From Haloarcula vallismortis ATCC 29715 (GTDB lineage: Archaea > Halobacteriota > Halobacteria > Halobacteriales > Haloarculaceae): DNA of 64,000 bases. Within the stretch, counting starts at the first letter, position 1, and every line of letters starts with the position of its first letter. The notes under the pieces were generated by a model, which made no database searches, had not been told where the DNA came from, and was given only the letters and a program-made list of their open reading frames with translations. The position numbers and the translations under genes were made by a program. This document shows positions 1-64,000 of the stretch, piece after piece. The stretch covers positions 1 to 64,000 of the forward strand of contig NZ_AOLQ01000054.1 of NCBI RefSeq assembly GCF_000337775.1, read 5' to 3'.

Positions 1-31
1 TGATCCAATACCGAAGGAATCCAGCGTAAGG

Positions 32-838
32 TTATTCTGACAGTTCTGCAGATTGGGAAGGTCTATCAATCTCCGGGACCCCTCCGCTGTCTGCCTCGTG
101 GTGGGGCTGACTGAGGAACCCTCGAAGACGTCCAGCTGTCTTTGCAACAGTGCTACCGGTTTCTACTACGGTAGCTGTTGGTGTTATCCTGATGTAATTC
201 AGCGGGTCAAATGCCTCACAGAAAATATTCTTTAGCTGATTCGCTCGTGAGATGTCACACTTTGACCAGTAGTATGGACTCTTCGTTTCGAGCTTGTACT
301 GTTTCCTCCAGTATTCAGTAAAAGAAGACGTGTACGGATGGTCGACAACGAGTTCGGGTTCGTACCGAATATCAAACTCGCTTCTGACTCGCCTGGCGAG
401 CTCTTTTTCTTCGTGGCCCCACCCTATCTGTTCGTCCCACCCCCCGACAGCCCTGAACACGTCCCTGTGAACACCCATATTACACCCCCAGAAGTACTTG
501 ACATAGCACGCATCGTCTCCCCAGTCGTAATGTTCGGTGAAATGCCGGGCAAACACGTCATCTACCGGGTGGATGGTTCGACCGGCGTAGGCCGCCTCTG
601 TCTCGAGGACCTCGCTAGCTTTTCGAAGATATCCTGGTCGGGCCCGGGAATCATCATCGAGAAACACAATCTTATCGCTTGCGGCACGTCTGATCCCCTC
701 GTTCCGAGCTCTGGTTACCGGACTCTCATCGCATACAATAACCTCGAAGTCATCGAACGCCTGTTCCTCGAGGCACTGTATTGCTTCGATCTCATCTCGC
801 GGCTTCAATGTCGCGATGACAACGCTGACCGATACCAT
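32..838 (-). CDS. Family 2 glycosyltransferase
   Basis: This 268-residue protein would transfer a sugar from a nucleotide-sugar donor, probably during cell-surface glycan or S-layer glycoprotein assembly. The N-terminus starts directly with the GT-A fold (VSVVIATLKPRDEI), followed by an acidic stretch VCDES and a metal-binding DDD at residues 61-63 (IVFLDDDSRARPGYL). A WDEQIGWGHEEKELARR segment at about 133-150 matches the catalytic 'ED' region of GT2 enzymes. There is no membrane segment, so the enzyme is probably cytosolic or peripheral. The sugar nucleotidyltransferase gene at 1457-2209, on the same strand, fits the same pathway. Donor and acceptor cannot be read from the sequence. Confidence 0.85.
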   Translation of the reverse strand: MVSVSVVIATLKPRDEIEAIQCLEEQAFDDFEVIVCDESPVTRARNEGIRRAASDKIVFLDDDSRARPGYLRKASEVLETEAAYAGRTIHPVDDVFARHFTEHYDWGDDACYVKYFWGCNMGVHRDVFRAVGGWDEQIGWGHEEKELARRVRSEFDIRYEPELVVDHPYTSSFTEYWRKQYKLETKSPYYWSKCDISRANQLKNIFCEAFDPLNYIRITPTATVVETGSTVAKTAGRLRGFLSQPHHEADSGGVPEIDRPSQSAELSE

Positions 839-925
839 GTAATGCCTTCTATGAAATTAATCTCGCTTTCGACATATTATTATACTCTCCCTGTCACTAT
901 TAGGAACGACATTCTCCTGTTCGGC

Positions 926-1201
926 CTATGTCGGCATGGTTGCAATAACTGCCTGCACCCACGATACAACCCCGTAAATGAACACCACAAACCCGCCCAT
1001 GGAAACCCAGCGTAGTCGCCTGTGGTTCTTTGGTCTGACACCATCCGGTTTACTGAGTTCGACCGCAAAGAGAAACCCTGCATAGCCGAGCAGGTAATAC
1101 AACAACGGGTTCCAACGCCCGATAAATATCATTCCCCCCAGCGTCGTGAATAGCCAGACGACGAACACGCCCACAAATTGTCGGACCCAGCCAGCACACA
1201 T
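926..1201 (-). CDS. Small multi-pass membrane protein
   Basis: A 91-residue protein with three hydrophobic stretches, roughly residues 8-26, 33-48 and 67-86. The loop between the second and third is basic (KPDGVRPKNHRRLR), which places it in the cytoplasm by the positive-inside rule. No known family was recognised. It lies between the glycosyltransferase and the sugar nucleotidyltransferase on the same strand, so a link to surface glycan synthesis is possible but is inference only. The hydrophobicity pattern is better than expected for a chance reading frame. Confidence 0.6.
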   Translation of the reverse strand: MCAGWVRQFVGVFVVWLFTTLGGMIFIGRWNPLLYYLLGYAGFLFAVELSKPDGVRPKNHRRLRWVSMGGFVVFIYGVVSWVQAVIATMPT

Positions 1202-1456
1202 AGCTACGTCAATACAGGCCTTCCCGTTTTGTTATGCTACTGCTAGCGCGTGCTGCTGGCCGGTAATTTGAGTAGTGCTTCCAGCGGCAGTTACCGTACC
1301 AACAACTGTGGGTGTCCAGTATTCTAACTCGGATACCTACTGATAACCCACAGGAATAATATCAATCAAAGTTGCAGTAATCGAATCGCATGCGCTTTGC
1401 AATCGGCTCACGGCGATCAATATAGCGGTGACTGAGTAGTTCAAACAAAGGTGGAG

Positions 1457-2209
1457 CTATTGAGCGATGTTCCCCTCGGCGGTGGGTCGCGAGTCCGGTT
1501 CTTCTGAAAGCCGCTGCTCTGCAGCATCCCTATCTTCAGGACACCCAACGTCGATACGCCACCCGTTTAGACGCACAGCGTCGATTGTTCTTCCAGTATC
1601 CATGAGTAAATCGATAGCATCACTGAGTTCGTATTCGCCGCGATCAGAGGGCTGAACTAAGCTACACGTTTTAAATATTGCTGGAGAAAACGTGTAAAAA
1701 CCGGTCATGACCAGATTAGATGGAGGGTCGTCTGGCTTCTCTACTACATCGGTAATCTCACCGTACTTATTGGTAACGCAAACGCCATATCTAGACGCCT
1801 CGTCCTCCGGGACCTCCTCCACCAGAAACGCGCAGTCGACGCGTTGTTCTCGTTGTCGTTGCACGACTACGTCGAGGTTTCCTCGAAACACGTTGTCTCC
1901 CAGCATCAGCATAAAATTGTCCTCAATTTCCGGTTCGGCCTGTAGCAAGTCGTGTGCTAACCCAACAGGCTCCTCCTGATGAATGTACGTTATTGGGATC
2001 CCATCATATGAGCTTCCGTAGTGGTCGATAATCTGCTCTTGTCGATATCCGACGACAATGACAAACTCGTCTGCATCGAGTGAAACGAGCTCGTCAAGAC
2101 AATGTGACAGAAGTGGCTCTCCGTTTACCTCAACTAACGCTTTTGGGAGGTCATCAGTCAGTGGCTGGAGTCGCGTTCCTTTCCCTGCTGCGAGAATTAC
2201 TGCTTTCAT
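1457..2209 (-). CDS. Sugar-phosphate nucleotidylyltransferase (glucose-1-phosphate thymidylyl/uridylyl type)
   Basis: A 250-residue enzyme of the NTP_transferase family, which joins a sugar 1-phosphate to a nucleoside triphosphate to give an NDP-sugar. The N-terminus carries the signature AAGKGTRLQPLTDDLPKALVEVNG (residues 7-30, with the G-x-G-T-R loop and catalytic Lys23). A LMLGDNVF metal-binding segment follows near residue 97, then VEKPDDPPSN near 157 and a NGWRIDVGCPED sugar-binding segment near 215. It lacks the left-handed beta-helix acyltransferase tail of bifunctional GlmU-like proteins. It probably feeds the glycosyltransferase at 32-838. The exact nucleotide and sugar are not determined. 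Confidence 0.85.
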   Translation of the reverse strand: MKAVILAAGKGTRLQPLTDDLPKALVEVNGEPLLSHCLDELVSLDADEFVIVVGYRQEQIIDHYGSSYDGIPITYIHQEEPVGLAHDLLQAEPEIEDNFMLMLGDNVFRGNLDVVVQRQREQRVDCAFLVEEVPEDEASRYGVCVTNKYGEITDVVEKPDDPPSNLVMTGFYTFSPAIFKTCSLVQPSDRGEYELSDAIDLLMDTGRTIDAVRLNGWRIDVGCPEDRDAAEQRLSEEPDSRPTAEGNIAQ

Positions 2210-2311
2210 CAGTCACACGCTTTCCCAGATGACACATTGTAATGCTGCTACTAAGCAGAACTTATCAGCGGTAGGTGAACCGCATATTCTTACGGCGTCA
2301 TCGTTTTTCAG

Positions 2312-2512
2312 CTACCGGCGTAGATCTCGAAGCGAATCCGAGTGAATGACAATGAACTCTTCTTCACCGAGTTGTGACTCATGCTCTGGCAAAAATATCA
2401 ACTGAGAATCAGTTGAAGATTTGACAACAGTGAGTTCTTCCATCTCGTAGCCAAGGTCTGATTCCCAGTCTGGATCTGTTGCTACGTCTTCCCACTCCTC
2501 TGAGTTCATCAT
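2312..2512 (-). CDS. Small acidic hypothetical protein
   Basis: A 66-residue, strongly acidic protein (MMNSEEWEDVATDPDWESD...) with a predicted beta-rich middle (TVVKSSTDSQLIFLPEHE). The acidity is typical of real haloarchaeal proteins and unlike the basic, serine/arginine-rich shadows of antisense frames. Its start overlaps the stop of the upstream gene by ATGA, so the two are probably translated together. No function is recognised. Confidence 0.5.
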   Translation of the reverse strand: MMNSEEWEDVATDPDWESDLGYEMEELTVVKSSTDSQLIFLPEHESQLGEEEFIVIHSDSLRDLRR

Positions 2513-2706
2513 TCAGCTGCTACCCCATTCAAATATCCTGATCTTGACAAGTCCAACCACTTGTGGGTAAATCGCGAATTCTGACGCCTGTCCAGTAGTT
2601 CTAATCCCAGATTAAGACAGTGTTTATACTCACTCTCTACCAGGCTGACATCGAGCATATCTCGGAAAGGTGTAATTACTATATTAAATATTGCGTCCCC
2701 ATACAC
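2509..2706 (-). CDS. Small hypothetical protein, coupled to the next gene
   Basis: A 65-residue reading frame starting at GTG and ending in an ATGA overlap with the 66-residue gene downstream. The overlap is the main support for coding. The sequence (HCLNLGLELLDRRQNSRFTHKWLDL) suggests one amphipathic helix but matches nothing recognised. The region is more A+T-rich than the rest of the window. It may be a remnant. Confidence 0.35.
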   Translation of the reverse strand: MYGDAIFNIVITPFRDMLDVSLVESEYKHCLNLGLELLDRRQNSRFTHKWLDLSRSGYLNGVAAE

Positions 2707-3899
2707 TGCATTTCTGCATCTTTTACAAACCGTTTACTTACCAACCCAGACTAGATCTTGTGCCCAGCAAAAACACCCACCACCTCCGGAAGTAAGATTA
2801 AATTACCTCGCTATTCGACAGGTTGACATTGGACGACAACACCGTTCCGTGACGTATACGACCAGGTGAATACTAAGCATAGACATAGGATTCACCACCG
2901 AACTGGATTCAACCAAATAGCTTTCATGCACCCGTACCAACCTCTATATCCACAGAACTTAATCACGATTGTATACATGCTATGTTAACTGCGTTCAGTA
3001 GCCTGAAGCTTCAAATCGACAATGTCCTCTCCAGCGCTGCCAGTAGGGACCCTGACAACTCTCGACATCTGAATAGTATTAGCAGCCGCCGATGTTATGT
3101 GTGAGTCCGGAGTGGTAAGCCCACCTGTGCCAGAATAACACGACTATAACAATACGCCACTACGCGTAAGATGTTGGCGGAGAGGGCAGTTACCCGACAC
3201 CCACAACACCGGCCCAATCCTTACCACCCCCCTTCAGGGACGCTCGTGCCCTGTATAGTCGCTGTCGACTCGGATCGCTCTCTCCACTTTGACAGTGAGC
3301 CGGGGCGGCTTCGGTCACACCGCTTTTCCGGCTCACTCCGGTTACAGCGCTCATATTGCGGCGATTGGCCCGAAATCTTTGTTATGCTTTCGTCGATTCT
3401 TCTGACCAGCTGTGGATACTCTACCGTCCTCCTCAGATTAAACCCAGGTCCTGGGCAGGCGACTGGTATATACGTGATAAGCCGCAACTGGCGTCAGATG
3501 TTGTGACCAAGAAACAATTCTTGTCATGATGTTTGTACATTTCGGGAACGCTCCCAAAGCCAACGTTTTGATACGGACTCACAGTAGCCGCAGGATTTTA
3601 TGCTAGTTATATGAACTTTTGAAAGCTTGATGCAGCTATACCTTGGGACATGGATAACTGGCAAGTGTTTAGAAGAAGCTGACTACCTCAAATATGAACT
3701 CAATTACTAAACTGCAACAGTTACACATAGCGGTGTATGCCGAAACATATCTCCGACAGCGAAATGGAACGGATTTCGGAATTCGCGAGCACCCCAATGT
3801 ACAAACGGTCGCCCGATCAGTTACTGCCGGACGGTGCAGCCGACGACGAAGGATAACATGCCCTTGGGGGGTGTTTTTTTAGCCAATATATAGTTCCGA
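2707..3899. other. 1.2-kb gap with no convincing gene
   Basis: The stretch is A+T-rich for a haloarchaeon and contains several open frames, all basic and serine/arginine-rich without acidic bias, codon bias or a recognisable motif. One frame at about 3310-3526 (+) reads through DQLWILYRPPQIKPR and could be a decayed gene fragment, but no family was recognised. A T-run at about 3874-3880 after a G-run could end a plus-strand transcript. No repeat or insertion-sequence ends were seen. Confidence 0.4.
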
Positions 3900-4454
3900 T
3901 CACGGCTCACCGATATCAAACGACTTATCATTTCTTCCTCGGCGTCTGGAAACCGCGTGAGCAATGGAAAGCACAAGAAATGAACTAATGACGATTAGTC
4001 CGATAACTAATGGATTAATCGCACTGACCAGAGGAACACCAACAATCGCTGCTATGAGCAAAACGGCATTCAACAGAGCCACGGCTCCATAATACTGATA
4101 CCATTTTGACTCATCATCGCCATTGCTGATGAACGGTTCAACCTCCGGGGCATCCTCTCGAAGCGCTATCTCACCCGTATCAGCGTCATACGTTATTAGC
4201 CCTGCCTCCTGAAGCTTTGGGGCATGGGTCTGATACAGCGAAACGTACACCCGCTTTCGTGCCTGCGAAGAGAGTTCTTCGACGGTTGTATCGTTTTCCC
4301 ACGCAGCTAATTCCTCAGCTAGATCAGTCAGCTGGACTGGCTCCATCTGCTGGCGCAGATAATATAGCGTGTATCGACGCCTAGAGCTGCTGAGGATATC
4401 GAACATTTGGTCGCGCGAGAGCTCTGGTTCTTCCTCTGCCATCGATGCACTCAT
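3900..4454 (-). CDS. Winged-helix (DUF7344-type) protein with C-terminal membrane anchor
   Basis: A 184-residue haloarchaeal protein. Residues 14-100 form a winged-helix domain typical of the DUF7344 group (DQMFDILSSSRRRYTLYYLRQ, then VYVSLYQTHAPKLQEAGLITYDADTGEI, the wing). Two hydrophobic segments follow at about 122-138 and 144-164 and a basic tail RRRGRND. The layout suggests a DNA-binding domain tethered to the membrane on the cytoplasmic side. Relatives are often numerous in one genome and their ligands are unknown. Start choice is uncertain: an internal Met at residue 5 would also serve. Confidence 0.75.
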   Translation of the reverse strand: MSASMAEEEPELSRDQMFDILSSSRRRYTLYYLRQQMEPVQLTDLAEELAAWENDTTVEELSSQARKRVYVSLYQTHAPKLQEAGLITYDADTGEIALREDAPEVEPFISNGDDESKWYQYYGAVALLNAVLLIAAIVGVPLVSAINPLVIGLIVISSFLVLSIAHAVSRRRGRNDKSFDIGEP

Positions 4455-5313
4455 GACCTCGGTTGCTGCGTTGGTTTATGTTCAGGTCGCGAGAGCGACA
4501 TATATACACGAAACCCGGGGTACCGTTTTGTTACACCCCCGTTACCCTCTAATTCCTGAGTAAGAAATAGCTACTTGCATGACGCGTTGGACTCTTGTCT
4601 TTCACCGGCCACTCACAGTCAATATATAATCCCTGTGGCTGTAATGCGGAATGATAGGATCTATGATGTGAACTAATCACAACGATTGAGAATGCATAAT
4701 GGTCAAATATGTGAATAAAAGCGCCGTACGGTGAGGTCTGGCTCGGGTGGGACAAGTTTCTGATTCACGCCACCAAACCCTGAGTCGACTTCTATTAGTG
4801 CATATGTAAATATTAGAACTACACCATTAGATTCTAACCGGAATGCACAGAGACAACGTAGCACCCTATTAATAATATATTGCGGTTATATCGGCCCTGT
4901 CACCTCATTTATTCTCTCACTGAGTGGCATTATATAAAGACCGGTGTAAAACACTGGCCCAGCCGTGATTACAATCTTGAGAACAACCCGACCTGACGTT
5001 TATAAAGACTTGGCTGTTACTGGAACTCTCTCAATACGAGATGAGTGTCCCTACCCTATCGGACCAGTGATTGATAGACAAAGGAATCCTTCATTACTGC
5101 AAAGCATTCTATGTATACAACCTATTTCGGTCCGTAGTAGGATACACCACCATCTGACAGGGGGTAAGAGCGCGATTTGGGCTAATCATCTTCAAAGTAT
5201 GGAACCCACCTCTGTGGATACTCCGTTGTATCCCTGTATCGCATTTTAGATATTCTCTTACCGATGGCTATTCATCATTACTCACCGAAAACTAGTAGGA
5301 TGTTGCCAGCCGA
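4455..5313. other. 0.86-kb gap without a supported gene
   Basis: A+T-rich DNA with many stop codons in all frames. A 94-codon frame at 4965-5249 (+) has no acidic bias and no motif and was not accepted. The right end presumably holds the 3' untranslated region of the HalOD1 gene. No repeat or RNA gene is apparent. Confidence 0.4.
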
Positions 5314-5577
5314 TTACGTGGGCGTGATCTCGATTGTCTCGCTGTCTCGAATCCGAACAGTGTACCCACTGTATGTGAAACTGATCTGAATATCGTCGTT
5401 GGACTTCCCCGTGACAAGTGTGTCAAGGGCGTCCGGGTCGATCTGGTTATATAATGGCGGAAGGCTCGTTTCCGTTACGGATTCTTTACTTGCTATCGCG
5501 GTAACAATTGCTTCACTCGGTGATTCGTACTGGTTGTTCCAGAAGACAGTTTCTGTCTCGTTCCACTCCAAACTCAT
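5314..5577 (-). CDS. HalOD1 output-domain protein
   Basis: An 87-residue protein that matches the stand-alone haloarchaeal HalOD1 output domain: an early SPSEAIVTAIASKESV helix, the TSLPPLYNQIDPDALDTLV segment, and a final beta hairpin ISFTYSGYTVRIRDSETIEI. The domain is believed to be a signalling output module in Halobacteria, with no established biochemical activity. It lies 70 nt downstream of the large Bat-like regulator on the same strand, so the two may be cotranscribed and act in one signalling path. Confidence 0.8.
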   Translation of the reverse strand: MSLEWNETETVFWNNQYESPSEAIVTAIASKESVTETSLPPLYNQIDPDALDTLVTGKSNDDIQISFTYSGYTVRIRDSETIEITPT

Positions 5578-5647
5578 TGTTCTTTGTATGAACGCACTCC
5601 CGTATCAGGATATACTCTATCAGGCTAGCAAACTGAGATGGTCGACG

Positions 5648-8600
5648 CTATCTATCTAGATGCTGTGTTGTTCCACCTTCGCTAAACAACTGCTCAAGCA
5701 GTTTCCGGACAGCGACCCGGAGATGATGGCTGAACGTCGGCTGTGATATATCGAGTGTATCGGCAATCTCCTGACCGGTCTTGTCCCGAGGAGATTGATA
5801 GAACCCGCTATAGTAGGCTGCAAGTAGGACCTCAAACTGTCGGGGGGTTAGTTGTGCCGTCAGTTCTGAGTGAAATGACTCACGGGTTTGGACGCCACGC
5901 TCCCGTTTGTGACGGCTCATGAGTTCGATATCTGGACATGAACCCCGTAATTCAGCTATGAGCTGGCGAATGTCGACCGTCTGTGGGATTTCAAGCTGAA
6001 TCTCCAGAGTCTCACCGTCGGACCGGATTAACTGCGGTGCTCCTCCCTGTTCGGCGACTGCCAATGCGAGCTGTGTACCCGATACTGTTGCCTCGAACAA
6101 GCTCGTATCTTCTGTGTCAGTTAAACACTCTAGTCGCTCAATCCGGGGGAGGGTGTCCATACACGCCTGTAGGTCATCGGGGGAAGCGTCAGTGCTGAAA
6201 AACACGATACAGCTGGTATCTCCCTGTGGGACGATACCTTCGAACGTGATTTCGGCATTGACGACGCCCGCGATCCGATGAATGATATCGTCGGATTCCG
6301 TTGCTTCCAGCCGGATTTCGACAGCTCGATCGGCGACGAGCCCTTGCTTCGTCTCAATGCTGTTAATGGCGTATCCGACGGTCTCACTCACCTCCTCAAG
6401 GACTGACTGCGTCGGCAGATCGAAAATGTCCGGCGTTTTCGCGTACACTGTGAGGATGCCATAGGAGAGCTGCTGATAGCTAAGTGGAATGCTGATGACT
6501 GACTGGAAGCCTCGTTCCAGTAGCTGTCGCTGCCACCCTTTCCCCCTGAGGCCGTCCGCGATGTTGTTGTTCAGCGTCTGTTCGTTAGTTTGGGCTGTCT
6601 GGACTGCCGGTGGAGGCGGTGTCTCATTCGAGGGCATGCGGGATTCTTCTAGAAAGCCACGGTCGGTGCCTGCCCACGTCCGCGGTGTAACTCGGTCGCT
6701 ATCGGACTCGTATTCGCCGATCCAGGCAAACGAACAGATGTCGGACGCGACTAACTGGTCACACACCGCTTGCTCTATTTCCGAGCGACTGTCTGTCCTG
6801 AGCACTCGCTCGTGAATTTTCTGACTTAGCTCTGTCAACCGATTCATTTGCTCAAGCTGAACCGTCTGTTGCTCAAGATCACGCTGTCTGTCTTCGAGCT
6901 CCGTCTCGTAGGTCAGCCTATCGAATGCCGTTCGAATTGTCGCCCCAAGGAGCTCGGTAATCCGGTGGGCTTGGGTATCGAACACGCCGCCGGTGGTGTC
7001 ACCTGCCCGAAGGACGCCGTGATCGCCCAGTGGGACAAACACGGCTTTCCCGTCGCCTCTTGTCTGTCCGTTCGCATCAGTGGTCGAGTCTTCGTCGCAC
7101 AATATCGTTTCTTCGGTGAAAAAGGCCGAACTCACGGGGCTATCGTCGTCTGCCGGAATCGGCCGGTGTGACTCGGTGTCTGTGGCCGCAAGCGGGCGGA
7201 ACGCGTTCGTCTCGCTGTCGAACGTGTACAGCACGACTCTGGGGAGCCCGATAATATCACGGGCCCGGGAGACGACGATCTTCGCGGCTTCCTCTTCTGA
7301 CGTCACACCCAGGAGGTCTGTCGCTGTCTCGTACAACTGTGTAAAGCCCATCTCCGCCCGTTGTGTCTGTAATTCGTTTCCGACCCACTTGCCCAGCAGG
7401 TCTACGAGTGTCACGTCCCAGTCTGAGAACCCGGGCCCGCTCCCCCCGGAACCGTAGAAACAGAGCGTACCATAGACGCTCTCACCAACAGTGAGTGGCG
7501 TCCCGATGTACCGATTGACTTCGCTGTCCCACATGTGGTCTTGACCACTGTCGCCACGTTTAGTGTCGACATCCGTCATCACAACCGTCTCTCCGCTCGC
7601 AACAACCTCGGCACAGGGCGTTCCTGATAATGGAATGGTCCCTCCTGAAAAAATCGTTTCGTCAGGTGTCTGAAGCACTTCGAAACCGTACTCCAGCCCA
7701 TTGATGTGAGACAGCGTCGCATACTCGGTTCCAAGTACGCTGCGGCCGACCTGCATGAGATCAGCTATCTGTTCTCGTAAGTCCCCCTCCTGCGTGGTGA
7801 ACACTTCGGTAATTGTCCGCAGGACCTCTTCGCGCATCTCGAGCTCGGCACGCGTGGCTGTTGAGTGGAGGCCATCAGCGACGATTTCCGCAAGTTCTGT
7901 CAGTACGGTCTGCTCCGCCTCGTCAAATGCGTATGGCGTGTTCGCATATATCGAAATCACACTGGGCACTGATCCCGTGTACTGGATTGGGAGGACGATC
8001 ATCGACCGGAAGCCGTACTCCGATGCGAGTTCGCGCCAGGGCTGGCCCGACGAATCGGTCCGGATGTCGGACGCCACCTGATGTTCGCCGGTTTCGATGG
8101 CGTGGCCGAACGGCCCGTCGTCGAACACTGAGTGGCCGTATTTAGAGAGCATCGCTTCGACATATTCGAAGGCATCCCCACCGCCCGCAGAGGGTACGAT
8201 ATCACCTGATTCGTTCTTCTCTCCGATCCAGGCGAACTGGTAGGCATCCGAACTGGTCAGAATCTCGCAGACGGCTTCTTTAATTTCCTCTGCCGTTGAG
8301 GCCCGTAGTACCTGCCGATTAATCTCCCGGAACAGTGAATTAATCCGTGATAGCCGCGCAGTTTCTCGGCGGAATCGGTATGACTCGACCGCGTTCTCGA
8401 TTCTGTTTGTGAGTACTGCGTACTGTTCCGGGCCGCCACCTTTGACGAAGTAATCAGTGACGCCGGCAGAAACTGCTCTGCTGGCGAGTTTCTCGCTCCC
8501 CTGGCCTGTCAATAGAATAAATGGAAGGTCTCCGTTGGACTGTCGCACAGTCTCGACAAACTCAATCCCGTCAGTCTCGGGCATCTCGTAGTCACTGACG

Positions 8601-8812
8601 ATACAGTCAATCGACTCGGAATCGAAGTAGCTGAGTGCATCCTCAACACTTGCGGCTTCAATGACATCGATACGGTCATTCTCGTGTTCCAGCAACTCCG
8701 CTGTTGTCCGCCGGAACTCCCCGTAGTCATCGACTAACAGTACCTTGATTCTCGAGGCTACCGTTTCACTATCCGCTGATGCCGGCCCATTTTCACCGGC
8801 CAACTTCCGCAT
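5648..8812 (-). CDS. Response regulator with multiple GAF domains and Bat-type HTH output
   Basis: A 1054-residue cytosolic sensor-regulator related to the bacterio-opsin activator Bat. Domains in order: a REC domain at about 22-135 with acidic pocket D28/D29, phosphoacceptor D74 (CIVSDYEMP), T102 and K124; GAF-like domains at about 150-315, 335-490, 495-630 and 665-815, with a short coiled coil near 635-660; a Bat-type beta domain at about 830-985; and a final HTH_10 DNA-binding domain (LTPRQFEVLLAAYYSGFYQSPR, then ISQPTFSHHLRVAVRKLLEQLF). REC at the N-terminus suggests control by a histidine kinase, which is not in the window. GAF ligands may be small molecules, light or redox; none can be named. 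It probably activates or represses nearby genes. Confidence 0.9.
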   Translation of the reverse strand: MRKLAGENGPASADSETVASRIKVLLVDDYGEFRRTTAELLEHENDRIDVIEAASVEDALSYFDSESIDCIVSDYEMPETDGIEFVETVRQSNGDLPFILLTGQGSEKLASRAVSAGVTDYFVKGGGPEQYAVLTNRIENAVESYRFRRETARLSRINSLFREINRQVLRASTAEEIKEAVCEILTSSDAYQFAWIGEKNESGDIVPSAGGGDAFEYVEAMLSKYGHSVFDDGPFGHAIETGEHQVASDIRTDSSGQPWRELASEYGFRSMIVLPIQYTGSVPSVISIYANTPYAFDEAEQTVLTELAEIVADGLHSTATRAELEMREEVLRTITEVFTTQEGDLREQIADLMQVGRSVLGTEYATLSHINGLEYGFEVLQTPDETIFSGGTIPLSGTPCAEVVASGETVVMTDVDTKRGDSGQDHMWDSEVNRYIGTPLTVGESVYGTLCFYGSGGSGPGFSDWDVTLVDLLGKWVGNELQTQRAEMGFTQLYETATDLLGVTSEEEAAKIVVSRARDIIGLPRVVLYTFDSETNAFRPLAATDTESHRPIPADDDSPVSSAFFTEETILCDEDSTTDANGQTRGDGKAVFVPLGDHGVLRAGDTTGGVFDTQAHRITELLGATIRTAFDRLTYETELEDRQRDLEQQTVQLEQMNRLTELSQKIHERVLRTDSRSEIEQAVCDQLVASDICSFAWIGEYESDSDRVTPRTWAGTDRGFLEESRMPSNETPPPPAVQTAQTNEQTLNNNIADGLRGKGWQRQLLERGFQSVISIPLSYQQLSYGILTVYAKTPDIFDLPTQSVLEEVSETVGYAINSIETKQGLVADRAVEIRLEATESDDIIHRIAGVVNAEITFEGIVPQGDTSCIVFFSTDASPDDLQACMDTLPRIERLECLTDTEDTSLFEATVSGTQLALAVAEQGGAPQLIRSDGETLEIQLEIPQTVDIRQLIAELRGSCPDIELMSRHKRERGVQTRESFHSELTAQLTPRQFEVLLAAYYSGFYQSPRDKTGQEIADTLDISQPTFSHHLRVAVRKLLEQLFSEGGTTQHLDR

Positions 8813-9366
8813 ACTACACCAATTACGAGACAGGCCGTATAAACGTTTGACTTGGTTGCAACGCCGCGACGGTTCTATCTCTGCTAGTACCTGCTTTCAT
8901 TGCGGAATTCGGCTCTATCTACGTGAGTGGGTCGCTTACATTCTTACAATGTGTGCGGACGCTGCAATCCTCCGTACAAGTGGTTCGCTTTACTCTACAT
9001 CCTGAGAATATTACATGTATCGAAATACGTCATAATGTAGAGTACACTTTTATCCCTATCTCTGGTGAGGTACGAGATTACTTTCGATACGCCTCACGTG
9101 CGGAAAATAACTGAATAATGAATCTGATTTTGCGTGTTACTAACGCGTAATACTACCGCCGACATATCACATTCAATTTGTTACTGGTCTCAATACATAT
9201 GCACTACATTAGTGGTGGCTGACAAACAACCTCAAAACCTCATATTTACACATTTCTGATATAAGTACACACTAAGGGTGTGTATTTTCTGTAGTCTGTG
9301 TGCACACGACAGACTGTAGTCGCCGCCGTCAAAAACTATTACTGAGCACGCTGAAATAACTGGACA
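8813..9366. other. Promoter-rich gap between the Bat-like regulator and rdfA
   Basis: A 554-bp A+T-rich gap. It holds the promoter of the divergently transcribed Bat-like regulator and that of rdfA. Two symmetric elements stand out: an imperfect 10-bp inverted repeat at 9130-9150 (TTGCGTGTTA / TAACGCGTAA, one-base spacer) and the perfect 7-bp repeat at 9266-9284 listed separately. No coding frame in it looks real. Confidence 0.5.
9266..9284. promoter_or_regulatory. Palindromic operator-like element upstream of rdfA
   Basis: TACACAC-TAAGG-GTGTGTA is a perfect 7-bp inverted repeat with a 5-nt spacer, 83 bp before the rdfA start. It matches the element at 47608-47624 at 15 of 17 positions, and that element precedes the locus carrying the paralogue of the third gene of this module. 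A shared transcription factor is the simplest reading; it has not been identified. Confidence 0.6.
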
Positions 9367-10014
9367 ATGGCTGGTGACTCCGGTTGCAAAGTAGACGCGG
9401 TCATCGACAAGTACGCGTTGGCGTCGGCAGACCCAGTCTATGACTCGCTTGACGATGGCCTGCTCGCACGCTGGACTGGTGCTGATGACCGAACCGAAAT
9501 GGGGTATCGGTCGTTGACAGCGTGGTTCAACAAACGACTGCTGAAACAAGTCTATACTGAACACGGGCGGGACGCTCTCGATACCCGTATAGACAGCGAC
9601 TACGAGACGTTGCAGGGCAGCGACGACCTGCAACGAGACGAACTGATAGAGCGACTTCAGGCGACTGGCATTCCTGGTGCATCAATCCACGATGACATGG
9701 TTTCGTGGGGGACGATGCGAGCGCATCTCAACGACTGCCTGGACGGGGAAAAAGAGCCCCCGGAGGCGACAAAAAACTGGGAGCGCGAAAGCGTGGCAAC
9801 GGCTAAAGCTGTCGCCGAACGGAAGGCCGAAACGGCGCTGTCCTCGCTTGCGACGAAGGGTGATATTGACGGCGGTGACACGGCGGAGGTAGAGGCCCAG
9901 ATACAACTTGGATGCCCAGACTGTCCAACTCGTGTTCCGTTCGATGTCGCAGTTGAGCGTGGGTACGTCTGCAAGCAACACCGGAGCGCGAATCTGTCAG
10001 TACACAACTCATGA
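9367..10014 (+). CDS. rdfA: Rod-determining factor RdfA-like protein
   Basis: A 215-residue haloarchaeal protein that resembles the RdfA family, genetically linked to the rod cell shape in Haloferax. Residues 1-60 start with GCKVDAVIDKYAL and DDGLLARWTG, a helical segment typical of the family. Residues 135-165 form a charged helix. The C-terminus has a CPDC...CKQH pattern (residues 182-206) that looks like a small zinc site. The gene overlaps the SMC-related ATPase gene by ATGA, an arrangement also known in Haloferax, so the two products probably act together. The family assignment is from memory of sequence style and context. Whether this copy controls cell shape is inference. Confidence 0.7.
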   Translation: MAGDSGCKVDAVIDKYALASADPVYDSLDDGLLARWTGADDRTEMGYRSLTAWFNKRLLKQVYTEHGRDALDTRIDSDYETLQGSDDLQRDELIERLQATGIPGASIHDDMVSWGTMRAHLNDCLDGEKEPPEATKNWERESVATAKAVAERKAETALSSLATKGDIDGGDTAEVEAQIQLGCPDCPTRVPFDVAVERGYVCKQHRSANLSVHNS

Positions 10015-11801
10015 GCTGGGACATCGAAATCGAACGAATCGCGGGGATTCTTGACGGGTCGGCGACTATAGAGCCGGGACTGAACGTTGTCCGTGGCTCA
10101 AACTGGCAGGGAAAATCAAGCTTTGTCGAATCAATCAAGACAGCCCTCGGTACCTCTACTGAGCTGACCGAAGGAAAAGACGACGGTGCAGTGCATCTCG
10201 AAACGCCAACTGGTGTCTACGACGTGACGCTCAGCCGTGAGAACGGTACTGTGGTCCGGTACGGTGAGCCGTATCTTCGCGACGAGTACGACGTGATCCG
10301 CGCCGAACTGTTTGCGTGCTTGGACGAGCGAAACGATGTCCGTCGTGCTGTCCGGGCAGGAGAAAATCTCGAAGACGTGCTGTTGCGGCCGCTTGACTTC
10401 CAGAATATCGACTCACAGATCGAGACGTTACAGCGGGAGCGAGAACAGATCGAAACGGAACTCACGCAGGCCCGCGAAGCCAAAAAGCGGATCCCCATCG
10501 TTCAGGAGAAAGTGACACGACTGGAAGACGAGATTGAAGACTTGCGGACCAAACGCGAGACAATCGACAGCGAGGCAGGAAGCGACGACAGTTCCGAGTC
10601 GGTTCGCCGTCAGCTCAGTCAAGCACGGACTGAACAGAATCAGGCCGAAAACCGCGTTGAACGACTGGAACAAAGTATCGAGCGGACGGAACAGCGTCTC
10701 TCGGAGCGGCAGGATGCTCTCGATGCGCTCGAAATCCCGGAGTACAATGATATTGAGGACAAGCTTTCGGCGGCGCGGGAAAGTCTGTCACAAGTGGAGC
10801 GCGACGCCGAAGTGCTCCAGTCTGTGTACTCGGCCACCGAGATGGTACTCAGCGAAGACCGGCTTGACTTGCTTACCGAGGTAAAGCGCGATATCGACGG
10901 GGACACCGTCGCCTGTTGGACCTGTGGCAGTGAGACCACACGAGCAGATTTGGCTGCCAGACTGGATGCAGTCGGAAGCGAACTCACAGCGCTTCGGGCT
11001 CAGAAGGAGACCTACCGAGATACTGTCGAGGAACTGGAAACGCAGCGCGAGGAAATCAGTCAGGCTCGGCGGCGAAAGGCTGACCTGGAAGAAGACATCG
11101 CTGAGTTGCAGACGACACTGGCCGACCGTAAACAGAGCCTCGCGACAGCCAGAGACAGGCTCGAACAGGCTCAGGAGGACGTAGAGCGACTCTCCGATCA
11201 CGTTGATGCAGCCGTAGCTGAACTTTCGGATATTGAAAGTGAAATCAAGTACCGCGAGGCTGAACTCGAAGACACCGCCGACGAACTGGCACAACTGGAA
11301 ACGCGAGCCGATCGCGTCGACGCGCTGGAAACCGACCTCGAATCTGTGCGCGATGACCTCGCAGAACTACGGGGCCGGAAAGACCGAATCAAGCACGAGG
11401 CACGGGAAGCGTTCGACACGGCGATGCAGGACATCCTCTCCCGATTCGGAACAGGGTTCGAAACGGCTCGACTCACCGCTGACTTCGATATCGTGGTTGC
11501 TCGCGACGGCCAGGAAGCGAGCTTGGATGCCCTCAGCGAGGGGGAACTCGAACTCATCGGCTTTGTAGCTGCGCTGGCCGGCCGCCAGTCGTTCGATGTC
11601 GGCGACGCTGTCCCGCTCTTGCTCGTTGACGGGCTAGGCGGCCTTGATGACGACAACCTGCACACCCTTATTGAGTACTTGCAGCGGGGAACCGAGTATC
11701 TGGTATTTACTGCGTACCCGGAATACACCGCGTTCGATGGACGCGAGATCGACCCGACCCAGTGGACTGTTGCGAACGAGAAAGCGGCCTCGGCTGACTG
11801 A
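10011..11801 (+). CDS. Archaea-specific SMC-related (Sph/Rad50-like) coiled-coil ATPase
   Basis: A 596-residue ABC-type ATPase with SMC/Rad50 architecture. The N-terminal Walker A is GSNWQGKSS at residues 29-37. Coiled coils run at about 132-270 and 320-465 around a hinge carrying a zinc-hook-like CWTC (Cys302, Cys305). At the C-terminus are the signature LSEGE (508-512) and a Walker B-like LLLVDGLGGLDD (536-547). The Walker B Asp540 is followed by Gly, so the usual catalytic Glu is missing at the standard place. At about 600 residues it is half the size of true SMC proteins. It starts inside the rdfA stop codon (ATGA), so translation is coupled. Roles in chromosome organisation or cell shape are known or suspected for relatives. 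Confidence 0.85.
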   Translation: MSWDIEIERIAGILDGSATIEPGLNVVRGSNWQGKSSFVESIKTALGTSTELTEGKDDGAVHLETPTGVYDVTLSRENGTVVRYGEPYLRDEYDVIRAELFACLDERNDVRRAVRAGENLEDVLLRPLDFQNIDSQIETLQREREQIETELTQAREAKKRIPIVQEKVTRLEDEIEDLRTKRETIDSEAGSDDSSESVRRQLSQARTEQNQAENRVERLEQSIERTEQRLSERQDALDALEIPEYNDIEDKLSAARESLSQVERDAEVLQSVYSATEMVLSEDRLDLLTEVKRDIDGDTVACWTCGSETTRADLAARLDAVGSELTALRAQKETYRDTVEELETQREEISQARRRKADLEEDIAELQTTLADRKQSLATARDRLEQAQEDVERLSDHVDAAVAELSDIESEIKYREAELEDTADELAQLETRADRVDALETDLESVRDDLAELRGRKDRIKHEAREAFDTAMQDILSRFGTGFETARLTADFDIVVARDGQEASLDALSEGELELIGFVAALAGRQSFDVGDAVPLLLVDGLGGLDDDNLHTLIEYLQRGTEYLVFTAYPEYTAFDGREIDPTQWTVANEKAASAD

Positions 11802-11952
11802 GCCCCCCTCAAACCGTAATCCGATTACTGACGACGAGCCCTTGCTCGACTGCATACCTCTGATGTCTGAAATAGAATAGTTTTAGGCATAGTCTCAATT
11901 TTAGGGGGTTTATACAATGGAACTATAGACTATCGCACCGCAACCCAATCAT

Positions 11953-12777
11953 ATGGCGAATATACGGGTGAAAGACTGGACGAAAGAAAAACTACAGGGC
12001 ATACGGAACGCAGAGTCACATTCATCGTACGATTCGGTCATCAAAACACTACTGAAAGACCGGGAACTCGCGAAGTACGCAGACGATGACTCCAATACTG
12101 CGATAGACGAGTCGATCAAGTCACAGGATGCCGACATCGACAAGATGTTCGACGACCTGACTGTGCTGGCGGAACTGACTGGGAGCCACGACGACGTGTT
12201 GTTCCTGTGGTGTCCAAACTGCGGGAACGAACTCGTCCATCTCACGGTTGAGCGGCCGCTTGGCCGCTCCGTGTTCGAAATGGAGTGTCAGCGGTGTCTT
12301 ACCCATCTTGACAGCCAGGCCATCGTCGCTATCGAGCTGCGGTATCCACTCGAACAAAAGATGATTGAGGGACAGCTTCAGGCTGACCTCAAATCCTGCG
12401 TGGTGGATTACTGGGACCGGACACTGAAGGGAGTAACTACTGATACAGTCGAAACAGAGCCTTCCGCCGCCCGTCTCGTATGGCAGTTTGACCAGTATCA
12501 CAAGCAGTTCGACTGGGACTGGCCGACTGCTGTCCCGACTGTCAGTTTTGTCCCTGGTGTCACGTATCGCAACACTGCGACTGACGAGCGAATTGAGGCC
12601 GTCGAAGCTGTCACCGAGCACCGAAACGCATTGGACTCCTACAAAGTCAGACGCTCCACTGCAGGTGGCGATGTCATCTCGGACCAGCTTGACAGCAGTA
12701 CGATTGTCGACTGGATTGTCAATCGTGAACTGGTCGTTACTGAGCAGTCCATTGGAACGACCAAACTCACAACGTAG
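11953..12777 (+). CDS. RHH-like N-terminus plus zinc ribbon protein, paralogue 1
   Basis: A 274-residue protein of unknown function. Residues 1-45 (MANIRVKDWTKEKLQGIRN...SYDSVIKTLLKD) have the strand-helix-helix look of a ribbon-helix-helix DNA-binding domain. A zinc ribbon follows with Cys87, Cys90, Cys112 and Cys115 (CPNC...CQRC). The remainder is an uncharacterised domain with conserved CVVDYWDRTL and LVWQFDQYHKQF segments. It lies 151 bp after the SMC-related gene on the same strand. A close paralogue at 48802-49650 keeps all four cysteines at identical positions. Either DNA binding or a regulatory role is likely, but this is inference. Confidence 0.75.
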   Translation: MANIRVKDWTKEKLQGIRNAESHSSYDSVIKTLLKDRELAKYADDDSNTAIDESIKSQDADIDKMFDDLTVLAELTGSHDDVLFLWCPNCGNELVHLTVERPLGRSVFEMECQRCLTHLDSQAIVAIELRYPLEQKMIEGQLQADLKSCVVDYWDRTLKGVTTDTVETEPSAARLVWQFDQYHKQFDWDWPTAVPTVSFVPGVTYRNTATDERIEAVEAVTEHRNALDSYKVRRSTAGGDVISDQLDSSTIVDWIVNRELVVTEQSIGTTKLTT

Positions 12778-13016
12778 CGAATCATGAGGATAATCGCCCG
12801 GAGTATCGTTGGTGGAGCTGGCTGCCGCCCAGAACACGGTTGGCGGGAGCCGAGATGAGCGGCAGGGTAGATCTCTCTGAAAGCGCCTATCTCTCCCGGC
12901 TTAATTCTGAATTATGTACAATATCTCGGGTATAGTGATGCATCCCTCAGATTATGTGCCAAGATGGGTTTGGTATTAATTAGAAAAATAGGAATACTTT
13001 GAATACCCTCTCGTAA

Positions 13017-13025
13017 TATATATAA
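13017..13025 (+). promoter_or_regulatory. TATA element of the NadE-like gene
   Basis: TATATATAA is the best archaeal TATA box in this gap. With the usual 25-30 nt spacing, transcription would start around 13047, just before the short open frame at 13053. Confidence 0.5.
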
Positions 13026-13052
13026 GGTGTATCGAGGCTACGGAAGACACCC

Positions 13053-13106
13053 ATGACGTTTGTCGACAACAGTTATACGACACTAGTGACCTACGTTGCA
13101 GTATGA
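13053..13106 (+). CDS. Possible 17-residue leader peptide
   Basis: ATG-initiated frame of 17 codons (MTFVDNSYTTLVTYVAV) placed where a leaderless transcript from the TATA box at 13017-13025 would begin. It ends 76 nt before the NadE-like start. It could be a regulatory upstream frame or simply chance; there is no comparative evidence here. Confidence 0.25.
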   Translation: MTFVDNSYTTLVTYVAV

Positions 13107-13165
13107 TTAGGTTGGTTGGCTACGAGCGTTTCGGCAGTCGCATCTCCGAGCGTACCCTAAGTAGC

Positions 13166-13179
13166 GGAGGAGGAGAGAG
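13166..13179 (+). promoter_or_regulatory. Strong Shine-Dalgarno site deciding a GTG start
   Basis: GGAGGAGGAGAGAG ends 3 nt before the GTG at 13183, with GGAGG cores 9-12 nt upstream of it. Most genes in this window appear leaderless, so this extended purine run is unusual and supports the GTG as the true start. Confidence 0.7.
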
Positions 13180-13182
13180 TCC

Positions 13183-14031
13183 GTGAGTAAATCGACGCAC
13201 CCGCACACGCTCAAACTCCCGCGCGAGGAACACGGGTTGGCGACATCGACTGCGGCGACCAGACGGATACAGGGCATTCTCCCAGCGTTTCTGGAAAAGA
13301 AGCTCATCGATGCGGGGGCCAATGGACTGGTTGTTCCGCTCGACGGCAGTGTCGAATCGACGGTTGCGGCGGCGCTGGCCGTTGACGGCATCGGGGCCGA
13401 CTACGTGACCGGACTGGTGATGCCGGTACAGCTAAGCGACGAAGGACCTGCCCGGACGGCTGAAACCGTCGCGTCGCTGCTTGACATCGACTGCCACCGA
13501 CTCCATCTGCAGCCAGTGCTTACGGCGTTCCGACGAGTCGTTGGTGCGACCGGTGAGCCGACCGATGACCTCGTGGCGATGCAAAACGCCGGCGAGCGAT
13601 TTCGGATGGCGTGTAAGTACTACGTCGCAAACACCAGAAACGAACTCGTCGTCGGGACGGTCTCCCGGACTGACCGGCTGCTGGGCTCCGTTGCGAAACA
13701 CGGTGAAAACGGCGTAGACCTGTCGCTGTTTGGCGATCTCTACCGGACTGAGATCGAGGCCGTGGCTGCTGCGCTCGCGGTCCCATCGGACCTCCTCGAG
13801 CAGTCCTCACATCCAGTGGAGCACACTGGTGCAACTGATGCGGCGGAACTGGGCATAGACCAGCAAGCTCTCGATAGCATCCTCCACTTCGCGATTGATA
13901 GGGGCTATTCCGCGTCGATGGTGGCCGAGAAAGTCGGTGTTGACGAACCTGTCGTTGAGCGTACGATTCAGTGGTGTGCCAGTACGCGCCACAAGCGACA
14001 CACGCCACCAAAGCCTTCGATGGATAGCTGA
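13183..14031 (+). CDS. NAD synthase (NadE) family protein with altered P-loop
   Basis: A 282-residue member of the NadE/adenine-nucleotide alpha-hydrolase fold, which in true NadE amidates deamido-NAD using ATP. Family features are visible: the P-loop strand (residues 49-61), QNAGERFRMACKYYVANTRNELVVGTVSRTD at about 126-160 and GENGVDLSLFGDLYRTEIEAVAAAL near 168-195. The P-loop reads LDGSVEST (53-60) where the family has LSGGxDSS, so the PP-motif Gly-Gly and Asp are changed. The length matches archaeal NadE. It is probably a divergent paralogue, either with a different substrate or inactive as NAD synthase. The start is GTG behind a strong ribosome binding site. Confidence 0.75.
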   Translation: MSKSTHPHTLKLPREEHGLATSTAATRRIQGILPAFLEKKLIDAGANGLVVPLDGSVESTVAAALAVDGIGADYVTGLVMPVQLSDEGPARTAETVASLLDIDCHRLHLQPVLTAFRRVVGATGEPTDDLVAMQNAGERFRMACKYYVANTRNELVVGTVSRTDRLLGSVAKHGENGVDLSLFGDLYRTEIEAVAAALAVPSDLLEQSSHPVEHTGATDAAELGIDQQALDSILHFAIDRGYSASMVAEKVGVDEPVVERTIQWCASTRHKRHTPPKPSMDS

Positions 14032-14176
14032 CACTCTCGTCTGTAGACCTGTGGTGTATTTCGCCACCCCAAAGGCCGCAAAACTCACGCAACAGGTCCG
14101 GCCAACAGTATGAGCCAAAACGTTGTGTTTCTGTGAGCAAAGCAGTTAACAGCTATACTCCGCGACTCTCACACCC

Positions 14177-14374
14177 ATGCAGGCCGACCCCGAGGAGATA
14201 ATCGACACCGGCGACAGGCTACTGTCCGAGTATCCTGAACTGTTTACTGAGCAGTACGAGACAAACACTCGTCTCGTTCAGCGACTTGCCAGCGTGGATT
14301 CGTTTCGTACCCAGACCCGACTCACCAGATACATCACCCGCGAGAAACGGACACGAAACGGCCCGAAAACATGA
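14177..14374 (+). CDS. Divergent ribosomal protein S17e-like protein
   Basis: A 65-residue protein with the S17e pattern: a first helix ending in LLSEYPELFTEQYETNTRLVQRL (compare LLERYPDxFxxDFExNKxxVxEL in archaeal S17e), then SVDS...TRLTRYITREKRT where S17e has IESKxVRNRIAGYITRKK. The basic N-terminal residues of S17e are replaced by MQADPEEI. Archaea normally carry one S17e gene elsewhere, so this copy may be a specialised or moonlighting paralogue. A TATA-like element (agctatac, about 14147-14155) lies about 25 nt upstream, consistent with a leaderless transcript. Confidence 0.65.
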   Translation: MQADPEEIIDTGDRLLSEYPELFTEQYETNTRLVQRLASVDSFRTQTRLTRYITREKRTRNGPKT

Positions 14375-14386
14375 CGCTATCGCGAA

Positions 14387-14414
14387 CCACACGCGCCACA
14401 CGGCGTGCCACACG
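14387..14414. promoter_or_regulatory. Triple CCACACG repeat upstream of a deaminase gene
   Basis: CCACACG occurs at 14387-14393, 14396-14402 and 14408-14414, and two of the copies are preceded by G (GCCACACG). The cluster lies 52-80 bp upstream of the TATA box at 14466. The same octamer or its complement recurs at other promoters of this island, so it may bind a common regulator. Confidence 0.5.
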
Positions 14415-14465
14415 TCTGTGCCCTGCTTGTCTGCACCCGGCGGTCGCCCCGATATGAGGGCCTTC

Positions 14466-14471
14466 TTTATA
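14466..14471 (+). promoter_or_regulatory. TATA box of the 14494 deaminase
   Basis: TTTATA centred 25-26 nt before the ATG at 14494, the spacing of a leaderless haloarchaeal transcript. It supports that ATG as start. Confidence 0.6.
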
Positions 14472-14493
14472 CAGAGACGGTCTTGCAGAACGT

Positions 14494-15828
14494 ATGCTAC
14501 TCACTGGGACTGTCGTTGCGGATTCTGAGACTGTCCTGCCGGACGGGGCGGTCGTCGTCTCCGGGGACCGTATCGAGGCTGTGGGTTCCCGGGACGAACT
14601 CGAATCGCAGTACGCCGACCACGAACACCAGTCCTACGACGTGCTGTTGCCGGGACTCGTCGGCGGCCACATCCATTCGGTACAGAGTCTCGGCCGCGGC
14701 ATTGCCGATGACACTGAACTGCTCGACTGGCTGTTCGACTACATTCTGCCGATGGAGGCCTCCCTGACCGCCGAGGAGATGGAGGTTGCGGCGAAACTGG
14801 GCTATCTGGAAATGATCGAAACCGGGACGACGACATGTATCGACCACCTGTCGGTCGCCCACGCGGACCGCGCCTTCGAAGCGGCGGGCGAAATCGGTAT
14901 CCGCGGCGTGCTCGGCAAGGTGTTGATGGACCAGCGCTCCCCGGACGGCCTGTTAGAGGAGACACAGGCCGCACTGGACGAGTCCGAGCAACTCATTCAG
15001 CAGTATCACGGTGCCTACGACGACCGGATCCGATACGCTGTCACCCCGCGCTTTGCCGTCTCCTGTAGCGAGGCTTGCCTTCGCGGCGCACGCGAACTTG
15101 CGGACAAATACGACGGCGTCCGCATCCACACTCACGCCAGTGAGAACCAGAGCGAGATCGAGACAGTGAAAGAGGACACTGGGATGCGCAACATTCACTG
15201 GCTCGACGAGGTGGGTCTCACCGGCGAGGATGTCGTCCTTGCACACTGCGTCTGGACCGACGAAAGTGAGCGCGAGGTCCTCGCAGAGACGGGGACACAC
15301 GTCACACACTGTCCGTCATCGAATATGAAACTCGCCAGCGGAATCGCGCCCATCTGGGACTATCGCGACCGCGGCATCAACGTCGCTATCGGAAACGACG
15401 GGCCGCCCTGTAACAACACGCTCGACGCATTCACCGAGATGCGACAGGCGAGCCTCCTCCAGAAGGTCGACCAGCTAGACCCGACGGTGACGCCGGCGGC
15501 CGAGATCTTCGAGATGGCGACGGTCAACGGCGCGAAAGCTGCTGGCTTCGACGAGCTGGGAGCGATTCGGGAGGGATGGCGCGCCGACATCGTCGGCCTG
15601 GATACGGACCTCACGCGGGCGACGCCGCTGCACGACGTGCTCTCCCATCTGGTGTTTGCGGCACATGGCGACGACGTTCGATTCACGATGGTCGACGGAA
15701 ACGTGCTCATGGAACACGGCGACGTAACCACTATCGACGCCGACGCCGTTCGCTCTCAGGCCTCGACGATGGGGCTAGAGATGGATCTCGAAGACGAACG
15801 CACGTCCGCACAGGAACAGAAGCCCTGA
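14494..15828 (+). CDS. Metal-dependent amidohydrolase (MTA/SAH-guanine deaminase type)
   Basis: A 444-residue TIM-barrel amidohydrolase of the chlorohydrolase/deaminase subgroup, which removes an amino group from purines or related rings. Metal ligands and catalytic residues are visible: HIH in VGGHIHSVQSLGRG (about 56-60), HTHASENQSEIE near 209, HCVWTDESE near 246 (conserved His), and IGNDGPPCNNTLDAF near 300 (catalytic Asp). The N-terminal beta-sandwich begins at residue 1 (LLTGTVVADSETVLPDGAVVVSGDRI). The context of xanthine-dehydrogenase-type genes suggests guanine or another aminopurine as substrate, but S-adenosylhomocysteine-type substrates cannot be excluded. A second deaminase of the same group lies at 46188-47486. 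Confidence 0.85.
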   Translation: MLLTGTVVADSETVLPDGAVVVSGDRIEAVGSRDELESQYADHEHQSYDVLLPGLVGGHIHSVQSLGRGIADDTELLDWLFDYILPMEASLTAEEMEVAAKLGYLEMIETGTTTCIDHLSVAHADRAFEAAGEIGIRGVLGKVLMDQRSPDGLLEETQAALDESEQLIQQYHGAYDDRIRYAVTPRFAVSCSEACLRGARELADKYDGVRIHTHASENQSEIETVKEDTGMRNIHWLDEVGLTGEDVVLAHCVWTDESEREVLAETGTHVTHCPSSNMKLASGIAPIWDYRDRGINVAIGNDGPPCNNTLDAFTEMRQASLLQKVDQLDPTVTPAAEIFEMATVNGAKAAGFDELGAIREGWRADIVGLDTDLTRATPLHDVLSHLVFAAHGDDVRFTMVDGNVLMEHGDVTTIDADAVRSQASTMGLEMDLEDERTSAQEQKP

Positions 15829-15852
15829 GAGCTGTTGTCTCTCGCCCGAGTG

Positions 15853-16731
15853 TTAGCCGAGCCGCGTCCGTAACCGAGCGCCGAGCCAGTCGTTCGTGAC
15901 GACCAGCACAAACACGGCGACGATGGCGGTCGAGAGCTTCCCGTACTGCAACCGCTGAATAGTGATGACGAGATAGTACCCGACGCCGCCCGCACCCACG
16001 AACCCAAGGATGGCGGCCGACCGGACGGTGCACTCCCAGCGGTACAGCGTGTACGATGCGACTGTGGGCGTCACCTGTGGGACCATCCCGTGACAGACCG
16101 CCTGCAGGCGCGTCGCGCCACTCCCGGCAACTGCCTCGGTCGTCATCGGGTCCGTGTCTTCGAGGAAATCAGCGTACAGCTTTCCGAGGACACCGGCGTT
16201 GTGAACCGCCAGCGCGAGCACACCTGCAAACGGGCCGAGACCGATAGCGGTGACGAACAGGAATCCCCAGACGATGCCGGGGACAGAGCGCAGGAAGCTG
16301 AGTACGGTTCGGCTAGCGTGATAGAGCCCGCGCCCGACGGCGATACGGCTGGCTGAGGCGTTCCTGTACAGCGGGCCGCGATGGGTGACGGTGGCGGCAC
16401 TGGTCAGACCGAGTGGGACGGCAAGTACGACAGCGAGCGAGGTCCCGACAACGCTGATAGCCAATGTCTCGACGACAGCCCACAGCAGACCGTCTCGAAG
16501 ACTTCGTCCCAGCAGGTATTCACGGCTACTCTCCGGAGGGATACCCTCGGCGACGAATGCGACCATCTGCTCGCGAGCCCCGGCGGCGAACAGGGCCATC
16601 GGGTCCACTTCGGCGATCCACGCCGCGACGGCCAGTATGACACAGCCGCCGAGTAGTGTCGTGAGCTGGCGTTTCGACAGTCCGGGAGCAGCGTGCTGGG
16701 CAGCGTCTGGCCCGCTATATTTCTCAGACAT
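15853..16731 (-). CDS. phnE: PhnE-like ABC transporter permease
   Basis: A 292-residue inner-membrane permease of a phosphonate/phosphate-type importer. It has about six hydrophobic segments and the BPD permease domain from residue 80 on. The EAA-like loop reads [30 protein letters not shown] (conserved EA..AxGAxxxQ....VxPQ). The start at 16731 overlaps the ATPase stop as ATGTCTGA. A longer frame upstream would run deep into the ATPase gene and is unlikely. With the ATPase and binding protein it forms a three-gene operon in the order D-C-E. No C-P lyase or phosphonatase gene is in the window, so the cargo could be phosphate, phosphite, phosphonate or something else. Confidence 0.85.
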
Positions 16732-17545
16732 ACCGCGGAACCGGAGCCCCGCCCTCCTTTTTCGCCCCCGTTCGCTCGGCGTCGGTATTCGGTGTGGATG
16801 CGCCCGCTGCAAAGAGGGCTTCCAGTTGCTCGTCGGCCACCGCTGATGCGGGCGCATCAAACTTGATACGGCCGCCAGCCACGCCGACAATCCGCTCGAA
16901 GTGCTCCAGTGCTATGTGAACATCGTGGAGGACGGTGATCAGCAGCTCCCCGTCTATGGCGGCGTCGAGCACGTCGATAATGTTCTGACGGGAGCTGGGG
17001 TCGAGGTTCGCCGTCGGCTCATCGGCCAACACGACCTCGGCATCCTGCATGAGAGCACGTGCGAAGGCGACCCGCTGGCGTTCGCCGGCACTCAACGATT
17101 TCACGGGGACATCGGCCCGTTCGACTAGCCCGACGGCATCGAGGCGTTCGAGCGCTGGCTCTGGGTATCTGGGGAGCAGTGGTTCGATGAAGCCACGGAG
17201 CCAGGACAGGCCTCCGATTTGCCCAGTCAGGACATTCGACAATACCGTCCGCCGGTCGACGAGCGTTTCCCCTTGATACGCAAGCGTCGCAGCCGAACCC
17301 GTAACGGTGCTCCCGTTGAACGTCACTGTGCCTGCGTTGGGACGTAACGTGCCGGCTGCCAGTCTGAGGAGCGTGGTCTTGCCGGCGCCCGACGGGCCGA
17401 TGACGGCGACCCGTTCACCGGGAGCCAAACTGAGCGAGACATCCCGCACCGCGACGTTCTCCCCGAATCGCTTGGTGACACTGTCGAAGACGAGTCCGTG
17501 CCCTGACTGCTGTTTCTCCGACTGTGCCGTGTGCTCGTTTTTCAC
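16724..17545 (-). CDS. phnC: PhnC-like ABC transporter ATP-binding protein
   Basis: A 273-residue ATPase energising the adjacent PhnE-like permease. Motifs: Walker [10 protein letters not shown] (about 54-62), Q-loop [13 protein letters not shown], signature LSAGERQR (about 150), Walker [15 protein letters not shown] and the H-loop HDVHIALEH. The GTG start overlaps the TGA of the binding-protein gene (GTGA) and the stop overlaps the permease start, so all three are translationally coupled. Confidence 0.9.
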
Positions 17546-18417
17546 CCGTCGCCTCCCTGCTCGATGCCAGCCATCTTGACAGCTGTTTCCAGCGAGGTGA
17601 ACGCGTCGTGGCTCACCGCGACGTATTTGTCGACGGCTTGCTGGTCGAGAATGTCCGTTCGCCCTTTCGAATCGAGCGTCGTGAACGCTGTCTGGACAGC
17701 GTCCGTAGTCGTCCCCTCAAGGGAGGGGGCGACGGCCCACGGATAATCCGGGAAACCGGGAGTTCGCCACAGCTCTTGCACCCCTTCAACGGCGTCGTCT
17801 GCGAGCAATCTGTCGTAGATGCGAGCGTTCAGCGCCCCGACGACCCCGTCTGTCCGACCAACTGTCTCTGCCGTTGCGTCGTGGGCACCGACGTGGGTGA
17901 CCTGCGCGAATGCGTCGGTAGGGAGACCGTACTCCGTCTGAAGATGATACGTCGGCATCACGGTCCCGCTGGTCGAGAGCGGGTCGCCGAACACCAGTTC
18001 GGTCTCGCCTGCAGTTTCGACTACGTCCGCCATCTCTGTCAGGTCACTGTCCGACGGCGCGATGAACACGGAGTGCCACTCCGTCTGTTCGTTCCGTGAC
18101 CCGACAGCGACTGGCTCTGCACCCGCCCGACGATGCGCGAGGATGTAGGACACGCCGCCGTAGTAGGCAATATCGACCTGCTCCGCGACCATTGCCTGTA
18201 CCATCCCGGCATAGTCAGCCGCTGTGCGTAGCTCGGTTTCGACATCGAGTTCCGTTGCCAGATACGCTGCGAGTTCAGTGTTCTGTTCAATGGCGGTGTC
18301 CGGGTCTACGTCGGGCACGACGCCAACCGTTAGGGTCGGGCTCGGCGTCCCTCCGAGACAGCCCGACAGTGAGAGCGCTGCTGCTGTACCCAGGAACTCA
18401 CGCCTCGTGGGTCGCAT
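17542..18417 (-). CDS. phnD: PhnD-like substrate-binding lipoprotein
   Basis: A 291-residue extracytoplasmic binding protein. The N-terminus [20 protein letters not shown] carries a twin-arginine motif and a lipobox with Cys20, so it is exported by Tat and anchored by lipid. The mature part has the PhnD pattern ([30 protein letters not shown], then [22 protein letters not shown] and [15 protein letters not shown]). The Met at 18417 is preferred over an upstream in-frame start because it gives the Tat signal directly. A 12-bp inverted repeat lies 36-66 bp upstream. Real ligand unknown. Confidence 0.85.
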
Positions 18418-18452
18418 TATGCTTCGATGCGAGTCGCCGGGCTTGAAACTTG

Positions 18453-18483
18453 CGTGGGCCACACCCCGGCTGTGTGGCCCACG
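18453..18483. promoter_or_regulatory. Perfect 12-bp inverted repeat with GGCCACAC / GTGTGGCC arms
   Basis: CGTGGGCCACAC (18453-18464) and GTGTGGCCCACG (18472-18483) flank a 7-nt CCCGGCT spacer. It lies after the ridA stop and just before phnD. It could be a ridA terminator hairpin, but no T-run follows and its core matches the GCCACAC motif seen at other promoters here, so an operator for phnDCE is also likely. Confidence 0.6.
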
Positions 18484-18506
18484 ATGGCAATGGGCGTCTG
18501 TCGGCC

Positions 18507-18887
18507 TCAGTCGCTCGTTGCGATGGCTTCGATTTCCACGCCGACACCCTTTGGCAGATTTGCGACCTCAACTGCGCTTCGGGCCGGCGGCGCTTCGTCG
18601 AAGAAGCCGGCATAGGTGTCGTTCATGGCCTCGAAATCGTCAATATCGTCGAGATAGACGGTCACCTTCAACACGTCGCTCATCTCAAGCCCCTCGGAAG
18701 CCAGCACCGCTTTGACGTTCGATAGCGCCTGTTCCGCCTGTGTCGCTATCGGCTCGTCGTCCAGCAGGTCGCCGTCGGGCGTCATCGGAATCTGGCCCGC
18801 GGTGAACACGAGCGAGCCGTCTGTCGTTGCCTGACTGTACGCGCCGACCGCATCGGGTGCATCGGCCGTGCTGATAGTTCGTTTCAT
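18507..18887 (-). CDS. ridA: RidA/YjgF family enamine/imine deaminase
   Basis: A 126-residue RidA protein, which hydrolyses reactive enamine/imine intermediates released by PLP enzymes and related reactions. It has the conserved AVGAYSQA start, FTAGQIPMTPDG, and PARSAVEVANLPKGVGVEIEAIA at the end with the active-site Arg103 in PARSAVEV. The length is normal. Members are common in pyrimidine and purine degradation clusters, which fits the surroundings. Just upstream on the same strand lies the MocA-like gene, 32 bp away. Confidence 0.9.
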   Translation of the reverse strand: MKRTISTADAPDAVGAYSQATTDGSLVFTAGQIPMTPDGDLLDDEPIATQAEQALSNVKAVLASEGLEMSDVLKVTVYLDDIDDFEAMNDTYAGFFDEAPPARSAVEVANLPKGVGVEIEAIATSD

Positions 18888-18919
18888 CGGTCGGGTGTTC
18901 CACCATCAGCATCTTAAAT

Positions 18920-19537
18920 TCACAGGCCGTCTCGGCGGTCGGCGAACTCGGTAAAGTCATCGTCGGTGTCGATATCCCAGCGGATTCCGGGGTCCGAAAC
19001 CTCGATGAACGCTGTCTTCTCGTTGGTGTCGATGATGTCTCGACCACCGCGGTCGCCGGAGACCGAGGCGAGGGCATCGAAATGGCAGCCGTCGAAAAGC
19101 ACCGGATTGCCCCGCGTCCCCCCGTGTGTGGGAACGACAATGGTTGCCGATTCTGTACGGTACGTCTCGATAAGCGCCTCGATGGTTTCGACGCGGACGA
19201 ACGGCATATCGCCCAGCAGGAACAGAGCAGCGTCCCAGCCGGCCGAACGAGCGTACTCGACGCCGTGTCGAACGGACGTACTCTGGCCGGTTGCGTACTG
19301 GGCATTGTGACGAATCGAAAGGGAAAGCCCATCCAGCGCCTCGGCAACGGCCACGCTTTCGTGTCCGAGGACGGCGACAGTATCCGAGAGCGATGACTCA
19401 CGGGCGGTTTCGGCTACCTGCCGGACGACCGCTGTTCCGTCGAGAGTCGCCAGCAGTTTGTTCCCAGATTCGTACCGTTCGCTTCGCCCCGCGGCGAGGA
19501 TAACGCCACCGACTCCGGGCAGGTGCCGCTCTGTCAT
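18920..19537 (-). CDS. MocA-like molybdenum cofactor nucleotidyltransferase
   Basis: A 205-residue GT-A-fold nucleotidyltransferase resembling MocA, which attaches CMP to molybdopterin in hydroxylases of the xanthine dehydrogenase family. The signature is GVILAAGRSERYESGNKLLATLDG (11-34), followed by FLLGDMPFVRVETI near 108 and GGTRGNPVLFDGCHFDALASVSGDRGGR near 140. It sits among xdh accessory genes (YqeC, XdhC-YqeB, SelD), which supports the cofactor role over sugar or MobA-type functions. Confidence 0.8.
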   Translation of the reverse strand: MTERHLPGVGGVILAAGRSERYESGNKLLATLDGTAVVRQVAETARESSLSDTVAVLGHESVAVAEALDGLSLSIRHNAQYATGQSTSVRHGVEYARSAGWDAALFLLGDMPFVRVETIEALIETYRTESATIVVPTHGGTRGNPVLFDGCHFDALASVSGDRGGRDIIDTNEKTAFIEVSDPGIRWDIDTDDDFTEFADRRDGL

Positions 19538-19579
19538 GCTCGCCCTCGTCTCGCACCGATACTGGCCGTTTCATCTAGC

Positions 19580-20365
19580 TCAGTCATCGTTCTCTTCCGC
19601 TTGCAGATCCGCTGTTGAGACCACTTCACAGACATTCGACGCGAACGACGTAATGACGCCCAGAGAACACCGCGCTGTCTGTGAAAGCGCGTGCGTGAGC
19701 ACGTCCGTCGCGATACGTTCTTGGGTTTCGGTGTCCGCTTTGTTGACCAGCGGAATCACAGACGCCTTTGCTGGCGCGTTCCGGAGGCCACCGTCTGGAT
19801 GCGTGAGCACTGTTCCAACGGCTTCTGGGGTAATTGTATCGCCCATCTTTAGGCCGGTGATATCTGCGACTCGCTCCGGCCGGTGAACCACGGCCGTCGT
19901 CAGTGGCTCACCGACTGCGGCGACCGAAGCGACCGGGACGACGTGGCTGGCCGTGTTCGGGACGACTGGTTCCCTATCGCCGGGCGCTTTGAACTCCCGC
20001 TTGCGTGCCCCGTCAGCCTTGATGAGGAGCCAGTCGAACAGTCCGGCACTGGATAGCTGCTCTACCACACTCGCCTCGAAGCCGCGAACCTTCCGGTCGA
20101 CTCGCGCCGGGTCGGCTACATCCTCGCGGGCGACGGCAAGCGGTGGGTCGTGTGCCTTGAGGTCGGCGCGCCACTCGTCCGGGCCGGTGAGCGTCAGCGG
20201 CAGGTCAGGCGGCGGTGGCATCGCTGTTGTCGTCGTGTAGCCCACGTCGTACCCCTTGTCGGCTCCTTCGACGGTCAACTGTCCCATCGCGGTTTTCTTC
20301 CCGCCGGCCCCGACAAAGGCGACAGCGGCGCTGGAGCCCAAGCCCAGCGCAGCAGCCAGATGCAT
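19580..20365 (-). CDS. yqeC: YqeC-like selenium/molybdenum hydroxylase accessory protein
   Basis: A 261-residue protein of the YqeC family, which co-occurs with selenium-dependent molybdenum hydroxylases. The N-terminus has a P-loop-like VAFVGAGGKKTAMGQL (about 15-30), then YTTTTAMPPP, and LLIKADGARKREFKAPGDREPVVP near 115, the best-conserved family segment. The Met at 20365 is chosen because a TATA-like element (acaaatagc, minus strand, around 20389-20395) is 26-28 nt upstream. The gene is divergent from the TusA-SelD pair across a 94-bp promoter region. Confidence 0.8.
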   Translation of the reverse strand: MHLAAALGLGSSAAVAFVGAGGKKTAMGQLTVEGADKGYDVGYTTTTAMPPPPDLPLTLTGPDEWRADLKAHDPPLAVAREDVADPARVDRKVRGFEASVVEQLSSAGLFDWLLIKADGARKREFKAPGDREPVVPNTASHVVPVASVAAVGEPLTTAVVHRPERVADITGLKMGDTITPEAVGTVLTHPDGGLRNAPAKASVIPLVNKADTETQERIATDVLTHALSQTARCSLGVITSFASNVCEVVSTADLQAEENDD

Positions 20366-20410
20366 ACCGTCGCTGCGCGGAAGACACACAAATAGCTTAC
20401 CGGGGCAACG

Positions 20411-20421
20411 GCGTGTGGCGG
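20411..20421. promoter_or_regulatory. GCGTGTGGCGG motif in the yqeC/tusA divergent promoter
   Basis: CGTGTGGC at 20412-20419, the complement of the GCCACACG motif, lies between the outward-facing TATA-like elements of yqeC (about 20389-20395) and of the TusA-like gene (about 20428-20434). Placement next to both cores suits an operator acting on both directions. Confidence 0.45.
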
Positions 20422-20459
20422 CGATAGCGTTTTTGTGACCTGGTGACACACGTGACGGT

Positions 20460-20708
20460 ATGGCCCGCGTAGATGTTCGTGGTGAAATCTGCCCCCGGCC
20501 GGCGCTCATCGTCCGGCAGGCGCTTTCGGACCTCGATACCGGCGAGACCCTCGTCGTGCGTGGCGACTATCCACCGGCTGAGGAGAACCTCCGGCGGATG
20601 TGTACGACGCACGGCATCGACGTGACGACCGCGGAGACCGCTGGCGAGTCCGACGAGTTCGAACTCGAACTGCAGGTAACGGAACTGGCGTCGCTTTCGG
20701 AGGCCTGA
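20460..20708 (+). CDS. TusA/SirA-like sulfur (selenium) carrier
   Basis: An 82-residue TusA-fold protein with the hallmark CPRP motif (Cys11), where a persulfide or perselenide is held on Cys11. The rest follows the family (ALIVRQALSDLDTGETLVVRGDYPPAEENLRRMCTTHGI). It lies 2 nt before selD and so is surely cotranscribed. TusA-like proteins of the YedF type accompany selenium genes in many genomes; here, with DsrE/F/H-like genes nearby, it may deliver selenium or sulfur to SelD or to the molybdenum site. The delivery direction is inference. Confidence 0.85.
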   Translation: MARVDVRGEICPRPALIVRQALSDLDTGETLVVRGDYPPAEENLRRMCTTHGIDVTTAETAGESDEFELELQVTELASLSEA

Positions 20709-20710
20709 GT

Positions 20711-21751
20711 GTGGGGGCTGACGCAGAGACCGATAGCGATGCCGAGACGACGCGCCTGACGGAGTACACGGAACTCCACGGTTGCTCCTGTAAAGTCGGC
20801 CAGGGCGACCTCGATTCGCTGCTCGCTGATGCCGGCCTGACCGGTGAGAGCGACCCCTTGCTGTTCGGTATCGGCGAGGATGCCGCTGCCCGGAAACTCA
20901 CTGACGACATCGCGCTGGTCTCGACGGTGGATTTCTTCACTCCTATCGTCGACGACCCGTACGATTTCGGCCGTGTAGCTGCCTGTAACGCTGCCAGCGA
21001 CGCGTTCGCCACGGGCGCGGTCGAAAACGTTGACTGCCTCGTCGTCCTCGGATTGCCGCGAGAACTAACCGACAACGCTGCCCCGATCCTCGCAGGCATG
21101 GCCGACGCACTGGACACGATGGACGGCGTCATCGCCGGTGGCCACACCATCATGAGCCCGTGGCCGTTCGCCGGCGGAGCCATTTCGGCGACAGCACGGC
21201 CCGAGGCCTTGCTCACTTCACAGGGGGCCAGCCCCGGCGACCAGCTCTACCTGACCAAACCAATCGGGACGCAGCCGGCTATGGGAGCGACCCGTGTGAC
21301 CGACGAGCAGTTCGTCGAGACCGTCACTGACGCCACTGACCGCCCGCTCGACACCATTGCTTCAGAGGCAATCGAGTGGATGACGACGCCGAACCGGGAC
21401 GCAGTGAGCGCGTGCCGCGAGCACGCGACCGCGGCAACCGATATTACCGGCTTCGGCCTCGCTGGCCAGAGCCGCGTGGTGGCCGCCCGTTCGAACGTCG
21501 GCATCGAACTGACACACCTCCCGGTCATCGCAGGAACGCCCGACCTCTCGACACTTTTCGGGTACGGGCTAACCGACGGAGAGAGCGCAGAGACCAGCGG
21601 CGGCCTGTTCGTCTCCGTCCCACCGACAGCGACTGATGCCGTCGAATCGGCGTTCGACGACGCTGGCGTGTTCTATCGAGCGGTTGGCCACGCTACGGCC
21701 GGACGTGGCGTCACGATTGACGACCCGACCCTCGAAGAAGTCCGTCGCTAA
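20711..21751 (+). CDS. selD: Selenide, water dikinase (selenophosphate synthase)
   Basis: A 346-residue SelD, which makes selenophosphate from selenide and ATP. The N-terminal active site reads HGCSCKVGQGDL: Cys25 takes the place of catalytic Cys/Sec17 of E. coli SelD and Lys28 that of Lys20. GIGEDAAARKLTDDIALVSTVDFFTPIVDDPYDFGRVAACNAASDAFATGA carries the ATP/Mg-binding residues, and ATDITGFGLAGQSRVVAARSNVGIEL the second conserved block. Start GTG at 20711 is chosen because it follows the TusA-like stop by 2 nt; the frame is open further 5' but overlaps that gene. No SelA, SelB or selenouridine synthase gene is in the window, so this is the 'orphan' SelD type tied to molybdenum hydroxylases. 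Confidence 0.9.
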   Translation: MGADAETDSDAETTRLTEYTELHGCSCKVGQGDLDSLLADAGLTGESDPLLFGIGEDAAARKLTDDIALVSTVDFFTPIVDDPYDFGRVAACNAASDAFATGAVENVDCLVVLGLPRELTDNAAPILAGMADALDTMDGVIAGGHTIMSPWPFAGGAISATARPEALLTSQGASPGDQLYLTKPIGTQPAMGATRVTDEQFVETVTDATDRPLDTIASEAIEWMTTPNRDAVSACREHATAATDITGFGLAGQSRVVAARSNVGIELTHLPVIAGTPDLSTLFGYGLTDGESAETSGGLFVSVPPTATDAVESAFDDAGVFYRAVGHATAGRGVTIDDPTLEEVRR

Positions 21752-21768
21752 CACCGATTAGGAGTGTT

Positions 21769-23349
21769 CTACCGCAGCCGAAGCGCCGCCTCAAGCACGC
21801 CACCACCGAGACACAGTGCCTTGTCGGAGATCTTCGTTGGATCGACAGACTTGCCACGGGGGTCGACATCGCCGAGCTTAGTGCCCTCGCTGACGCTGAG
21901 GCCCGTGTGGACGAGGCCGCGAACCAGCCCGTCTATCTCAGTCTCGACCGGCAGGCCGTCGACTCTGCCGACCACATCGCCGGCTGTGACACTATCGCCG
22001 ATGGCGACTGTCGGTGTCCACTCACCATCGGTCGGTGCGCGGAGCACCCGCTCGTGAGTGTAGCCGCGCCGCTCGCCGGGTTCGCCGTCGTACTCGCTCG
22101 CGGTCCCCTCGTAGAACACTCGACCGAGTTCGTGCCCGCGGTCAGTCTCGACGACTGCGTCCACGTCCTCGTCAGCCTCGAAGCCGGGTCCCATCCCGAC
22201 CACTACGTCGGCGTCCCCCCGGCGCGTGCCGGTGTCGAACGTCCCTTTTGCCATGATAGCGTCGACGAGGACTGTGGCGTCGAGTTCGTCGGCGACGGTC
22301 GCTTCAGGGTCAACGAGTACCGGCACGACATCGTCGGCAAGCAGTGCAAGCGCTTCGTCGATGTCCGTCGCTGCCCGGCCAGTGACTCCCTCAACTGTCA
22401 CCTCGTTCTCGTACAGTGCAGAGCCGAAGGCGACCGCCCGCCGGACCACCGTTGGCTGTTGGACCTCTGTGACGATGACCGGAAAGCCAGCCTGCTTGAG
22501 ACGATAGACCACGCCGCTCCCAAGGTCGCCGCCGCCGCGGACGACGACGAGCTTATCGAGGTTCAGGCGCGTGGCCCGTTTGCCGGTCGCGTCGTGGCGG
22601 TCCATGGTGATCTCGGAGAGAATCGAGAGCGCGACGGCGGCCGGCCCGCTCCCACCGAGGTCGAGTCCGACCGGGGTTCGGACCCGGCTGAGGTCCCGAC
22701 GGGCGTATCCCGACTCGGCGAGTGAGTCGAGGACGTGGTCGGCCTTTGTCTCGCTGGCGACGAGTCCAACGTAGCCAGCGTCACCGTCCAGCGCCGCGGC
22801 GACGGCCTCCTGATCGAACGTCCCGCTTCGCGTCGCAACAGCTACGGCTGTCTCCGTCCCCATCGGCAGGTCACCAAGCACATCGCCGTAGTCGCCATGC
22901 ATCACGTCGGTATCGCTGGGGAATTGCGCTGGGTCGGCGTACGCCTCGCGGTCGTCAACGACGGTGACGGCGTAGCCCAGCCGTTCCGCCAGCGGGGCCA
23001 GTTCGGCACTGATGTGGCCGCCGCCAGCGATATAGAGCCGTGCCTGCCCGCGAACGCGGTCGATGAACACGTCCATCTCGCCGCCACAGACCATGCCCGT
23101 GTTACCGCCACGTTCGAGTTCGTACGTCCGGATGCCGGGGTCATCAGCCCCGGCAAGCACCGACCGGGCATCCTGGACGGCGAGGTGTTCGACCGTCCCA
23201 CCTCCGATGGTCCCGTACTCGTCGTCGCTTGTGACTATCATCTTGTCTCCGACGTCCCGTGGTGTACTGCCGTCCTTACGGACGATAGTCAGGAGCGCCG
23301 CCGGCTCCCCTTGGGCAGCCAGTTCGTCGAGTCGCTCGAACAGGCTCAT
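21769..23349 (-). CDS. XdhC-YqeB fusion protein
   Basis: A 526-residue fusion of two accessory proteins. Residues 1-250 are XdhC/CoxI-like: KDGSTPRDVGDKMIVT and TIGGGTVEH at the start, a Rossmann GGGHISAELAPLAERLGY at 109-126, and SGPAAVALSILSEI near 234-247. XdhC carries sulfurated molybdenum cofactor to xanthine dehydrogenase. Residues 262-526 match YqeB of the selenium-dependent molybdenum hydroxylase system, with a second Rossmann GGGDLGSGVVYRLKQAGFPV at 272-291. The two are usually separate genes. The start at 23349 overlaps the DsrH-like stop (ATGA), giving a coupled operon with the DsrE/F/H genes and the hydroxylase upstream. Confidence 0.85.
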   Translation of the reverse strand: MSLFERLDELAAQGEPAALLTIVRKDGSTPRDVGDKMIVTSDDEYGTIGGGTVEHLAVQDARSVLAGADDPGIRTYELERGGNTGMVCGGEMDVFIDRVRGQARLYIAGGGHISAELAPLAERLGYAVTVVDDREAYADPAQFPSDTDVMHGDYGDVLGDLPMGTETAVAVATRSGTFDQEAVAAALDGDAGYVGLVASETKADHVLDSLAESGYARRDLSRVRTPVGLDLGGSGPAAVALSILSEITMDRHDATGKRATRLNLDKLVVVRGGGDLGSGVVYRLKQAGFPVIVTEVQQPTVVRRAVAFGSALYENEVTVEGVTGRAATDIDEALALLADDVVPVLVDPEATVADELDATVLVDAIMAKGTFDTGTRRGDADVVVGMGPGFEADEDVDAVVETDRGHELGRVFYEGTASEYDGEPGERRGYTHERVLRAPTDGEWTPTVAIGDSVTAGDVVGRVDGLPVETEIDGLVRGLVHTGLSVSEGTKLGDVDPRGKSVDPTKISDKALCLGGGVLEAALRLR

Positions 23350-23591
23350 ACGAAGCTCTTGACCTCCTGTTCGACGAGACTCTCGACTACGGCGTCGTAG
23401 GATATCCGGTCGATGTCCGGCGAGAGCGAGACGCCACGTACGTCCACGTCTCTTGCGACAGCTGAGACGGGGGCGTCGATACCTGGTGTGAGGTAGACGC
23501 CGTCCTGAATCAGAACGACGTGTGCCTCGGGGTCCCCGGCGGCGGTGCGCAGCCCGATTTCTGCCATCGGTTTGTCGATGAGATATAGCAT
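23346..23591 (-). CDS. DsrH/TusB-like protein
   Basis: An 81-residue protein of the DsrH/TusB family (MLYLIDKPMAEIGLR, then VVLIQDGVYLTPG, the family core). TusB forms a TusBCD complex with DsrF- and DsrE-like partners, both encoded immediately upstream. The start at 23591 lies 2 nt after the preceding stop and its own stop overlaps the next start. A longer open frame is present but would overlap the DsrF-like gene. The complex accepts sulfur relayed by TusA in bacteria; here it may handle sulfur or selenium. Confidence 0.8.
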   Translation of the reverse strand: MLYLIDKPMAEIGLRTAAGDPEAHVVLIQDGVYLTPGIDAPVSAVARDVDVRGVSLSPDIDRISYDAVVESLVEQEVKSFV

Positions 23592-23593
23592 TG

Positions 23594-23947
23594 TCAGAAG
23601 TCCAGTGTTCGGTCGGCATCGCGGATGCGAGCGGTAACGCGGTCGTCCGACCAGACGACCACGTCGTCGGCGATTTCGCTCTCGTCGACACCGCGCTCGG
23701 CCATCGCCGCGCCGTCCGCGACCATCTGTCCGCCCTGTTCTTCCAGATCGGAAACGTGTCCGTCCATGTTGAGCGCCTCGCGGTCGACGGCTTCCCGAGC
23801 GCCGTACACGCCGTTTTGAGTGAATACCACGGTCACGTCGTGCATGTCGAAGCCGGCAGCGACGCCGCGGGCCGCCCGCAGTCCCTCCGGGATGTGGACT
23901 CGGCCACAGGGCGCACGGGTGAGCAGCACGACGACATCCCGTTTCAT
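23594..23947 (-). CDS. DsrF/TusC-like DsrE-family protein
   Basis: A 117-residue DsrE-fold protein: MKRDVVVLLTRAPCGRVHIPEGLRAARG, then VTVVFTQNGVYGAREAVDRE, typical of the TusC/DsrF subgroup. The start overlaps the stop of the DsrE-like gene (ATGA). It lacks a clear conserved catalytic cysteine in the C-terminal half, as expected for the non-catalytic partner; the single cysteine is Cys14. Confidence 0.8.
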   Translation of the reverse strand: MKRDVVVLLTRAPCGRVHIPEGLRAARGVAAGFDMHDVTVVFTQNGVYGAREAVDREALNMDGHVSDLEEQGGQMVADGAAMAERGVDESEIADDVVVWSDDRVTARIRDADRTLDF

Positions 23948-24315
23948 AGCGAAACCACCCGGTCGGCCTCGCCGATGATGTCTGCCAGGTCAGGGAGCAG
24001 TCCGACTTCGACGCCGTCGGGGTAGTCGGCAGGCGCGTCGATGCCGCGTGCGTCGACACAGAGCCCACAGCAGATGACCTCCGCCCCGTCCGCGATGAGT
24101 TCCTGAAACTTCTCTGTCGGCATCTCGTCGTACAGGCCGCTATCCGAACAGCCGGGCAGCGTCTGGTCCGCGACAGGAACGAGCGCGCCGTCGAGATAGT
24201 GGAAGTAGCTCACCTCGTGGCCCTGATCCAGCGCCGCCCGCCCCAGCTCGTAGGCGGTGCGCCACCGCTCACTGTCGAAGGGACCCCCTGTCAGCAGAAA
24301 CCCGATGTACGCCAT
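23944..24315 (-). CDS. DsrE/TusD-like sulfur-transfer subunit
   Basis: A 123-residue DsrE-fold protein, the probable catalytic member of the trio. It starts MAYIGFLLTGGPFDSERWRTAYELGRAALDQGHEV and has a CCGLCVDARGI segment near residues 85-95 where TusD carries its active cysteine. A TATA-like element (minus strand, around 24346) is about 30 nt upstream of the ATG, so the transcript is probably leaderless and this is the first gene of the dsrEFH/xdhC-yqeB operon. A longer open frame begins further upstream but would cross that promoter. Confidence 0.8.
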   Translation of the reverse strand: MAYIGFLLTGGPFDSERWRTAYELGRAALDQGHEVSYFHYLDGALVPVADQTLPGCSDSGLYDEMPTEKFQELIADGAEVICCGLCVDARGIDAPADYPDGVEVGLLPDLADIIGEADRVVSL

Positions 24316-24357
24316 ACTGTCGAAATTTTCTCGAACAGCTCTTAATAGTTTGCTCGG

Positions 24358-24382
24358 CACACGAAAAAACACTCCGTGTGTG
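24358..24382. promoter_or_regulatory. CACACG / CGTGTG element upstream of the dsrE operon
   Basis: CACACG (24358-24363) and CCGTGTGTG (24374-24382) form an inverted arrangement directly upstream of the dsrE TATA element. It is one of the recurrent GTGTG motifs of this island; its position next to the core promoter suggests a repressor or activator site. Confidence 0.45.
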
Positions 24383-24415
24383 ATATTACTCGGAGGAAAA
24401 CTGCCCGAAACCAAC

Positions 24416-26896
24416 CTATTTACGGTCGCCAGATCGGTCGTCGAGCGCCGTCTTCACGTCGTCTGCGGTGAACGGTAGCTCGGTCAGCCGGACGCCGACG
24501 GCGTCGCGGATCGCGTTCGAAAGCGCTGGCGGAACCCCGTTTGTCGGGAGTTCCGCGATAGACTTTGCGCCGAACGGACCCGTGGGTTCGTGTGTTTCGA
24601 CGAGAACTGTCTCCATTTCTGGGTGGTCCGTCGTCCGCGGCATTCCGTACTGGCGAAAGCCGAGCACTTCGGGGTTCCCGTCGTCGTCGAAGGTCAGATC
24701 GCCGCTCGTGGCGTATTCGAGGCTCATGTGCTCGCCGCCCTCTATCTGGCCCTCGACCAGTGCGGGGTTGATGGCGACGCCGCAATCCGCCGCGAACGCC
24801 AGCTTGTTGAGTTCGTATTCGCCGGTCTCCGTATCGACAGTTACGTCGACGAACTGCGCACCGTAGGGCGGTGGGCTCTCGTCGGTTGAGTGGTTGCCGT
24901 CCCCGAGGATGTGTTCGCGCTCGTCGTCGCCGTAGGTCGCTTCGTAGCCGATCTCCTCCAGCGATACGCGGTTCCCGGTTCGCTCGCTGTACACGCTGCC
25001 GTCGCCGGTGTCGAGTGCTTCTGGCGACTCCCCGAGCAGTTTCGACCCCCACTCCAGTAACCGCTCTTTCGCGTCTTCGGCGGCCTTCTTTACCGCTCGA
25101 CCGCTGATGTACGTCGTCGAGGATGCGTACGCGCCGTAATCGAACGGCGTCAGGTCGGTGTCGGCGGCGATGACGACGACATCTTCTGGAGTGCAGCCCA
25201 GTACCTCGGCGGTGATCTGGGAGAACATCGTGTCCGCGCCGGTACCGGTGTCGACCCCGCCGACCTGCAGGTGGAAGCTCCCGTCCTCGTTCATCTGTAC
25301 CTGTGCCGCGCCGAGTTCCTTCCCCGCAACGCCGCTTCCCTGGGCGATGAGCGCCATTCCGACCCCGCGCTCACGGTGGTCCTCGTCTGGTTGTTCGAGC
25401 TCGTCGTAGCCGATTGCTTCCTTCCCGCGCTCGACACATTCGCGGATGCCACACGAGCGAATCTCGCGGGTGAACCGGTCGCCGTCTTTCAGAATTGCGA
25501 CGCTCCGGTCGATGTCGCCCTCTCGCACCGCGTTCTGCAGGCGGAATTCGATAGGGTCGAAATCGAGCCGGCGGGCCACCTCGTCCATGTGTGCTTCGAC
25601 GGCGAAATGCCCCTGTGGAGCGCCGTAGCCCCGCATAGCCGCCCCCATCGGGAGGTTCGTGTGGACCACATCGCCAGAAAAGCGGACGTTCGGAACGCGT
25701 GGATAGAGCGGGAGCGGCTTCGTTCCGACGTTGTTCGCGACGGTCATGCCGTGGGTGCCGTAGGCCCCCGAGTTCGACAGCGTGTAGAGGTCCATCGCCT
25801 CGATATCGCCCTCGTCCGTCACGGCCGTCTTCATGCGCATCCGCATCGGATGGCGAAAGCGAAGCGCGGTGAACTCCTCCTGCCGGCTCATCTCCAGTTT
25901 GACCGGCCGGTCGGCCGCCAGATGCAATGCGAACGCTATCGGCTCGATTGCCATCTCCTGTTTCGACCCGAATCCAGCGCCGATTCGCGGCTTCTTCACC
26001 CGCACGTCGCGGATGGGAACGTCGAACAGGTGGGCTATCTGGCGGCGGGTGTGAAAGGGGACCTGCGTCGCTGTGATGAACGTGTGACGCTCGTCCTCGT
26101 CCGTGTAGGCGATGGTCGTGTGCGGTTCCGGGACGCAGTGGGACTGGTATGGCGTTTCCCACTCCGTCTGGACGACATGTCGGTCCGTCGCAGCCTCGGC
26201 TGTCTCGAACGCCGCGTCCACGTCCCCCAGTTCCCCGTCGAAGTGGGATTCGAGGTTTCTCGCGTAATCCGCGCCCGACTGCTTGTTTTCCACGTCGTCG
26301 GTTTCAAACAGTTGTGGCGCGTCCTCCGCAAGGGCTTCTTCGGGATCGAACACGGCGTCGAGTTCCCGGTACTCGATCTCGATCTTCCGTGCGGCTCGGT
26401 CGGCCGTTTCTGGGTCCTCAGCCGCCACTGCGGCGACTGGGTCGCCGACGAAGCGGACGTGCTCGCGTAACACGTTCAGGTCCCACGGGCTCGGCTCGGG
26501 GTAGGACTGGCCCGAACTGGAGTACAGCTTGTCCGGGACCACGTCGTCAAAGGGCGTGATGACGGCGCGGACGCCATCCATCGCCTCGGCGGCGCTCGTG
26601 TCGACTGATTCGACGTAGCCGTGGGCGATGTCACTGCGAACCACCTTCCCGTGAGCGAGGTCCGGAAACCGGTCGTGGTAGTCCGCCGTGTAGCGAGCCT
26701 CACCGGTGACGATCTTGCGCGCGTCGTCTTTCTCCTCGTTCACGGTAATGGCGTCGCGCTCGGATTCGGCCTTCCGGTCGGGTTCGCGTGCTACGTCCGC
26801 CTCTGCCTCTCCTTCAACTTCGGCAGAATCCGCTTCGTCTATCCCTGTCGTGTCTGACCGCCCGTCTGTCTCTCGGGCTCGGTCGGAATCACTCAC
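24416..26896 (-). CDS. Xanthine dehydrogenase-family molybdenum subunit, copy 1
   Basis: An 826-residue molybdenum-binding large subunit of the xanthine oxidase family. The first 50 residues are an acidic, low-complexity extension; the hammerhead domain begins near KIVTGEARYTADYHDRFPDLAHGKVVRSDIAHG. PRIGAGFGSKQEMAIEPIAFAL, MRGYGAPQGHFAVEAHMDE, GGVDTGTGADTMFSQITAEVLG and FDYGAYASSTTYISG contact the cofactor. The C-terminal GPFGAKSIAELPTN carries the candidate catalytic Glu of the family. Start GTG 26896 overlaps the iron-sulfur subunit stop (GTGA). No FAD subunit gene is nearby. Substrate is probably a purine or other N-heterocycle. The copy is paralogous to 27587-30034. Confidence 0.9.
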   Translation of the reverse strand: MSDSDRARETDGRSDTTGIDEADSAEVEGEAEADVAREPDRKAESERDAITVNEEKDDARKIVTGEARYTADYHDRFPDLAHGKVVRSDIAHGYVESVDTSAAEAMDGVRAVITPFDDVVPDKLYSSSGQSYPEPSPWDLNVLREHVRFVGDPVAAVAAEDPETADRAARKIEIEYRELDAVFDPEEALAEDAPQLFETDDVENKQSGADYARNLESHFDGELGDVDAAFETAEAATDRHVVQTEWETPYQSHCVPEPHTTIAYTDEDERHTFITATQVPFHTRRQIAHLFDVPIRDVRVKKPRIGAGFGSKQEMAIEPIAFALHLAADRPVKLEMSRQEEFTALRFRHPMRMRMKTAVTDEGDIEAMDLYTLSNSGAYGTHGMTVANNVGTKPLPLYPRVPNVRFSGDVVHTNLPMGAAMRGYGAPQGHFAVEAHMDEVARRLDFDPIEFRLQNAVREGDIDRSVAILKDGDRFTREIRSCGIRECVERGKEAIGYDELEQPDEDHRERGVGMALIAQGSGVAGKELGAAQVQMNEDGSFHLQVGGVDTGTGADTMFSQITAEVLGCTPEDVVVIAADTDLTPFDYGAYASSTTYISGRAVKKAAEDAKERLLEWGSKLLGESPEALDTGDGSVYSERTGNRVSLEEIGYEATYGDDEREHILGDGNHSTDESPPPYGAQFVDVTVDTETGEYELNKLAFAADCGVAINPALVEGQIEGGEHMSLEYATSGDLTFDDDGNPEVLGFRQYGMPRTTDHPEMETVLVETHEPTGPFGAKSIAELPTNGVPPALSNAIRDAVGVRLTELPFTADDVKTALDDRSGDRK

Positions 26897-27471
26897 TGGT
26901 CGCCCTCCATGCAGCCGCAGTCGGTGCGCAAACACTCGATCTCGGCGGTGGTTCCGCTGTCGCTATTGAGAGTCGGCCCACCGTCCGTGGCGACGGCTGT
27001 CCCGTCGTCCATCTGTTCGGCGGCGTCCAGCACCGCCGCGACGATTTTCTTGTAGCCGGTACACCGACAGAGGTTGTCCGACAGCGCCTCGCGGACCTCC
27101 TGTTCGGTCGGGGCCGGATTCTCTTCCAGCAGCGCCGTCGAGCGCATAATCATCCCAGGAATGCAAAACCCGCACTGCAGCGCAGTATTATCTACGAACG
27201 CCTGTTGCACCGGATGCAGGTCGTCTTGTGTACCCAGACCTTCGATTGTCTCGACGGCTGCGCCCTGCACTGTCGTCACCGGCTTGACGCAGGATTTCAC
27301 CGGCTCCCCGTCGACGCGCACCGTACAGAAGCCGCACGCGCCAGTGTCACATCCCCGCTTCGCGCCGGTGTACCCGTTCCGTCGAAGAACGTCGAGAAGC
27401 GAATCGGATTTCGACGCTTCGACAGTCCGTTCCACACCGTTCAGTTCCAGTTCGATTTCCATATGGCTCAT
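26893..27471 (-). CDS. Xanthine dehydrogenase-family iron-sulfur subunit, copy 1
   Basis: A 192-residue small subunit with two [2Fe-2S] domains, which passes electrons out of the molybdenum site. The plant-type cluster has Cys41, Cys46, Cys49 and Cys61 (GCDTGACGFC...C). The second has Cys100, Cys103, Cys135 and Cys137 (CGFC...CRC). All eight ligands are intact. It ends with an unusual tail containing Cys180, Cys185 and Cys187 (DCGCMEGDQ), absent from ordinary small subunits. Start at 27471 (MSHMEIEL) is preferred but 27462 (MEIEL) is equally possible. Stop overlaps the large subunit's GTG. Confidence 0.9.
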   Translation of the reverse strand: MSHMEIELELNGVERTVEASKSDSLLDVLRRNGYTGAKRGCDTGACGFCTVRVDGEPVKSCVKPVTTVQGAAVETIEGLGTQDDLHPVQQAFVDNTALQCGFCIPGMIMRSTALLEENPAPTEQEVREALSDNLCRCTGYKKIVAAVLDAAEQMDDGTAVATDGGPTLNSDSGTTAEIECLRTDCGCMEGDQ

Positions 27472-27586
27472 CAGCTCGCTGGCTATGTCAGGTACGTGAC
27501 GAACAGAAGGGTAAATAGCTATCGCGGATTTGCGATATGGCACGCCGACACACCGGTCTTTGCCGTGACTGGCTCCGTGTCCCGAG

Positions 27587-30034
27587 TCAGGCTTCGCGCT
27601 CGTCCAGTTTTGACTCGATTTTCTCGGCGGTAATGGGCATTTCCCGGATACGGACTCCGACGGCATCCCGGACGGCGTTTGACAGCGCCGGCGGGACCGT
27701 GTTAGTCGGGACTTCGGCGACTGATTTCGCGCCAAACGGACCGGTCGGTTCGTGGGTCTCGACCAGAATTGACTCGATGGGCGGCGTCTCGGTTGCCGAC
27801 GGCAGGCCGTACTCGTCGAAGTCCGTCACCTCAGCCCGCCCCTCGTCGTCGAGCGTGATTCCGTCGCTGACGGCCATCTCGTAGCTCATGTGATTTGCGC
27901 CCTCGATCTGGCCCTCGGCCATGCCGGGGTTGATGGCGACGCCGCAGTCGACCGCGACAACCAGTTTATGAACGTCGAACTCGCCGGTGGTTTCGTCGAC
28001 GGTCACGTCGGCAAATTGCGCGGCGAATGGTGGGGGGCTCTCCTCGGTGCAGTGGGTCCCCTTTCCCAGAATGTGTTCGCGCTCGTCGTCGCCGTAGGCG
28101 GCCTCGTAGCCGATGTCTTCAAGCGTGACGGACTTGCCGCTGGCCTCGCTGTATACGGTTCCGTCACCGGTCTCCAACTCCTCGACTGGCTCCTCTAGCA
28201 GTTTCGACCCCCAGTCGAGAATTCGTGCTTTCGCATCTTCCGCGGCCTTCTTGACGGCCATACCGCTGATGTACGTCGTCGAAGAGGCGTACGCCCCGTA
28301 GTCGAAGGGCGTCACATCAGTATCGGAGGACTTGACGACTATGTCGGACTCATCACAGCCCAGTACTTCCGCGGCAATCTGGAGGAATGCCGTGTCAGCG
28401 CCCGTTCCGATGTCGACGCCCCCGACCTGCAGGTGGAAGCTCCCGTCCTCGTTCATCATTATCTGGGCGGCCCCGAGTTCGTCCCCGGCGACGCCGGTCC
28501 CCTGAGCAGATAGCGCCATCCCGATGCCGCGGTGCAGATGGTCTTCTTCGGGCTGTTCGAGGTCGTCGTAGCCGATTGCTGCCTTTCCGCGCTCGATACA
28601 CTCGTCGAGGCCACACGAGCGAATACGTCGGTTCGCCCCTTCGCCGCCCATCATCCCCGCAATCTCGTCGAGGTCACCGACCTCCATGTGATGCCGGCGT
28701 CGGAATTCGATAGGGTCGAGACCGAGGTCGCGGGCGACCTCGTCGAGATGGCCTTCAAGCGCGAGCGTCCCCTGTGGCGCGCCGTAGCCCCGCATCGCGC
28801 CGGTCTGTGGTGTGTTCGTGTGGACAATATCGGCCTCGAAGCGGGCGTTCGGGACCTTCGAGTACAGCGGCATCGGTTTGCTCCCGACGTTGCCAGCGAC
28901 GGTCATGCCGTGGCTGCCGTACGCGCCGGTGTTCGACAGGGCGTACAGGTCGATGGCCTCGATGTCACCGTCGTCGGTGACGGCTGTCTTCGCTTTGACC
29001 GTCATCGGATGGCGCGAGCGCATCGCGTAGAACTCCTCCTCGCGGCTGGCTTCGTAGAGGACCGGCCGGTCGGTGGCAAGCGACAGCGCGAGCGGAATCG
29101 GCTCGACGACCATCGCCTGTTTCCCGCCGAACCCGCCGCCGACGCGTGGCTTCTGCACGCGGATGTCACGGATGGGGATGTCGAACAGGTGGGCGAGCTG
29201 TCTCCGGGTGTGGTTGGGCACCTGTGTGCTGGTGATGAGAACGTGGCGGTCGTCCTCGTTCGTGTACGCCAACGAGGTGTGTTTCTCGACGTTGGCGTGG
29301 GACTGCCGGATGGTTTCCCATTCGCTCTCATGCACGTGGGCCTCGCCGCCGAGCGCCGAATCCACGTCACCCAGCTCGCCCCCGATATGGGACATCCGGT
29401 TGCGGTCGTAGTCGTGGCCGACGATCTCGTTCTCGACCTCGCCGCCCTCGAACAACTGCGGCGCGTCTTCGTCGAAGGCCGCCTCCGGGTCAGTGACGTA
29501 GTCGTACTCCTCGTAAGATACCTTGATGGCCTCGACGGCGTCCGTTGCAGTCGCCCGGTCCTCGGCGGCGACGGCGGCAATTGGGTCGCCGATGTAGCGG
29601 ACGTGTTCGTTCAGCACCTGCATGTCCCACGGGCTCGGCTCGGGATATGACTGTCCGGCGCTGGTGTATTTTGTGTTCGGCACTGCGTCGGATTCGGGTG
29701 TCAAGACCGCGTCGACGCCATCCATCGCCTCGGCCGCGCTCGTGTCGATATCGGTCACGCGGCCGTGTGGAATTTCGCTTCGGACGACCGCTGCGTACGC
29801 GAGGTTCGGATATCGCTCCTCGTAGTCGGCGGTGTACTTCGCCTGCCCGGTGACGAGCTTTCGGTCGTCGTACTTCTCCGCCCGGTGGGAGACGCTGTCG
29901 CGCTCGTCGGGTGCCTTGTCGTTGTTCTCGGGTTCGTCCCATTCGAGCGGGTGCTCCTCGTCCCGCCCGTCTTCGATGGCCTCTGACTGGGAGGCCGTGC
30001 CCCCGTCGGCCTTGGCCGTCTCGTCGTCACTCAT
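27587..30034 (-). CDS. Xanthine dehydrogenase-family molybdenum subunit, copy 2
   Basis: An 815-residue molybdenum subunit closely related to the copy at 24416-26896, with the same blocks: KLVTGQAKYTADYEERYPNL, PRVGGGFGGKQAMVVEPIPLAL, MRGYGAPQGTLALEGHLDEVA, GGVDIGTGADTAFLQIAAEVLG, FDYGAYASSTTYISG and GPFGAKSVAEVPTN with the candidate catalytic Glu. It also has an acidic N-terminal extension of about 50 residues. The start at 30034 overlaps the small-subunit stop by 8 nt (ATGAGTGA). The two large subunits probably arose by duplication, and different substrates or one selenium-dependent and one sulfur-dependent version are possible. Confidence 0.9.
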   Translation of the reverse strand: MSDDETAKADGGTASQSEAIEDGRDEEHPLEWDEPENNDKAPDERDSVSHRAEKYDDRKLVTGQAKYTADYEERYPNLAYAAVVRSEIPHGRVTDIDTSAAEAMDGVDAVLTPESDAVPNTKYTSAGQSYPEPSPWDMQVLNEHVRYIGDPIAAVAAEDRATATDAVEAIKVSYEEYDYVTDPEAAFDEDAPQLFEGGEVENEIVGHDYDRNRMSHIGGELGDVDSALGGEAHVHESEWETIRQSHANVEKHTSLAYTNEDDRHVLITSTQVPNHTRRQLAHLFDIPIRDIRVQKPRVGGGFGGKQAMVVEPIPLALSLATDRPVLYEASREEEFYAMRSRHPMTVKAKTAVTDDGDIEAIDLYALSNTGAYGSHGMTVAGNVGSKPMPLYSKVPNARFEADIVHTNTPQTGAMRGYGAPQGTLALEGHLDEVARDLGLDPIEFRRRHHMEVGDLDEIAGMMGGEGANRRIRSCGLDECIERGKAAIGYDDLEQPEEDHLHRGIGMALSAQGTGVAGDELGAAQIMMNEDGSFHLQVGGVDIGTGADTAFLQIAAEVLGCDESDIVVKSSDTDVTPFDYGAYASSTTYISGMAVKKAAEDAKARILDWGSKLLEEPVEELETGDGTVYSEASGKSVTLEDIGYEAAYGDDEREHILGKGTHCTEESPPPFAAQFADVTVDETTGEFDVHKLVVAVDCGVAINPGMAEGQIEGANHMSYEMAVSDGITLDDEGRAEVTDFDEYGLPSATETPPIESILVETHEPTGPFGAKSVAEVPTNTVPPALSNAVRDAVGVRIREMPITAEKIESKLDEREA

Positions 30035-30605
30035 CGCACCCACCTCCACAGCAACCGGTCGACTCAGATCCGCGCAGCGGCGCACTGACCGACTGGCCGC
30101 CGTCCGCGGCGACCGACTGCGCCCCCTGTATCCGTTCTGCCGCGTCGAGAACGGCTTCGACCGGCTTCTGATAGCCGGTACAGCGACAGACGTTGTCGTC
30201 CAGCGCCTCCCGGACCTCCTGCTCGGTTGGGTCGGGGTTCGAATCCAGCAGTGCCACCGCCTGAATCACCATCCCCGGGATACAGAACCCGCACTGGACG
30301 GCGAAGTTATCGACGAACGCCTGCTGGACCGGGTGCAGGTCGTCCTGTGTCCCGAGCGCTGCGACGGTCTGTATCTCACTCCCATCGGCGTCCTCCGCGG
30401 CCATTCCGCAGGCCATCACGACTTCGCCGTCAACGAACACCTTCGATGCGCCACAGGTCCCGCCGTCGCAACCACATTTCACGCCGATGTAGCCGTGTTG
30501 TCTCAAAACCGTCGCCAAGTCGTCCGCCGACCCGGCTTCGACTGTCGCCCGCTCGCCGTTGATCGTGAGTTCGATATCCACAGAGTTCCCTCCAGTTTTT
30601 GGCAT
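30027..30605 (-). CDS. Xanthine dehydrogenase-family iron-sulfur subunit, copy 2, with altered cluster site
   Basis: A 192-residue small subunit. The second [2Fe-2S] site is normal (Cys105, Cys108, Cys140, Cys142). The plant-type site reads CGCDGGTCGAS...AC: Cys46, Cys51 and Cys66 are present, but the third ligand is Ser54 instead of Cys, and an extra Cys44 lies two residues before Cys46. The nucleotide sequence confirms a serine codon, so this is no frame slip. Like copy 1 it ends in a cysteine-rich tail (Cys185, Cys186, Cys190). The Met at 30605 is used; GTG at 30581 would be an alternative. It is the first gene of its pair. Confidence 0.9.
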   Translation of the reverse strand: MPKTGGNSVDIELTINGERATVEAGSADDLATVLRQHGYIGVKCGCDGGTCGASKVFVDGEVVMACGMAAEDADGSEIQTVAALGTQDDLHPVQQAFVDNFAVQCGFCIPGMVIQAVALLDSNPDPTEQEVREALDDNVCRCTGYQKPVEAVLDAAERIQGAQSVAADGGQSVSAPLRGSESTGCCGGGCDE

Positions 30606-30814
30606 GCGATACGGACACACGCCTGTTAGTGAACACGTGTGCAACACCATCTCATATATGTATGGTCCACAGGTGCCTGCTCGCAATGTTGCCAGAAGCA
30701 ATCACGGCCACGCCCCACCACAGGACAATTGGATGGCACAGCTACGACAGACGTGTCGGTTACTGTGTGTCGTGTGCCAAATCTGTGACAGAATCACTCT
30801 GCGAACGGACCCAC

Positions 30815-32047
30815 TCACTCGGCGGCCTTTGCCTGTACGGCGTTCAGTAGTACCTCCGCCCCGGTGACGATGTCATCCCATTCAGTAAACTCGCTTTCGC
30901 GATGGCTGATTCCGTCAACGCTTGGGACAAAAATCATGCTCGTCGGGGTTATCTTGTTGAGGTAGTTCGCGTCGTGGCCCGCACCGCTGACGAGCCGTGT
31001 GTACTCACAGCCGACCGTCTCGGCGGCCTCGACGACCGTGTCGATGCAGTCTTGATCGAACGGGTCCGCGTCGACTCGCATGATTTCCTCCATCTCGTAT
31101 TCGAGCCCTTCGCGCTCGGCGGCGTGGGCGACCTCCGCGCTGATCTGTTCGACAGCCGCATCGACAACAGCATCGTCGTACGAGCGGAAGTCGAGCGTGA
31201 ACTCCACCGTCTCGGGGATGACGTTGATAGCGTTCGGCCACACATCGACGCTACCGACCGTGCCGACGAGGTCTGTCCCCTCGGTTGCTGTGATCCGGCG
31301 GACGGCCCGTGTCACGTCCGCCGTCGCCACGAAGGCGTCGTGGCGCATATCCATCGGTGTCGGCCCAGCGTGGTTGGCCTGTCCCTCGAAGGTGACATTC
31401 AGCCACGAAAAGCCGAACACGCCCTCGACGGCGGCGACGGGGATGTCCTGCTGTTCGAGAAACGGCCCCTGTTCGACGTGCATCTCGAAGTAGCAGTGGA
31501 TATCGTCCGCTTCACAGGGTGTTTCGCCCTTGTAGCCGATGCGTTCGAGTTCGTCGCCGAACCGCTTCCCGTCCTTGTCCTCGCGCTCGTACGCGTAGTC
31601 GAGGTCGAAGATATCACAGTAGACGCCGCTACCGAGCATGTCCGGCTGGAAGCGGACACCCTCCTCGTTGCTCCAGGCGACGACCTCTAGCGGGCGTTCG
31701 GTCCTCTCCCCGGCGTCATTGAATGCCTCGATGACTTCCAGCGCACCGAGGACGCCGATAACGCCGTCGTACCGCCCGCCGTTGTACTGGCTGTCGATGT
31801 GCGACCCGAACAGGACCGGCGCGGCGTCGCTCACCGCTCCGTCTCGCCGACCGAAGATGTTTCCCATCGTGTCAATACGGACCTCTAGCCCGGCCTCGCG
31901 GAACCACTCGACCAGCGTGTCCCGGGCCGCCTTGTTCTCGTCGGACAGGCTCGGCCTGTTCACGCCGCCCCGTTCCGTCGCGCCGATCTTGTTGAACGTA
32001 TCGAAGCGCCGTCTGAACCGTTCGCTGTCGAGACTGACGGATGGCAT
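30815..32047 (-). CDS. Zn-dependent hydantoinase/carbamoylase-type amidase (allantoate amidohydrolase-like)
   Basis: A 410-residue M20-type di-zinc amidohydrolase of the allantoate amidohydrolase / N-carbamoylase / beta-ureidopropionase group. Zinc ligands: His in FGSHIDSQYNGGRYDG with Asp in the same loop, Glu pair in WSNEEGVRFQPDMLGS, His in MHVEQGPFLEQ, and a C-terminal SGAGHDANYL. A MRHDAF substrate-binding loop is near residue 240. The Met at 32047 is chosen because the family begins within a few residues of it; the upstream frame would overlap the divergent promoter. With an allantoinase-like gene at 44702-46045 it suggests breakdown of ureides. Confidence 0.85.
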   Translation of the reverse strand: MPSVSLDSERFRRRFDTFNKIGATERGGVNRPSLSDENKAARDTLVEWFREAGLEVRIDTMGNIFGRRDGAVSDAAPVLFGSHIDSQYNGGRYDGVIGVLGALEVIEAFNDAGERTERPLEVVAWSNEEGVRFQPDMLGSGVYCDIFDLDYAYEREDKDGKRFGDELERIGYKGETPCEADDIHCYFEMHVEQGPFLEQQDIPVAAVEGVFGFSWLNVTFEGQANHAGPTPMDMRHDAFVATADVTRAVRRITATEGTDLVGTVGSVDVWPNAINVIPETVEFTLDFRSYDDAVVDAAVEQISAEVAHAAEREGLEYEMEEIMRVDADPFDQDCIDTVVEAAETVGCEYTRLVSGAGHDANYLNKITPTSMIFVPSVDGISHRESEFTEWDDIVTGAEVLLNAVQAKAAE

Positions 32048-32114
32048 TGGGTAGCTGTTCCGCGGTGTCGTCTTGAAGATTGTGTCGGGGTGGCGTCCCA
32101 CAGGCCGACAGACG

Positions 32115-32123
32115 CCGTGTGGC
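32115..32123. promoter_or_regulatory. CCGTGTGGC motif in a divergent promoter
   Basis: CCGTGTGGC lies in the 149-bp region between the amidase (starting 32047, minus) and the D-aminoacylase-like gene (starting 32197, plus). Another CACACACGG lies at 32141-32149. Both resemble the motif found at other promoters of this island. Confidence 0.45.
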
Positions 32124-32196
32124 ACGCACTCGCCCGCTGTCACACACGGTTGAGACCACCGAAAGAGCCAAACGACCGTTCCGCGAGTCGGCAGAC

Positions 32197-33912
32197 ATGA
32201 CCGAGCCGAGTGCCGCGTCTATCGCGTTCCGAGACGCGCGGGTGCTGGACGGGAGCGGTCGCCCTCCGTTCACTGCGAGCGTGCGTGTTGCTGACGGTCG
32301 AATCGATACAATCAGCGAAACCCCGCTTGCGGCCGACCGTGTTGTCGACCTCGATGGGTCGTATCTCGCGCCGGGATTCATCGATATGCATGCACATTCG
32401 GAGCTTCGACTGTTCGAGCACCCCGGCGCAAAGGAGAAACTGACGCAGGGGATCACGACGGAAATCCTCGGCCAGGACGGTGTCAGCGTCGCTCCGGTGC
32501 CACCAAACCTCACCGACGAGTGGGCGGACCGGGTCAAATCACTTGACGGCACGCTCGGCGAAACGTGGCCGTGGCATACCGTTTCCGGCTACCTCGAAGC
32601 GCTTGCATCCGCCGACCCCGCTGTCAACTGTGCGTACTACGCTCCACACGGTAACATCAGGTCGATGCTGGCCGGGTTCGAGGACCGCCCGCTCAGCGGT
32701 GAACACGTCGTCGCCGCCGGGCCAGTCACCAGTCAACGGCTCTCCAGACCGACGGCCGACCACGACACAGCGCCCGGCGAACTCGATGCGATTCGACAGG
32801 AGCTCGAAGTCGCGCTGGAAGCAGGCGCGTTCGGTATGTCCAAGGGGATGATATACCCGCCCAGTTCGTACGCCCGCGACGAGGAACTGGTGGCGCTCGC
32901 TGACACCCTCGCACAGCGCGACTCGTTTATGATATCCCACGTCTGGAACGAGACGGACCGCGTCGTCGAGTCTATTGACCGGTATCTCGACATCTGCCGA
33001 CGCGGCGGCTGTCACGCCCACGTCTCACATCTCAAGGTCGGTGGCCAGCAAAACTGGGGAGAGTCCGAGGCTGTGCTCGACCTGTTCGACGATGCTGTTG
33101 CCCGAGGACAGCGGGTCACCTTTGACCAGTACCCCTACACGGCCGGATCGACGATGCTCACCGCGCTGTTGCCGCCGTGGGCACGACAGGGGGATTCAGA
33201 GGCCATCCGTCACCGCCTCAATTCGACGGCGGTTCGGGACCGCATCGCCGCCGACATTTCTACCCCCGGCGACTGGGAGAACCTCGCCTACGCCGCCGGC
33301 TCGTGGGACAACATCCTCATTACACGGACGGGAAGTGGGCGGTATCAGGGCGATACTATCGCAGACATTGCCACCGAAGTTGACAGCGAGCCAGTCGACG
33401 CGATGTGTGACTTGCTCGTCGCCGAAGAGTTGGACGTGACGATGGCCGACTTCGTGATGGCCGAAGACGACATCGAGCGGTTCCTCGCGGACGACCGCGG
33501 CACGTTCTGTACGGACGGTATCTTCGGTGGAAAGCCCCACCCACGGGCCATCGGGGCGTTCAGTCGCATCCTCGAACGGTACGTCCGTGAGCAGGACGTG
33601 CTCTCGCCGGAGCTGATGGCGTACAAGGCCGCGGGCAACCCGGCCGACATCCTTGGCCTCAGAGACCGCGGCTACGTCCGCGAGGGGTACATCGCAGATC
33701 TCGTCGCTTTCGACCTTGACGCCGTGTCGGCGAACGCGACCTACGAGAACCCATTCCAGTTCTCTGACGGTATGGAGTACGTCCTCGTCGGCGGCGAGAT
33801 TGCCGTCCGAGACGGCGAACTGACCGGGGAGCGAAACGGCGACGTGCTTCGCTCTTACGAGGAGTGGGGTGGCGCATCCCGTCCGAAACTCGACCGCGCT
33901 GCAGGGGACTGA
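32197..33912 (+). CDS. N-acyl-D-amino-acid deacylase-like amidohydrolase
   Basis: A 571-residue amidohydrolase of the D-aminoacylase/dihydroorotase-like group. The N-terminal sandwich is followed by the metal site LAPGFIDMHAHSE (HxH about 65-67). Further features are LTQGITTEILGQDGVSVAP (conserved Cys replaced by a different residue), FGMSKGMIYPPSSYA, HVSHLKVGG (ligand His) and a VTFDQYPYTAGSTML block. The C-terminus has the usual DLVAFD...ATYENPFQFSDGMEYVLVGG closure. It would hydrolyse a cyclic or acyl amide, perhaps a hydantoin or acyl-amino acid. ATG 32197 is used since earlier codons lie in the divergent promoter. Confidence 0.8.
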   Translation: MTEPSAASIAFRDARVLDGSGRPPFTASVRVADGRIDTISETPLAADRVVDLDGSYLAPGFIDMHAHSELRLFEHPGAKEKLTQGITTEILGQDGVSVAPVPPNLTDEWADRVKSLDGTLGETWPWHTVSGYLEALASADPAVNCAYYAPHGNIRSMLAGFEDRPLSGEHVVAAGPVTSQRLSRPTADHDTAPGELDAIRQELEVALEAGAFGMSKGMIYPPSSYARDEELVALADTLAQRDSFMISHVWNETDRVVESIDRYLDICRRGGCHAHVSHLKVGGQQNWGESEAVLDLFDDAVARGQRVTFDQYPYTAGSTMLTALLPPWARQGDSEAIRHRLNSTAVRDRIAADISTPGDWENLAYAAGSWDNILITRTGSGRYQGDTIADIATEVDSEPVDAMCDLLVAEELDVTMADFVMAEDDIERFLADDRGTFCTDGIFGGKPHPRAIGAFSRILERYVREQDVLSPELMAYKAAGNPADILGLRDRGYVREGYIADLVAFDLDAVSANATYENPFQFSDGMEYVLVGGEIAVRDGELTGERNGDVLRSYEEWGGASRPKLDRAAGD

Positions 33913-33952
33913 CCGCCCTCAGGGAGAACATAACCGCCGAAGTCGGGCTTCC

Positions 33953-35071
33953 TTACTCCGGCACTTCGCCGTCGACGGCGTCGACGAAACTGTTCATCTC
34001 CTGGAACAGGAACTCGTCGCTCTCGCCTTCGAACTCGGAGCCGGCCCAGACGTCCAAGTCGCCGTTGACGATCTCCGCTTCCGTTTCGGCGACGGTGTCT
34101 TTGATTTCCTGCGGGACCTCCGGTCCCCATTCGTCGAGCGCAGGGAGGTTCGTCTCCATGCCGCCCCAGAACGCGTCGGATTCCCAGGTCTCGTCCCGGA
34201 CTGCGGAGATGGTCGGGCCGTAGATCTCTTCCCAGTTCCAGACCGGCGAAATGAGGTAGTTGTCGCCGCCGAACTCGCCCATCGGCGCGTTGTAGCCGGA
34301 GGCCCACACGTCCGCCTCGTTTGCGGCCCTGACCGGAGCAGGGGAGTCCTGCTCCTGTGAGATAACGTCACAGCCCTCGTCGATGAGTGAGTTGGCTGCC
34401 TGCTTCGAGGTCTGTGGATCGAACCACGCGTTGACCCACCGGATTTTGAACGTCGCGTCCGGATTCACCGACCGCGCGCCGAGCGCCATCGCGTTGATGG
34501 AACGAATAACTTCGGGGATCGGGAACGCGGCGACGTAGCCGATGGTGTTGTTCTCGGTCACCATCCCGGCGGCCTGCCCGGCCAGATACCGTGGCTGGTA
34601 AATCCGGCCCATGTATCGGCCCATGTTCTCCCGAGTTCGATAGCCGGTCGCGTGCTCGAAGTACGTGTCGGGATACTGTTCCGCAATGTTGAACATCGGG
34701 TCCTGGTAACCAAACGTCGTCCCGAAGACGATGTCGGCGTCACCCTGTGCGTATTGCTCGAACACCCGTTCCGAGTCTTCCGGCGCGACAGCTTCCGTAT
34801 ACTCGGTCTCCAGCCAGTCATACTTCTCGTCAACCGTCTTTCGTCCCTCGTCGTGGGCCCAGGACCACCCGAGGTCGCCCACCTCTGAGATGTACACCCA
34901 GGCAGCGGTGACGGAGTCCGACCCGGAGCTTCCATCGCTGCCGGTCGTTGTCCCGTCAGCCGTCTCACTGTCGCTGCTCCCGCCACTACAGCCGGCTAGT
35001 GCGGCTACTCCTGTTGCCCCAAACGCACCCAGCATCTCCCGCCGCGATATCGGTCGGTTGGTATTCACCAT
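33953..35071 (-). CDS. BMP-family ABC transporter substrate-binding lipoprotein, copy 1
   Basis: A 372-residue extracellular nucleoside/purine-binding lipoprotein of the BMP (PnrA-like) family. The signal peptide MVNTNRPISRREMLGAFGAT has a twin-arginine-like RR and a lipobox ALAGC (Cys28). A low-complexity linker of Gly/Ser/Asp leads to the periplasmic-binding fold (SVTAAWVYISEVGDLGWSWAHDEGRK, DIVFGTTFGYQDPMFNIAEQYPDTYFEHATGY, GYVAAFPIPEVIRSINAMALGARSVNPDA). It is oriented opposite to the ABC importer genes at 36718-40474, across the second BMP gene. Confidence 0.9.
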   Translation of the reverse strand: MVNTNRPISRREMLGAFGATGVAALAGCSGGSSDSETADGTTTGSDGSSGSDSVTAAWVYISEVGDLGWSWAHDEGRKTVDEKYDWLETEYTEAVAPEDSERVFEQYAQGDADIVFGTTFGYQDPMFNIAEQYPDTYFEHATGYRTRENMGRYMGRIYQPRYLAGQAAGMVTENNTIGYVAAFPIPEVIRSINAMALGARSVNPDATFKIRWVNAWFDPQTSKQAANSLIDEGCDVISQEQDSPAPVRAANEADVWASGYNAPMGEFGGDNYLISPVWNWEEIYGPTISAVRDETWESDAFWGGMETNLPALDEWGPEVPQEIKDTVAETEAEIVNGDLDVWAGSEFEGESDEFLFQEMNSFVDAVDGEVPE

Positions 35072-35266
35072 TACTGAACTGGATAGAGGTAACGGAAACT
35101 CCTACTTAAGCGATACCATTCTTGACCTTGCAGCGAACGAATATATTCGGTAAAATTTGGTGAAATTCCTCATTCAATACTCAATAATGCTACGAACGTT
35201 GTTATCCTCGTCTAAGAGTCACAGTAACACCCAGCCCAGTACTGCAGTCGAAGACCGGTGGCGGGA

Positions 35267-36409
35267 TCAGTTCGGGACCTCGCCCTCGACGGCGTCGACG
35301 TAGCTACTCATCTCTTGAAAGAGGAACTCGTCGCTTTCGCCTTCGAACGCCGAACCGGACCAGACATCCAGTTCGCCGTCCAGTATTGCCGAACGGGACT
35401 CCGAAACGGTGTCTTTCGCTTCCTGGGGCACGTCCGGTCCCCAGTCGTCCAGACTACAGATTCCTGCGTCAATTCCTTCCCAGTACGCGTCGGAGTCCCA
35501 GGTTCCGTCTCTGACAGACTCGATAGTCGGACCGTAGAACTCTTCCCAGTGCCAGATCGGGGACGTGAGATAGTTCTCGCCGGCGATGTCACCCATCGGA
35601 GCGTCGTAGCCGGTCGCCCAGACACCCGCATCGGAGGCTGCTCTGAGCGCTGCCGGGGAGTCCTGATGTTGGGCCATTACGTCGACGTTTTCGTCCAGCA
35701 GGGCGCTCGCCGCCTCGCTCTCAGTCGGGGGGTCAAACCAGGAGTTCGTCCATCTGACCTTCAGCGTCGCGCTGTCGTTGACAGACGCGGCCCCAAGTGC
35801 GTAGGCGTTGATGCCACGGATGACTTCGGGAATCGGGAATGCCGCCACGTATCCTAGCGTGTCTGTCTCCGTTACGGTCCCGGCGGCCTGTCCGGCGAGA
35901 TACCGTGGCTGATAGATTCTGCCCATGTACCGCCCCATGTTCTCCATCGTCAGGTAGCCGGTGTTGTGTTCGAAGTACGTGTCGGGGTACTGCTCCGCCA
36001 CGGACGCCATCGGGTCCTGATACTCGAACGTACAGCCGAAGATGATATCAGCGTCACCCTGTGCGTACTGTTCGAACACCCGCTCGGAATCGGCCGGCGC
36101 AACAGCCTCGGTGTACTCGGTCTCTAACCAGTCGTACTCTGCTGCGACTGCCTTCCGACCTTCGTTGTGGGCCCAAGACCAGCCGAGGTCACCGACTTCC
36201 GAATTGTACACCCAGGCGGCGGTGACCGAATCCGTCCCATCACTGCCCGTCGCAGTGCCCTCAGCTGCCCCGTCATCGGACGCGCCGGTGGCTGCCTCGC
36301 CGTCGCCTCCGTCACCACCACCGCTACAACCGGCAATGCCGGTAATCCCTGCTGCTCCAAGCGCTGCCAGTAGCTGCCGTCTCGATCTGGTATGTTTCTT
36401 GCCAACCAT
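35267..36409 (-). CDS. BMP-family ABC transporter substrate-binding lipoprotein, copy 2
   Basis: A 380-residue paralogue of the preceding binding protein, with the same layout: RSRRQLLAALGAAGITGIAGC lipobox (Cys28), an acidic glycine-rich linker, then AAWVYNSEVGDLGWSWAHNEGRKAVAAEYDW. Large parts agree almost residue for residue with copy 1 (for example RYMGRIYQPRYLAGQAAG), so the pair is a recent tandem duplication. Differences in the linker and in the segment after NPDA/NDSA may change ligand preference. It is divergent from the ATPase gene across a 308-bp promoter region. Confidence 0.9.
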   Translation of the reverse strand: MVGKKHTRSRRQLLAALGAAGITGIAGCSGGGDGGDGEAATGASDDGAAEGTATGSDGTDSVTAAWVYNSEVGDLGWSWAHNEGRKAVAAEYDWLETEYTEAVAPADSERVFEQYAQGDADIIFGCTFEYQDPMASVAEQYPDTYFEHNTGYLTMENMGRYMGRIYQPRYLAGQAAGTVTETDTLGYVAAFPIPEVIRGINAYALGAASVNDSATLKVRWTNSWFDPPTESEAASALLDENVDVMAQHQDSPAALRAASDAGVWATGYDAPMGDIAGENYLTSPIWHWEEFYGPTIESVRDGTWDSDAYWEGIDAGICSLDDWGPDVPQEAKDTVSESRSAILDGELDVWSGSAFEGESDEFLFQEMSSYVDAVEGEVPN

Positions 36410-36717
36410 TAACTAACCGGGTAGCCCTTCCAGTAACAAGGACTTAAATTGTCCTGTTCGCGCAGCTTTCTCTACGCTATTATCCAGATATATGTTGCAA
36501 AACTGGACTAATATTATTATATCTGGCAACTATTTGGATTGTATCTCAACATTATTGTTGGTGCTGGCAAACGGAACCCAGGTCGACAACGGTCACTAGC
36601 ACACAACAACTGATACTTGGCAAATGTCCGGCATTTCCCGTTCTGGATGGCGAATATGGCTACCTTTGGAAACAATTATGCCACTACATAGTTGATACCC
36701 GGCCAAGACCAGAGAGC
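36410..36717. other. Divergent promoter region of the nucleoside importer
   Basis: About 308 bp, A+T-rich, between the copy 2 binding protein and the ATPase gene. It contains the 9-bp inverted repeat at 36484-36526 and three spaced TGGCAA motifs (about 36525, 36575 and 36620). No gene is seen. Confidence 0.5.
36484..36526. promoter_or_regulatory. Inverted repeat CCAGATATA / TATATCTGG
   Basis: A perfect 9-bp inverted repeat with a 25-nt spacer, roughly 75 bp upstream of the copy 2 binding-protein gene and 190 bp upstream of the ATPase gene. The spacer includes a TGCAAAACTGG that partly repeats the arm. Possibly an operator, possibly paired TATA elements facing both ways. Confidence 0.35.
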
Positions 36718-38382
36718 ATGTCCGAACACACCACGCTCAGGATGGAGGGGATTCTGAAGGAGTTCCCTGGGGTCGTCGCCAACGACCACGTCAACCTCTC
36801 CGTCGAGCGCGGAGAAATTCACGGCCTCCTCGGCGAAAACGGTGCGGGAAAGAGTACACTGATGAAGATTCTGTACGGGCTCTACTCGCAGGACGACGGC
36901 GACATCTATCTCGACGGCGAGCGACTTGACCTAGAGTCGCCACAGGACGCCATCGACGCCGGTATCGGGATGGTCCACCAGCATTTCATGCTGATACCAC
37001 GCCTGACCGTCGCCGAGAACGTCGTACTCGGTGAACGTGAACCAGCCACAGCGTTCCGCAGCGATGCGGAGGACAGCTGGCTCCCGGCGGCAGTTCGGAA
37101 CAACAGTCTCGTCCAATCGCTCGCCGGACAGTTTTCGCTGGGCCTCGATGTGCCTGAACAACGGATTCAGGATTTAGCGGACCAGTACGGGTTCGACATC
37201 GACGTGAGCGCAAAGATCTGGGAACTCGACGTGGGCCAGCAACAGCGCGTCGAGATACTCAAAGCGCTGTACCGTGATGTCGACCTCCTGATTCTCGACG
37301 AACCGACGGCGGTTCTCACGCCGACCGAGGCCGAGCGGCTCTTCGACTCGCTCGAACGGCTGACAGACGAGGGGCTGTCGATAATCTTCATCACGCACAA
37401 ACTCACCGAAGTTGACGCTATCGTCGACCGGGTGACGGTACTCCGGGAAGGGCAGAACGTCGGTACCGCCGAGGTGTCGTCGGTCACCCGTGCGGAGCTC
37501 GCGGAGATGATGGTCGGTCGTGAAGTGCTGTTCGAAATAGACAGGGACGCAGTCGACCTCGGAGAGCCGGTGCTGCGCGCACGCGGGGTCGAAGCAACTA
37601 ACAACCGAAATATCGAAGCTCTTTCGGGCGTCGACCTGACGGTTCGGCAGGGCGAAATCGTCGGTATCGCGGGCGTAAGCGGCAACGGCCAGAAAGAACT
37701 CGCCGAGGTCATGGCCGGCATCCGAGACGTGACAGCCGGCGAGCTACTGGTCAACGGTGAGGATATCACCGGCGCGAAACCGAAGACGTTCGTCGATAGC
37801 GGCGTCTCTTTCGTCCCCGAGGACCGGCTCCAGTACGGCTGTGCGGAGGATCTCTCGGTAATGCACAACGCCACGATGAAGGACTTCAGAGACGGCCGGT
37901 TCGGCGACCGGCCGTTCCTTGATTACGGGAAACTCCGTGACTACGCCGAAACGCTGGTCGATGAGTTCGACGTTCGCGGTGTCAGCGACGTGACCGAGAC
38001 AAAGGCCGGTGACCTCTCCGGGGGAAACCTCCAGAAGCTCATCTTGGCCCGAGAAATATACCGTGACCCGGACCTGCTCATCGCGAACCAGCCGACCCGG
38101 GGCGTCGACGTTGGGGCCATCGAGTTCATCAGGGAGACACTGCTTGAACAGCGGAAGGCAGGCACCGGTATTATTCTGCTCTCGGAGGATCTAGACGAAA
38201 TATTCGACCTGAGCGACCGGATTCTGGTCGTCTACGAGGGCGAGTTCGTCTACGAGACGACGCCGGCCGAGGCCGACCGGGAACGGATCGGACTGGAGAT
38301 GACTGGCGGTGGTGACGACGATGGTGGCGAGGCGGAGACATCGCCGCCCCCGTCTGGAGTCACACAGGGGAGTGAGAGCTGA
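36718..38382 (+). CDS. Nucleoside/sugar-type ABC importer ATPase (tandem domains)
   Basis: A 554-residue ATPase with two ABC domains, as in RbsA, MglA and the NupA/BMP importers. First domain: Walker A GENGAGKST (about 39-47), Walker B LLILDEPTAVLTP, signature-like LDVGQQQRVEILKALYR. Second domain: GVSGNGQKELAEVM in place of a full Walker A, signature LSGGNLQKLILAREI, LLIANQPTRGVDVGA. The second site lacks the canonical GKS and is probably inactive, normal in this family. It is followed by two permease genes with overlapping stops and starts, and works with the BMP lipoproteins. Confidence 0.9.
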   Translation: MSEHTTLRMEGILKEFPGVVANDHVNLSVERGEIHGLLGENGAGKSTLMKILYGLYSQDDGDIYLDGERLDLESPQDAIDAGIGMVHQHFMLIPRLTVAENVVLGEREPATAFRSDAEDSWLPAAVRNNSLVQSLAGQFSLGLDVPEQRIQDLADQYGFDIDVSAKIWELDVGQQQRVEILKALYRDVDLLILDEPTAVLTPTEAERLFDSLERLTDEGLSIIFITHKLTEVDAIVDRVTVLREGQNVGTAEVSSVTRAELAEMMVGREVLFEIDRDAVDLGEPVLRARGVEATNNRNIEALSGVDLTVRQGEIVGIAGVSGNGQKELAEVMAGIRDVTAGELLVNGEDITGAKPKTFVDSGVSFVPEDRLQYGCAEDLSVMHNATMKDFRDGRFGDRPFLDYGKLRDYAETLVDEFDVRGVSDVTETKAGDLSGGNLQKLILAREIYRDPDLLIANQPTRGVDVGAIEFIRETLLEQRKAGTGIILLSEDLDEIFDLSDRILVVYEGEFVYETTPAEADRERIGLEMTGGGDDDGGEAETSPPPSGVTQGSES

Positions 38383-39482
38383 TGAACGTCGCAGTAACTG
38401 TCGACGCACGCGAAGACATTCCGGTCTGGCTGGCATACGGGACGCCCGTGTTCACGGTTCTCGCCGCGCTGGCGGTCAGCGCCATCGCCTTGGTCGTCCT
38501 CGACGTGAACCCCGTCGCGGCGTACGCCACGATGTTCGTCGAGACGCTGTTTACCGAGTTCGGCCTCAGAGAGACGTTGACGAAGGCGGTGCCGCTGATT
38601 CTGACGGGTCTGGCGGTGTACCTCCCGCTGAAGGCGGGACTGTTCAACATCGGTGCCGAGGGACAGCTCGTCGCGGGTGCGCTCGCGGGGACCTGGATCG
38701 GACTGAACGTCTCGCTTCCGGGACTCGCACTGGTCCCGCTGATGTTCGTCGCCGCAGCCGTCGCCGGCGGTATCTGGGCCGGTATCCCGGCCTATCTCCG
38801 CGCGAAGTGGGACGTCAACGAGATCATCACCTCGCTCCTGCTGACGTTCGTCGCGCTCGAAATTCAGAGCTACTTGCTCCGGGGCCCGATGCAGGGCGGG
38901 ACCGGGAACTTCCCGCAGTCGGAGCGGTTCTCCGAGGCTGCGATGATTCCGGAACTGCTCGGCGGTGTCCACGCCGGCCTGCTCGTCGCCGTTGTGATGG
39001 TCGCACTCACCTACGTCCTGATGACGAAAACTCGGCTCGGCTTCGAGATCACGTTCGTCGGCTCGAACGACGAAGCTGCCCAGCAGGCAGGGATGAGCAA
39101 GTTCTACGTGTACCTCTTCGTGTTCGTCGTCGGGGGTGCGTTCGCGGCCATGGGCGGCATCAGCGAAATCGCCGGTGCCCAGGGACGGTACCGCGCCGGG
39201 TTCGAACCCGGGTACGGGTTCACGGCGATTCCGATAGCGCTGCTCGGCCGCAACAGCGCGTTCAAGGTGATGCTCGCCGGCCTGTTTTTCGCCGTACTGT
39301 TCGTCGGCGGGTCGAGCATGGAAGTCGCGTTTGGCGTGCCCGCGGCGCTGGTCGAGATTATTCAGGCGCTCGTCATTCTCTTTCTGATCACGGCGGAGTT
39401 CTTCAAGAGCTATCGTGTCGGTATCGACATCAAGCGCGGGCCAACGGAGACGCCGGCCCAGCCACAGCGGGGTGACGACTGA
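38382..39482 (+). CDS. Nucleoside ABC importer permease 1
   Basis: A 366-residue permease of the branched-chain/ribose-type (BPD_transp_2) family, with about ten hydrophobic segments. The conserved block AGLFNIGAEGQLVAGALAGTWIG near residue 85-107 and GANDEAAQQAGMSK-type loop (GSNDEAAQQAGMSKFYV near 228) are typical. Its ATG overlaps the ATPase stop by one base (36718-38382), and its own stop overlaps the next permease. Probably imports nucleosides or purines. Confidence 0.9.
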   Translation: MNVAVTVDAREDIPVWLAYGTPVFTVLAALAVSAIALVVLDVNPVAAYATMFVETLFTEFGLRETLTKAVPLILTGLAVYLPLKAGLFNIGAEGQLVAGALAGTWIGLNVSLPGLALVPLMFVAAAVAGGIWAGIPAYLRAKWDVNEIITSLLLTFVALEIQSYLLRGPMQGGTGNFPQSERFSEAAMIPELLGGVHAGLLVAVVMVALTYVLMTKTRLGFEITFVGSNDEAAQQAGMSKFYVYLFVFVVGGAFAAMGGISEIAGAQGRYRAGFEPGYGFTAIPIALLGRNSAFKVMLAGLFFAVLFVGGSSMEVAFGVPAALVEIIQALVILFLITAEFFKSYRVGIDIKRGPTETPAQPQRGDD

Positions 39483-40474
39483 TGGTGAGCTTCATCGCCG
39501 GACTGCTCGATGCGACCGTTCAGGCGGCGACCGTGCTCCTCCTCGCCGGGATGGGGGAACTCATCAGCGAGCGAGCGGGCGTCCTCAACCTCGGTGTCGA
39601 GGGGATGATGCTCGTCGGCGCGCTGGGCGGGTTCATCACCACCGTCCTCACCGGGAGTCACTGGCTCGGGTTCGGCGTCGGCATCCTCCTTGGGATGATA
39701 CTGGCGCTCGTCCACGCGTTCCTCTGTATTACCCTGAAATCGAACCAGGTCATCAGCGGCGTTATGCTGACGCTACTGGGTGCCGGGCTGACGACGTTTT
39801 TCGGCTCCGGGTGGGTCGAAGAGTCCATCGAGGGCTTCCCGCAGCTGACGCTCCCGCTCGTCGGACAGTACCTCGTCGGCATTCCAGTCATCGGTGAGGC
39901 CTTCTTCCGGAGCACGGCGACGGACTACCTCGCGCTCGGTCTGCTGGTCGTGGTCTGGTACTTCCTGCACCATTCGAACCTCGGGCTGGAGATGATCGCC
40001 GTCGGCGAGGACCCCGAAATGGCGGACACGATGGGCGTGTCCGTGTTCAGGTTGCGGTACCTCGCGGTGCTCATCGGCGGCGGGTTCGCCGGTGCGGCCG
40101 GGGCGCATCTCTCGCTGGCCTTCTCACAGCTCTGGGTGCCGGGGATGACCGCGGGCCGGGGCTGGATCGCCGTCGCGCTGGTCATCTTTGCGCAATGGCG
40201 ACCCCGCCGGATGCTCGTGGGGGCCTATCTGTTCGGCCTGCTCGACGCGCTCCGGATTCGGTCCCAATCCATCTCGCTGACGCTGGGCCCTGACGCGCCG
40301 CTCGCCGGGGTCATCAACCCTATCGTCGAGTTTCTCATGAACCCACAGATAATGGGCACCTACCCGTATCTGGCCACGATTATCGTGCTGGCCTACGCCG
40401 TCATTCGGACGAAAAGCGACCAGCTCGCGGTCCCGTCGGCGCTGTTACAGGCCTACAGCCGCGAGACGGACTAA
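39482..40474 (+). CDS. Nucleoside ABC importer permease 2
   Basis: A 330-residue permease of the same family, with the variant block GVLNLGVEGMMLVGALGGFI near residue 33-52 and GEDPEMADTMGVSVFRLRYLAVLIGGG near 176-202. About nine membrane segments. It overlaps the previous stop by one base and ends the importer operon. It presumably forms a heterodimer with permease 1. Confidence 0.9.
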   Translation: MVSFIAGLLDATVQAATVLLLAGMGELISERAGVLNLGVEGMMLVGALGGFITTVLTGSHWLGFGVGILLGMILALVHAFLCITLKSNQVISGVMLTLLGAGLTTFFGSGWVEESIEGFPQLTLPLVGQYLVGIPVIGEAFFRSTATDYLALGLLVVVWYFLHHSNLGLEMIAVGEDPEMADTMGVSVFRLRYLAVLIGGGFAGAAGAHLSLAFSQLWVPGMTAGRGWIAVALVIFAQWRPRRMLVGAYLFGLLDALRIRSQSISLTLGPDAPLAGVINPIVEFLMNPQIMGTYPYLATIIVLAYAVIRTKSDQLAVPSALLQAYSRETD

Positions 40475-40476
40475 CG

Positions 40477-40533
40477 GCCACACGGCGCGCTCTGAAACGA
40501 GCGGACACACCTCCCACAGACCGTGTGTGTGGC
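40477..40533. promoter_or_regulatory. GCCACACGGC and CCGTGTGTGTGGC flanking the LLM promoter
   Basis: GCCACACGGC lies at 40477-40486 and the inverted CCGTGTGTGTGGC at 40521-40533, 4-5 nt before the TATA-like TTTATC (40541-40546) of the oxidoreductase gene. The match and the position just upstream of the core promoter make it one of the best candidates of the recurring operator. Confidence 0.5.
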
Positions 40534-40572
40534 AAATCTATTTATCTGCTTTCGCTGAATCCCGCATGTCTC

Positions 40573-41607
40573 ATGAGCGCCAATCAGGTCTTCGAGAGAG
40601 GCGACCGTGTCGGTATCTACTTGCAGGACAAACACTCCCTCGAAGAGAACGTCGAACTGGTACAGTATGCGGAGGAGCAGGGCATCGACGAGATCTGGCA
40701 AGCCGAATCGCGACTCGCACGCGACGCTGTCTCCCCGCTCGGCGCGTACGCCGCGGTCACTGACGACATCAAACTCGGGACTGGTGTCATCAACAACTGG
40801 ACGCGCAACACGGCGCTGATCGCGCAGTCGATGAGCACGCTGGAGGAACTCGCTGGCCCGGACCGCATCATGTGCGGCATCGGGGCCTGGTGGGACCCGC
40901 TGGCCGAGAAAGTCGGCATCGACCGCAGCGGCGCACTGCGAGCGATGCGAGAGTGCGTCGAGGTGACACAGGACCTGCTGAACATGGAGAACGTCACCTA
41001 CGAGGGCGAGTTCGTCCAGATGCGGGACGTAGAACTGGACGTGGTTCACGGCGACGACGGGCCACGCACCGTGCCGGTCTACGTCGGCGGGACCGGGTTC
41101 AAGATGCTGGAACTCACCGGTCATTTCGCCGACGGCGCACTGTTGAACTATCTCGTCAGCCCCGAGTACAACGAGAAGGCACTTGATGCGCTGGAGACCG
41201 GAGCGGAGCGCGGCGACCGCTCGCTTGAGGACATCGACCGGCCCCAGCTCGTCGTCTGCTCGATGGACCACGACGAGGAGACGGCCCTGGACAACGCCCG
41301 CGAACTCATCACGCAGTACCTCGGCCAGCAACCGCACATCATGAAAGCAAGCGGCGTCAGTCAGGACCTCATCGACGAGGTGGGCGAGACAATCGGTGGA
41401 TGGCCGGCCGACAAGGACGACATCAAAGAGGGGATGCATCTTATCCCGGACGACGTGGTCCACAAACTCACCGCCAGCGGGACGCCCGAACAGTGCCGCG
41501 AGAAAGTTCGCGAATACGCTGATACGGGCTGTCAGTGTCCGGTCCTCTACCCGCTGGGCGACGACCGGCGGCTGCTGATCGACGAGTTCGCGGACGGCTA
41601 CCTGTAG
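40573..41607 (+). CDS. LLM-class flavin/F420-dependent oxidoreductase
   Basis: A 344-residue TIM-barrel oxidoreductase of the luciferase-like monooxygenase family; in haloarchaea these mostly use coenzyme F420. It starts GDRVGIYLQDKHSLEENVELVQYAEEQGIDEIWQAESR, with KLGTGVINNWTRNTALIAQSMSTLEELAGPDRIMCGIGAWW and VPVYVGGTGFKMLELTGHFADGALLNYLVSPEY typical of the Mer-like group. ATG at 40573 lies 29 nt from the TATA-like element, so it is leaderless; an earlier ATG at 40566 is out of frame. Substrate is unknown; a role in ring reduction or opening of N-heterocycles would fit the surroundings. Confidence 0.85.
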   Translation: MSANQVFERGDRVGIYLQDKHSLEENVELVQYAEEQGIDEIWQAESRLARDAVSPLGAYAAVTDDIKLGTGVINNWTRNTALIAQSMSTLEELAGPDRIMCGIGAWWDPLAEKVGIDRSGALRAMRECVEVTQDLLNMENVTYEGEFVQMRDVELDVVHGDDGPRTVPVYVGGTGFKMLELTGHFADGALLNYLVSPEYNEKALDALETGAERGDRSLEDIDRPQLVVCSMDHDEETALDNARELITQYLGQQPHIMKASGVSQDLIDEVGETIGGWPADKDDIKEGMHLIPDDVVHKLTASGTPEQCREKVREYADTGCQCPVLYPLGDDRRLLIDEFADGYL

Positions 41608-41645
41608 TCGGGGCGACGCACAGCTACACAGCACAGAGCAGCTTT

Positions 41646-43052
41646 TCAGTCGTCGTCGACCGGTGGCGCGCCGGCCCCGGACTCGGGCGGGCTCGGTTCT
41701 AGCCCGGCAGTGTACTCAGTCGGTCCGGTTCCGACGCTCCCGCCCGGGAACACGATGTTGAGAACGAGAGCAGCCATCCCTCCAGTGACGAGTGCGGACC
41801 CGAACAGCGTCTGTACCTCCGCGGGGAAGTTCTGGAGGATTTCGGGGCGGAACGCGACCCCGAGGCCGAGCGCCATCGACATAGCAAGGATGGTCGAGTT
41901 GCGGTGGTCGAGTTCGACATTTTGCGTGATGAGGCGCGCTCCCGAGGAGAATATCATCGCAAACAGGATGAGCGCGCCGCCCCCTAGTACGGCGTCGGGC
42001 ATCGCCGAGACGACGGCGCCGACTTTCGGGACGAAACCGAGTGCAAGCAGTGCGACGCCACCGATACCGGCGACGTACCGGCTGGCGACGCCAGTGAAGT
42101 TCACGAGTCCGACGTTCTGGGAGAACGACGTGTTCGGGAGCGCGTTGAACACCGCACCGAAAACGCTCATCACGCCGTCGGCGATGAGGCCACCCCGGAT
42201 TTCCTCGCGGGTGGCATCTCGACCGGTTGCGGACACCGTCCCAGAGATATCACCGATAGTCTCCATACCAGTGATGATGTAAAGGAATGCCACGGTGACG
42301 ACGGCGCTTGGTTCAAACGCGAGGCCGTACTTGAGCGGGACGGGGACAGTCACCCAGCCGGCGGCGGCGACGGCCGAGAGGTCGACCACGCCCAGCGCAA
42401 GCGCGACGAGGTAGCCGACGACGATGCCCACGAACACGCTGATGACGCGGAGAAAGCCTTCAAAGAACTGGTTTAATCCGACCGTGACAATCAGAACGAG
42501 CCCCGCAAGGCCGAGGTTTACGAAGGAACCGTATCCCTCTGCTGATGGGCCGGCCGAGGCCCCCGCGGCGTAGTTCATCCCTGTGGGAATGAGCGTCAGT
42601 CCGATGAGCATCACGACGATGCCGGTGACAAGCGGCGGGAAGTACTGGCGGAACCGGTCAAACGAGATGCCCATGATGACCTCGACGGGCGCGGCAAGCA
42701 GTGACGCGCCGAAGACGGCGGCGATACCGAACTGATTGCCGATACCGATTAGCGGCCCGAGAAACGCAAAACTGGTCCCCATGACCACCGGAAGCCGCGC
42801 CCCGACGGGGCCAACCGGATACGCCTGAACGATAGTCGCGATACCGGCGACTATGAGTGCCATCTGGACGAGAAACGTCGTCTCCCCTGTGACGGAGCCG
42901 ACGGCTCCGGCGAGGATGAGCGGGGGCGCGACGTTGCCCAGAAACATCGCAAGCACGTGCTGGATGCCGAGCGGGATTGCCTTCCCCAGCGGCGGTTTGT
43001 CCTCGATGTCGTACAGTACGACTGATTGCTGATTTCTTTCCGGACCGCTCAT
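41646..43052 (-). CDS. NCS2 family uracil/xanthine permease
   Basis: A 468-residue transporter with twelve to fourteen hydrophobic segments, of the nucleobase:cation symporter 2 family. It starts YDIEDKPPLGKAIPLGIQHVLAMFLGN and has the family's VMGTSFAFLGPLIGIG (about 92-107), ITGMETIGDISGTVSATGRD (near 259-278) and LPNTSFSQNVGLVNFTGVASRYVAG (near 304-328) with the substrate-contacting QNVGLVxxTGVxSR. Purine or pyrimidine uptake fits the nearby hydroxylase and deaminase genes. The start at 43052 is preferred because the family begins here; the frame is open ten codons further. Confidence 0.9.
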   Translation of the reverse strand: MSGPERNQQSVVLYDIEDKPPLGKAIPLGIQHVLAMFLGNVAPPLILAGAVGSVTGETTFLVQMALIVAGIATIVQAYPVGPVGARLPVVMGTSFAFLGPLIGIGNQFGIAAVFGASLLAAPVEVIMGISFDRFRQYFPPLVTGIVVMLIGLTLIPTGMNYAAGASAGPSAEGYGSFVNLGLAGLVLIVTVGLNQFFEGFLRVISVFVGIVVGYLVALALGVVDLSAVAAAGWVTVPVPLKYGLAFEPSAVVTVAFLYIITGMETIGDISGTVSATGRDATREEIRGGLIADGVMSVFGAVFNALPNTSFSQNVGLVNFTGVASRYVAGIGGVALLALGFVPKVGAVVSAMPDAVLGGGALILFAMIFSSGARLITQNVELDHRNSTILAMSMALGLGVAFRPEILQNFPAEVQTLFGSALVTGGMAALVLNIVFPGGSVGTGPTEYTAGLEPSPPESGAGAPPVDDD

Positions 43053-43283
43053 GGGACGCCATCCCACCTCCTGTCTTTTCAATCCACCTACTAGAATCCT
43101 TATACCAATATATGTGTTTAACTTTTCCCAAGATACCTATTCGTATGTCGTGTGAATGTGTGATATTCGTCTGATATGCGACCTGTATACTTTCGAACTG
43201 CAACATCTTGACTTGACAGTGTGTCGGATCTGAGCGCAAACTGATACTGCGCTGGTCCGTGGCGGGGCAACTGTGCGATACCG

Positions 43284-44543
43284 TTAGTCGTCGGCCGCGG
43301 CTTCCTCGGCCGTGCCGTACAGCCCCTCTACCTCCGCGATTTCGGGGTCTATCCGGTCGACCCCGCCGGTCGCCTTCTCGGCGCTTTTCGTGTCTTTCAG
43401 ACCGAAGCCGGTAGACACCACGACGACGGTTTCGCCCTGTTCGATGACACCCCTGTCGAGCGCCGTCTGAACACCGGCGATAGGTGCTGCTCCCGCCGGC
43501 TCGGAATAGATCCCTTCGGTGCTCCCAAGTAGCGTTTCGGCCTCCAGAATCTCCTCATCGGAGACTAGCACGCTTGTCCCCCCGCTCTGTTCCAGCGCGC
43601 GGCAGGCTTTGATCGTGTTTCGCGGCCGCCCGACGGCGATTGAGTCGGCCAGCGTTTCGGCGATATCGTCGATATCTTCGTGGTCGTGGAAGGCGTCGTG
43701 GATGGCCGACGCGCCTTCGGCTTGGACCCCCAGCATCTTGGGGTGGTCGTCGACGTAGCCGAGATCGTAGAACTCCTTGAACCCTTTCCAGGCCCCGGCG
43801 ATGGTACAGCCGTCGCCCATAGAGAACACGACCCAGTCCGGGACGTGTCCGCGGGCGATGGACTGGTCGGCGAGTTCGTGGCCGACGGTGCGCTTGCCCT
43901 CGACCTGGAAGGGATTGATGGCCGCGTTCCGGTTGTACCAGCCGTACTTCTCGGTCACTTCGACGCTGAGGTCGTAGGCTTCGTCGTAGTTGCCGTTGAC
44001 AGCAAGCACGTCCGCACCGTAGACGAGCGGCTGCGCGAGCTTGCCCGTCGGAGCGTCACCGGGGACGAAGATGCGACAATCCATCCCCCCGCGGGCGGCA
44101 TAGCCCGACAGCGACGCGGCGGCGTTCCCCGTCGATGCACAGGTGATGATGTCGCGGCCGGCGTGTTTGGCCTTCGTGACGGCGATAGCGCTGGCGCGGT
44201 CCTTGAAACAGCCGGTCGGGTTCCGCCCGTCGTCTTTGACCAGCGTCTCGACGCCCAGCGCGTCGGTGAGGTTCGGCGCATCGAAGAGGTCCGTCCCGCC
44301 CTCGTTCAGCGTCACGACGTCGGCGTCCGCTGCGACTGGCAGGAACGCCTCGTACTTCCACTGGCTCGCTATCGGCCCGCCAAGCTCGCCGTCGAACGCG
44401 TCGTCGATTGCGTCGTAGTCGTACGTTACTTCGAGAATGCCCTTTACGCCCTCGTGTTCGGGACAGGTGTAGATGATCTGGTTCGGGTCGTACTCCGCCC
44501 CACAGAGTGTACACTCGAGGGTTGTGACCTGCGTCATGCCCAT
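43284..44543 (-). CDS. Threonine synthase-like PLP-dependent enzyme
   Basis: A 419-residue PLP enzyme resembling archaeal threonine synthase. An N-terminal zinc ribbon (CTLCGAEYDPNQIIYTCPEH) precedes the PLP domain. The lysine motif reads NPTGCFKDRASA, where typical threonine synthases have NPTGSFKDRG; the Lys is kept, the flanking Ser and Gly are changed. TCASTGNAAASLSGYAARGG and the phosphate loop GDGCTIAG are present. Start 44543 is supported by a TATA box (44567-44572) 26 nt upstream. Its place among ureide/purine genes, with RidA elsewhere in the island, hints at a substrate other than homoserine phosphate, for example a diamino acid. Confidence 0.8.
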   Translation of the reverse strand: MGMTQVTTLECTLCGAEYDPNQIIYTCPEHEGVKGILEVTYDYDAIDDAFDGELGGPIASQWKYEAFLPVAADADVVTLNEGGTDLFDAPNLTDALGVETLVKDDGRNPTGCFKDRASAIAVTKAKHAGRDIITCASTGNAAASLSGYAARGGMDCRIFVPGDAPTGKLAQPLVYGADVLAVNGNYDEAYDLSVEVTEKYGWYNRNAAINPFQVEGKRTVGHELADQSIARGHVPDWVVFSMGDGCTIAGAWKGFKEFYDLGYVDDHPKMLGVQAEGASAIHDAFHDHEDIDDIAETLADSIAVGRPRNTIKACRALEQSGGTSVLVSDEEILEAETLLGSTEGIYSEPAGAAPIAGVQTALDRGVIEQGETVVVVSTGFGLKDTKSAEKATGGVDRIDPEIAEVEGLYGTAEEAAADD

Positions 44544-44566
44544 ACTACACCCTGAGTACAACCGGG

Positions 44567-44572
44567 TATAAA
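44567..44572 (-). promoter_or_regulatory. TATA box of the threonine synthase-like gene
   Basis: TTTATA on the minus strand, centred about 26 nt before the ATG at 44543. It supports a leaderless transcript and that start. A TGTGG-N6-CCACA inverted repeat lies 40-65 bp further upstream. Confidence 0.6.
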
Positions 44573-44701
44573 ACCGTACTGTGGCTGCAACTCGATTGTG
44601 AGACGAACGGTCTCTGTGGTGGCTGCCACACCTTCACACATACCCCACACACCACACACCTATTTGTGAGCTAGCCATCATGTCCCTGAATATCAAAACT
44701 G

Positions 44702-46045
44702 CTACAGCGGGCGGTCCAGGAACTGGCCACGGCCCGTCGTCGATTTGACCTCGTGGTCCGTGGCGACGATTTCACCGCCGGCAATGACTGTATCGACACG
44801 CGCGCTCCAGTGCTGTCCTTCGTATGGCGTCCAGTCACCCACGAACGTGTGGTCGTCGGCAGTGACCTCGTACTCCTCGGTTCGGACGAGCAACACGTCC
44901 GCATCTGTTCCGGCCTGCAGCGAGCCTTTTCTCGGATAGATGCCAGCGCTCCGGGCCGGTGCTGCACATACGAGCTCGCGTAGCCGCGGCCAGGATATCC
45001 GGTCCGCGTGGACGCCTTCGCTGACGAGGAACTCGACCATCGTCTCGACGCCCGGGAGGCCGGCATATGGCTCCCAGATATCTTCCCAGCCGGCTTCGCG
45101 TGTCTCGCGGTAGGTCGGGAAGTGATCCGTGCCGATAAGGTCGATTGTCCCGTCCCGCACTGCATCCCAGAGCCGCTCTCGTTCGGTGCCGGATTTGAGG
45201 CTAGGATTGACTTTCAGGAACGGTCCCTTTTCGGCAACGTCACCCTTCGAGAAGGCCAGATACTGTGGACAGGTTTCGAGTGTGACTGGAACGTGGGCTC
45301 GTGACTTGAAGCGCTCGGCCTCGCGCGCGCCGCTCCCGCTTGAGATGTGGACGACGTGCAGCGGGCAGTCGGCGTACTCCGCGAAGTACCCGGCCCGGGT
45401 AATCGCGTCGAGTTCGGCTTCGAGCGGCCGCGAGTCCATGTACACCTCTGGCTCGTCGCCGTCGACAGTCGACCGCGCGTCATCGAGCAGTCCCTGCGTC
45501 TCACAGTGAACGCGAACTGTGCCCCCGGCATCGCCGACACGCCGCATGAGTCGAGCGATGGTTTCGTCGTCTGCCAGATACGGGTCGGCGGTAAATGTCT
45601 TGAAATCTGCTGTTCCGGCGTCCATGATGCCGGTCACGTCGATGTCTGGGTCCTGAACGTTGCCCGCAACGAGGCCAAAATCGACGTGCGCGAGGGCCGA
45701 ACACGTCTCTGCTTTCCCCTGCAGCGCCTCGGGCGTTGTGACGGGTGTCTGTGTCGGTAATTCGATAACCGTCGTCACCCCGCCGGCGACCGCACTCGCG
45801 GTCTGGGACGCGAAGTCGATCCCGTCAGGAAACAGTTCGTCGTCGTGCATATGGGTGTGCACGTCGATAGCCCCCGGGAGCGCGACCATGCCGTCTGCGT
45901 CGATGACAGTCTCCGGGTCGCTGGGAGTCGGGACCGACGACGCTGGACCAGCGGCGTCTATCGTTCCGTTGGAAATCGCAATCTCACCGCGTTGTATGCC
46001 CGACGCCGTCACCACCTGTGCGCCTTTGATGTGAATATCTGTCAT
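44702..46045 (-). CDS. Allantoinase/dihydropyrimidinase-like amidohydrolase
   Basis: A 447-residue cyclic amidohydrolase opening hydantoin-type rings. Metal ligands: HTHMHDDELFPDGID (HxH near 59-61), the carboxylated-lysine candidate in ADFKTFTADPY (near 147), then VRVHCETQGLL, HVVHISSG, LETCPQYLAF and LIGTDHFPTYRE with the catalytic Asp. The pattern is nearest to allantoinase but hydantoinase or dihydroorotase relatives cannot be excluded. ATG 46045 matches family starts. With the 30815-32047 amidase it could form an allantoin to ureidoglycolate route. Confidence 0.8.
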   Translation of the reverse strand: MTDIHIKGAQVVTASGIQRGEIAISNGTIDAAGPASSVPTPSDPETVIDADGMVALPGAIDVHTHMHDDELFPDGIDFASQTASAVAGGVTTVIELPTQTPVTTPEALQGKAETCSALAHVDFGLVAGNVQDPDIDVTGIMDAGTADFKTFTADPYLADDETIARLMRRVGDAGGTVRVHCETQGLLDDARSTVDGDEPEVYMDSRPLEAELDAITRAGYFAEYADCPLHVVHISSGSGAREAERFKSRAHVPVTLETCPQYLAFSKGDVAEKGPFLKVNPSLKSGTERERLWDAVRDGTIDLIGTDHFPTYRETREAGWEDIWEPYAGLPGVETMVEFLVSEGVHADRISWPRLRELVCAAPARSAGIYPRKGSLQAGTDADVLLVRTEEYEVTADDHTFVGDWTPYEGQHWSARVDTVIAGGEIVATDHEVKSTTGRGQFLDRPL

Positions 46046-46102
46046 GGTATAACGGCCCGGACGAATGAGGAAAACAGTTGGTGTGTGAGACGCCACATCT
46101 CG

Positions 46103-46113
46103 GCCACACACGG
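46103..46113. promoter_or_regulatory. GCCACACACGG motif in a divergent promoter
   Basis: It lies in the 142-bp gap between the divergently transcribed allantoinase-like gene and the 46188 deaminase. It is the complement of CCGTGTGTGGC, a near match to the elements at 40521 (CCGTGTGTGTGGC) and 32115 (CCGTGTGGC). Confidence 0.5.
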
Positions 46114-46187
46114 CTTGTGAGAGAGTGGCCGCTAAGGCTGTTCTGGGGCGGAGTAGCTTTTAGTCGATTGACGGTTACCGCCAACCT

Positions 46188-47486
46188 GTGATACTGAACG
46201 CAGGGACGCTCATCACGATGGACGATGAGCGTACGGTCCGCTCTGAGGCACACGTCGTTGTCGAGGATGGTGACATCGTCGCTATCGAGGACGGCTACGC
46301 GTCCGGTACTGACGTGATCGATGCTACGGACGAGGTCGTCATCCCCGGCCTGGTGAACTGTCACACGCACATGTACGCGCTCCCAATTCGCGGCGCGCCG
46401 CTCGCCGCGTCACCTGAGAGCTTCTACGAAGCACTCGTCGACATCTGGTGGAACGTCGACGAGGCGTTCACCGAGCGTGACGCTCGCCTGTCCGCACTGG
46501 GTTCCTGCGCCGAGATGCTGCAGAGCGGTGTCACCACCTTCTGTGACAACTACTCCGGGCCGAACACGCTTCCGGGCGGTCTCGATGCTGTTGCTGAGGG
46601 GGTTTCACAGACGCCGATCCGCGGGATGATTACCTTCGAGACGACGGCCCGGAACTCCGAAGCCGAGGCCAGAGACGGAATCGCCGAGAACCAGCGATTC
46701 ATCGACAAAGCGGAAGATCAGTACGACTCCGTGTCCGGCCACTACTGTCTCCACACGTTGTTCACCAACACAGAAGACATCGTTACGGAGTGTGTCGATA
46801 AGGCTACTGACGACGACCGTCCGATCCAGATACATCTCGAAGAGGGGCTGGTCGACGTGCATGAATCCATCTCTAACTACGGGAAACGACCGGTGCCAGC
46901 GTTAGAAGACATGGGGTTTTTCGACGCCGAAATCATCGCTGCACACTGCGTCCATTCTACTGAGTCCGAGATCGAAATTCTCGCAGAAAACGACGCTGCC
47001 GTTGCTCACAACCCGTATTCTAACATCAACAACGCCGTCGGTATTGCCGACGTCGAAACGATGCAAGCCCACGAGATGACGATCGGCCTCGGTGATGACG
47101 GGTGGGATCCGGATATGTTCGAGACCATGCGTTCGGCCGTCGGTATCCACAAACTCAAGCAGCGTAACCCGAGCGGCTTCGACATGGCGACGGCGCTGGA
47201 ATGGGCGACAATCGGGAGTGCGGCGGTGCTTGGGATGGATGACGCTGTCGGCAGTATTGAGGTCGGCAAGCGTGGTGATTTCGTCACGCTGGATCTGGGC
47301 CCGAATCCGGTGTTGGACGAAAGTGCTCCTTACTACGTCGTTAGCGCCGCAAGCCGCGGCGATGTGACCCGGACGATTATCGATGGGGTGCCTGTGTACG
47401 ATCAGGAATCAGGCGTCGCTGGTGTCGACGATTCAGACATGACCGCTGTCGGCGATGCGAGTGCTGAACTCTGGGAACGGTTATAG
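46188..47486 (+). CDS. Metal-dependent deaminase (amidohydrolase family), second copy
   Basis: A 432-residue amidohydrolase of the same group as 14494-15828. It begins at GTG (VILNAGTLITMDDERTVRSEAHVVVEDGDIV); GTG 46188 is the chosen start because the family's first strand begins there and a T-rich TATA-like element lies near 46157-46162. The metal site is IPGLVNCHTHMYAL (HxH near 55-57), with IHLEEGLVDVHE, IIAAHCVHSTESEI and IGLGDDGWDPDMFE. Likely to deaminate a purine, pterin or triazine-like ring. Confidence 0.85.
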   Translation: MILNAGTLITMDDERTVRSEAHVVVEDGDIVAIEDGYASGTDVIDATDEVVIPGLVNCHTHMYALPIRGAPLAASPESFYEALVDIWWNVDEAFTERDARLSALGSCAEMLQSGVTTFCDNYSGPNTLPGGLDAVAEGVSQTPIRGMITFETTARNSEAEARDGIAENQRFIDKAEDQYDSVSGHYCLHTLFTNTEDIVTECVDKATDDDRPIQIHLEEGLVDVHESISNYGKRPVPALEDMGFFDAEIIAAHCVHSTESEIEILAENDAAVAHNPYSNINNAVGIADVETMQAHEMTIGLGDDGWDPDMFETMRSAVGIHKLKQRNPSGFDMATALEWATIGSAAVLGMDDAVGSIEVGKRGDFVTLDLGPNPVLDESAPYYVVSAASRGDVTRTIIDGVPVYDQESGVAGVDDSDMTAVGDASAELWERL

Positions 47487-47536
47487 GTCCGTTCTCATAT
47501 TGGTATTTACTTCATTCGCTGTCATTTGGGATAGAT

Positions 47537-47553
47537 AACACCCTAAGTGTGTA
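47537..47553. promoter_or_regulatory. Imperfect copy of the TACACCC-TAA-GGGTGTA palindrome
   Basis: AACACCCTAAGTGTGTA differs from the perfect element at 47608 in two positions. It lies 235 bp upstream of the gene starting at 47788. Confidence 0.5.
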
Positions 47554-47607
47554 AATTTAGTCCGTTGACCAATCTCGGAATTCGCTGCTACGGCAGTGAA
47601 TATAATA

Positions 47608-47624
47608 TACACCCTAAGGGTGTA
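47608..47624. promoter_or_regulatory. Perfect palindrome TACACCC-TAA-GGGTGTA
   Basis: A perfect 7-bp inverted repeat with a 3-nt TAA centre, 164 bp upstream of the 47788 gene. Related elements are at 47537-47553 and, upstream of rdfA, at 9266-9284. Confidence 0.65.
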
Positions 47625-47787
47625 CATTATTGGTTGAAATTTTGATTTCACCGCTACTGTGCACATTCTGTACACACAGTATTCCGACTGCAGCGTGGCC
47701 GAGGGGCCAGATCTGCTTTTTCCGCATCTTGTCGCAAATGTTTCTGGTTCCCATATGTAATAGTGGGCCTGTGTGCGTGGGTGTCAT

Positions 47788-48714
47788 ATGGTAGTTAGTG
47801 ACGCCTTTGAGACTTTCACGCAGGTACTCGAATGTCTGGATTCGTCTGCCACTGAGGTCAAATCGGTCTCAGTCAAGGGGCAGACGACCGCAGACAACGA
47901 CGAAATCAGTGCTGAACTGACGCTTGCGACGCCGGTATTCGGTGGTCTCTCGATACACGATGACGTATCCGTCGACGCGGAGGAGTTCGACGTGAGTGAT
48001 AAACGGATCGAGATTGACGTGACTGTAACCGTCCCTGTCGGAACCGATATCCCGGTCCCCTCAGACGAGCAGCATAGCTCGTCCAACGAACTGGCGGAAT
48101 CCCTCTCGCAGTCGGATTCTGTGCCAGCATACAAAGACCCCGACGCACTCCGGGCGGCCTACGATGCCTGTGATACGTTCCCAGAGATGACCGAGGCGCT
48201 TGACGCCGATGTGACCTCCGAAACGGTCCGTCGGTACATGGTGGAGTACGATATCCACGACCCGACTGACACGACGCCACAGGCAGGCGGACTCAGCCTT
48301 ACGGACGTGCAGGCTGATTCTGACAGCGACACCGATACCGATTCATCTGACGGGTCAGGCCCTTCTGACGACAGGGCGAGTGACAACAGTCAATCCCAGG
48401 AATCGGACGGACTGGGAGCTAGGTCTGTCGCTGAACTGCTCGCCGAAGCGGACTCGCAGGATAGCGACGACAATCTCGTCGCGGATGGACTCGGTATCTC
48501 TCAAGACGTGACTGTGGCCGAGCTCGCACAGACCGTTACTCAGGCCACTTCTCTAGACGAGGTATCTCAGCGTCTCGATTTGAGCCAGACACACGCGCGG
48601 CGGTTGCTGTCGGAACTGGATCTCCTTGACCTCGTGACTCACCGGCTAGCGGCCAATCAGATCCGTGTCTCGAACACCGAAATTAAGCGCCGTATCACTG
48701 GTGCCGGTCAGTGA
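47788..48714 (+). CDS. HTH-containing hypothetical protein
   Basis: A 308-residue acidic protein. Residues 1-100 look beta-rich (VKSVSVKGQTTADNDEISAELTLATPVFGG). Residues 110-160 contain a helix-turn-helix-like segment (YKDPDALRAAYDACDTFPEMTEALDADVTSETVRRYMVEYDIHD). A low-complexity Asp/Ser linker runs at about 175-210. The C-terminal 60 residues form a second HTH-like unit (TSLDEVSQRLDLSQTHARRLLSELDLLDLV). Possible DNA-binding or regulatory function; no named family recognised. The Met at 47788 is chosen because of the TATA-like element 30 nt upstream. It precedes the RHH/zinc-ribbon paralogue by 87 bp. Confidence 0.7.
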   Translation: MVVSDAFETFTQVLECLDSSATEVKSVSVKGQTTADNDEISAELTLATPVFGGLSIHDDVSVDAEEFDVSDKRIEIDVTVTVPVGTDIPVPSDEQHSSSNELAESLSQSDSVPAYKDPDALRAAYDACDTFPEMTEALDADVTSETVRRYMVEYDIHDPTDTTPQAGGLSLTDVQADSDSDTDTDSSDGSGPSDDRASDNSQSQESDGLGARSVAELLAEADSQDSDDNLVADGLGISQDVTVAELAQTVTQATSLDEVSQRLDLSQTHARRLLSELDLLDLVTHRLAANQIRVSNTEIKRRITGAGQ

Positions 48715-48801
48715 CGGACCTCTCGGTGGTGGTCGCACAGGAAGCTTAACCCTCATTATAAAAGGAAAATATTTTTGTAGCACGGTTTGAACGTATGACA
48801 A

Positions 48802-49650
48802 ATGGCAACTATCCGCGTACGTGATTGGACGAAAGAACAGATAGAACGAATACGCGATACGGAGTCCCACTCCTCGCACGATTCGGTTATCAAGTCGCTA
48901 CTGAAAGACCGGAAGCTGGCGAAATACGCAGGTGACGTACCAGACTCCGTTCAGGGGGCGACATCTAAGCCCCGGATGAACGACGCCGACACCACGTTCG
49001 ATGACCTGACTGTGCTCGGCGAACTGTCCGGTGCAGACAATGGAGTCTTGTTTCTCTGGTGTCCCAGTTGCGGGAACGAACTGGCGCACCTGACTGCTGA
49101 TAACCCGCTCGGTCTGTCCGTGTTCGAGATCGAATGCCAGCGCTGTCTCACTCATCTCGACAGACACGCGATTGTTGCCATCGAGATCGGCTATCCGATC
49201 GAACAGAAACTGGTCGACGACTGCCTCCAAGACGACCTCAAGGACTGCGTCGTCGACTACTGGGACCGGACGCTCGACTCGGCCACTGTGGGAGCGCTTG
49301 ACGACGATTTCGACCCGGCACATCTCGTCTGGCAGTTCGACCAGTATCTTCGGCAGTTCTCGTGGGAGTGGCCAGCGGATGTCCCCGTCGTTGGATTTGC
49401 TGCGGGCGAGACCTACCGCAACTCCGCCACCGACGAGTATCTCGAAGTCGTCGAACCAGTCTCGGAGAACCGCAACGCGATGGATTCGTTCAAGATACGG
49501 CGGTACGCCGGTGATCCAGAAACCCACGACGGTGAAACAGAGATTCTCGACAGCACCACTGTCGTCGACCACGTTGTCAATCGGCGATTGCTGATCGAAG
49601 GGCGTACTGATTCGGCTTCACCGCCCGAGTCGACCGAACAGACGACGTGA
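48802..49650 (+). CDS. RHH-like N-terminus plus zinc ribbon protein, paralogue 2
   Basis: A 282-residue paralogue of 11953-12777. The N-terminus MATIRVRDWTKEQIERIRDTESHSS matches nearly residue for residue, and Cys87, Cys90, Cys112 and Cys115 are at the same positions. The following domain keeps CVVDYWDRTLDS and LVWQFDQYLRQF. A TATA-like element (aaatattttt, near 48768-48776) lies about 28 nt upstream of the ATG, so it is probably leaderless and independently transcribed. Confidence 0.75.
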   Translation: MATIRVRDWTKEQIERIRDTESHSSHDSVIKSLLKDRKLAKYAGDVPDSVQGATSKPRMNDADTTFDDLTVLGELSGADNGVLFLWCPSCGNELAHLTADNPLGLSVFEIECQRCLTHLDRHAIVAIEIGYPIEQKLVDDCLQDDLKDCVVDYWDRTLDSATVGALDDDFDPAHLVWQFDQYLRQFSWEWPADVPVVGFAAGETYRNSATDEYLEVVEPVSENRNAMDSFKIRRYAGDPETHDGETEILDSTTVVDHVVNRRLLIEGRTDSASPPESTEQTT

Positions 49651-49857
49651 CCGCCGCAGTCTCTGCACAGATTTCTGGTGTCCACTCTTTTACTCTTCTT
49701 CACATGAGTAAAAATGCCCATATAAGACGGTATTTGAGGTCAAGTCAGTTACGAAAACCGGAAAACGATATTATCATATCGTATATAGTGCCGAGGAATC
49801 AGAATCTGGAAACATAAATCCGCAACTTCAATGTATTCCGCGGAGGAAAGATGAATA

Positions 49858-50628
49858 TTAGCTTGTCTCGGCTGTCGGACGGGAACATCGCAGACACACG
49901 ACGCTCTCTGCGACCCAGTTCACATCTGTCGAGCCACAGTGTGGGCAACGGTGGTGGTCGGTGTCGTACTCCGTGGTTCCGCGAGGCGTGGCGAGGAAGC
50001 CGTCGTCGATCACCTGCTCGATGAGACTGGGGAACCGCTGTCGTTTGACGACGGCTCGCTGTGCGAGGAAGCTACCGGGGTCGTCAGGATCCGCGCCATG
50101 GAGGTCTTCCCAGGGAAGCTCGATTTCGCCGTTAGCGGGGCCACGAGCGACCTGCTGGATGAGTGTCGCAGCGGCTTCGAACAGCGGTGTTGTCCCCCAC
50201 GTCTGCGGGCTGTCGACAGCACTCCCGGCGTCTCTGTAGGCCGTTTCCGCCTCGCGGTACGCCGCCTCGACGCCGTCGAGTCCCGCAACGGTTCGGAAAT
50301 CAGCGACGAATTCGTTGAGACAGGCGTGTTGCACTGGGTGTTCGAGCCCGTTGACCAAATCTTTCGCCACGGCGACGCCTTCGACGCCGCGTCGGGTGGC
50401 CCGCGTCTCCTGTCCGGCGACCCGGTAACAGACCGCGCTCGTCGCGAGATACTGCAGTCCGTCGCCGACCCAACCCTTCTCGTCGGGCGCGAACGGCTCG
50501 ATACCGTCTCGCGGATCTGAGAGAACACGCCATCCTGCTCGCGTGTACTCGTCCCCAGCGCGACGGTAATCGCGGTCCGCAATGGCGGCTACTGCCGCGG
50601 CCCGATGTCCCGCGTCTTGTGTGCGCAT
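49858..50628 (-). CDS. Haloarchaeal hypothetical protein with zinc ribbon
   Basis: A 256-residue protein. The first 150 residues are helical with TPR-like features (AAIADRDYRRAGDEYTRAGWRVL; VCYRVAGQETRATRRGVEGVAVAKDLV; AYREAETAYRDAGSAVD). The C-terminus has a zinc ribbon CPHCGSTDVNW...CLRC. Function unknown; protein-protein scaffold or nucleic-acid binding is possible. The start at 50628 is chosen because the family-like sequence begins there. It is divergent from the membrane protein gene at 50735. Confidence 0.65.
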   Translation of the reverse strand: MRTQDAGHRAAAVAAIADRDYRRAGDEYTRAGWRVLSDPRDGIEPFAPDEKGWVGDGLQYLATSAVCYRVAGQETRATRRGVEGVAVAKDLVNGLEHPVQHACLNEFVADFRTVAGLDGVEAAYREAETAYRDAGSAVDSPQTWGTTPLFEAAATLIQQVARGPANGEIELPWEDLHGADPDDPGSFLAQRAVVKRQRFPSLIEQVIDDGFLATPRGTTEYDTDHHRCPHCGSTDVNWVAESVVCLRCSRPTAETS

Positions 50629-50734
50629 GGGGTCACTACGGGGTACGGCCTCACAGGCTTTCGCACCCAACAAATCGGTATCCCTGTCGGCTCGAACCGT
50701 CAGACAGAATACGGGTCCGCCCTCTCAATGGTAC

Positions 50735-51208
50735 ATGGAGTCGGTACCTCTTGTCACGACGCTTACGGTGTCACTCCGATTTGTTCTCGGTGTGGTTGCC
50801 GGTGTCGTCGCGACAGTCGCGATGGACCTGGTGATGGCCAGACTGCCGGAAGGTGAAACACCGCCGTTCATCGCCTCCGGTGTATTGACCGATAGCGCCC
50901 CGCAGAACGCTCCCGGGCGACTCGCGAGCGTGGTCCATTACATCGCTGGCTGGCTCACTGGCCCGCTGTTCGTCTGGGTGCTCTTCACCAGCGAAGGGCT
51001 GCTGGGCGGGCCATCGATACTTGCAGCAGTTCTCGCTGCCGTTGTCCTGTACACGCTAATGGTCGTCTTTTTCGTCATTGTCGTGCTCCCACGTTCCCGA
51101 CTGCCATCGGCTCGGATCGCAAACGTCCGACGCGACTGGGCGATCTCGGCGGCCGCGTATCTACTCGTTCTTGTGCCACTTGTCGCACTCGGGTTTCGGC
51201 TCGTCTGA
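50735..51208 (+). CDS. Four-helix membrane protein
   Basis: A 157-residue protein with four hydrophobic segments (about 9-30, 66-86, 92-118, 134-155). Conserved-looking loops are LPEGETPPFIASGVLTD and VLPRSRLPSARIANVRRDW. No family recognised. It is adjacent to the zinc-ribbon gene in a divergent arrangement and to the hemerythrin fusion downstream on the other strand. Confidence 0.6.
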   Translation: MESVPLVTTLTVSLRFVLGVVAGVVATVAMDLVMARLPEGETPPFIASGVLTDSAPQNAPGRLASVVHYIAGWLTGPLFVWVLFTSEGLLGGPSILAAVLAAVVLYTLMVVFFVIVVLPRSRLPSARIANVRRDWAISAAAYLLVLVPLVALGFRLV

Positions 51209-51268
51209 CCCGGGCAGGCCGCGATACCGTCTGATTGCACTGCAACCGGGCTTGTTCACGGGCTGTGC

Positions 51269-53122
51269 TCACTCAACGAGCGAGAGCGTGCCGTCCGACC
51301 CAACTTCCCCGACTTCGCCGGTGTGGTACCAGTCGTCCCGAAGCGTCCGTGAGCCGGTCTGTTCGTCGTCGAGGAACCCACCGAGGACGGTCGGGCCGCG
51401 GACCAGTAGCTCTCTGTTCTCGGAGACAGCAATTTCCACGCCCGGCATCGGGTCGCCGATTGACCCCTCTACGAAGGACTCCGCCGGATTCAATGCGCCG
51501 ACACCAGTTGTCCCGACGGAACCGTAGAGTTCGCATACCGGCACGCTCAGCCCCCGGAAGAAGTACAGCAGATGATCGTCCAGCCGGCCGGTCCCGGAGA
51601 GGGCGTAGGTGAGGTTCGATAACCCCGCCGCTTGTCGGAGCGGCTTGTAGACGAGCCGATTGGCGGCTCTGTATTTCAGCGGCGTTCCCCGGCCCTCGAC
51701 GATGCCCTGCCCGTAGGATGTAACTCGACCGCCGACCTTCCGCTTCATCCACCCCATGTCGCCGAGACGGTCCTGTATCGTCCCGTAAAGCTGCTGGTAC
51801 ATCTTCGGAACGCCGACGAGCACATCTGGCTCAACAGCCGCGAGCTGGTCGACGAACTCCTCGGCTCCGAGGTAGGCGACGGCGCTCCCGGTCGCCCAGA
51901 GATAGTACGTCGAGACGCGTTGATAGATATGTGCAAGCGGGAGGGAACACGTTCCGGTTGCGCCGGAGCCTGTAGGAAGCGCCGTCCGGAGGCTCTCTGC
52001 TGCCGCCAGCAGATTTCGGTGTGTCAGCGAGCAGCCGGCCTTCTCCGCAGGGGACGCCACGTCGAACGCGACTGTCGCAACCTCGTCACCGTCCGTCTGC
52101 AGGCCGGGGAGCACTCTCGCCGCAGCCGTCGGCAGCGCGTCGAAATCGAGAACGGTTTCGACGGCCAGTTCGAGGTCTTCGGCAACGTCTCCTGCTGCCA
52201 CAAGTCCGGTTGCGCCGGTCCGTTTGATAATCTGGGCAGCCCGGTCGTCGCTCGCAGACGGGTAGAGCGCGACCGGCACAAGTCCGGCGAAGTGACAGGC
52301 CAGATCGAGAACGGACCACTTGTACTGGGACTGTGCCCTGATGGCGAGTCGGTCCCCCGGCCGCAGCTCCGTCGAGAGGAGTCCGCCAGCGACTGCCTTC
52401 GCCCGCTCGGCCAGCTCCTCGAAACTCCGCTCGACGAACTCGCCGTCCTCTCGGGCGAGTGCTGCGGTCCGATCCCCGTGCTCCGAAACGAGGTCTTCGA
52501 ACCAGGCCGCTACTGACCCCTCCGGGACTGAAAGTGAGCCGCCGTCGTAGACGTCGCTGTCGAGGGCCACATTGGCGTTTTCGCTCTGCCGGTCAACTGG
52601 GACGGGGTTCTCGGATGCCGTGCGGTCCTGATATAGCTGCCCGGGTTCGTACTCGTAGTCGTCGCTGACCTCGCTCTGGAAGTAGTCCGCGTAGTTCTGG
52701 TCCTCGTCGCCGGCGGCGATGTGTGCATCGAGCCAGTCCCGGGCGACTGTCAGGACCTCCATTGTGACGTACTCTCCGTTCTCGTGTTTCTCGCGGAGTT
52801 CTCGCACCTTGTCGGCGAACTCCTCGTGCATTTCACGGTGGTTGTAGAAACAGTCGCTGCAGTCCATGGCGTAGCCACAGTTCTGCATGAACTCCTCTTC
52901 GTCACCGAAATGGTACTCCGTGTAGCGTTCCAGTTCTCGGAGAATATCACCAACTTCTTCCTCGGAATGACCCTCGTTCATCGCCGTGTGAAGGTCGTTC
53001 AGTAGCCCGAACAGGCGCTTGTGCTGCTCGTCGAACCGCTCGATATTTGTGCTGTACCGCTGTTCGTCCCACTCGGCAAACTCCCCGGTCGAGTCTGTGC
53101 CCATACCTGTTCTGTTACCCAT
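51269..53122 (-). CDS. Hemerythrin fused to a degenerate acyl-CoA synthetase
   Basis: A 617-residue fusion. Residues 13-150 are a bacteriohemerythrin with the full di-iron set His34, His71, Glu75, His95, His99, His134 and Asp139, so O2 or redox binding is expected. Residues 200-617 resemble a long-chain acyl-CoA synthetase (AMP-binding family): LTHRNLLAAAESLR, LPLAHIYQRVSTYY, ELYGSVGTTGVGALNP and WYHTGEVGEVGSDGTLSL. However the phosphate loop that normally reads SGTTGxPKG is DVASPAEKAG (354-363), and the protein stops at 617 just where the C-terminal lid domain would begin. Ligase activity is therefore doubtful; it may be an O2- or iron-gated pseudoenzyme or binding protein. Start could also be Met at 53104. 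Confidence 0.8.
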   Translation of the reverse strand: MGNRTGMGTDSTGEFAEWDEQRYSTNIERFDEQHKRLFGLLNDLHTAMNEGHSEEEVGDILRELERYTEYHFGDEEEFMQNCGYAMDCSDCFYNHREMHEEFADKVRELREKHENGEYVTMEVLTVARDWLDAHIAAGDEDQNYADYFQSEVSDDYEYEPGQLYQDRTASENPVPVDRQSENANVALDSDVYDGGSLSVPEGSVAAWFEDLVSEHGDRTAALAREDGEFVERSFEELAERAKAVAGGLLSTELRPGDRLAIRAQSQYKWSVLDLACHFAGLVPVALYPSASDDRAAQIIKRTGATGLVAAGDVAEDLELAVETVLDFDALPTAAARVLPGLQTDGDEVATVAFDVASPAEKAGCSLTHRNLLAAAESLRTALPTGSGATGTCSLPLAHIYQRVSTYYLWATGSAVAYLGAEEFVDQLAAVEPDVLVGVPKMYQQLYGTIQDRLGDMGWMKRKVGGRVTSYGQGIVEGRGTPLKYRAANRLVYKPLRQAAGLSNLTYALSGTGRLDDHLLYFFRGLSVPVCELYGSVGTTGVGALNPAESFVEGSIGDPMPGVEIAVSENRELLVRGPTVLGGFLDDEQTGSRTLRDDWYHTGEVGEVGSDGTLSLVE

Positions 53123-53206
53123 TATTTGAAAAGTACCTCTCACGTTCCCACTGAATGAAAATGCGGTCTGCTTTCCAAGTAATTACCAGTTAACATTACA
53201 CTCGGG

Positions 53207-53641
53207 ATGCGAGAATTACGTGACGAAGCAGTCGTCGACGTCCTCACTGACAACGGAATCGGCGTGCTAGCGCTGTCCAGTCCAACAGGGGCAGCCCCGT
53301 ATCCGGTCCCGGTGGCGTTCGGGTACGACCCGGCGACGGATAGCCTGGCGTTTCACCTCTCAGAGAGCGACGACAGTCAGAAACACCGCTATCTAACGGC
53401 TGACGCCACCGTCGGGTTCACGGTGTATGAAGAGACGGAGCCTCAATCCGTGTGGCGGAGTGTTGTGGTTACGGGTGAGCTGGTAGAGGCGACGTACGAC
53501 GAGGTAGAGCCGGCCCTTGCTTCGCTGGCCAGCAACACACAGTTCGCCCCCAACCCAGTCAGTTGGGACGATACATCGACGACGACGCCGTATGAACTTC
53601 GAATTGATGATTGGTACGGACGGGAATTCCGAATCGGGTGA
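53207..53641 (+). CDS. PPOX-type flavin-binding protein
   Basis: A 144-residue split-barrel flavoprotein of the pyridoxamine-5'-phosphate oxidase superfamily. It starts MRELRDEAVVDVLTDNGIGVLAL, then PYPVPVAFGYDPATDSLAFHLSESDDSQKHRYL, VCFTVYEE-like strand and WRSVVVTGELVEAT. In haloarchaea such proteins bind FMN or F420 and have unknown substrates. It lies 84 bp downstream of the divergent hemerythrin fusion start. Confidence 0.8.
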   Translation: MRELRDEAVVDVLTDNGIGVLALSSPTGAAPYPVPVAFGYDPATDSLAFHLSESDDSQKHRYLTADATVGFTVYEETEPQSVWRSVVVTGELVEATYDEVEPALASLASNTQFAPNPVSWDDTSTTTPYELRIDDWYGREFRIG

Positions 53642-53792
53642 ACCGGTGACACGACCCACTGATGCCACTGGTTCCAGAACCCCCTCCAGCGCTTATTCAC
53701 GGCCGCCTGACCCGTTCTGCGTTCTCAATCTGTGGGAACCAGCGCACGTGATTATGCTGTGAAGTCCGTAGCTATACACAGAGGTGTTCCAG

Positions 53793-54071
53793 ATGCAACC
53801 GCTAACAACTGCGCTACTCCAGCACGGACCGATGGGGCCCCACGGTGGGACAACGGGTATGGGCATGGCCCCGGGTGGCTGGTGGCTGCTGCTCGCAGCG
53901 GTCCTCGTCGCTGCTGTGGCGATAGGGGTCCTGCTGTACGTACAGTTACAGCGCGAGGCGGCAACTGAGCCGGACTCACTGGAGACGCTGAAACAGCAGT
54001 ATGCGTCGGGAGAAATCGACGAAACGGAGCTTGAAACACGGGCCGACCGATTGCTCCAGTACGAGCCGTAG
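53793..54071 (+). CDS. Membrane-anchored SHOCT-domain protein
   Basis: A 92-residue protein: a glycine/methionine-rich start, one membrane segment (WWLLLAAVLVAAVAIGVLLYV, about 32-52), then a SHOCT motif ETLKQQYASGEIDETELETRADRLL. SHOCT occurs at the C-terminus of many small membrane proteins with unknown roles. ATG 53793 is preferred, being preceded by a GAGG 9 nt away; GTG 53784 is an alternative. Confidence 0.75.
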   Translation: MQPLTTALLQHGPMGPHGGTTGMGMAPGGWWLLLAAVLVAAVAIGVLLYVQLQREAATEPDSLETLKQQYASGEIDETELETRADRLLQYEP

Positions 54072-54204
54072 GCCACGACACTGGCAGCGCCGTGTCCGGC
54101 AGGGGACGGCCTGTAGAACCGTGAACTGTGACTCCCCGACTGCGCCCACGGCCGTTTGACACGCATTTCGTGGTACATTTATTCTGCAACACTGTAGGGC
54201 GGGT

Positions 54205-54822
54205 ATGGACCCGGACGACGTTCGCGACGACTGGGCCTCCCGCTCCGGGAAGTTCTCGCCGGCGTACTACGCTGAAATCGGACCGAACGAAGTGAGTGAG
54301 ACGCTGGGCAACGTGCTCGACCACTACGTTCAGGATAACGCCCGGATTATCGAACTGGGATGTGGCTCGGGCCGGCATCTGGCACACCTCAAGAACAACG
54401 GCTATGCGAATCTCACCGGTGTCGACATCAACGATGAATCCTTCGACGTGATGGCTGAGCACTACCCTCGGCTCGCGGATTCGGGGACGTTCTACACCGG
54501 TGCCCTCGAAGACATTGTCACCGAGTTTGAGGACGACGCCTTCGATGTCGTCTACTCGGTCGAGACGCTCCAGCACATCCATCCCGATGACACATGGGTG
54601 TTCGAAGAGATTGCCCGCATCGCCGGCGATCTTCTCGTCATCGCCGAGAACGAGGGTAACAGCCCCGAACGTGGACGCGAGGATACTGCTGTGAGCTACG
54701 TCAATGATGAGTTCCCGCTGTATCACCGCAACTGGAAGCAGGTGTTCTCGGAACTCGGGTTCGCACAACTTATTCGGGAACCTACGTCTCGGGACACCAT
54801 TCGTGTGTTCCGTGCCCTGTAG
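54205..54822 (+). CDS. Class I SAM-dependent methyltransferase
   Basis: A 205-residue methyltransferase. SAM-binding motifs: IIELGCGSGRHLAHLKNNGYANLTGVDIND (about 47-76), FYTGALEDIV with the adenine-contact Asp, and VYSVETLQHIHPDDTWVFEEIARI. Substrate unknown. Confidence 0.85.
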   Translation: MDPDDVRDDWASRSGKFSPAYYAEIGPNEVSETLGNVLDHYVQDNARIIELGCGSGRHLAHLKNNGYANLTGVDINDESFDVMAEHYPRLADSGTFYTGALEDIVTEFEDDAFDVVYSVETLQHIHPDDTWVFEEIARIAGDLLVIAENEGNSPERGREDTAVSYVNDEFPLYHRNWKQVFSELGFAQLIREPTSRDTIRVFRAL

Positions 54823-54947
54823 CCCGCACCTGTCTCTGCCACTGCTGGCCGGTTCTGTCGCCGGATAGTGACCCGCTGGTAACTTCACAATCGATAACCG
54901 GGCAGCAACTATTTGTGTCACGGTATCATGCGTCAAGTTGGATCGCT

Positions 54948-55214
54948 ATGCAACTGTGCCAAAACTGTCAGGCGGCTATCGACGAGTACCTCTTGGACAA
55001 ACAACTCGAACCCCTGCGAGACCTCACAGTCGACGACTTCAATCTCTGTACCGACTGCGTGACAGTCGTCGCGGACGCCTGTGTGGAGTGTGACGGCGCG
55101 GTGTATGTTCCTCGGTCCGAAACCGCTGTTCCCGACTGCTGCCCGGCGTGCCGGTCCGAGCACATTGAAGAAACCGGGACCGACCCGGGCTGGCATTTCG
55201 ACACGGTGTCGACC
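54948..55214 (+). CDS. Small multi-zinc protein
   Basis: An 88-residue protein with four CxxC-type pairs (CQNC, CTDC, CVEC, CPAC), so two zinc sites are expected. It is typical of the tiny zinc-finger proteins found in haloarchaea. The stop lies at 55215-55217. No promoter was recognised. A short open frame for a possible membrane peptide lies just downstream. Confidence 0.65.
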
Positions 55215-55231
55215 TGACCTGGGCAATACAC

Positions 55232-55312
55232 TTGGGCGCTACCCCGGAGCAGCCACTCGTAGTTGCCGTCGTGGGCACCCTCCTCGTTTTTGCGTTACTG
55301 ACAGTGCTCTGA
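55232..55312 (+). CDS. Candidate 26-residue membrane peptide
   Basis: TTG-initiated frame 15 nt after the zinc protein's stop, giving a short Pro/Gln head followed by one hydrophobic stretch (LVVAVVGTLLVFALLTVL). It is too short for standard gene finding. The hydrophobic helix is clear, but TTG starts are rare in haloarchaea and no promoter or ribosome site was found; treat as a candidate. Confidence 0.25.
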   Translation: MGATPEQPLVVAVVGTLLVFALLTVL

Positions 55313-55522
55313 GAGACTGCTCGGTGACCGAATGAGAACTCTGTGTTCTGTCCCCGAGTAGAACAATACGTCTCGGTACAACTGGCTTCGATAGTACTGC
55401 GGATACACACTGTCTGTCGAAATTTCTGAACGGCGGATTCGACAGTAGCGGCCGTGTGTGTGCGTCACAGTGGCGATAGAAGCTTCATACTCCTCCAGCA
55501 CATATAGCTGATCTCTACTGGA

Positions 55523-56512
55523 ATGACACGTTCGACACGACATATTGGCTTGCTGTTTGCTGCGCTCGCACTCATCTGGGGACTTTCCTTTGTGGCGATC
55601 AAGACTGGTCTCGAAAGCGTCCCGCCGGTGCTGTTGGCAGCACTCCGACACGATATCGCTGCAGTCGTCCTGCTGGGCTATGCCCTCTGGCGAGGCCGGT
55701 CACTGCGCCCACAGACCCGCGATGACTGGTCGCTGATTTTCATCGGCGGCACTGTCCTCATCGGCGCACACTTCGCGCTCCTGTTTCTCGGACAGCAGTA
55801 CGTCCCGAGTTCCTTCGGCGCAATCCTGCTCAGTCTCACGCCGGTCGTAACGCCGGCGTTCGCATCGACGCTGATCCCGAGCTACAGGGCTCGACCGCAC
55901 GAACTCATCGGCACTGTCTGTGGGTTCATCGGTGTGGTTATCATCGCGAACCCGACACCGGGCGCGGTCGGCGGCCGGCTGCTCGGCGTCGCCTTGCTCA
56001 TCAGTTCGGCTGTCGCCTTCGCCATCGGCGCAGTCCTGACCGAGCGCTACACCAGCTCGCTTCCGCTTGTGAGCCTGCAGGCCTGGATGACACTGCTCGG
56101 TGCGGGCATCCTGCACGCCGTCAGCGCGGGGCTGCCCTCGGAGCGGTTCGGAACCGTCACAGTCGGGCTCGAACAGCTCGCGGCAATCGCATATCTCGGC
56201 ATCGTCGCCAGCGCAATCGGGTTCCTCCTCTACTTCCGCCTGATCAGCACGGTCGGGGCCGCTGAAACCAGCCTGGTATCCTACGTGGTCCCGGCAGTGA
56301 CGGCCATCAGCGGCTGGCTTCTGCTCGGCGAGACGCTCGGCCCGGTGACCGTCACCGGCTTCGCTGTTATTGTCGTCGGCTTCGCGTGGGTGAAAGCCGA
56401 CGTGCTGCGGTCGGTACGCCGTCGCCGGACGGGCTCGCAGTCGTACCGACCGTACGGGTCACAGGATGACTGCGTCGTCGTCAGCGGGAACGCGTACTCG
56501 ACCCAGGACTGA
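55523..56512 (+). CDS. EamA-family drug/metabolite transporter
   Basis: A 329-residue exporter with ten hydrophobic segments in two EamA repeats: LLFAALALIWGLSFVAIKTGLESVPPVLLAALRHDIAAVVLL and, in the second half, LEQLAAIAYLGIVASAIGFLLYFRLISTVGAAETSLVSYVVPAVTAISGWLLLGE. The C-terminal 35 residues are charged and soluble. Substrates of this family (amino acids, metabolites, drugs) cannot be assigned from sequence. Confidence 0.85.
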   Translation: MTRSTRHIGLLFAALALIWGLSFVAIKTGLESVPPVLLAALRHDIAAVVLLGYALWRGRSLRPQTRDDWSLIFIGGTVLIGAHFALLFLGQQYVPSSFGAILLSLTPVVTPAFASTLIPSYRARPHELIGTVCGFIGVVIIANPTPGAVGGRLLGVALLISSAVAFAIGAVLTERYTSSLPLVSLQAWMTLLGAGILHAVSAGLPSERFGTVTVGLEQLAAIAYLGIVASAIGFLLYFRLISTVGAAETSLVSYVVPAVTAISGWLLLGETLGPVTVTGFAVIVVGFAWVKADVLRSVRRRRTGSQSYRPYGSQDDCVVVSGNAYSTQD

Positions 56513-56563
56513 GACCCAAATCAGGGGCGTCAGGACTTAGCCGCTGGCACACATTGCAATGGT

Positions 56564-58024
56564 ATGACCTCCCACCCCGGATTTCACTCTCTGTATGACG
56601 AGACAGCGGCATCCATCTCCGTGACCGGGACACTTCCCGACTGGCTCCGTGGCAGTCTCATCCGGAACGGGCCCGGCGCGTTTTCGCTCCCAAACGGTAG
56701 CAGTGTCGACCACTGGTTCGACGGATTCGCGATGCTGTACCGGTTTACCTTCGACCCTGACAGCGACGCCGTTCACTATCGGAATCGCTTCCTCCGAACG
56801 GATGCATACGAGGCGGCGGCGAGTGGCGAGTTCGAGGGCGGCTTTGCGACCGGTGAAACGACGCTTCGCTCCCGGCTGGCGACGTTTCTGACCGACCCCT
56901 ACGACAACACGAACATCATCGCCGAGCGGTACGGCGGCGAGTACCTCGCCCTGACCGAATCGCCCCGCAAGGTGCGCTTCGACCCGAACACGCTCGAAAC
57001 GACTGGTCACCTCGAACACGACGACGATGTGCCGACAGGGCAACTCTCCTGTGCCCATCTTAAACGCGACCCGACGAGTGGCGTCCTCGTCAACGTCGAC
57101 ACGGCGTTCGGACGGACCAGCCAGTACCACGTCACTGCTATGTCGCCCGATGGGAGCAGGCGACACATTGGGAGCGTCGACACCGACGAGCCGGCGTATA
57201 TGCACAGCTTCGCGCTCACACCCCGATACGTCGTCCTGACGGAGTTCCCGCTTCGACTTGACCCCCGACGGTTTCTCAAGCCCGGTCGACAGGCGCCTTT
57301 CATCGAGCAGTTCGAGTGGGACCCTGACCGTGGAACCCGAATCATCGTCATGGACCGCACTACAGGAACGGTCGTCGCTGAACCGGTTATCGACGCCGTG
57401 TTCGGCTTTCACCACGTCAACGCGTTCGAACGAGCCGGCGGCAGGGAACTCGTGTTCGACCTCGAAACAGTACCCGATGCGACGACTATCGACTCGCTGT
57501 ATCTGGATGCTCTCCGGGCCGGCGAGATGGGCGCTATCGTCGGCCGAATCGAGCGGTTCACCGTCGACCTCGGGACCGGGAGCGACGTGACTCGCTACGG
57601 CGACGTTGACGCGACGGTGTCACGCAAGATGCTGTATCCGGACGGCAGCGCGCTACCGACTGTTTCACCGGCTCGGTGGTGTCGCCCGCACCGCTACGTG
57701 TACGCGATGGGGATGGATACCCCCGTTACCGAGTGGGCCCGCCGTGTGCTGAAGCTCGACACGGACACGGGCGCTGTCGAGACGTTCGACGACGGCGGAG
57801 AGTACTTCGGCGAGCCGGTGTTTGTTCCTGCACCCGACGGCGGCCCCGAAGATGACGGCGTGGTGTTAGTCGTTGCGCTTGACGCAGACGACGACCGCTC
57901 CCAGCTACTCGTCCTCGACGGCCAGACGTTTACGGAGCGCGCCAGAGCGTCGCTCCCCCACGCGGCCCCGTTTGATTTCCACGGTCGATACTTCCCCGAG
58001 CTTCGGGTGGTGACCGGCAACTGA
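56564..58024 (+). CDS. Carotenoid oxygenase family (RPE65/CCD-like)
   Basis: A 486-residue non-haem iron dioxygenase that cleaves carotenoid or related polyene double bonds. Iron ligands: His165 (LSCAHLKRD), His214 (YMHSFAL), His283 or His284 (GFHHVNAF) and His473 (DFHGRYF). The start has GTLPDWLRGSLIRNGPGAF...WFDGFAMLYRF, the family signature. In haloarchaea it could make apocarotenoids, possibly retinal alongside the membrane Brp/Blh enzymes, but the product cannot be told from sequence. Confidence 0.9.
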   Translation: MTSHPGFHSLYDETAASISVTGTLPDWLRGSLIRNGPGAFSLPNGSSVDHWFDGFAMLYRFTFDPDSDAVHYRNRFLRTDAYEAAASGEFEGGFATGETTLRSRLATFLTDPYDNTNIIAERYGGEYLALTESPRKVRFDPNTLETTGHLEHDDDVPTGQLSCAHLKRDPTSGVLVNVDTAFGRTSQYHVTAMSPDGSRRHIGSVDTDEPAYMHSFALTPRYVVLTEFPLRLDPRRFLKPGRQAPFIEQFEWDPDRGTRIIVMDRTTGTVVAEPVIDAVFGFHHVNAFERAGGRELVFDLETVPDATTIDSLYLDALRAGEMGAIVGRIERFTVDLGTGSDVTRYGDVDATVSRKMLYPDGSALPTVSPARWCRPHRYVYAMGMDTPVTEWARRVLKLDTDTGAVETFDDGGEYFGEPVFVPAPDGGPEDDGVVLVVALDADDDRSQLLVLDGQTFTERARASLPHAAPFDFHGRYFPELRVVTGN

Positions 58025-58107
58025 GTCCGCGAGCGTCTGGCTCTGGCCACGAGTGCAGAGACTGACACAAACTTCGGTCTGCCTAAAATTCGAAAACGCT
58101 TTATCCA

Positions 58108-58123
58108 TTTAGGCTGGCCTAAA
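58108..58123. promoter_or_regulatory. DtxR/SirR-type iron box, first copy
   Basis: TTTAGGCTGGCCTAAA between a TATA-like ctttatcc (58098-58105) and an ATG at 58128. It resembles the DtxR-family iron-responsive operator of archaea and bacteria (TTAGG...CCTAA). The reverse complement of the identical 16-mer lies at 61352. A half-site CTGCCTAAAAT at 58079-58089 precedes it. Confidence 0.7.
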
Positions 58124-58127
58124 CAGT

Positions 58128-58205
58128 ATGTTGACAGAATCGACCGACACTTCGGAACCGACACGCCGGTTGTCAGTGGCATCAACACTGGACGGAGCGT
58201 CGTGA
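58128..58205 (+). CDS. Possible 25-residue leader frame coupled to the FAD gene
   Basis: An ATG-initiated frame of 25 codons that starts where a leaderless transcript from the TATA at about 58098-58105 would begin and stops in a GTGA overlap with the FAD protein's GTG at 58202. Such overlap suggests translational coupling. Its sequence (Ser/Thr-rich) has no recognised function. Chance is possible. Confidence 0.4.
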   Translation: MLTESTDTSEPTRRLSVASTLDGAS

Positions 58206-59188
58206 ACATGGCAACAGTGGGGACCCGGTCGGAGACGACGTTCGACCACGATGTCACCATCGTTGGGGGCGGTCCGGCCGGCTGTTCGGCGGGCGTGTTC
58301 ACGGCCAGAGCGGACCTTGATACGGTCATCTACGACCGCGGCCGCTCGTCTCTCAAGCGCTGTGCCTACCTCGAAAACTACCTCGGCTTTCCGGCTGGCA
58401 TCGGCATTGAGACGCTGTACGACCGCATTCAGGACCACGCTGAGACCGCCGGCTGTACTATCGTCTCCGATCTGGTCGAATCGCTCGACAGCACTGCGGA
58501 CGGGGAGGGGTTTGTCGTGGAGACACAGGACGGGGAGACGGCCACGACTCGCCGCGTCATCACGGCGACCCGCTACGACGGCGAGTACATGCGTGGTCTG
58601 GACGACGACGCGGCGATGTTTGAGATGCACGAACACGACGGCACGGAGCGCGAAATCTTCGACCGCGGGTATGCTGACGCGGACGGCACGACACCGGTTT
58701 CGGGTCTCTACGTTGCGTCTCCGTCCGAAGAAGCGGATATGCAGGCGATCATTGCAGCTGGACGGGGCGCACGAGTCGCGCGCCGGGTCATTGCGGACGC
58801 GCGAATCGACGACGGGTGGTGGGAATCTGCCGCCGATGGCGTGGACTGGGTCCGACGGCGGGCTGAACTCGAAGATGAATGGACGACACGAGCCACCTGG
58901 GTCGACTATTTCGACGACCGGTACGCCGAGGATGCCCCTGTCGAGCCGGATTCGGCTCGGTTCCGGCGGGTCCGTGATGCGGTCATCGACGAACGGCGGT
59001 CGTCGTATATCACGTCTGAGGAGATAGCTACCCGGACTGAGACGGGGCAGGAAACACTGGCGGGCTACCTGGACCCGGAAGCGGTCGTTTCGGGGCTTGA
59101 TCAGACCGCTGTTCTCGATGCAATGGACGACGAACGGATCCGGGACTACCTCGACGCGAGCGACGGACGCGCGGAGGTGAGCGAGTAA
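58202..59188 (+). CDS. FAD-dependent reductase lacking the NAD(P)H domain
   Basis: A 328-residue thioredoxin-reductase-like flavoprotein. FAD motifs: VTIVGGGPAGCSAGVFTARADLDTVIYD (18-45) and the C-terminal SGLYVASPSEEADMQAIIAAGRGARVARRVI at about 160-200. Between them only about 60 residues occur, where TrxR has a whole NADPH domain and a CxxC; both are missing. A helical tail of about 125 residues, ending in SE, follows. The gene begins an iron-uptake operon, so it may reduce or process a ferric siderophore with electrons from F420, ferredoxin or a quinone. ATG 58208 is an alternative start. Confidence 0.8.
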   Translation: MNMATVGTRSETTFDHDVTIVGGGPAGCSAGVFTARADLDTVIYDRGRSSLKRCAYLENYLGFPAGIGIETLYDRIQDHAETAGCTIVSDLVESLDSTADGEGFVVETQDGETATTRRVITATRYDGEYMRGLDDDAAMFEMHEHDGTEREIFDRGYADADGTTPVSGLYVASPSEEADMQAIIAAGRGARVARRVIADARIDDGWWESAADGVDWVRRRAELEDEWTTRATWVDYFDDRYAEDAPVEPDSARFRRVRDAVIDERRSSYITSEEIATRTETGQETLAGYLDPEAVVSGLDQTAVLDAMDDERIRDYLDASDGRAEVSE

Positions 59189-60303
59189 TGGCTAGCGAGA
59201 CGCGTGGAGCTACCGACGCATGGTCGCGAGCTAGATCCTGGCTCGACACCCCCGACGGGTCCCTGCTCGGGCTGTGTGTCGCAAGCGTTGCTGTCGCCTT
59301 TGGGGCTGGTCTCCTGCAGGTAAGCTTCGGGGCGTATTCGATGACGATCGTTCAGGCCTGGCAGGCCGTGTTTGACCCGAAAGTGTGGTTCAGTGTTCAG
59401 GCTTGGCAGTCGTTTTTCTTTGGGGCCGAGCTCCCCGAACTACCGAAACGGACGCTCATCGTCTGGAACATCCGGATGCCGCGGGTAATCGTTGCGGTGC
59501 TTGCCGGGATGTGTCTCGCCGTCTCCGGGGCGATATTCCAGGCCGTGACACGAAACGAACTGGCAAGTCCGTTCGTGCTAGGCGTGAGTTCCGGGGCGGG
59601 GCTCACTGTCCTGCTAACCCTCGTTCTGTTCAGTAGCCTTGCCCCGTTCCTTCCGCTGTTTGCCGCGATCGGCGGCTCCATCGCGTTTCTGCTTGTGTAC
59701 ATGATTGCGTGGAAAGGAGGAACGAGTCCGGTCAGACTCGTGCTGGCCGGTGTCATCGTCAACATGGTGTTTACCTCCCTCCAGCGGGGGCTGTTTTTCT
59801 TCGCTGACGATCTGGGCGTTGTCCAGTCAGCACTGGCCTGGATTACGGGGTCGCTGACGGGCGTCGGCTGGGAGGAGTTTCGCATCGCTGTCATCCCGAC
59901 AGCAGCCGCAACGGTACTCGCACTGGTCGGCGCACGGCAGTTGAATCTTCTGCTGCTCGGCGAGGAGACCGCGAGTTCACTCGGGATGAGTGTCGAACGG
60001 GTCCGGTTCATGCTGTCTGCGGTCGCCATTCTGGCGGCCAGTACGGCGATCTCCGTTGCGGGAATCATCGGGTTCTTCGGTCTCGTAGTTCCACACATCG
60101 TCCGACTTATCGTCGGGAGCGACTACCGCCGGCTCATTATCGGCTGCGTGTTCGTTGGGCCGGCGCTGATGGTCGTTGCGGATGTCGGTGCACGGCTGGC
60201 CCTGAACCCCGCACAGGTCCCGGTCGGCGTCGTCACCGGCGTTGTCGGCGGCCCGTACTTCCTCTACCTGATGCGGCGACAGGACCAGATGGGTGAAATC
60301 TAA
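59188..60303 (+). CDS. FecCD-type iron/siderophore ABC permease
   Basis: A 371-residue permease with about ten membrane segments. Core motifs are TLIVWNIRMPRVIVAVLAGMCLAVSGAIFQAVTRNELASPFVLGVSSGAGL and FFGLVVPHIVRLIVGSDYRRLI near the C-terminus, hallmarks of BtuC/FhuB/FecCD proteins. It overlaps the flavoprotein stop (ATG at 59188) and the following ATPase start by one base. As it is encoded as one permease, it probably acts as a homodimer. Confidence 0.9.
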   Translation: MASETRGATDAWSRARSWLDTPDGSLLGLCVASVAVAFGAGLLQVSFGAYSMTIVQAWQAVFDPKVWFSVQAWQSFFFGAELPELPKRTLIVWNIRMPRVIVAVLAGMCLAVSGAIFQAVTRNELASPFVLGVSSGAGLTVLLTLVLFSSLAPFLPLFAAIGGSIAFLLVYMIAWKGGTSPVRLVLAGVIVNMVFTSLQRGLFFFADDLGVVQSALAWITGSLTGVGWEEFRIAVIPTAAATVLALVGARQLNLLLLGEETASSLGMSVERVRFMLSAVAILAASTAISVAGIIGFFGLVVPHIVRLIVGSDYRRLIIGCVFVGPALMVVADVGARLALNPAQVPVGVVTGVVGGPYFLYLMRRQDQMGEI

Positions 60304-61235
60304 TGTCACAGAACAACTCCAACTCAGACGGTATTGCTACGGCAAACGACACCGCTGCTGGGTCCCAGTCCGGTCGCCGGGACCGGCCGCTGGTCGGCGA
60401 CGATCTGGTGCTTTCGTACTCCAGTGCGGATGAACCGGTCGTCGATGGAGAGTCGATTTCTGCCGAACCGGGGGCTGTGACCGCTCTCGTCGGCCCGAAC
60501 GGGTCGGGCAAGAGCACGTTACTGAAAGGCCTCGCCAATCAGCTCGAACCCGACGCAGGATCGGTGTTGCTGGACGGGCAAGACATCCAGACGCTGGAGA
60601 CTAAAGCGGTCGCCCGAAAGCTCGGCCTGCTCTCTCAGGAGAGTACGTCGCCAAACAGCATCTCGGTCGAGGATCTGGTGTATCACGGTCGCTACCCACA
60701 TCGCGGGTTCTTCGACAACGTCACCGACGAGGACGAGGCGGCCGTCGAACGGGCGATCGACCTGGCCGGTTGTGGACACATCCGTGAGCGTGAGGTCGGC
60801 AGCCTCAGCGGCGGCCAGAAACAACTCGCCTGGATCGCGATGGTTCTTGCACAGGACACTGACGTGCTGTTGCTCGATGAGCCGACGACGTTCCTCGACC
60901 TCCACCACCAGCTTGAGGTGATGGAGATAATCGAAACCCTCCGTGATGAGAGTGACATTACCATCGTGGTCGTCCTGCACGACATCGAGCAGGCGGCTCG
61001 CCTCGCCGACCGGATGGTTGCACTCAAAGACGGCGAGATACAGGCCCGGGGACGACCCGACGATGTCGTCACGGAGCAACTACTCGCGGACGTTTTCGAA
61101 ATCGAGGCAGAAGTCTCGGCTACGCCACACGGCCCGCGCGTGAACCCGATCCGGGCCCGCCACGACGGTGACGAACACACTGTTGGTGAAGATTCTGCTG
61201 ATTCGGACCGTGCTGAGGAAGTCGTTGCCGAATAG
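60303..61235 (+). CDS. Iron/siderophore ABC transporter ATPase
   Basis: A 310-residue ATPase of the FepC/BtuD type. Walker A GPNGSGKST (about 64-72), Q-loop LSQESTSPNSISVEDLVYHGRYPH, signature LSGGQKQLAWIAMVLAQDTD, Walker B LLLDEPTTFLD, H-loop LHDIEQA. The C-terminal 30 residues are acidic. It is coupled to the permease gene and followed by its own binding-protein gene. Confidence 0.9.
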   Translation: MSQNNSNSDGIATANDTAAGSQSGRRDRPLVGDDLVLSYSSADEPVVDGESISAEPGAVTALVGPNGSGKSTLLKGLANQLEPDAGSVLLDGQDIQTLETKAVARKLGLLSQESTSPNSISVEDLVYHGRYPHRGFFDNVTDEDEAAVERAIDLAGCGHIREREVGSLSGGQKQLAWIAMVLAQDTDVLLLDEPTTFLDLHHQLEVMEIIETLRDESDITIVVVLHDIEQAARLADRMVALKDGEIQARGRPDDVVTEQLLADVFEIEAEVSATPHGPRVNPIRARHDGDEHTVGEDSADSDRAEEVVAE

Positions 61236-61351
61236 CGGCGCATAGAACACCTCGCCATCGGAGGTAGCCTGAGGGATTCTTGACACGGACGCTGAAGCCG
61301 GCGTTTGATATCGGTTGTTCTGGGTCGGCGAATCGGAACAATTATGTTCTT

Positions 61352-61367
61352 TTTAGGCCAGCCTAAA
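61352..61367. promoter_or_regulatory. DtxR/SirR-type iron box, second copy
   Basis: TTTAGGCCAGCCTAAA is the reverse complement of the 58108 element. It sits between a TATA-like attatgt (61341-61347) and the ATG at 61371, the same geometry as the first box, so the binding-protein gene has its own iron-controlled promoter. Confidence 0.7.
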
Positions 61368-61370
61368 ATA

Positions 61371-62582
61371 ATGGCTGACGACGCTACGGACACCGAGAGA
61401 CCGACGCGGAGAGAGTACGTACAGTACGGTGGAACGGTTCTCAGTGCCGTGCTACTTGCGGGATGCACCAGTGACGCCGAGCGGGGGGACGGAGCCACAC
61501 AAACGGAACCCGGGGCGGAGACGGACACACCCACTGGGGAGGGTTCGTACTCTGTGTCGATGTCGCCGATGGGAGCGGTCACATTTGAATCACCGCCGGA
61601 GACGGTCTTCACGCGGCTCACGCACCACGCCGACATGGCGTTCGCTCTGGGCCGCGGAGACACCGTTACCGCAATGCACGCTCCGGACTACTACAGCGGA
61701 CTGTGGAACCAGTTCGTCGAACGACTACCGGGGGTGTCGCTGGACTGGACCGGGCTGTACTCCTCGTGGAAGCCGAGCAAGGAGAAACTGTACGAACTAG
61801 ACAGCGATATCCATCTGGCAGATCCGGCGTGGATCGCCGAGCAGGACAACTGGGGTCGGGAGGACTTTGCGGAGATCGCCACCAACGTCTCACCGTGGTT
61901 TGGCAACTCGCTGAGCGACCGCCACGCCGAACCCCCATCGGGCTGGGCGGACTACGAGTACTACACCCTCTGGGAGCAGTTCGAACTCGTGGCCGAGGCG
62001 TTTCAGGAACAGGCCCGCTACGAGGCGCTGGCGGCGATTCACGACGAGATGCGCGCGACTATCGACGCGAACCTGCCGCCCGAGTCGGAGCGCCCGTCGG
62101 CAGTGATGCTCGCCGCGGCCGACCTTGACGAAATCTACGCCTATACGCTTGACAGTCCCGGATTCCTGACCGCCCATACCCGCCCCTTTGGCGCGCGGGA
62201 CGCCTTCGAGGGGTCGGTCGAGACGAACTCCGTGGTCGACTTCGAGACACTACTTGATGCCGACCCGGATGTAATCTTGCATCTCGGCGGGTTCGAACCG
62301 AGTACGAGCCTTCCGGAGCGACGGGACGCGTTCAAATCCGACCCGGTCGGGTCGGAAATCACGGCCGTACAGAACGACCGGATTTACCCACAGGGGGCGA
62401 GATATCAGGGCCCGATACTGCATCTCTTCCAGTTGGAGATGACCGCAAAGCAACTGTACCCCGAGCAGTTTGGCGAGTGGCCGACCTACACTGACGGACC
62501 GTATCCTGAGATTCCTGCCGAAGAACAGCTGTTCGACCGCCAGCGGGTCGCGGACATCATCAACGGGACGTTCGAGCCATAA
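61371..62582 (+). CDS. Iron/siderophore-binding lipoprotein (FhuD/BtuF type)
   Basis: A 403-residue binding protein. Its N-terminus TRREYVQYGGTVLSAVLLAGC contains a twin-arginine-like pair and a lipobox (Cys32). The mature protein begins with an acidic linker and then a helical-backbone binding fold: TVFTRLTHHADMAFALGRGDTVTAMHAPDYYSGLWNQF, DSDIHLADPAWIAEQDNWG, ILHLGGFEPST. Delivers a ferric chelate to the FecCD permease. The start at 61371 is chosen over an upstream ATG because the iron box and TATA lie in between. Confidence 0.85.
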   Translation: MADDATDTERPTRREYVQYGGTVLSAVLLAGCTSDAERGDGATQTEPGAETDTPTGEGSYSVSMSPMGAVTFESPPETVFTRLTHHADMAFALGRGDTVTAMHAPDYYSGLWNQFVERLPGVSLDWTGLYSSWKPSKEKLYELDSDIHLADPAWIAEQDNWGREDFAEIATNVSPWFGNSLSDRHAEPPSGWADYEYYTLWEQFELVAEAFQEQARYEALAAIHDEMRATIDANLPPESERPSAVMLAAADLDEIYAYTLDSPGFLTAHTRPFGARDAFEGSVETNSVVDFETLLDADPDVILHLGGFEPSTSLPERRDAFKSDPVGSEITAVQNDRIYPQGARYQGPILHLFQLEMTAKQLYPEQFGEWPTYTDGPYPEIPAEEQLFDRQRVADIINGTFEP

Positions 62583-62748
62583 GCGACAACGACACGACAA
62601 CCGAGACACGGACACCCGATCCATACCGCCTAACAAGACGAATGTTCTGATTGGTCCATTAAATATGGATAAATAGGTTTTTATAGGGCTCTCTATTGGC
62701 AGTATATATGGAATATAAGGACATAGCGGTTTATTTGTCCAGAAAGAA

Positions 62749-62754
62749 TTTATA
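62749..62754 (+). promoter_or_regulatory. TATA box of the small zinc protein
   Basis: TTTATA centred 26 nt before the ATG at 62777, which supports the shorter start and a leaderless transcript. Confidence 0.6.
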
Positions 62755-62776
62755 CTATCGTGTCATCTCCTCTCAT

Positions 62777-62914
62777 ATGTTAGTACACGAAGGAAACCCG
62801 CACTCGTACACCACCGGCTCCGACCGATACTGCCGTCACTGCAACGACGTTGCGTTAGCTTACGACCCGTCGGCTGACCGCCCTCGCTGTCGGTCGTGCG
62901 GAAAGCTAGTGTAG
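62777..62914 (+). CDS. 45-residue zinc-finger micro-protein
   Basis: MLVHEGNPHSYTTGSD followed by CRHCND...CRSC gives a two-CxxC zinc knuckle. Small proteins of this style are common in haloarchaea and mostly uncharacterised. The frame is open 27 codons further upstream, but that extension includes the TATA box and is A+T-rich, so the start at 62777 is preferred. Confidence 0.6.
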   Translation: MLVHEGNPHSYTTGSDRYCRHCNDVALAYDPSADRPRCRSCGKLV

Positions 62915-63058
62915 CAGCGCCGCTGGCTTTTAGTTGAACCGCGCTGAACCCCAGCATCGACCGATCCAGCCTGGCCTCTGGGAGTTCTCCAGAACTAGTC
63001 GCAGAACGCGTACCGAGCTACATCGTGGGTTGCCTGATTGACAGCCAGTCCAGACCAG

Positions 63059-64000
63059 CTACAGCTTGACGAGCACTTTGATCGCTTCGCGCTCGTCCAT
63101 TGCCTGATACCCCTCTGGAACGCCGTCGAGATCGACTGTTTTCGTGAATATCGGTGACGGGTCGAGTGTCCCCTGCAACACGTCGGCCAACAGTTCGTCG
63201 GCGTAAGCACGAACCGGCGCGACGCCGCCGTTGAGCGCGATGTTGTCGCCAAACAGCGAGAACACGTCCAGTCCGGAGTCGTCGACGCCATGCGGGACAC
63301 CGACGTAGCCGACGGTCCCGCCCGGCCGACAGACGTCGATAGCGGTCTCCATCGCCGAGGCCGCACCGACACATTCCAGGACGTGGTTCGCACCGCCGTT
63401 GGTCAGATCGTTTGCCGCATCCACGGCGTCCTGACCACGGGCCGCGATGGTCTCGGTCGCGCCGAACGACTCAGCGAGTTCAAGCCGGTCCTCGTGGTGG
63501 CCCATCGCGATAATCCGCTCCGCTCCGAGACGGCGGGCCGCGAGTACGCCACACAGTCCGACAGCGCCGTCGCCGACGACGATACAGGTGTCTCCCTCGC
63601 TGACGCCGGCGCTGACCGCCGCGTGGTGACCGGTCCCCATCACGTCCGTCAGCGGGAGAATCGCCTCCAGCGTGTCCTCGTCGTCGGCGTGACGGTCGGG
63701 AACGCGGACGAGCGTCCCGTCGGCTTCCGTCGCTCTGACGTACTCGCCCTGGCCGCCGCCGTTGTCGCCGCCCCACGAGTCGCCGTTGACACAGGACGTG
63801 TGCAGTCCTTTCCGGCAGAACTCACACCGGCCACAGCTGATGACGAACGGGGCGAACACTCGGTCGCCGGGCTCGACTGAGCGCACGTCGTCGCCGACTT
63901 CCTCGACGATACCCATCGGTTCGTGGCCGACACGGGACCCCTCTTCGCGGTCGCTCTGACCACGATAGAACCACAGGTCGGAGCCACAGACAGCGGTGTG
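63059..64000 (-). CDS. Zinc-dependent alcohol dehydrogenase-like protein (5' end missing)
   Basis: At least 313 residues of a medium-chain dehydrogenase; the gene runs off the right edge of the window at its 5' end. Visible: catalytic-zinc region CGSDLWFYRG and VGHEPMG; structural zinc loop CGRCEFCRKGLHTSC; Rossmann VVGDGAVGLCGVLAARRLGAERIIAMG; and PGGTVGYVGVPHG. Closest to threonine or alcohol dehydrogenase-like enzymes; the substrate is unknown. Confidence 0.85.
   Translation of the reverse strand, partial: HTAVCGSDLWFYRGQSDREEGSRVGHEPMGIVEEVGDDVRSVEPGDRVFAPFVISCGRCEFCRKGLHTSCVNGDSWGGDNGGGQGEYVRATEADGTLVRVPDRHADDEDTLEAILPLTDVMGTGHHAAVSAGVSEGDTCIVVGDGAVGLCGVLAARRLGAERIIAMGHHEDRLELAESFGATETIAARGQDAVDAANDLTNGGANHVLECVGAASAMETAIDVCRPGGTVGYVGVPHGVDDSGLDVFSLFGDNIALNGGVAPVRAYADELLADVLQGTLDPSPIFTKTVDLDGVPEGYQAMDEREAIKVLVKL

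Follow-up and report, generated by a model that had tools for sequence, protein, structure and literature searches.

The window analyzed here, 64,000 nt of DNA from Haloarcula vallismortis ATCC 29715, carries a cluster of selenium- and molybdenum-related genes at positions 19580 to 30605 (Table 1). An earlier note on this DNA had described the cluster as a selenium-dependent molybdenum hydroxylase (SDMH) locus, and all genes named there are present, with the MocA-like gene lying just outside that range. Three genes within the range had been overlooked, a DsrE/DsrF/DsrH (TusD/C/B-like) trio at 23346 to 24315. The cluster as such is already known, because it is orthologous to the pNG700 locus of Haloarcula marismortui (pNG7234 to pNG7246), which was treated in two papers in 2008 (Haft and Self, PMC2276186; Zhang 2008, PMC2432076). 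Gene set, order, and orientation are the same at both loci and DNA identity is 87.6% across the whole stretch, while the sequences indicate separate species. The earlier note cited Haloarcula as a published case, and the idea that orphan SelD serves molybdenum hydroxylases is indeed that of the 2008 papers. Its statement that the gene details go beyond the published outline was mostly wrong, as the 2008 tables already contain every gene that it mentioned. In these accounts of pNG700, MocA, YqeC, a TusA/SirA-like protein, SelD, YqeB, and the hydroxylases are named. They make no mention of the DsrEFH trio, which is the new element.

Table 1. Features of the SDMH locus and its surroundings (positions in the window)
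Feature	Position	Strand	Remarks
PhnD/PhnC/PhnE-type ABC transporter; candidate selenium-oxyanion importer	15853..18462	-	Profile scores
MocA/YgfJ-like molybdenum cofactor cytidylyltransferase	18920..19537	-	TIGR03310, 151 bits, under cut-off of 186.45
YqeC	19580..20365	-	TIGR03172, 203 bits vs cut-off of 73
Stand-alone TusA-like sulfurtransferase	20460..20708	+	Pfam TusA, 60 bits
SelD, selenophosphate synthetase, GTG start	20711..21751	+	TIGR00476, 270 bits vs cut-off of 125
XdhC-YqeB fusion, molybdenum cofactor insertion/selenium maturation protein	21769..23349	-	TIGR03309, 366 bits vs 220
DsrH/TusB-like subunit	23346..23591	-	Conserved Cys absent
DsrF/TusC-like subunit	23594..23947	-	Conserved Cys absent
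DsrE/TusD-like subunit	23944..24315	-	Invariant ICCGLC (CGxC) motif, Cys82/83/86
Molybdenum hydroxylase large subunit A	24416..26896	-	Clade A, SelD+ genomes only
2Fe-2S subunit A	26893..27462	-	Cys ligands canonical
Molybdenum hydroxylase large subunit B	27587..30034	-	Present in every SelD+ genome
2Fe-2S subunit B	30027..30581	-	Ser in place of third Cys of plant-type cluster; additional Cys two residues ahead of first
Xanthine permease (PbuX), purine context	41646..43082	-	TIGR03173, 438 bits, over cut-off
Allantoinase/dihydropyrimidinase-like hydrolase	44702..46111	-	Below equivalog cut-offs
SsnA-like aminohydrolase	46188..47486	+	TIGR03314, 263 bits, below cut-off

The catalytic motif of SelD, HGCSCK, is invariant, so the enzyme uses Cys and not Sec, as stated in the earlier note. 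The TusA-like gene adjoins selD on the same strand with a gap of about 2 nt, and its product has invariant Cys11 (in CPRP) and Cys48 residues and matches the YedF model in the N-terminal half only. MocA/YgfJ is the best family for the cytidylyltransferase-like gene, although the curated cut-off is missed, and this gene occupies the same place in nearly all SelD+ loci. Among the transporter genes, PhnE exceeded its cut-off with 223 bits, and PhnC stayed under its cut-off of 266 with 174 bits. The binding protein PhnD scored about equally against a generic model (178 bits) and the putative selenate-binding model TIGR04553 (175 bits, below the cut-off of 250), and the transporter was therefore not accepted as a proven selenate importer.

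The trio has the conserved E/D, F/C, H/B order of DsrEFH in sulfur oxidizers and TusBCD in Escherichia coli, which are known sulfur carriers, and likewise has one active-site Cys in the DsrE/TusD subunit. It differs from them in its DsrH-like subunit without Cys, in its scores against the curated NCBIfam models for TusD, TusC, and TusB (20, 24.5, and 23.6 bits vs cut-offs of 89, 94, and 49), and in its linkage to selenium genes instead of sulfite reductase or tRNA thiolation. DsrE weakly matches 2hy5 and the TusD structure 2d1p; a single-chain model of its fold was poor (pLDDT 57) and was set aside. Exact 4-nt overlaps join DsrE to DsrF and DsrH to the XdhC-YqeB fusion in all 22 loci compared, also where the cassette sits apart from the hydroxylase genes, and the trio is thus translationally coupled to XdhC-YqeB. 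The YqeB half of the fusion was modelled well (pLDDT 94.6). No full-length relative of this model was found in the PDB, and the partial matches comprised a Rossmann-like half and a barrel-sandwich half resembling BesA (4kku; rmsd 1.7 over 65 columns).

Its recurrence in 30 of 391 haloarchaeal genomes shows that the gene block is not a chance grouping. SelD and YqeB scoring over their cut-offs and an intact DsrE (E < 1e-50) are found in the identical 30 genomes and nowhere else among the 391 (Fisher p ~1e-45, a value that ignores kinship of the genomes). All haloarchaeal loci checked contain both the TusA-SelD unit and the DsrE-DsrF-DsrH-XdhC:YqeB unit. Truncated dsrE remnants adjoin a selenium-free hydroxylase gene in three genomes lacking SelD. 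Instead of a joint function of each gene, co-occurrence and conserved order could reflect movement of the block as a unit, mostly on plasmids.

Other known uses of selenium were searched for by way of SelU, SepSecS, SelB, and tRNA-Sec. Neither the selenouridine synthase SelU nor the archaeal Sec synthase SepSecS was detected in any of the 30 SelD+ genomes, and SelB fell below its cut-off in the organism's own genome, in agreement with the absence of selenouridine synthase and SelB claimed previously. The sole match to RF01852 over cut-off in this genome was a tRNA-Ser(UGA) within a 26-tRNA array and was rejected as a true tRNA-Sec. SelD is thus an orphan by these searches, with neither a Sec nor a selenouridine pathway beside it. 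No selenium measurement on any haloarchaeal enzyme was found in the literature.

The two molybdenum hydroxylases share their fold family with 4-hydroxybenzoyl-CoA reductase (1rm6), xanthine dehydrogenase (1jro), and the Mo-Se nicotinate dehydrogenase (3hrd), including the molybdenum-site motifs GGFGxK, TQ, RGYGAPQ, and GAKSxxE. Unlike in those systems, no FAD-binding subunit is encoded within the gene block, and the Glu that follows GGFGGK in bovine xanthine oxidase is Gln in A and B. Both large subunits fall under every NCBIfam equivalog cut-off, including that of the selenium-dependent xanthine dehydrogenase model TIGR03311 (301 bits for A and 283 for B vs 830). The two xanthine dehydrogenase-type enzymes of the earlier note are present, but this name is a family-level label only; the enzymes probably function in purine catabolism. 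A and B each form one clade restricted to SelD+ genomes. Sister to these is a third clade, approximately 60 to 65% identical, which occurs only in genomes lacking SelD, namely in 23 haloarchaea that likewise have no intact trio. A and B have residues in common that set them against the SelD-lacking clade, among them Val537 and Gly539 of the QVGGVD loop (B numbering). Several positions thus differ between A/B and the selenium-free clade, but some of these differences recur in a more distant selenium-free outgroup, and hence none is put forward as marking selenium. The Cys-rich C-terminal tails of the 2Fe-2S subunits were also discarded as a selenium feature, as they are variable and occur in SelD-lacking genomes as well.

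It is conceivable that B alone, with its odd iron-sulfur subunit, depends on selenium, with A a normal sulfur enzyme travelling along. B is present in 30/30 SelD+ genomes and A in 29/30 (absent from G182), and the iron-sulfur subunit of A is canonical, as in the enzymes of SelD-lacking genomes, whereas that of B is not. As A likewise forms its own clade in SelD+ genomes only and shares the above residues with B, we consider such a division rather unlikely.

The DsrEFH trio was absent from every bacterial YqeB locus retrieved, and 18 of 21 bacterial TusA matches near YqeB were YedF fusions, which likewise contain the CGxC motif region. Such loci, for example, Enterococcus faecalis EF2563 to EF2570 and those of Faecalibacterium and Gemmiger relatives (L183 to L229), resemble the haloarchaeal ones in grouping SelD, YqeB, YqeC, XdhC, and hydroxylase genes and in possessing both a TusA domain and a CGxC-bearing DsrE domain. 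In bacteria, these domains lie in one protein (YedF), while in haloarchaea they are encoded by separate genes, with DsrE accompanied by DsrF and DsrH. Indeed, YedF (TIGR03527) exceeded its cut-off in none of the 30 SelD+ haloarchaea, where the TusA part alone matches, and the CPxP (TusA part) and CGxC (DsrE part) motifs of YedF are invariant on separate proteins in 22 haloarchaeal loci. As the bacterial YqeB loci retrieved are trio free and many carry a CGxC-bearing YedF, stand-alone TusA and the DsrEFH trio appear to replace YedF and would fill the role that it appears to have in bacteria; a function of the trio in selenium delivery is suggested by this analogy.

We therefore propose, at a probability of roughly 60%, that the block represents the selenium-cofactor trait in its haloarchaeal form, including a TusA-to-DsrE relay to XdhC-YqeB. 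SelD would make selenophosphate, and protein-bound selenide or perselenide would pass along the TusA-to-DsrE thiols to XdhC-YqeB. XdhC-YqeB, in turn, would bind the molybdenum cofactor and swap its labile chalcogen ligand for selenium, and the loaded cofactor would then be inserted into the two FAD-less, two-subunit hydroxylases. Also counted in favor of this reading is an increase of tusAD transcripts by approximately 4.5 log2 upon selenium depletion in Methanococcus maripaludis, for which the authors gave no explanation (PMC11097638). That the relay is dedicated to the selenido ligand, evolved for selenium, and is the split counterpart of YedF is a tentative suggestion with slightly less than even odds.

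A relay before SelD and one after it both fit the sequence. Acting before SelD, TusA and DsrEFH would gather and reduce selenium (e.g., from selenite) and supply SelD with selenide, or would keep surplus selenium in a safe form, leaving XdhC-YqeB untouched. The adjacency of TusA and SelD is compatible with this, YedF in bacteria likewise lies beside SelD, and a role of YedF in selenium redox or detoxification has been suggested (Lin 2015, PMC5322559). However, in 22/22 loci the overlapping stop and start codons join DsrEFH to XdhC-YqeB rather than to SelD, and this coupling survives relocation away from the hydroxylase genes, which makes the earlier position unlikely on balance.

Alternatively, the trio and TusA could form a sulfur relay for an ordinary sulfido ligand, with the hydroxylases being normal sulfur enzymes and SelD serving otherwise. 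The sulfur-carrying relatives of the trio and the structural matches of DsrE would suit this explanation, but the related hydroxylases of the SelD-lacking haloarchaea do without an intact trio, the trio follows SelD in 30/30 genomes, and the other known uses of SelD that were searched for (SelU, SepSecS) are absent from SelD+ genomes. It is thus quite improbable. Selenium might also be stored on another small protein, with hydroxylases devoid of selenium: in E. faecalis, 75Se was found on a labile 30-kDa protein, and a link to hydroxylases was then judged not strongly supported (Zhang 2008, PMC2432076). The separate SelD+ and SelD-lacking hydroxylase clades and genetics in C. difficile, which tie the selenium trait to hydroxylases (PMC11448449), speak against such storage and render it very improbable.

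Overall, the interpretation in the earlier note is partly supported. On comparative genomic grounds, the co-occurrence of SelD and YqeB, the absence of SelU and SepSecS, and the separate hydroxylase clades strengthen the orphan-SelD idea. Among the routes by which selenium is incorporated, its attachment to the molybdenum of such enzymes has recently been called the least understood (PMC11448449). The cluster provides a compact archaeal system that is amenable to genetics and in which selenium apparently serves nothing else, with natural controls at hand in the sister enzymes of selenium-free relatives and in genomes that lost the block. It also brings to the trait three hitherto unstudied genes that are strictly linked to SelD and coupled to yqeB. 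As the trio occurs in haloarchaea only alongside selenium genes, it is a testable missing link in selenium delivery, and a dedicated selenium relay, if true, would explain the choice of selenium over sulfur.

The earlier note had described a selenium-dependent molybdenum hydroxylase cluster at 19580-30605. Its gene content was confirmed, and the genes were located in the window of this Haloarcula-like genome (3.9 Mb, 69 contigs). Window positions 19580-30085 matched plasmid pNG700 of H. marismortui over their full length at 87.6% identity, and gene order in the two loci was identical. The H. marismortui locus was previously described by Haft and Self (PMC2276186) and Zhang et al. (PMC2432076), including SelD, a SirA/TusA-like gene, YqeC, YqeB fused to XdhC, a MocA-like gene, and the hydroxylases. 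Likewise, all archaea known to Lin et al. (PMC5322559) to have the selenium-cofactor trait were Halobacteriales without Sec or selenouridine. As both locus and trait are in the literature, the cluster and its reading as SelD serving molybdenum hydroxylases, which is supported by inference, were already known. The new element is a DsrEFH trio strictly linked to SelD and coupled to yqeB, of which no mention was found in the two published accounts of the H. marismortui locus (PMC2276186, PMC2432076).

Features of the selenium block in the window and dsrE remnants in three genomes lacking SelD
Feature	Coordinates	Strand	Remark
PhnCDE-type ABC transporter	15853-18462		left of block
MocA-like gene	18920-19537	-	
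YqeC	19580-20365	-	
TusA	20460-20708	+	
SelD	20711-21751	+	
XdhC-YqeB	21769-23349	-	
DsrH	23346-23591	-	Pfam DsrH, 24.0 bits
DsrF	23594-23947	-	Pfam DsrE match
DsrE	23944-24315	-	Pfam DsrE match
Large subunit A	24416-26896	-	
FeS-A	26893-27462	-	
Large subunit B	27587-30034	-	
FeS-B	30027-30581	-	2Fe-2S subunit, hydroxylase B
dsrE remnant, genome G129	locus L142, 2317-2468		34 codons
dsrE remnant, genome G247	locus L129, about 11891-11938		16 codons
dsrE remnant, genome G390	locus L131, about 11822-11881		20 codons

To the right of the block lie a Zn hydrolase, a xanthine permease, and allantoinase-like and SsnA-like genes. The PhnCDE-type transporter adjoins the block in Haloarcula and is found near it in several other loci with SelD; its binding protein scored about equally on phosphonate-type and putative selenate models. 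The same stretch carries a RPE65/carotenoid-oxygenase family gene (56564-58024, + strand) and, after it, genes for an iron-type ABC transporter (59188-62582).

The three short genes that separate XdhC-YqeB from the hydroxylases were identified by profile matches as DsrE-, DsrF-, and DsrH-like. The Pfam DsrE matches reached 72 and 39 bits (cut-off, 22.7), while the DsrH match fell slightly below its cut-off of 24.4; the NCBIfam models TusD, TusC, and TusB matched in that order, all under cut-off. In H. marismortui, two of the three genes carry the RefSeq name "DsrE family protein"; in Natrinema, one is annotated as "DsrH/TusB family". Across 22 loci, Cys82, Cys83, and Cys86 of DsrE (ICCGLC) were invariant and TusA kept its CPxP cysteine, and no conserved cysteine was detected in DsrF or DsrH. 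CGxC is the motif of the DsrE half of YedF, the bacterial TusA-DsrE fusion (PMC5322559); the motif region reads ..LLESEGVTILTCGTCLDFYGL.. in bacterial YedF from the loci compared and ..ELIADGAEVICCGLCVDARGI.. in the window DsrE.

Among 391 haloarchaeal genomes, YqeB and SelD (over cut-off) and DsrE (E < 1e-50) were each present in 30, and the three genome lists were identical. Nine genera in five families are represented. Of the 24 genomes in the window's genus, 15 are on the lists, and the remaining nine lack all three genes and the hydroxylases. In a second, independent scan, with one YqeB-containing genome per species, the trio was present and TusA adjoined SelD in all 18 haloarchaeal loci of judgeable length. 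The trio occurred in none of the bacterial YqeB loci of that scan, many of which carry YedF beside SelD. YedF is absent from archaea according to Lin et al. (PMC5322559) and was over cut-off in 0 of the 30 SelD-containing genomes. By this analogy, the haloarchaeal trio appears to stand in for bacterial YedF. A second, more distant TusA-like gene was seen in five SelD-containing loci (L102, L105, L113, L114, and L116), near 5'-deoxyadenosine deaminase or transporter genes.

DsrE and DsrF, as well as DsrH and XdhC-YqeB, overlapped by 4 nt in 22/22 haloarchaeal loci, with 1 to 8 nt between DsrF and DsrH. As these overlaps were kept even in four genomes with the cassette on the strand opposite the hydroxylases, the trio belongs with YqeB. 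This coupling is a partial answer to an objection raised by a reviewer of the 2008 paper, to whom the genes in haloarchaea did not seem arranged for co-transcription (PMC2276186). In most genomes, the YqeB gene is positioned for co-transcription with the hydroxylases, and tusA-selD is a separate unit. In a metagenome-assembled genome labelled Halodesulfurarchaeum, a sulfur-respiring genus, the block is present with its hydroxylases on the opposite strand (locus L163).

Large subunit B (76 to 100% identical) was confined to the 30 SelD-containing genomes, and large subunit A to 29 of them. Another 23 haloarchaea, without SelD, YqeB, YqeC, TusA, or an intact trio, encode a single related hydroxylase pair about 60 to 65% identical to A or B. 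These pairs lie near xanthine permease genes, and a distant XdhC is often present as a gene of its own. That so near a relative matures without the block speaks against a need for the trio in providing the ordinary sulfido ligand. In a tree rooted on four more distant rows, one highly supported clade each was formed by A, by B, and by the enzymes of SelD-lacking genomes, their order left unsettled by the tree. Three SelD-lacking genomes of one genus retain dsrE remnants beside a hydroxylase of the type found in SelD-lacking genomes; the remnant in G129 joins codons 37 to 52 of xdhC, a junction that an internal deletion within the block would leave.

FeS-B has KCGCDGGxCGAS at the plant-type 2Fe-2S motif, which is GCxxxxCGxC in subunit A and homologs in PDB alignments. 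The third cluster cysteine is replaced by serine, and an extra cysteine lies two residues ahead of the first. This pattern was found in all SelD-containing loci examined, including the most divergent; the enzymes of SelD-lacking genomes have the canonical motif, like subunit A.

SelU and the archaeal Sec synthase were each detected in 0 of the 30 SelD-containing genomes, while positive controls matched, and SelB was under cut-off in the window's genome. The sole over-cut-off tRNA-Sec match there was tRNA-Ser(UGA), a member of a probably viral array of 26 tRNA genes (contig C4, locus L149, 6165-9733) that holds a nearly full set on one strand within 3.6 kb.

The predicted structure of the YqeB half (pLDDT, 94.6) combines a Rossmann-like N-terminal half with a C-terminal barrel-sandwich (biotinyl/lipoyl-like) part, and no full-length PDB match was found. 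XdhC relatives bind the molybdenum cofactor and carry it to the enzyme. Together, model and XdhC part fit a protein that would hold the cofactor during chalcogen exchange. With TusA placed with SelD and DsrEFH with XdhC-YqeB, the simplest relay would pass selenium from SelD/TusA to DsrE and on to XdhC-YqeB, in a direction and by a chemistry that we infer. Support from outside comes from M. maripaludis, in which tusAD transcripts rose upon selenium depletion, without explanation by the authors (PMC11097638), and from C. difficile, in which xanthine and uric acid use requires selD and yqeB (PMC11448449).
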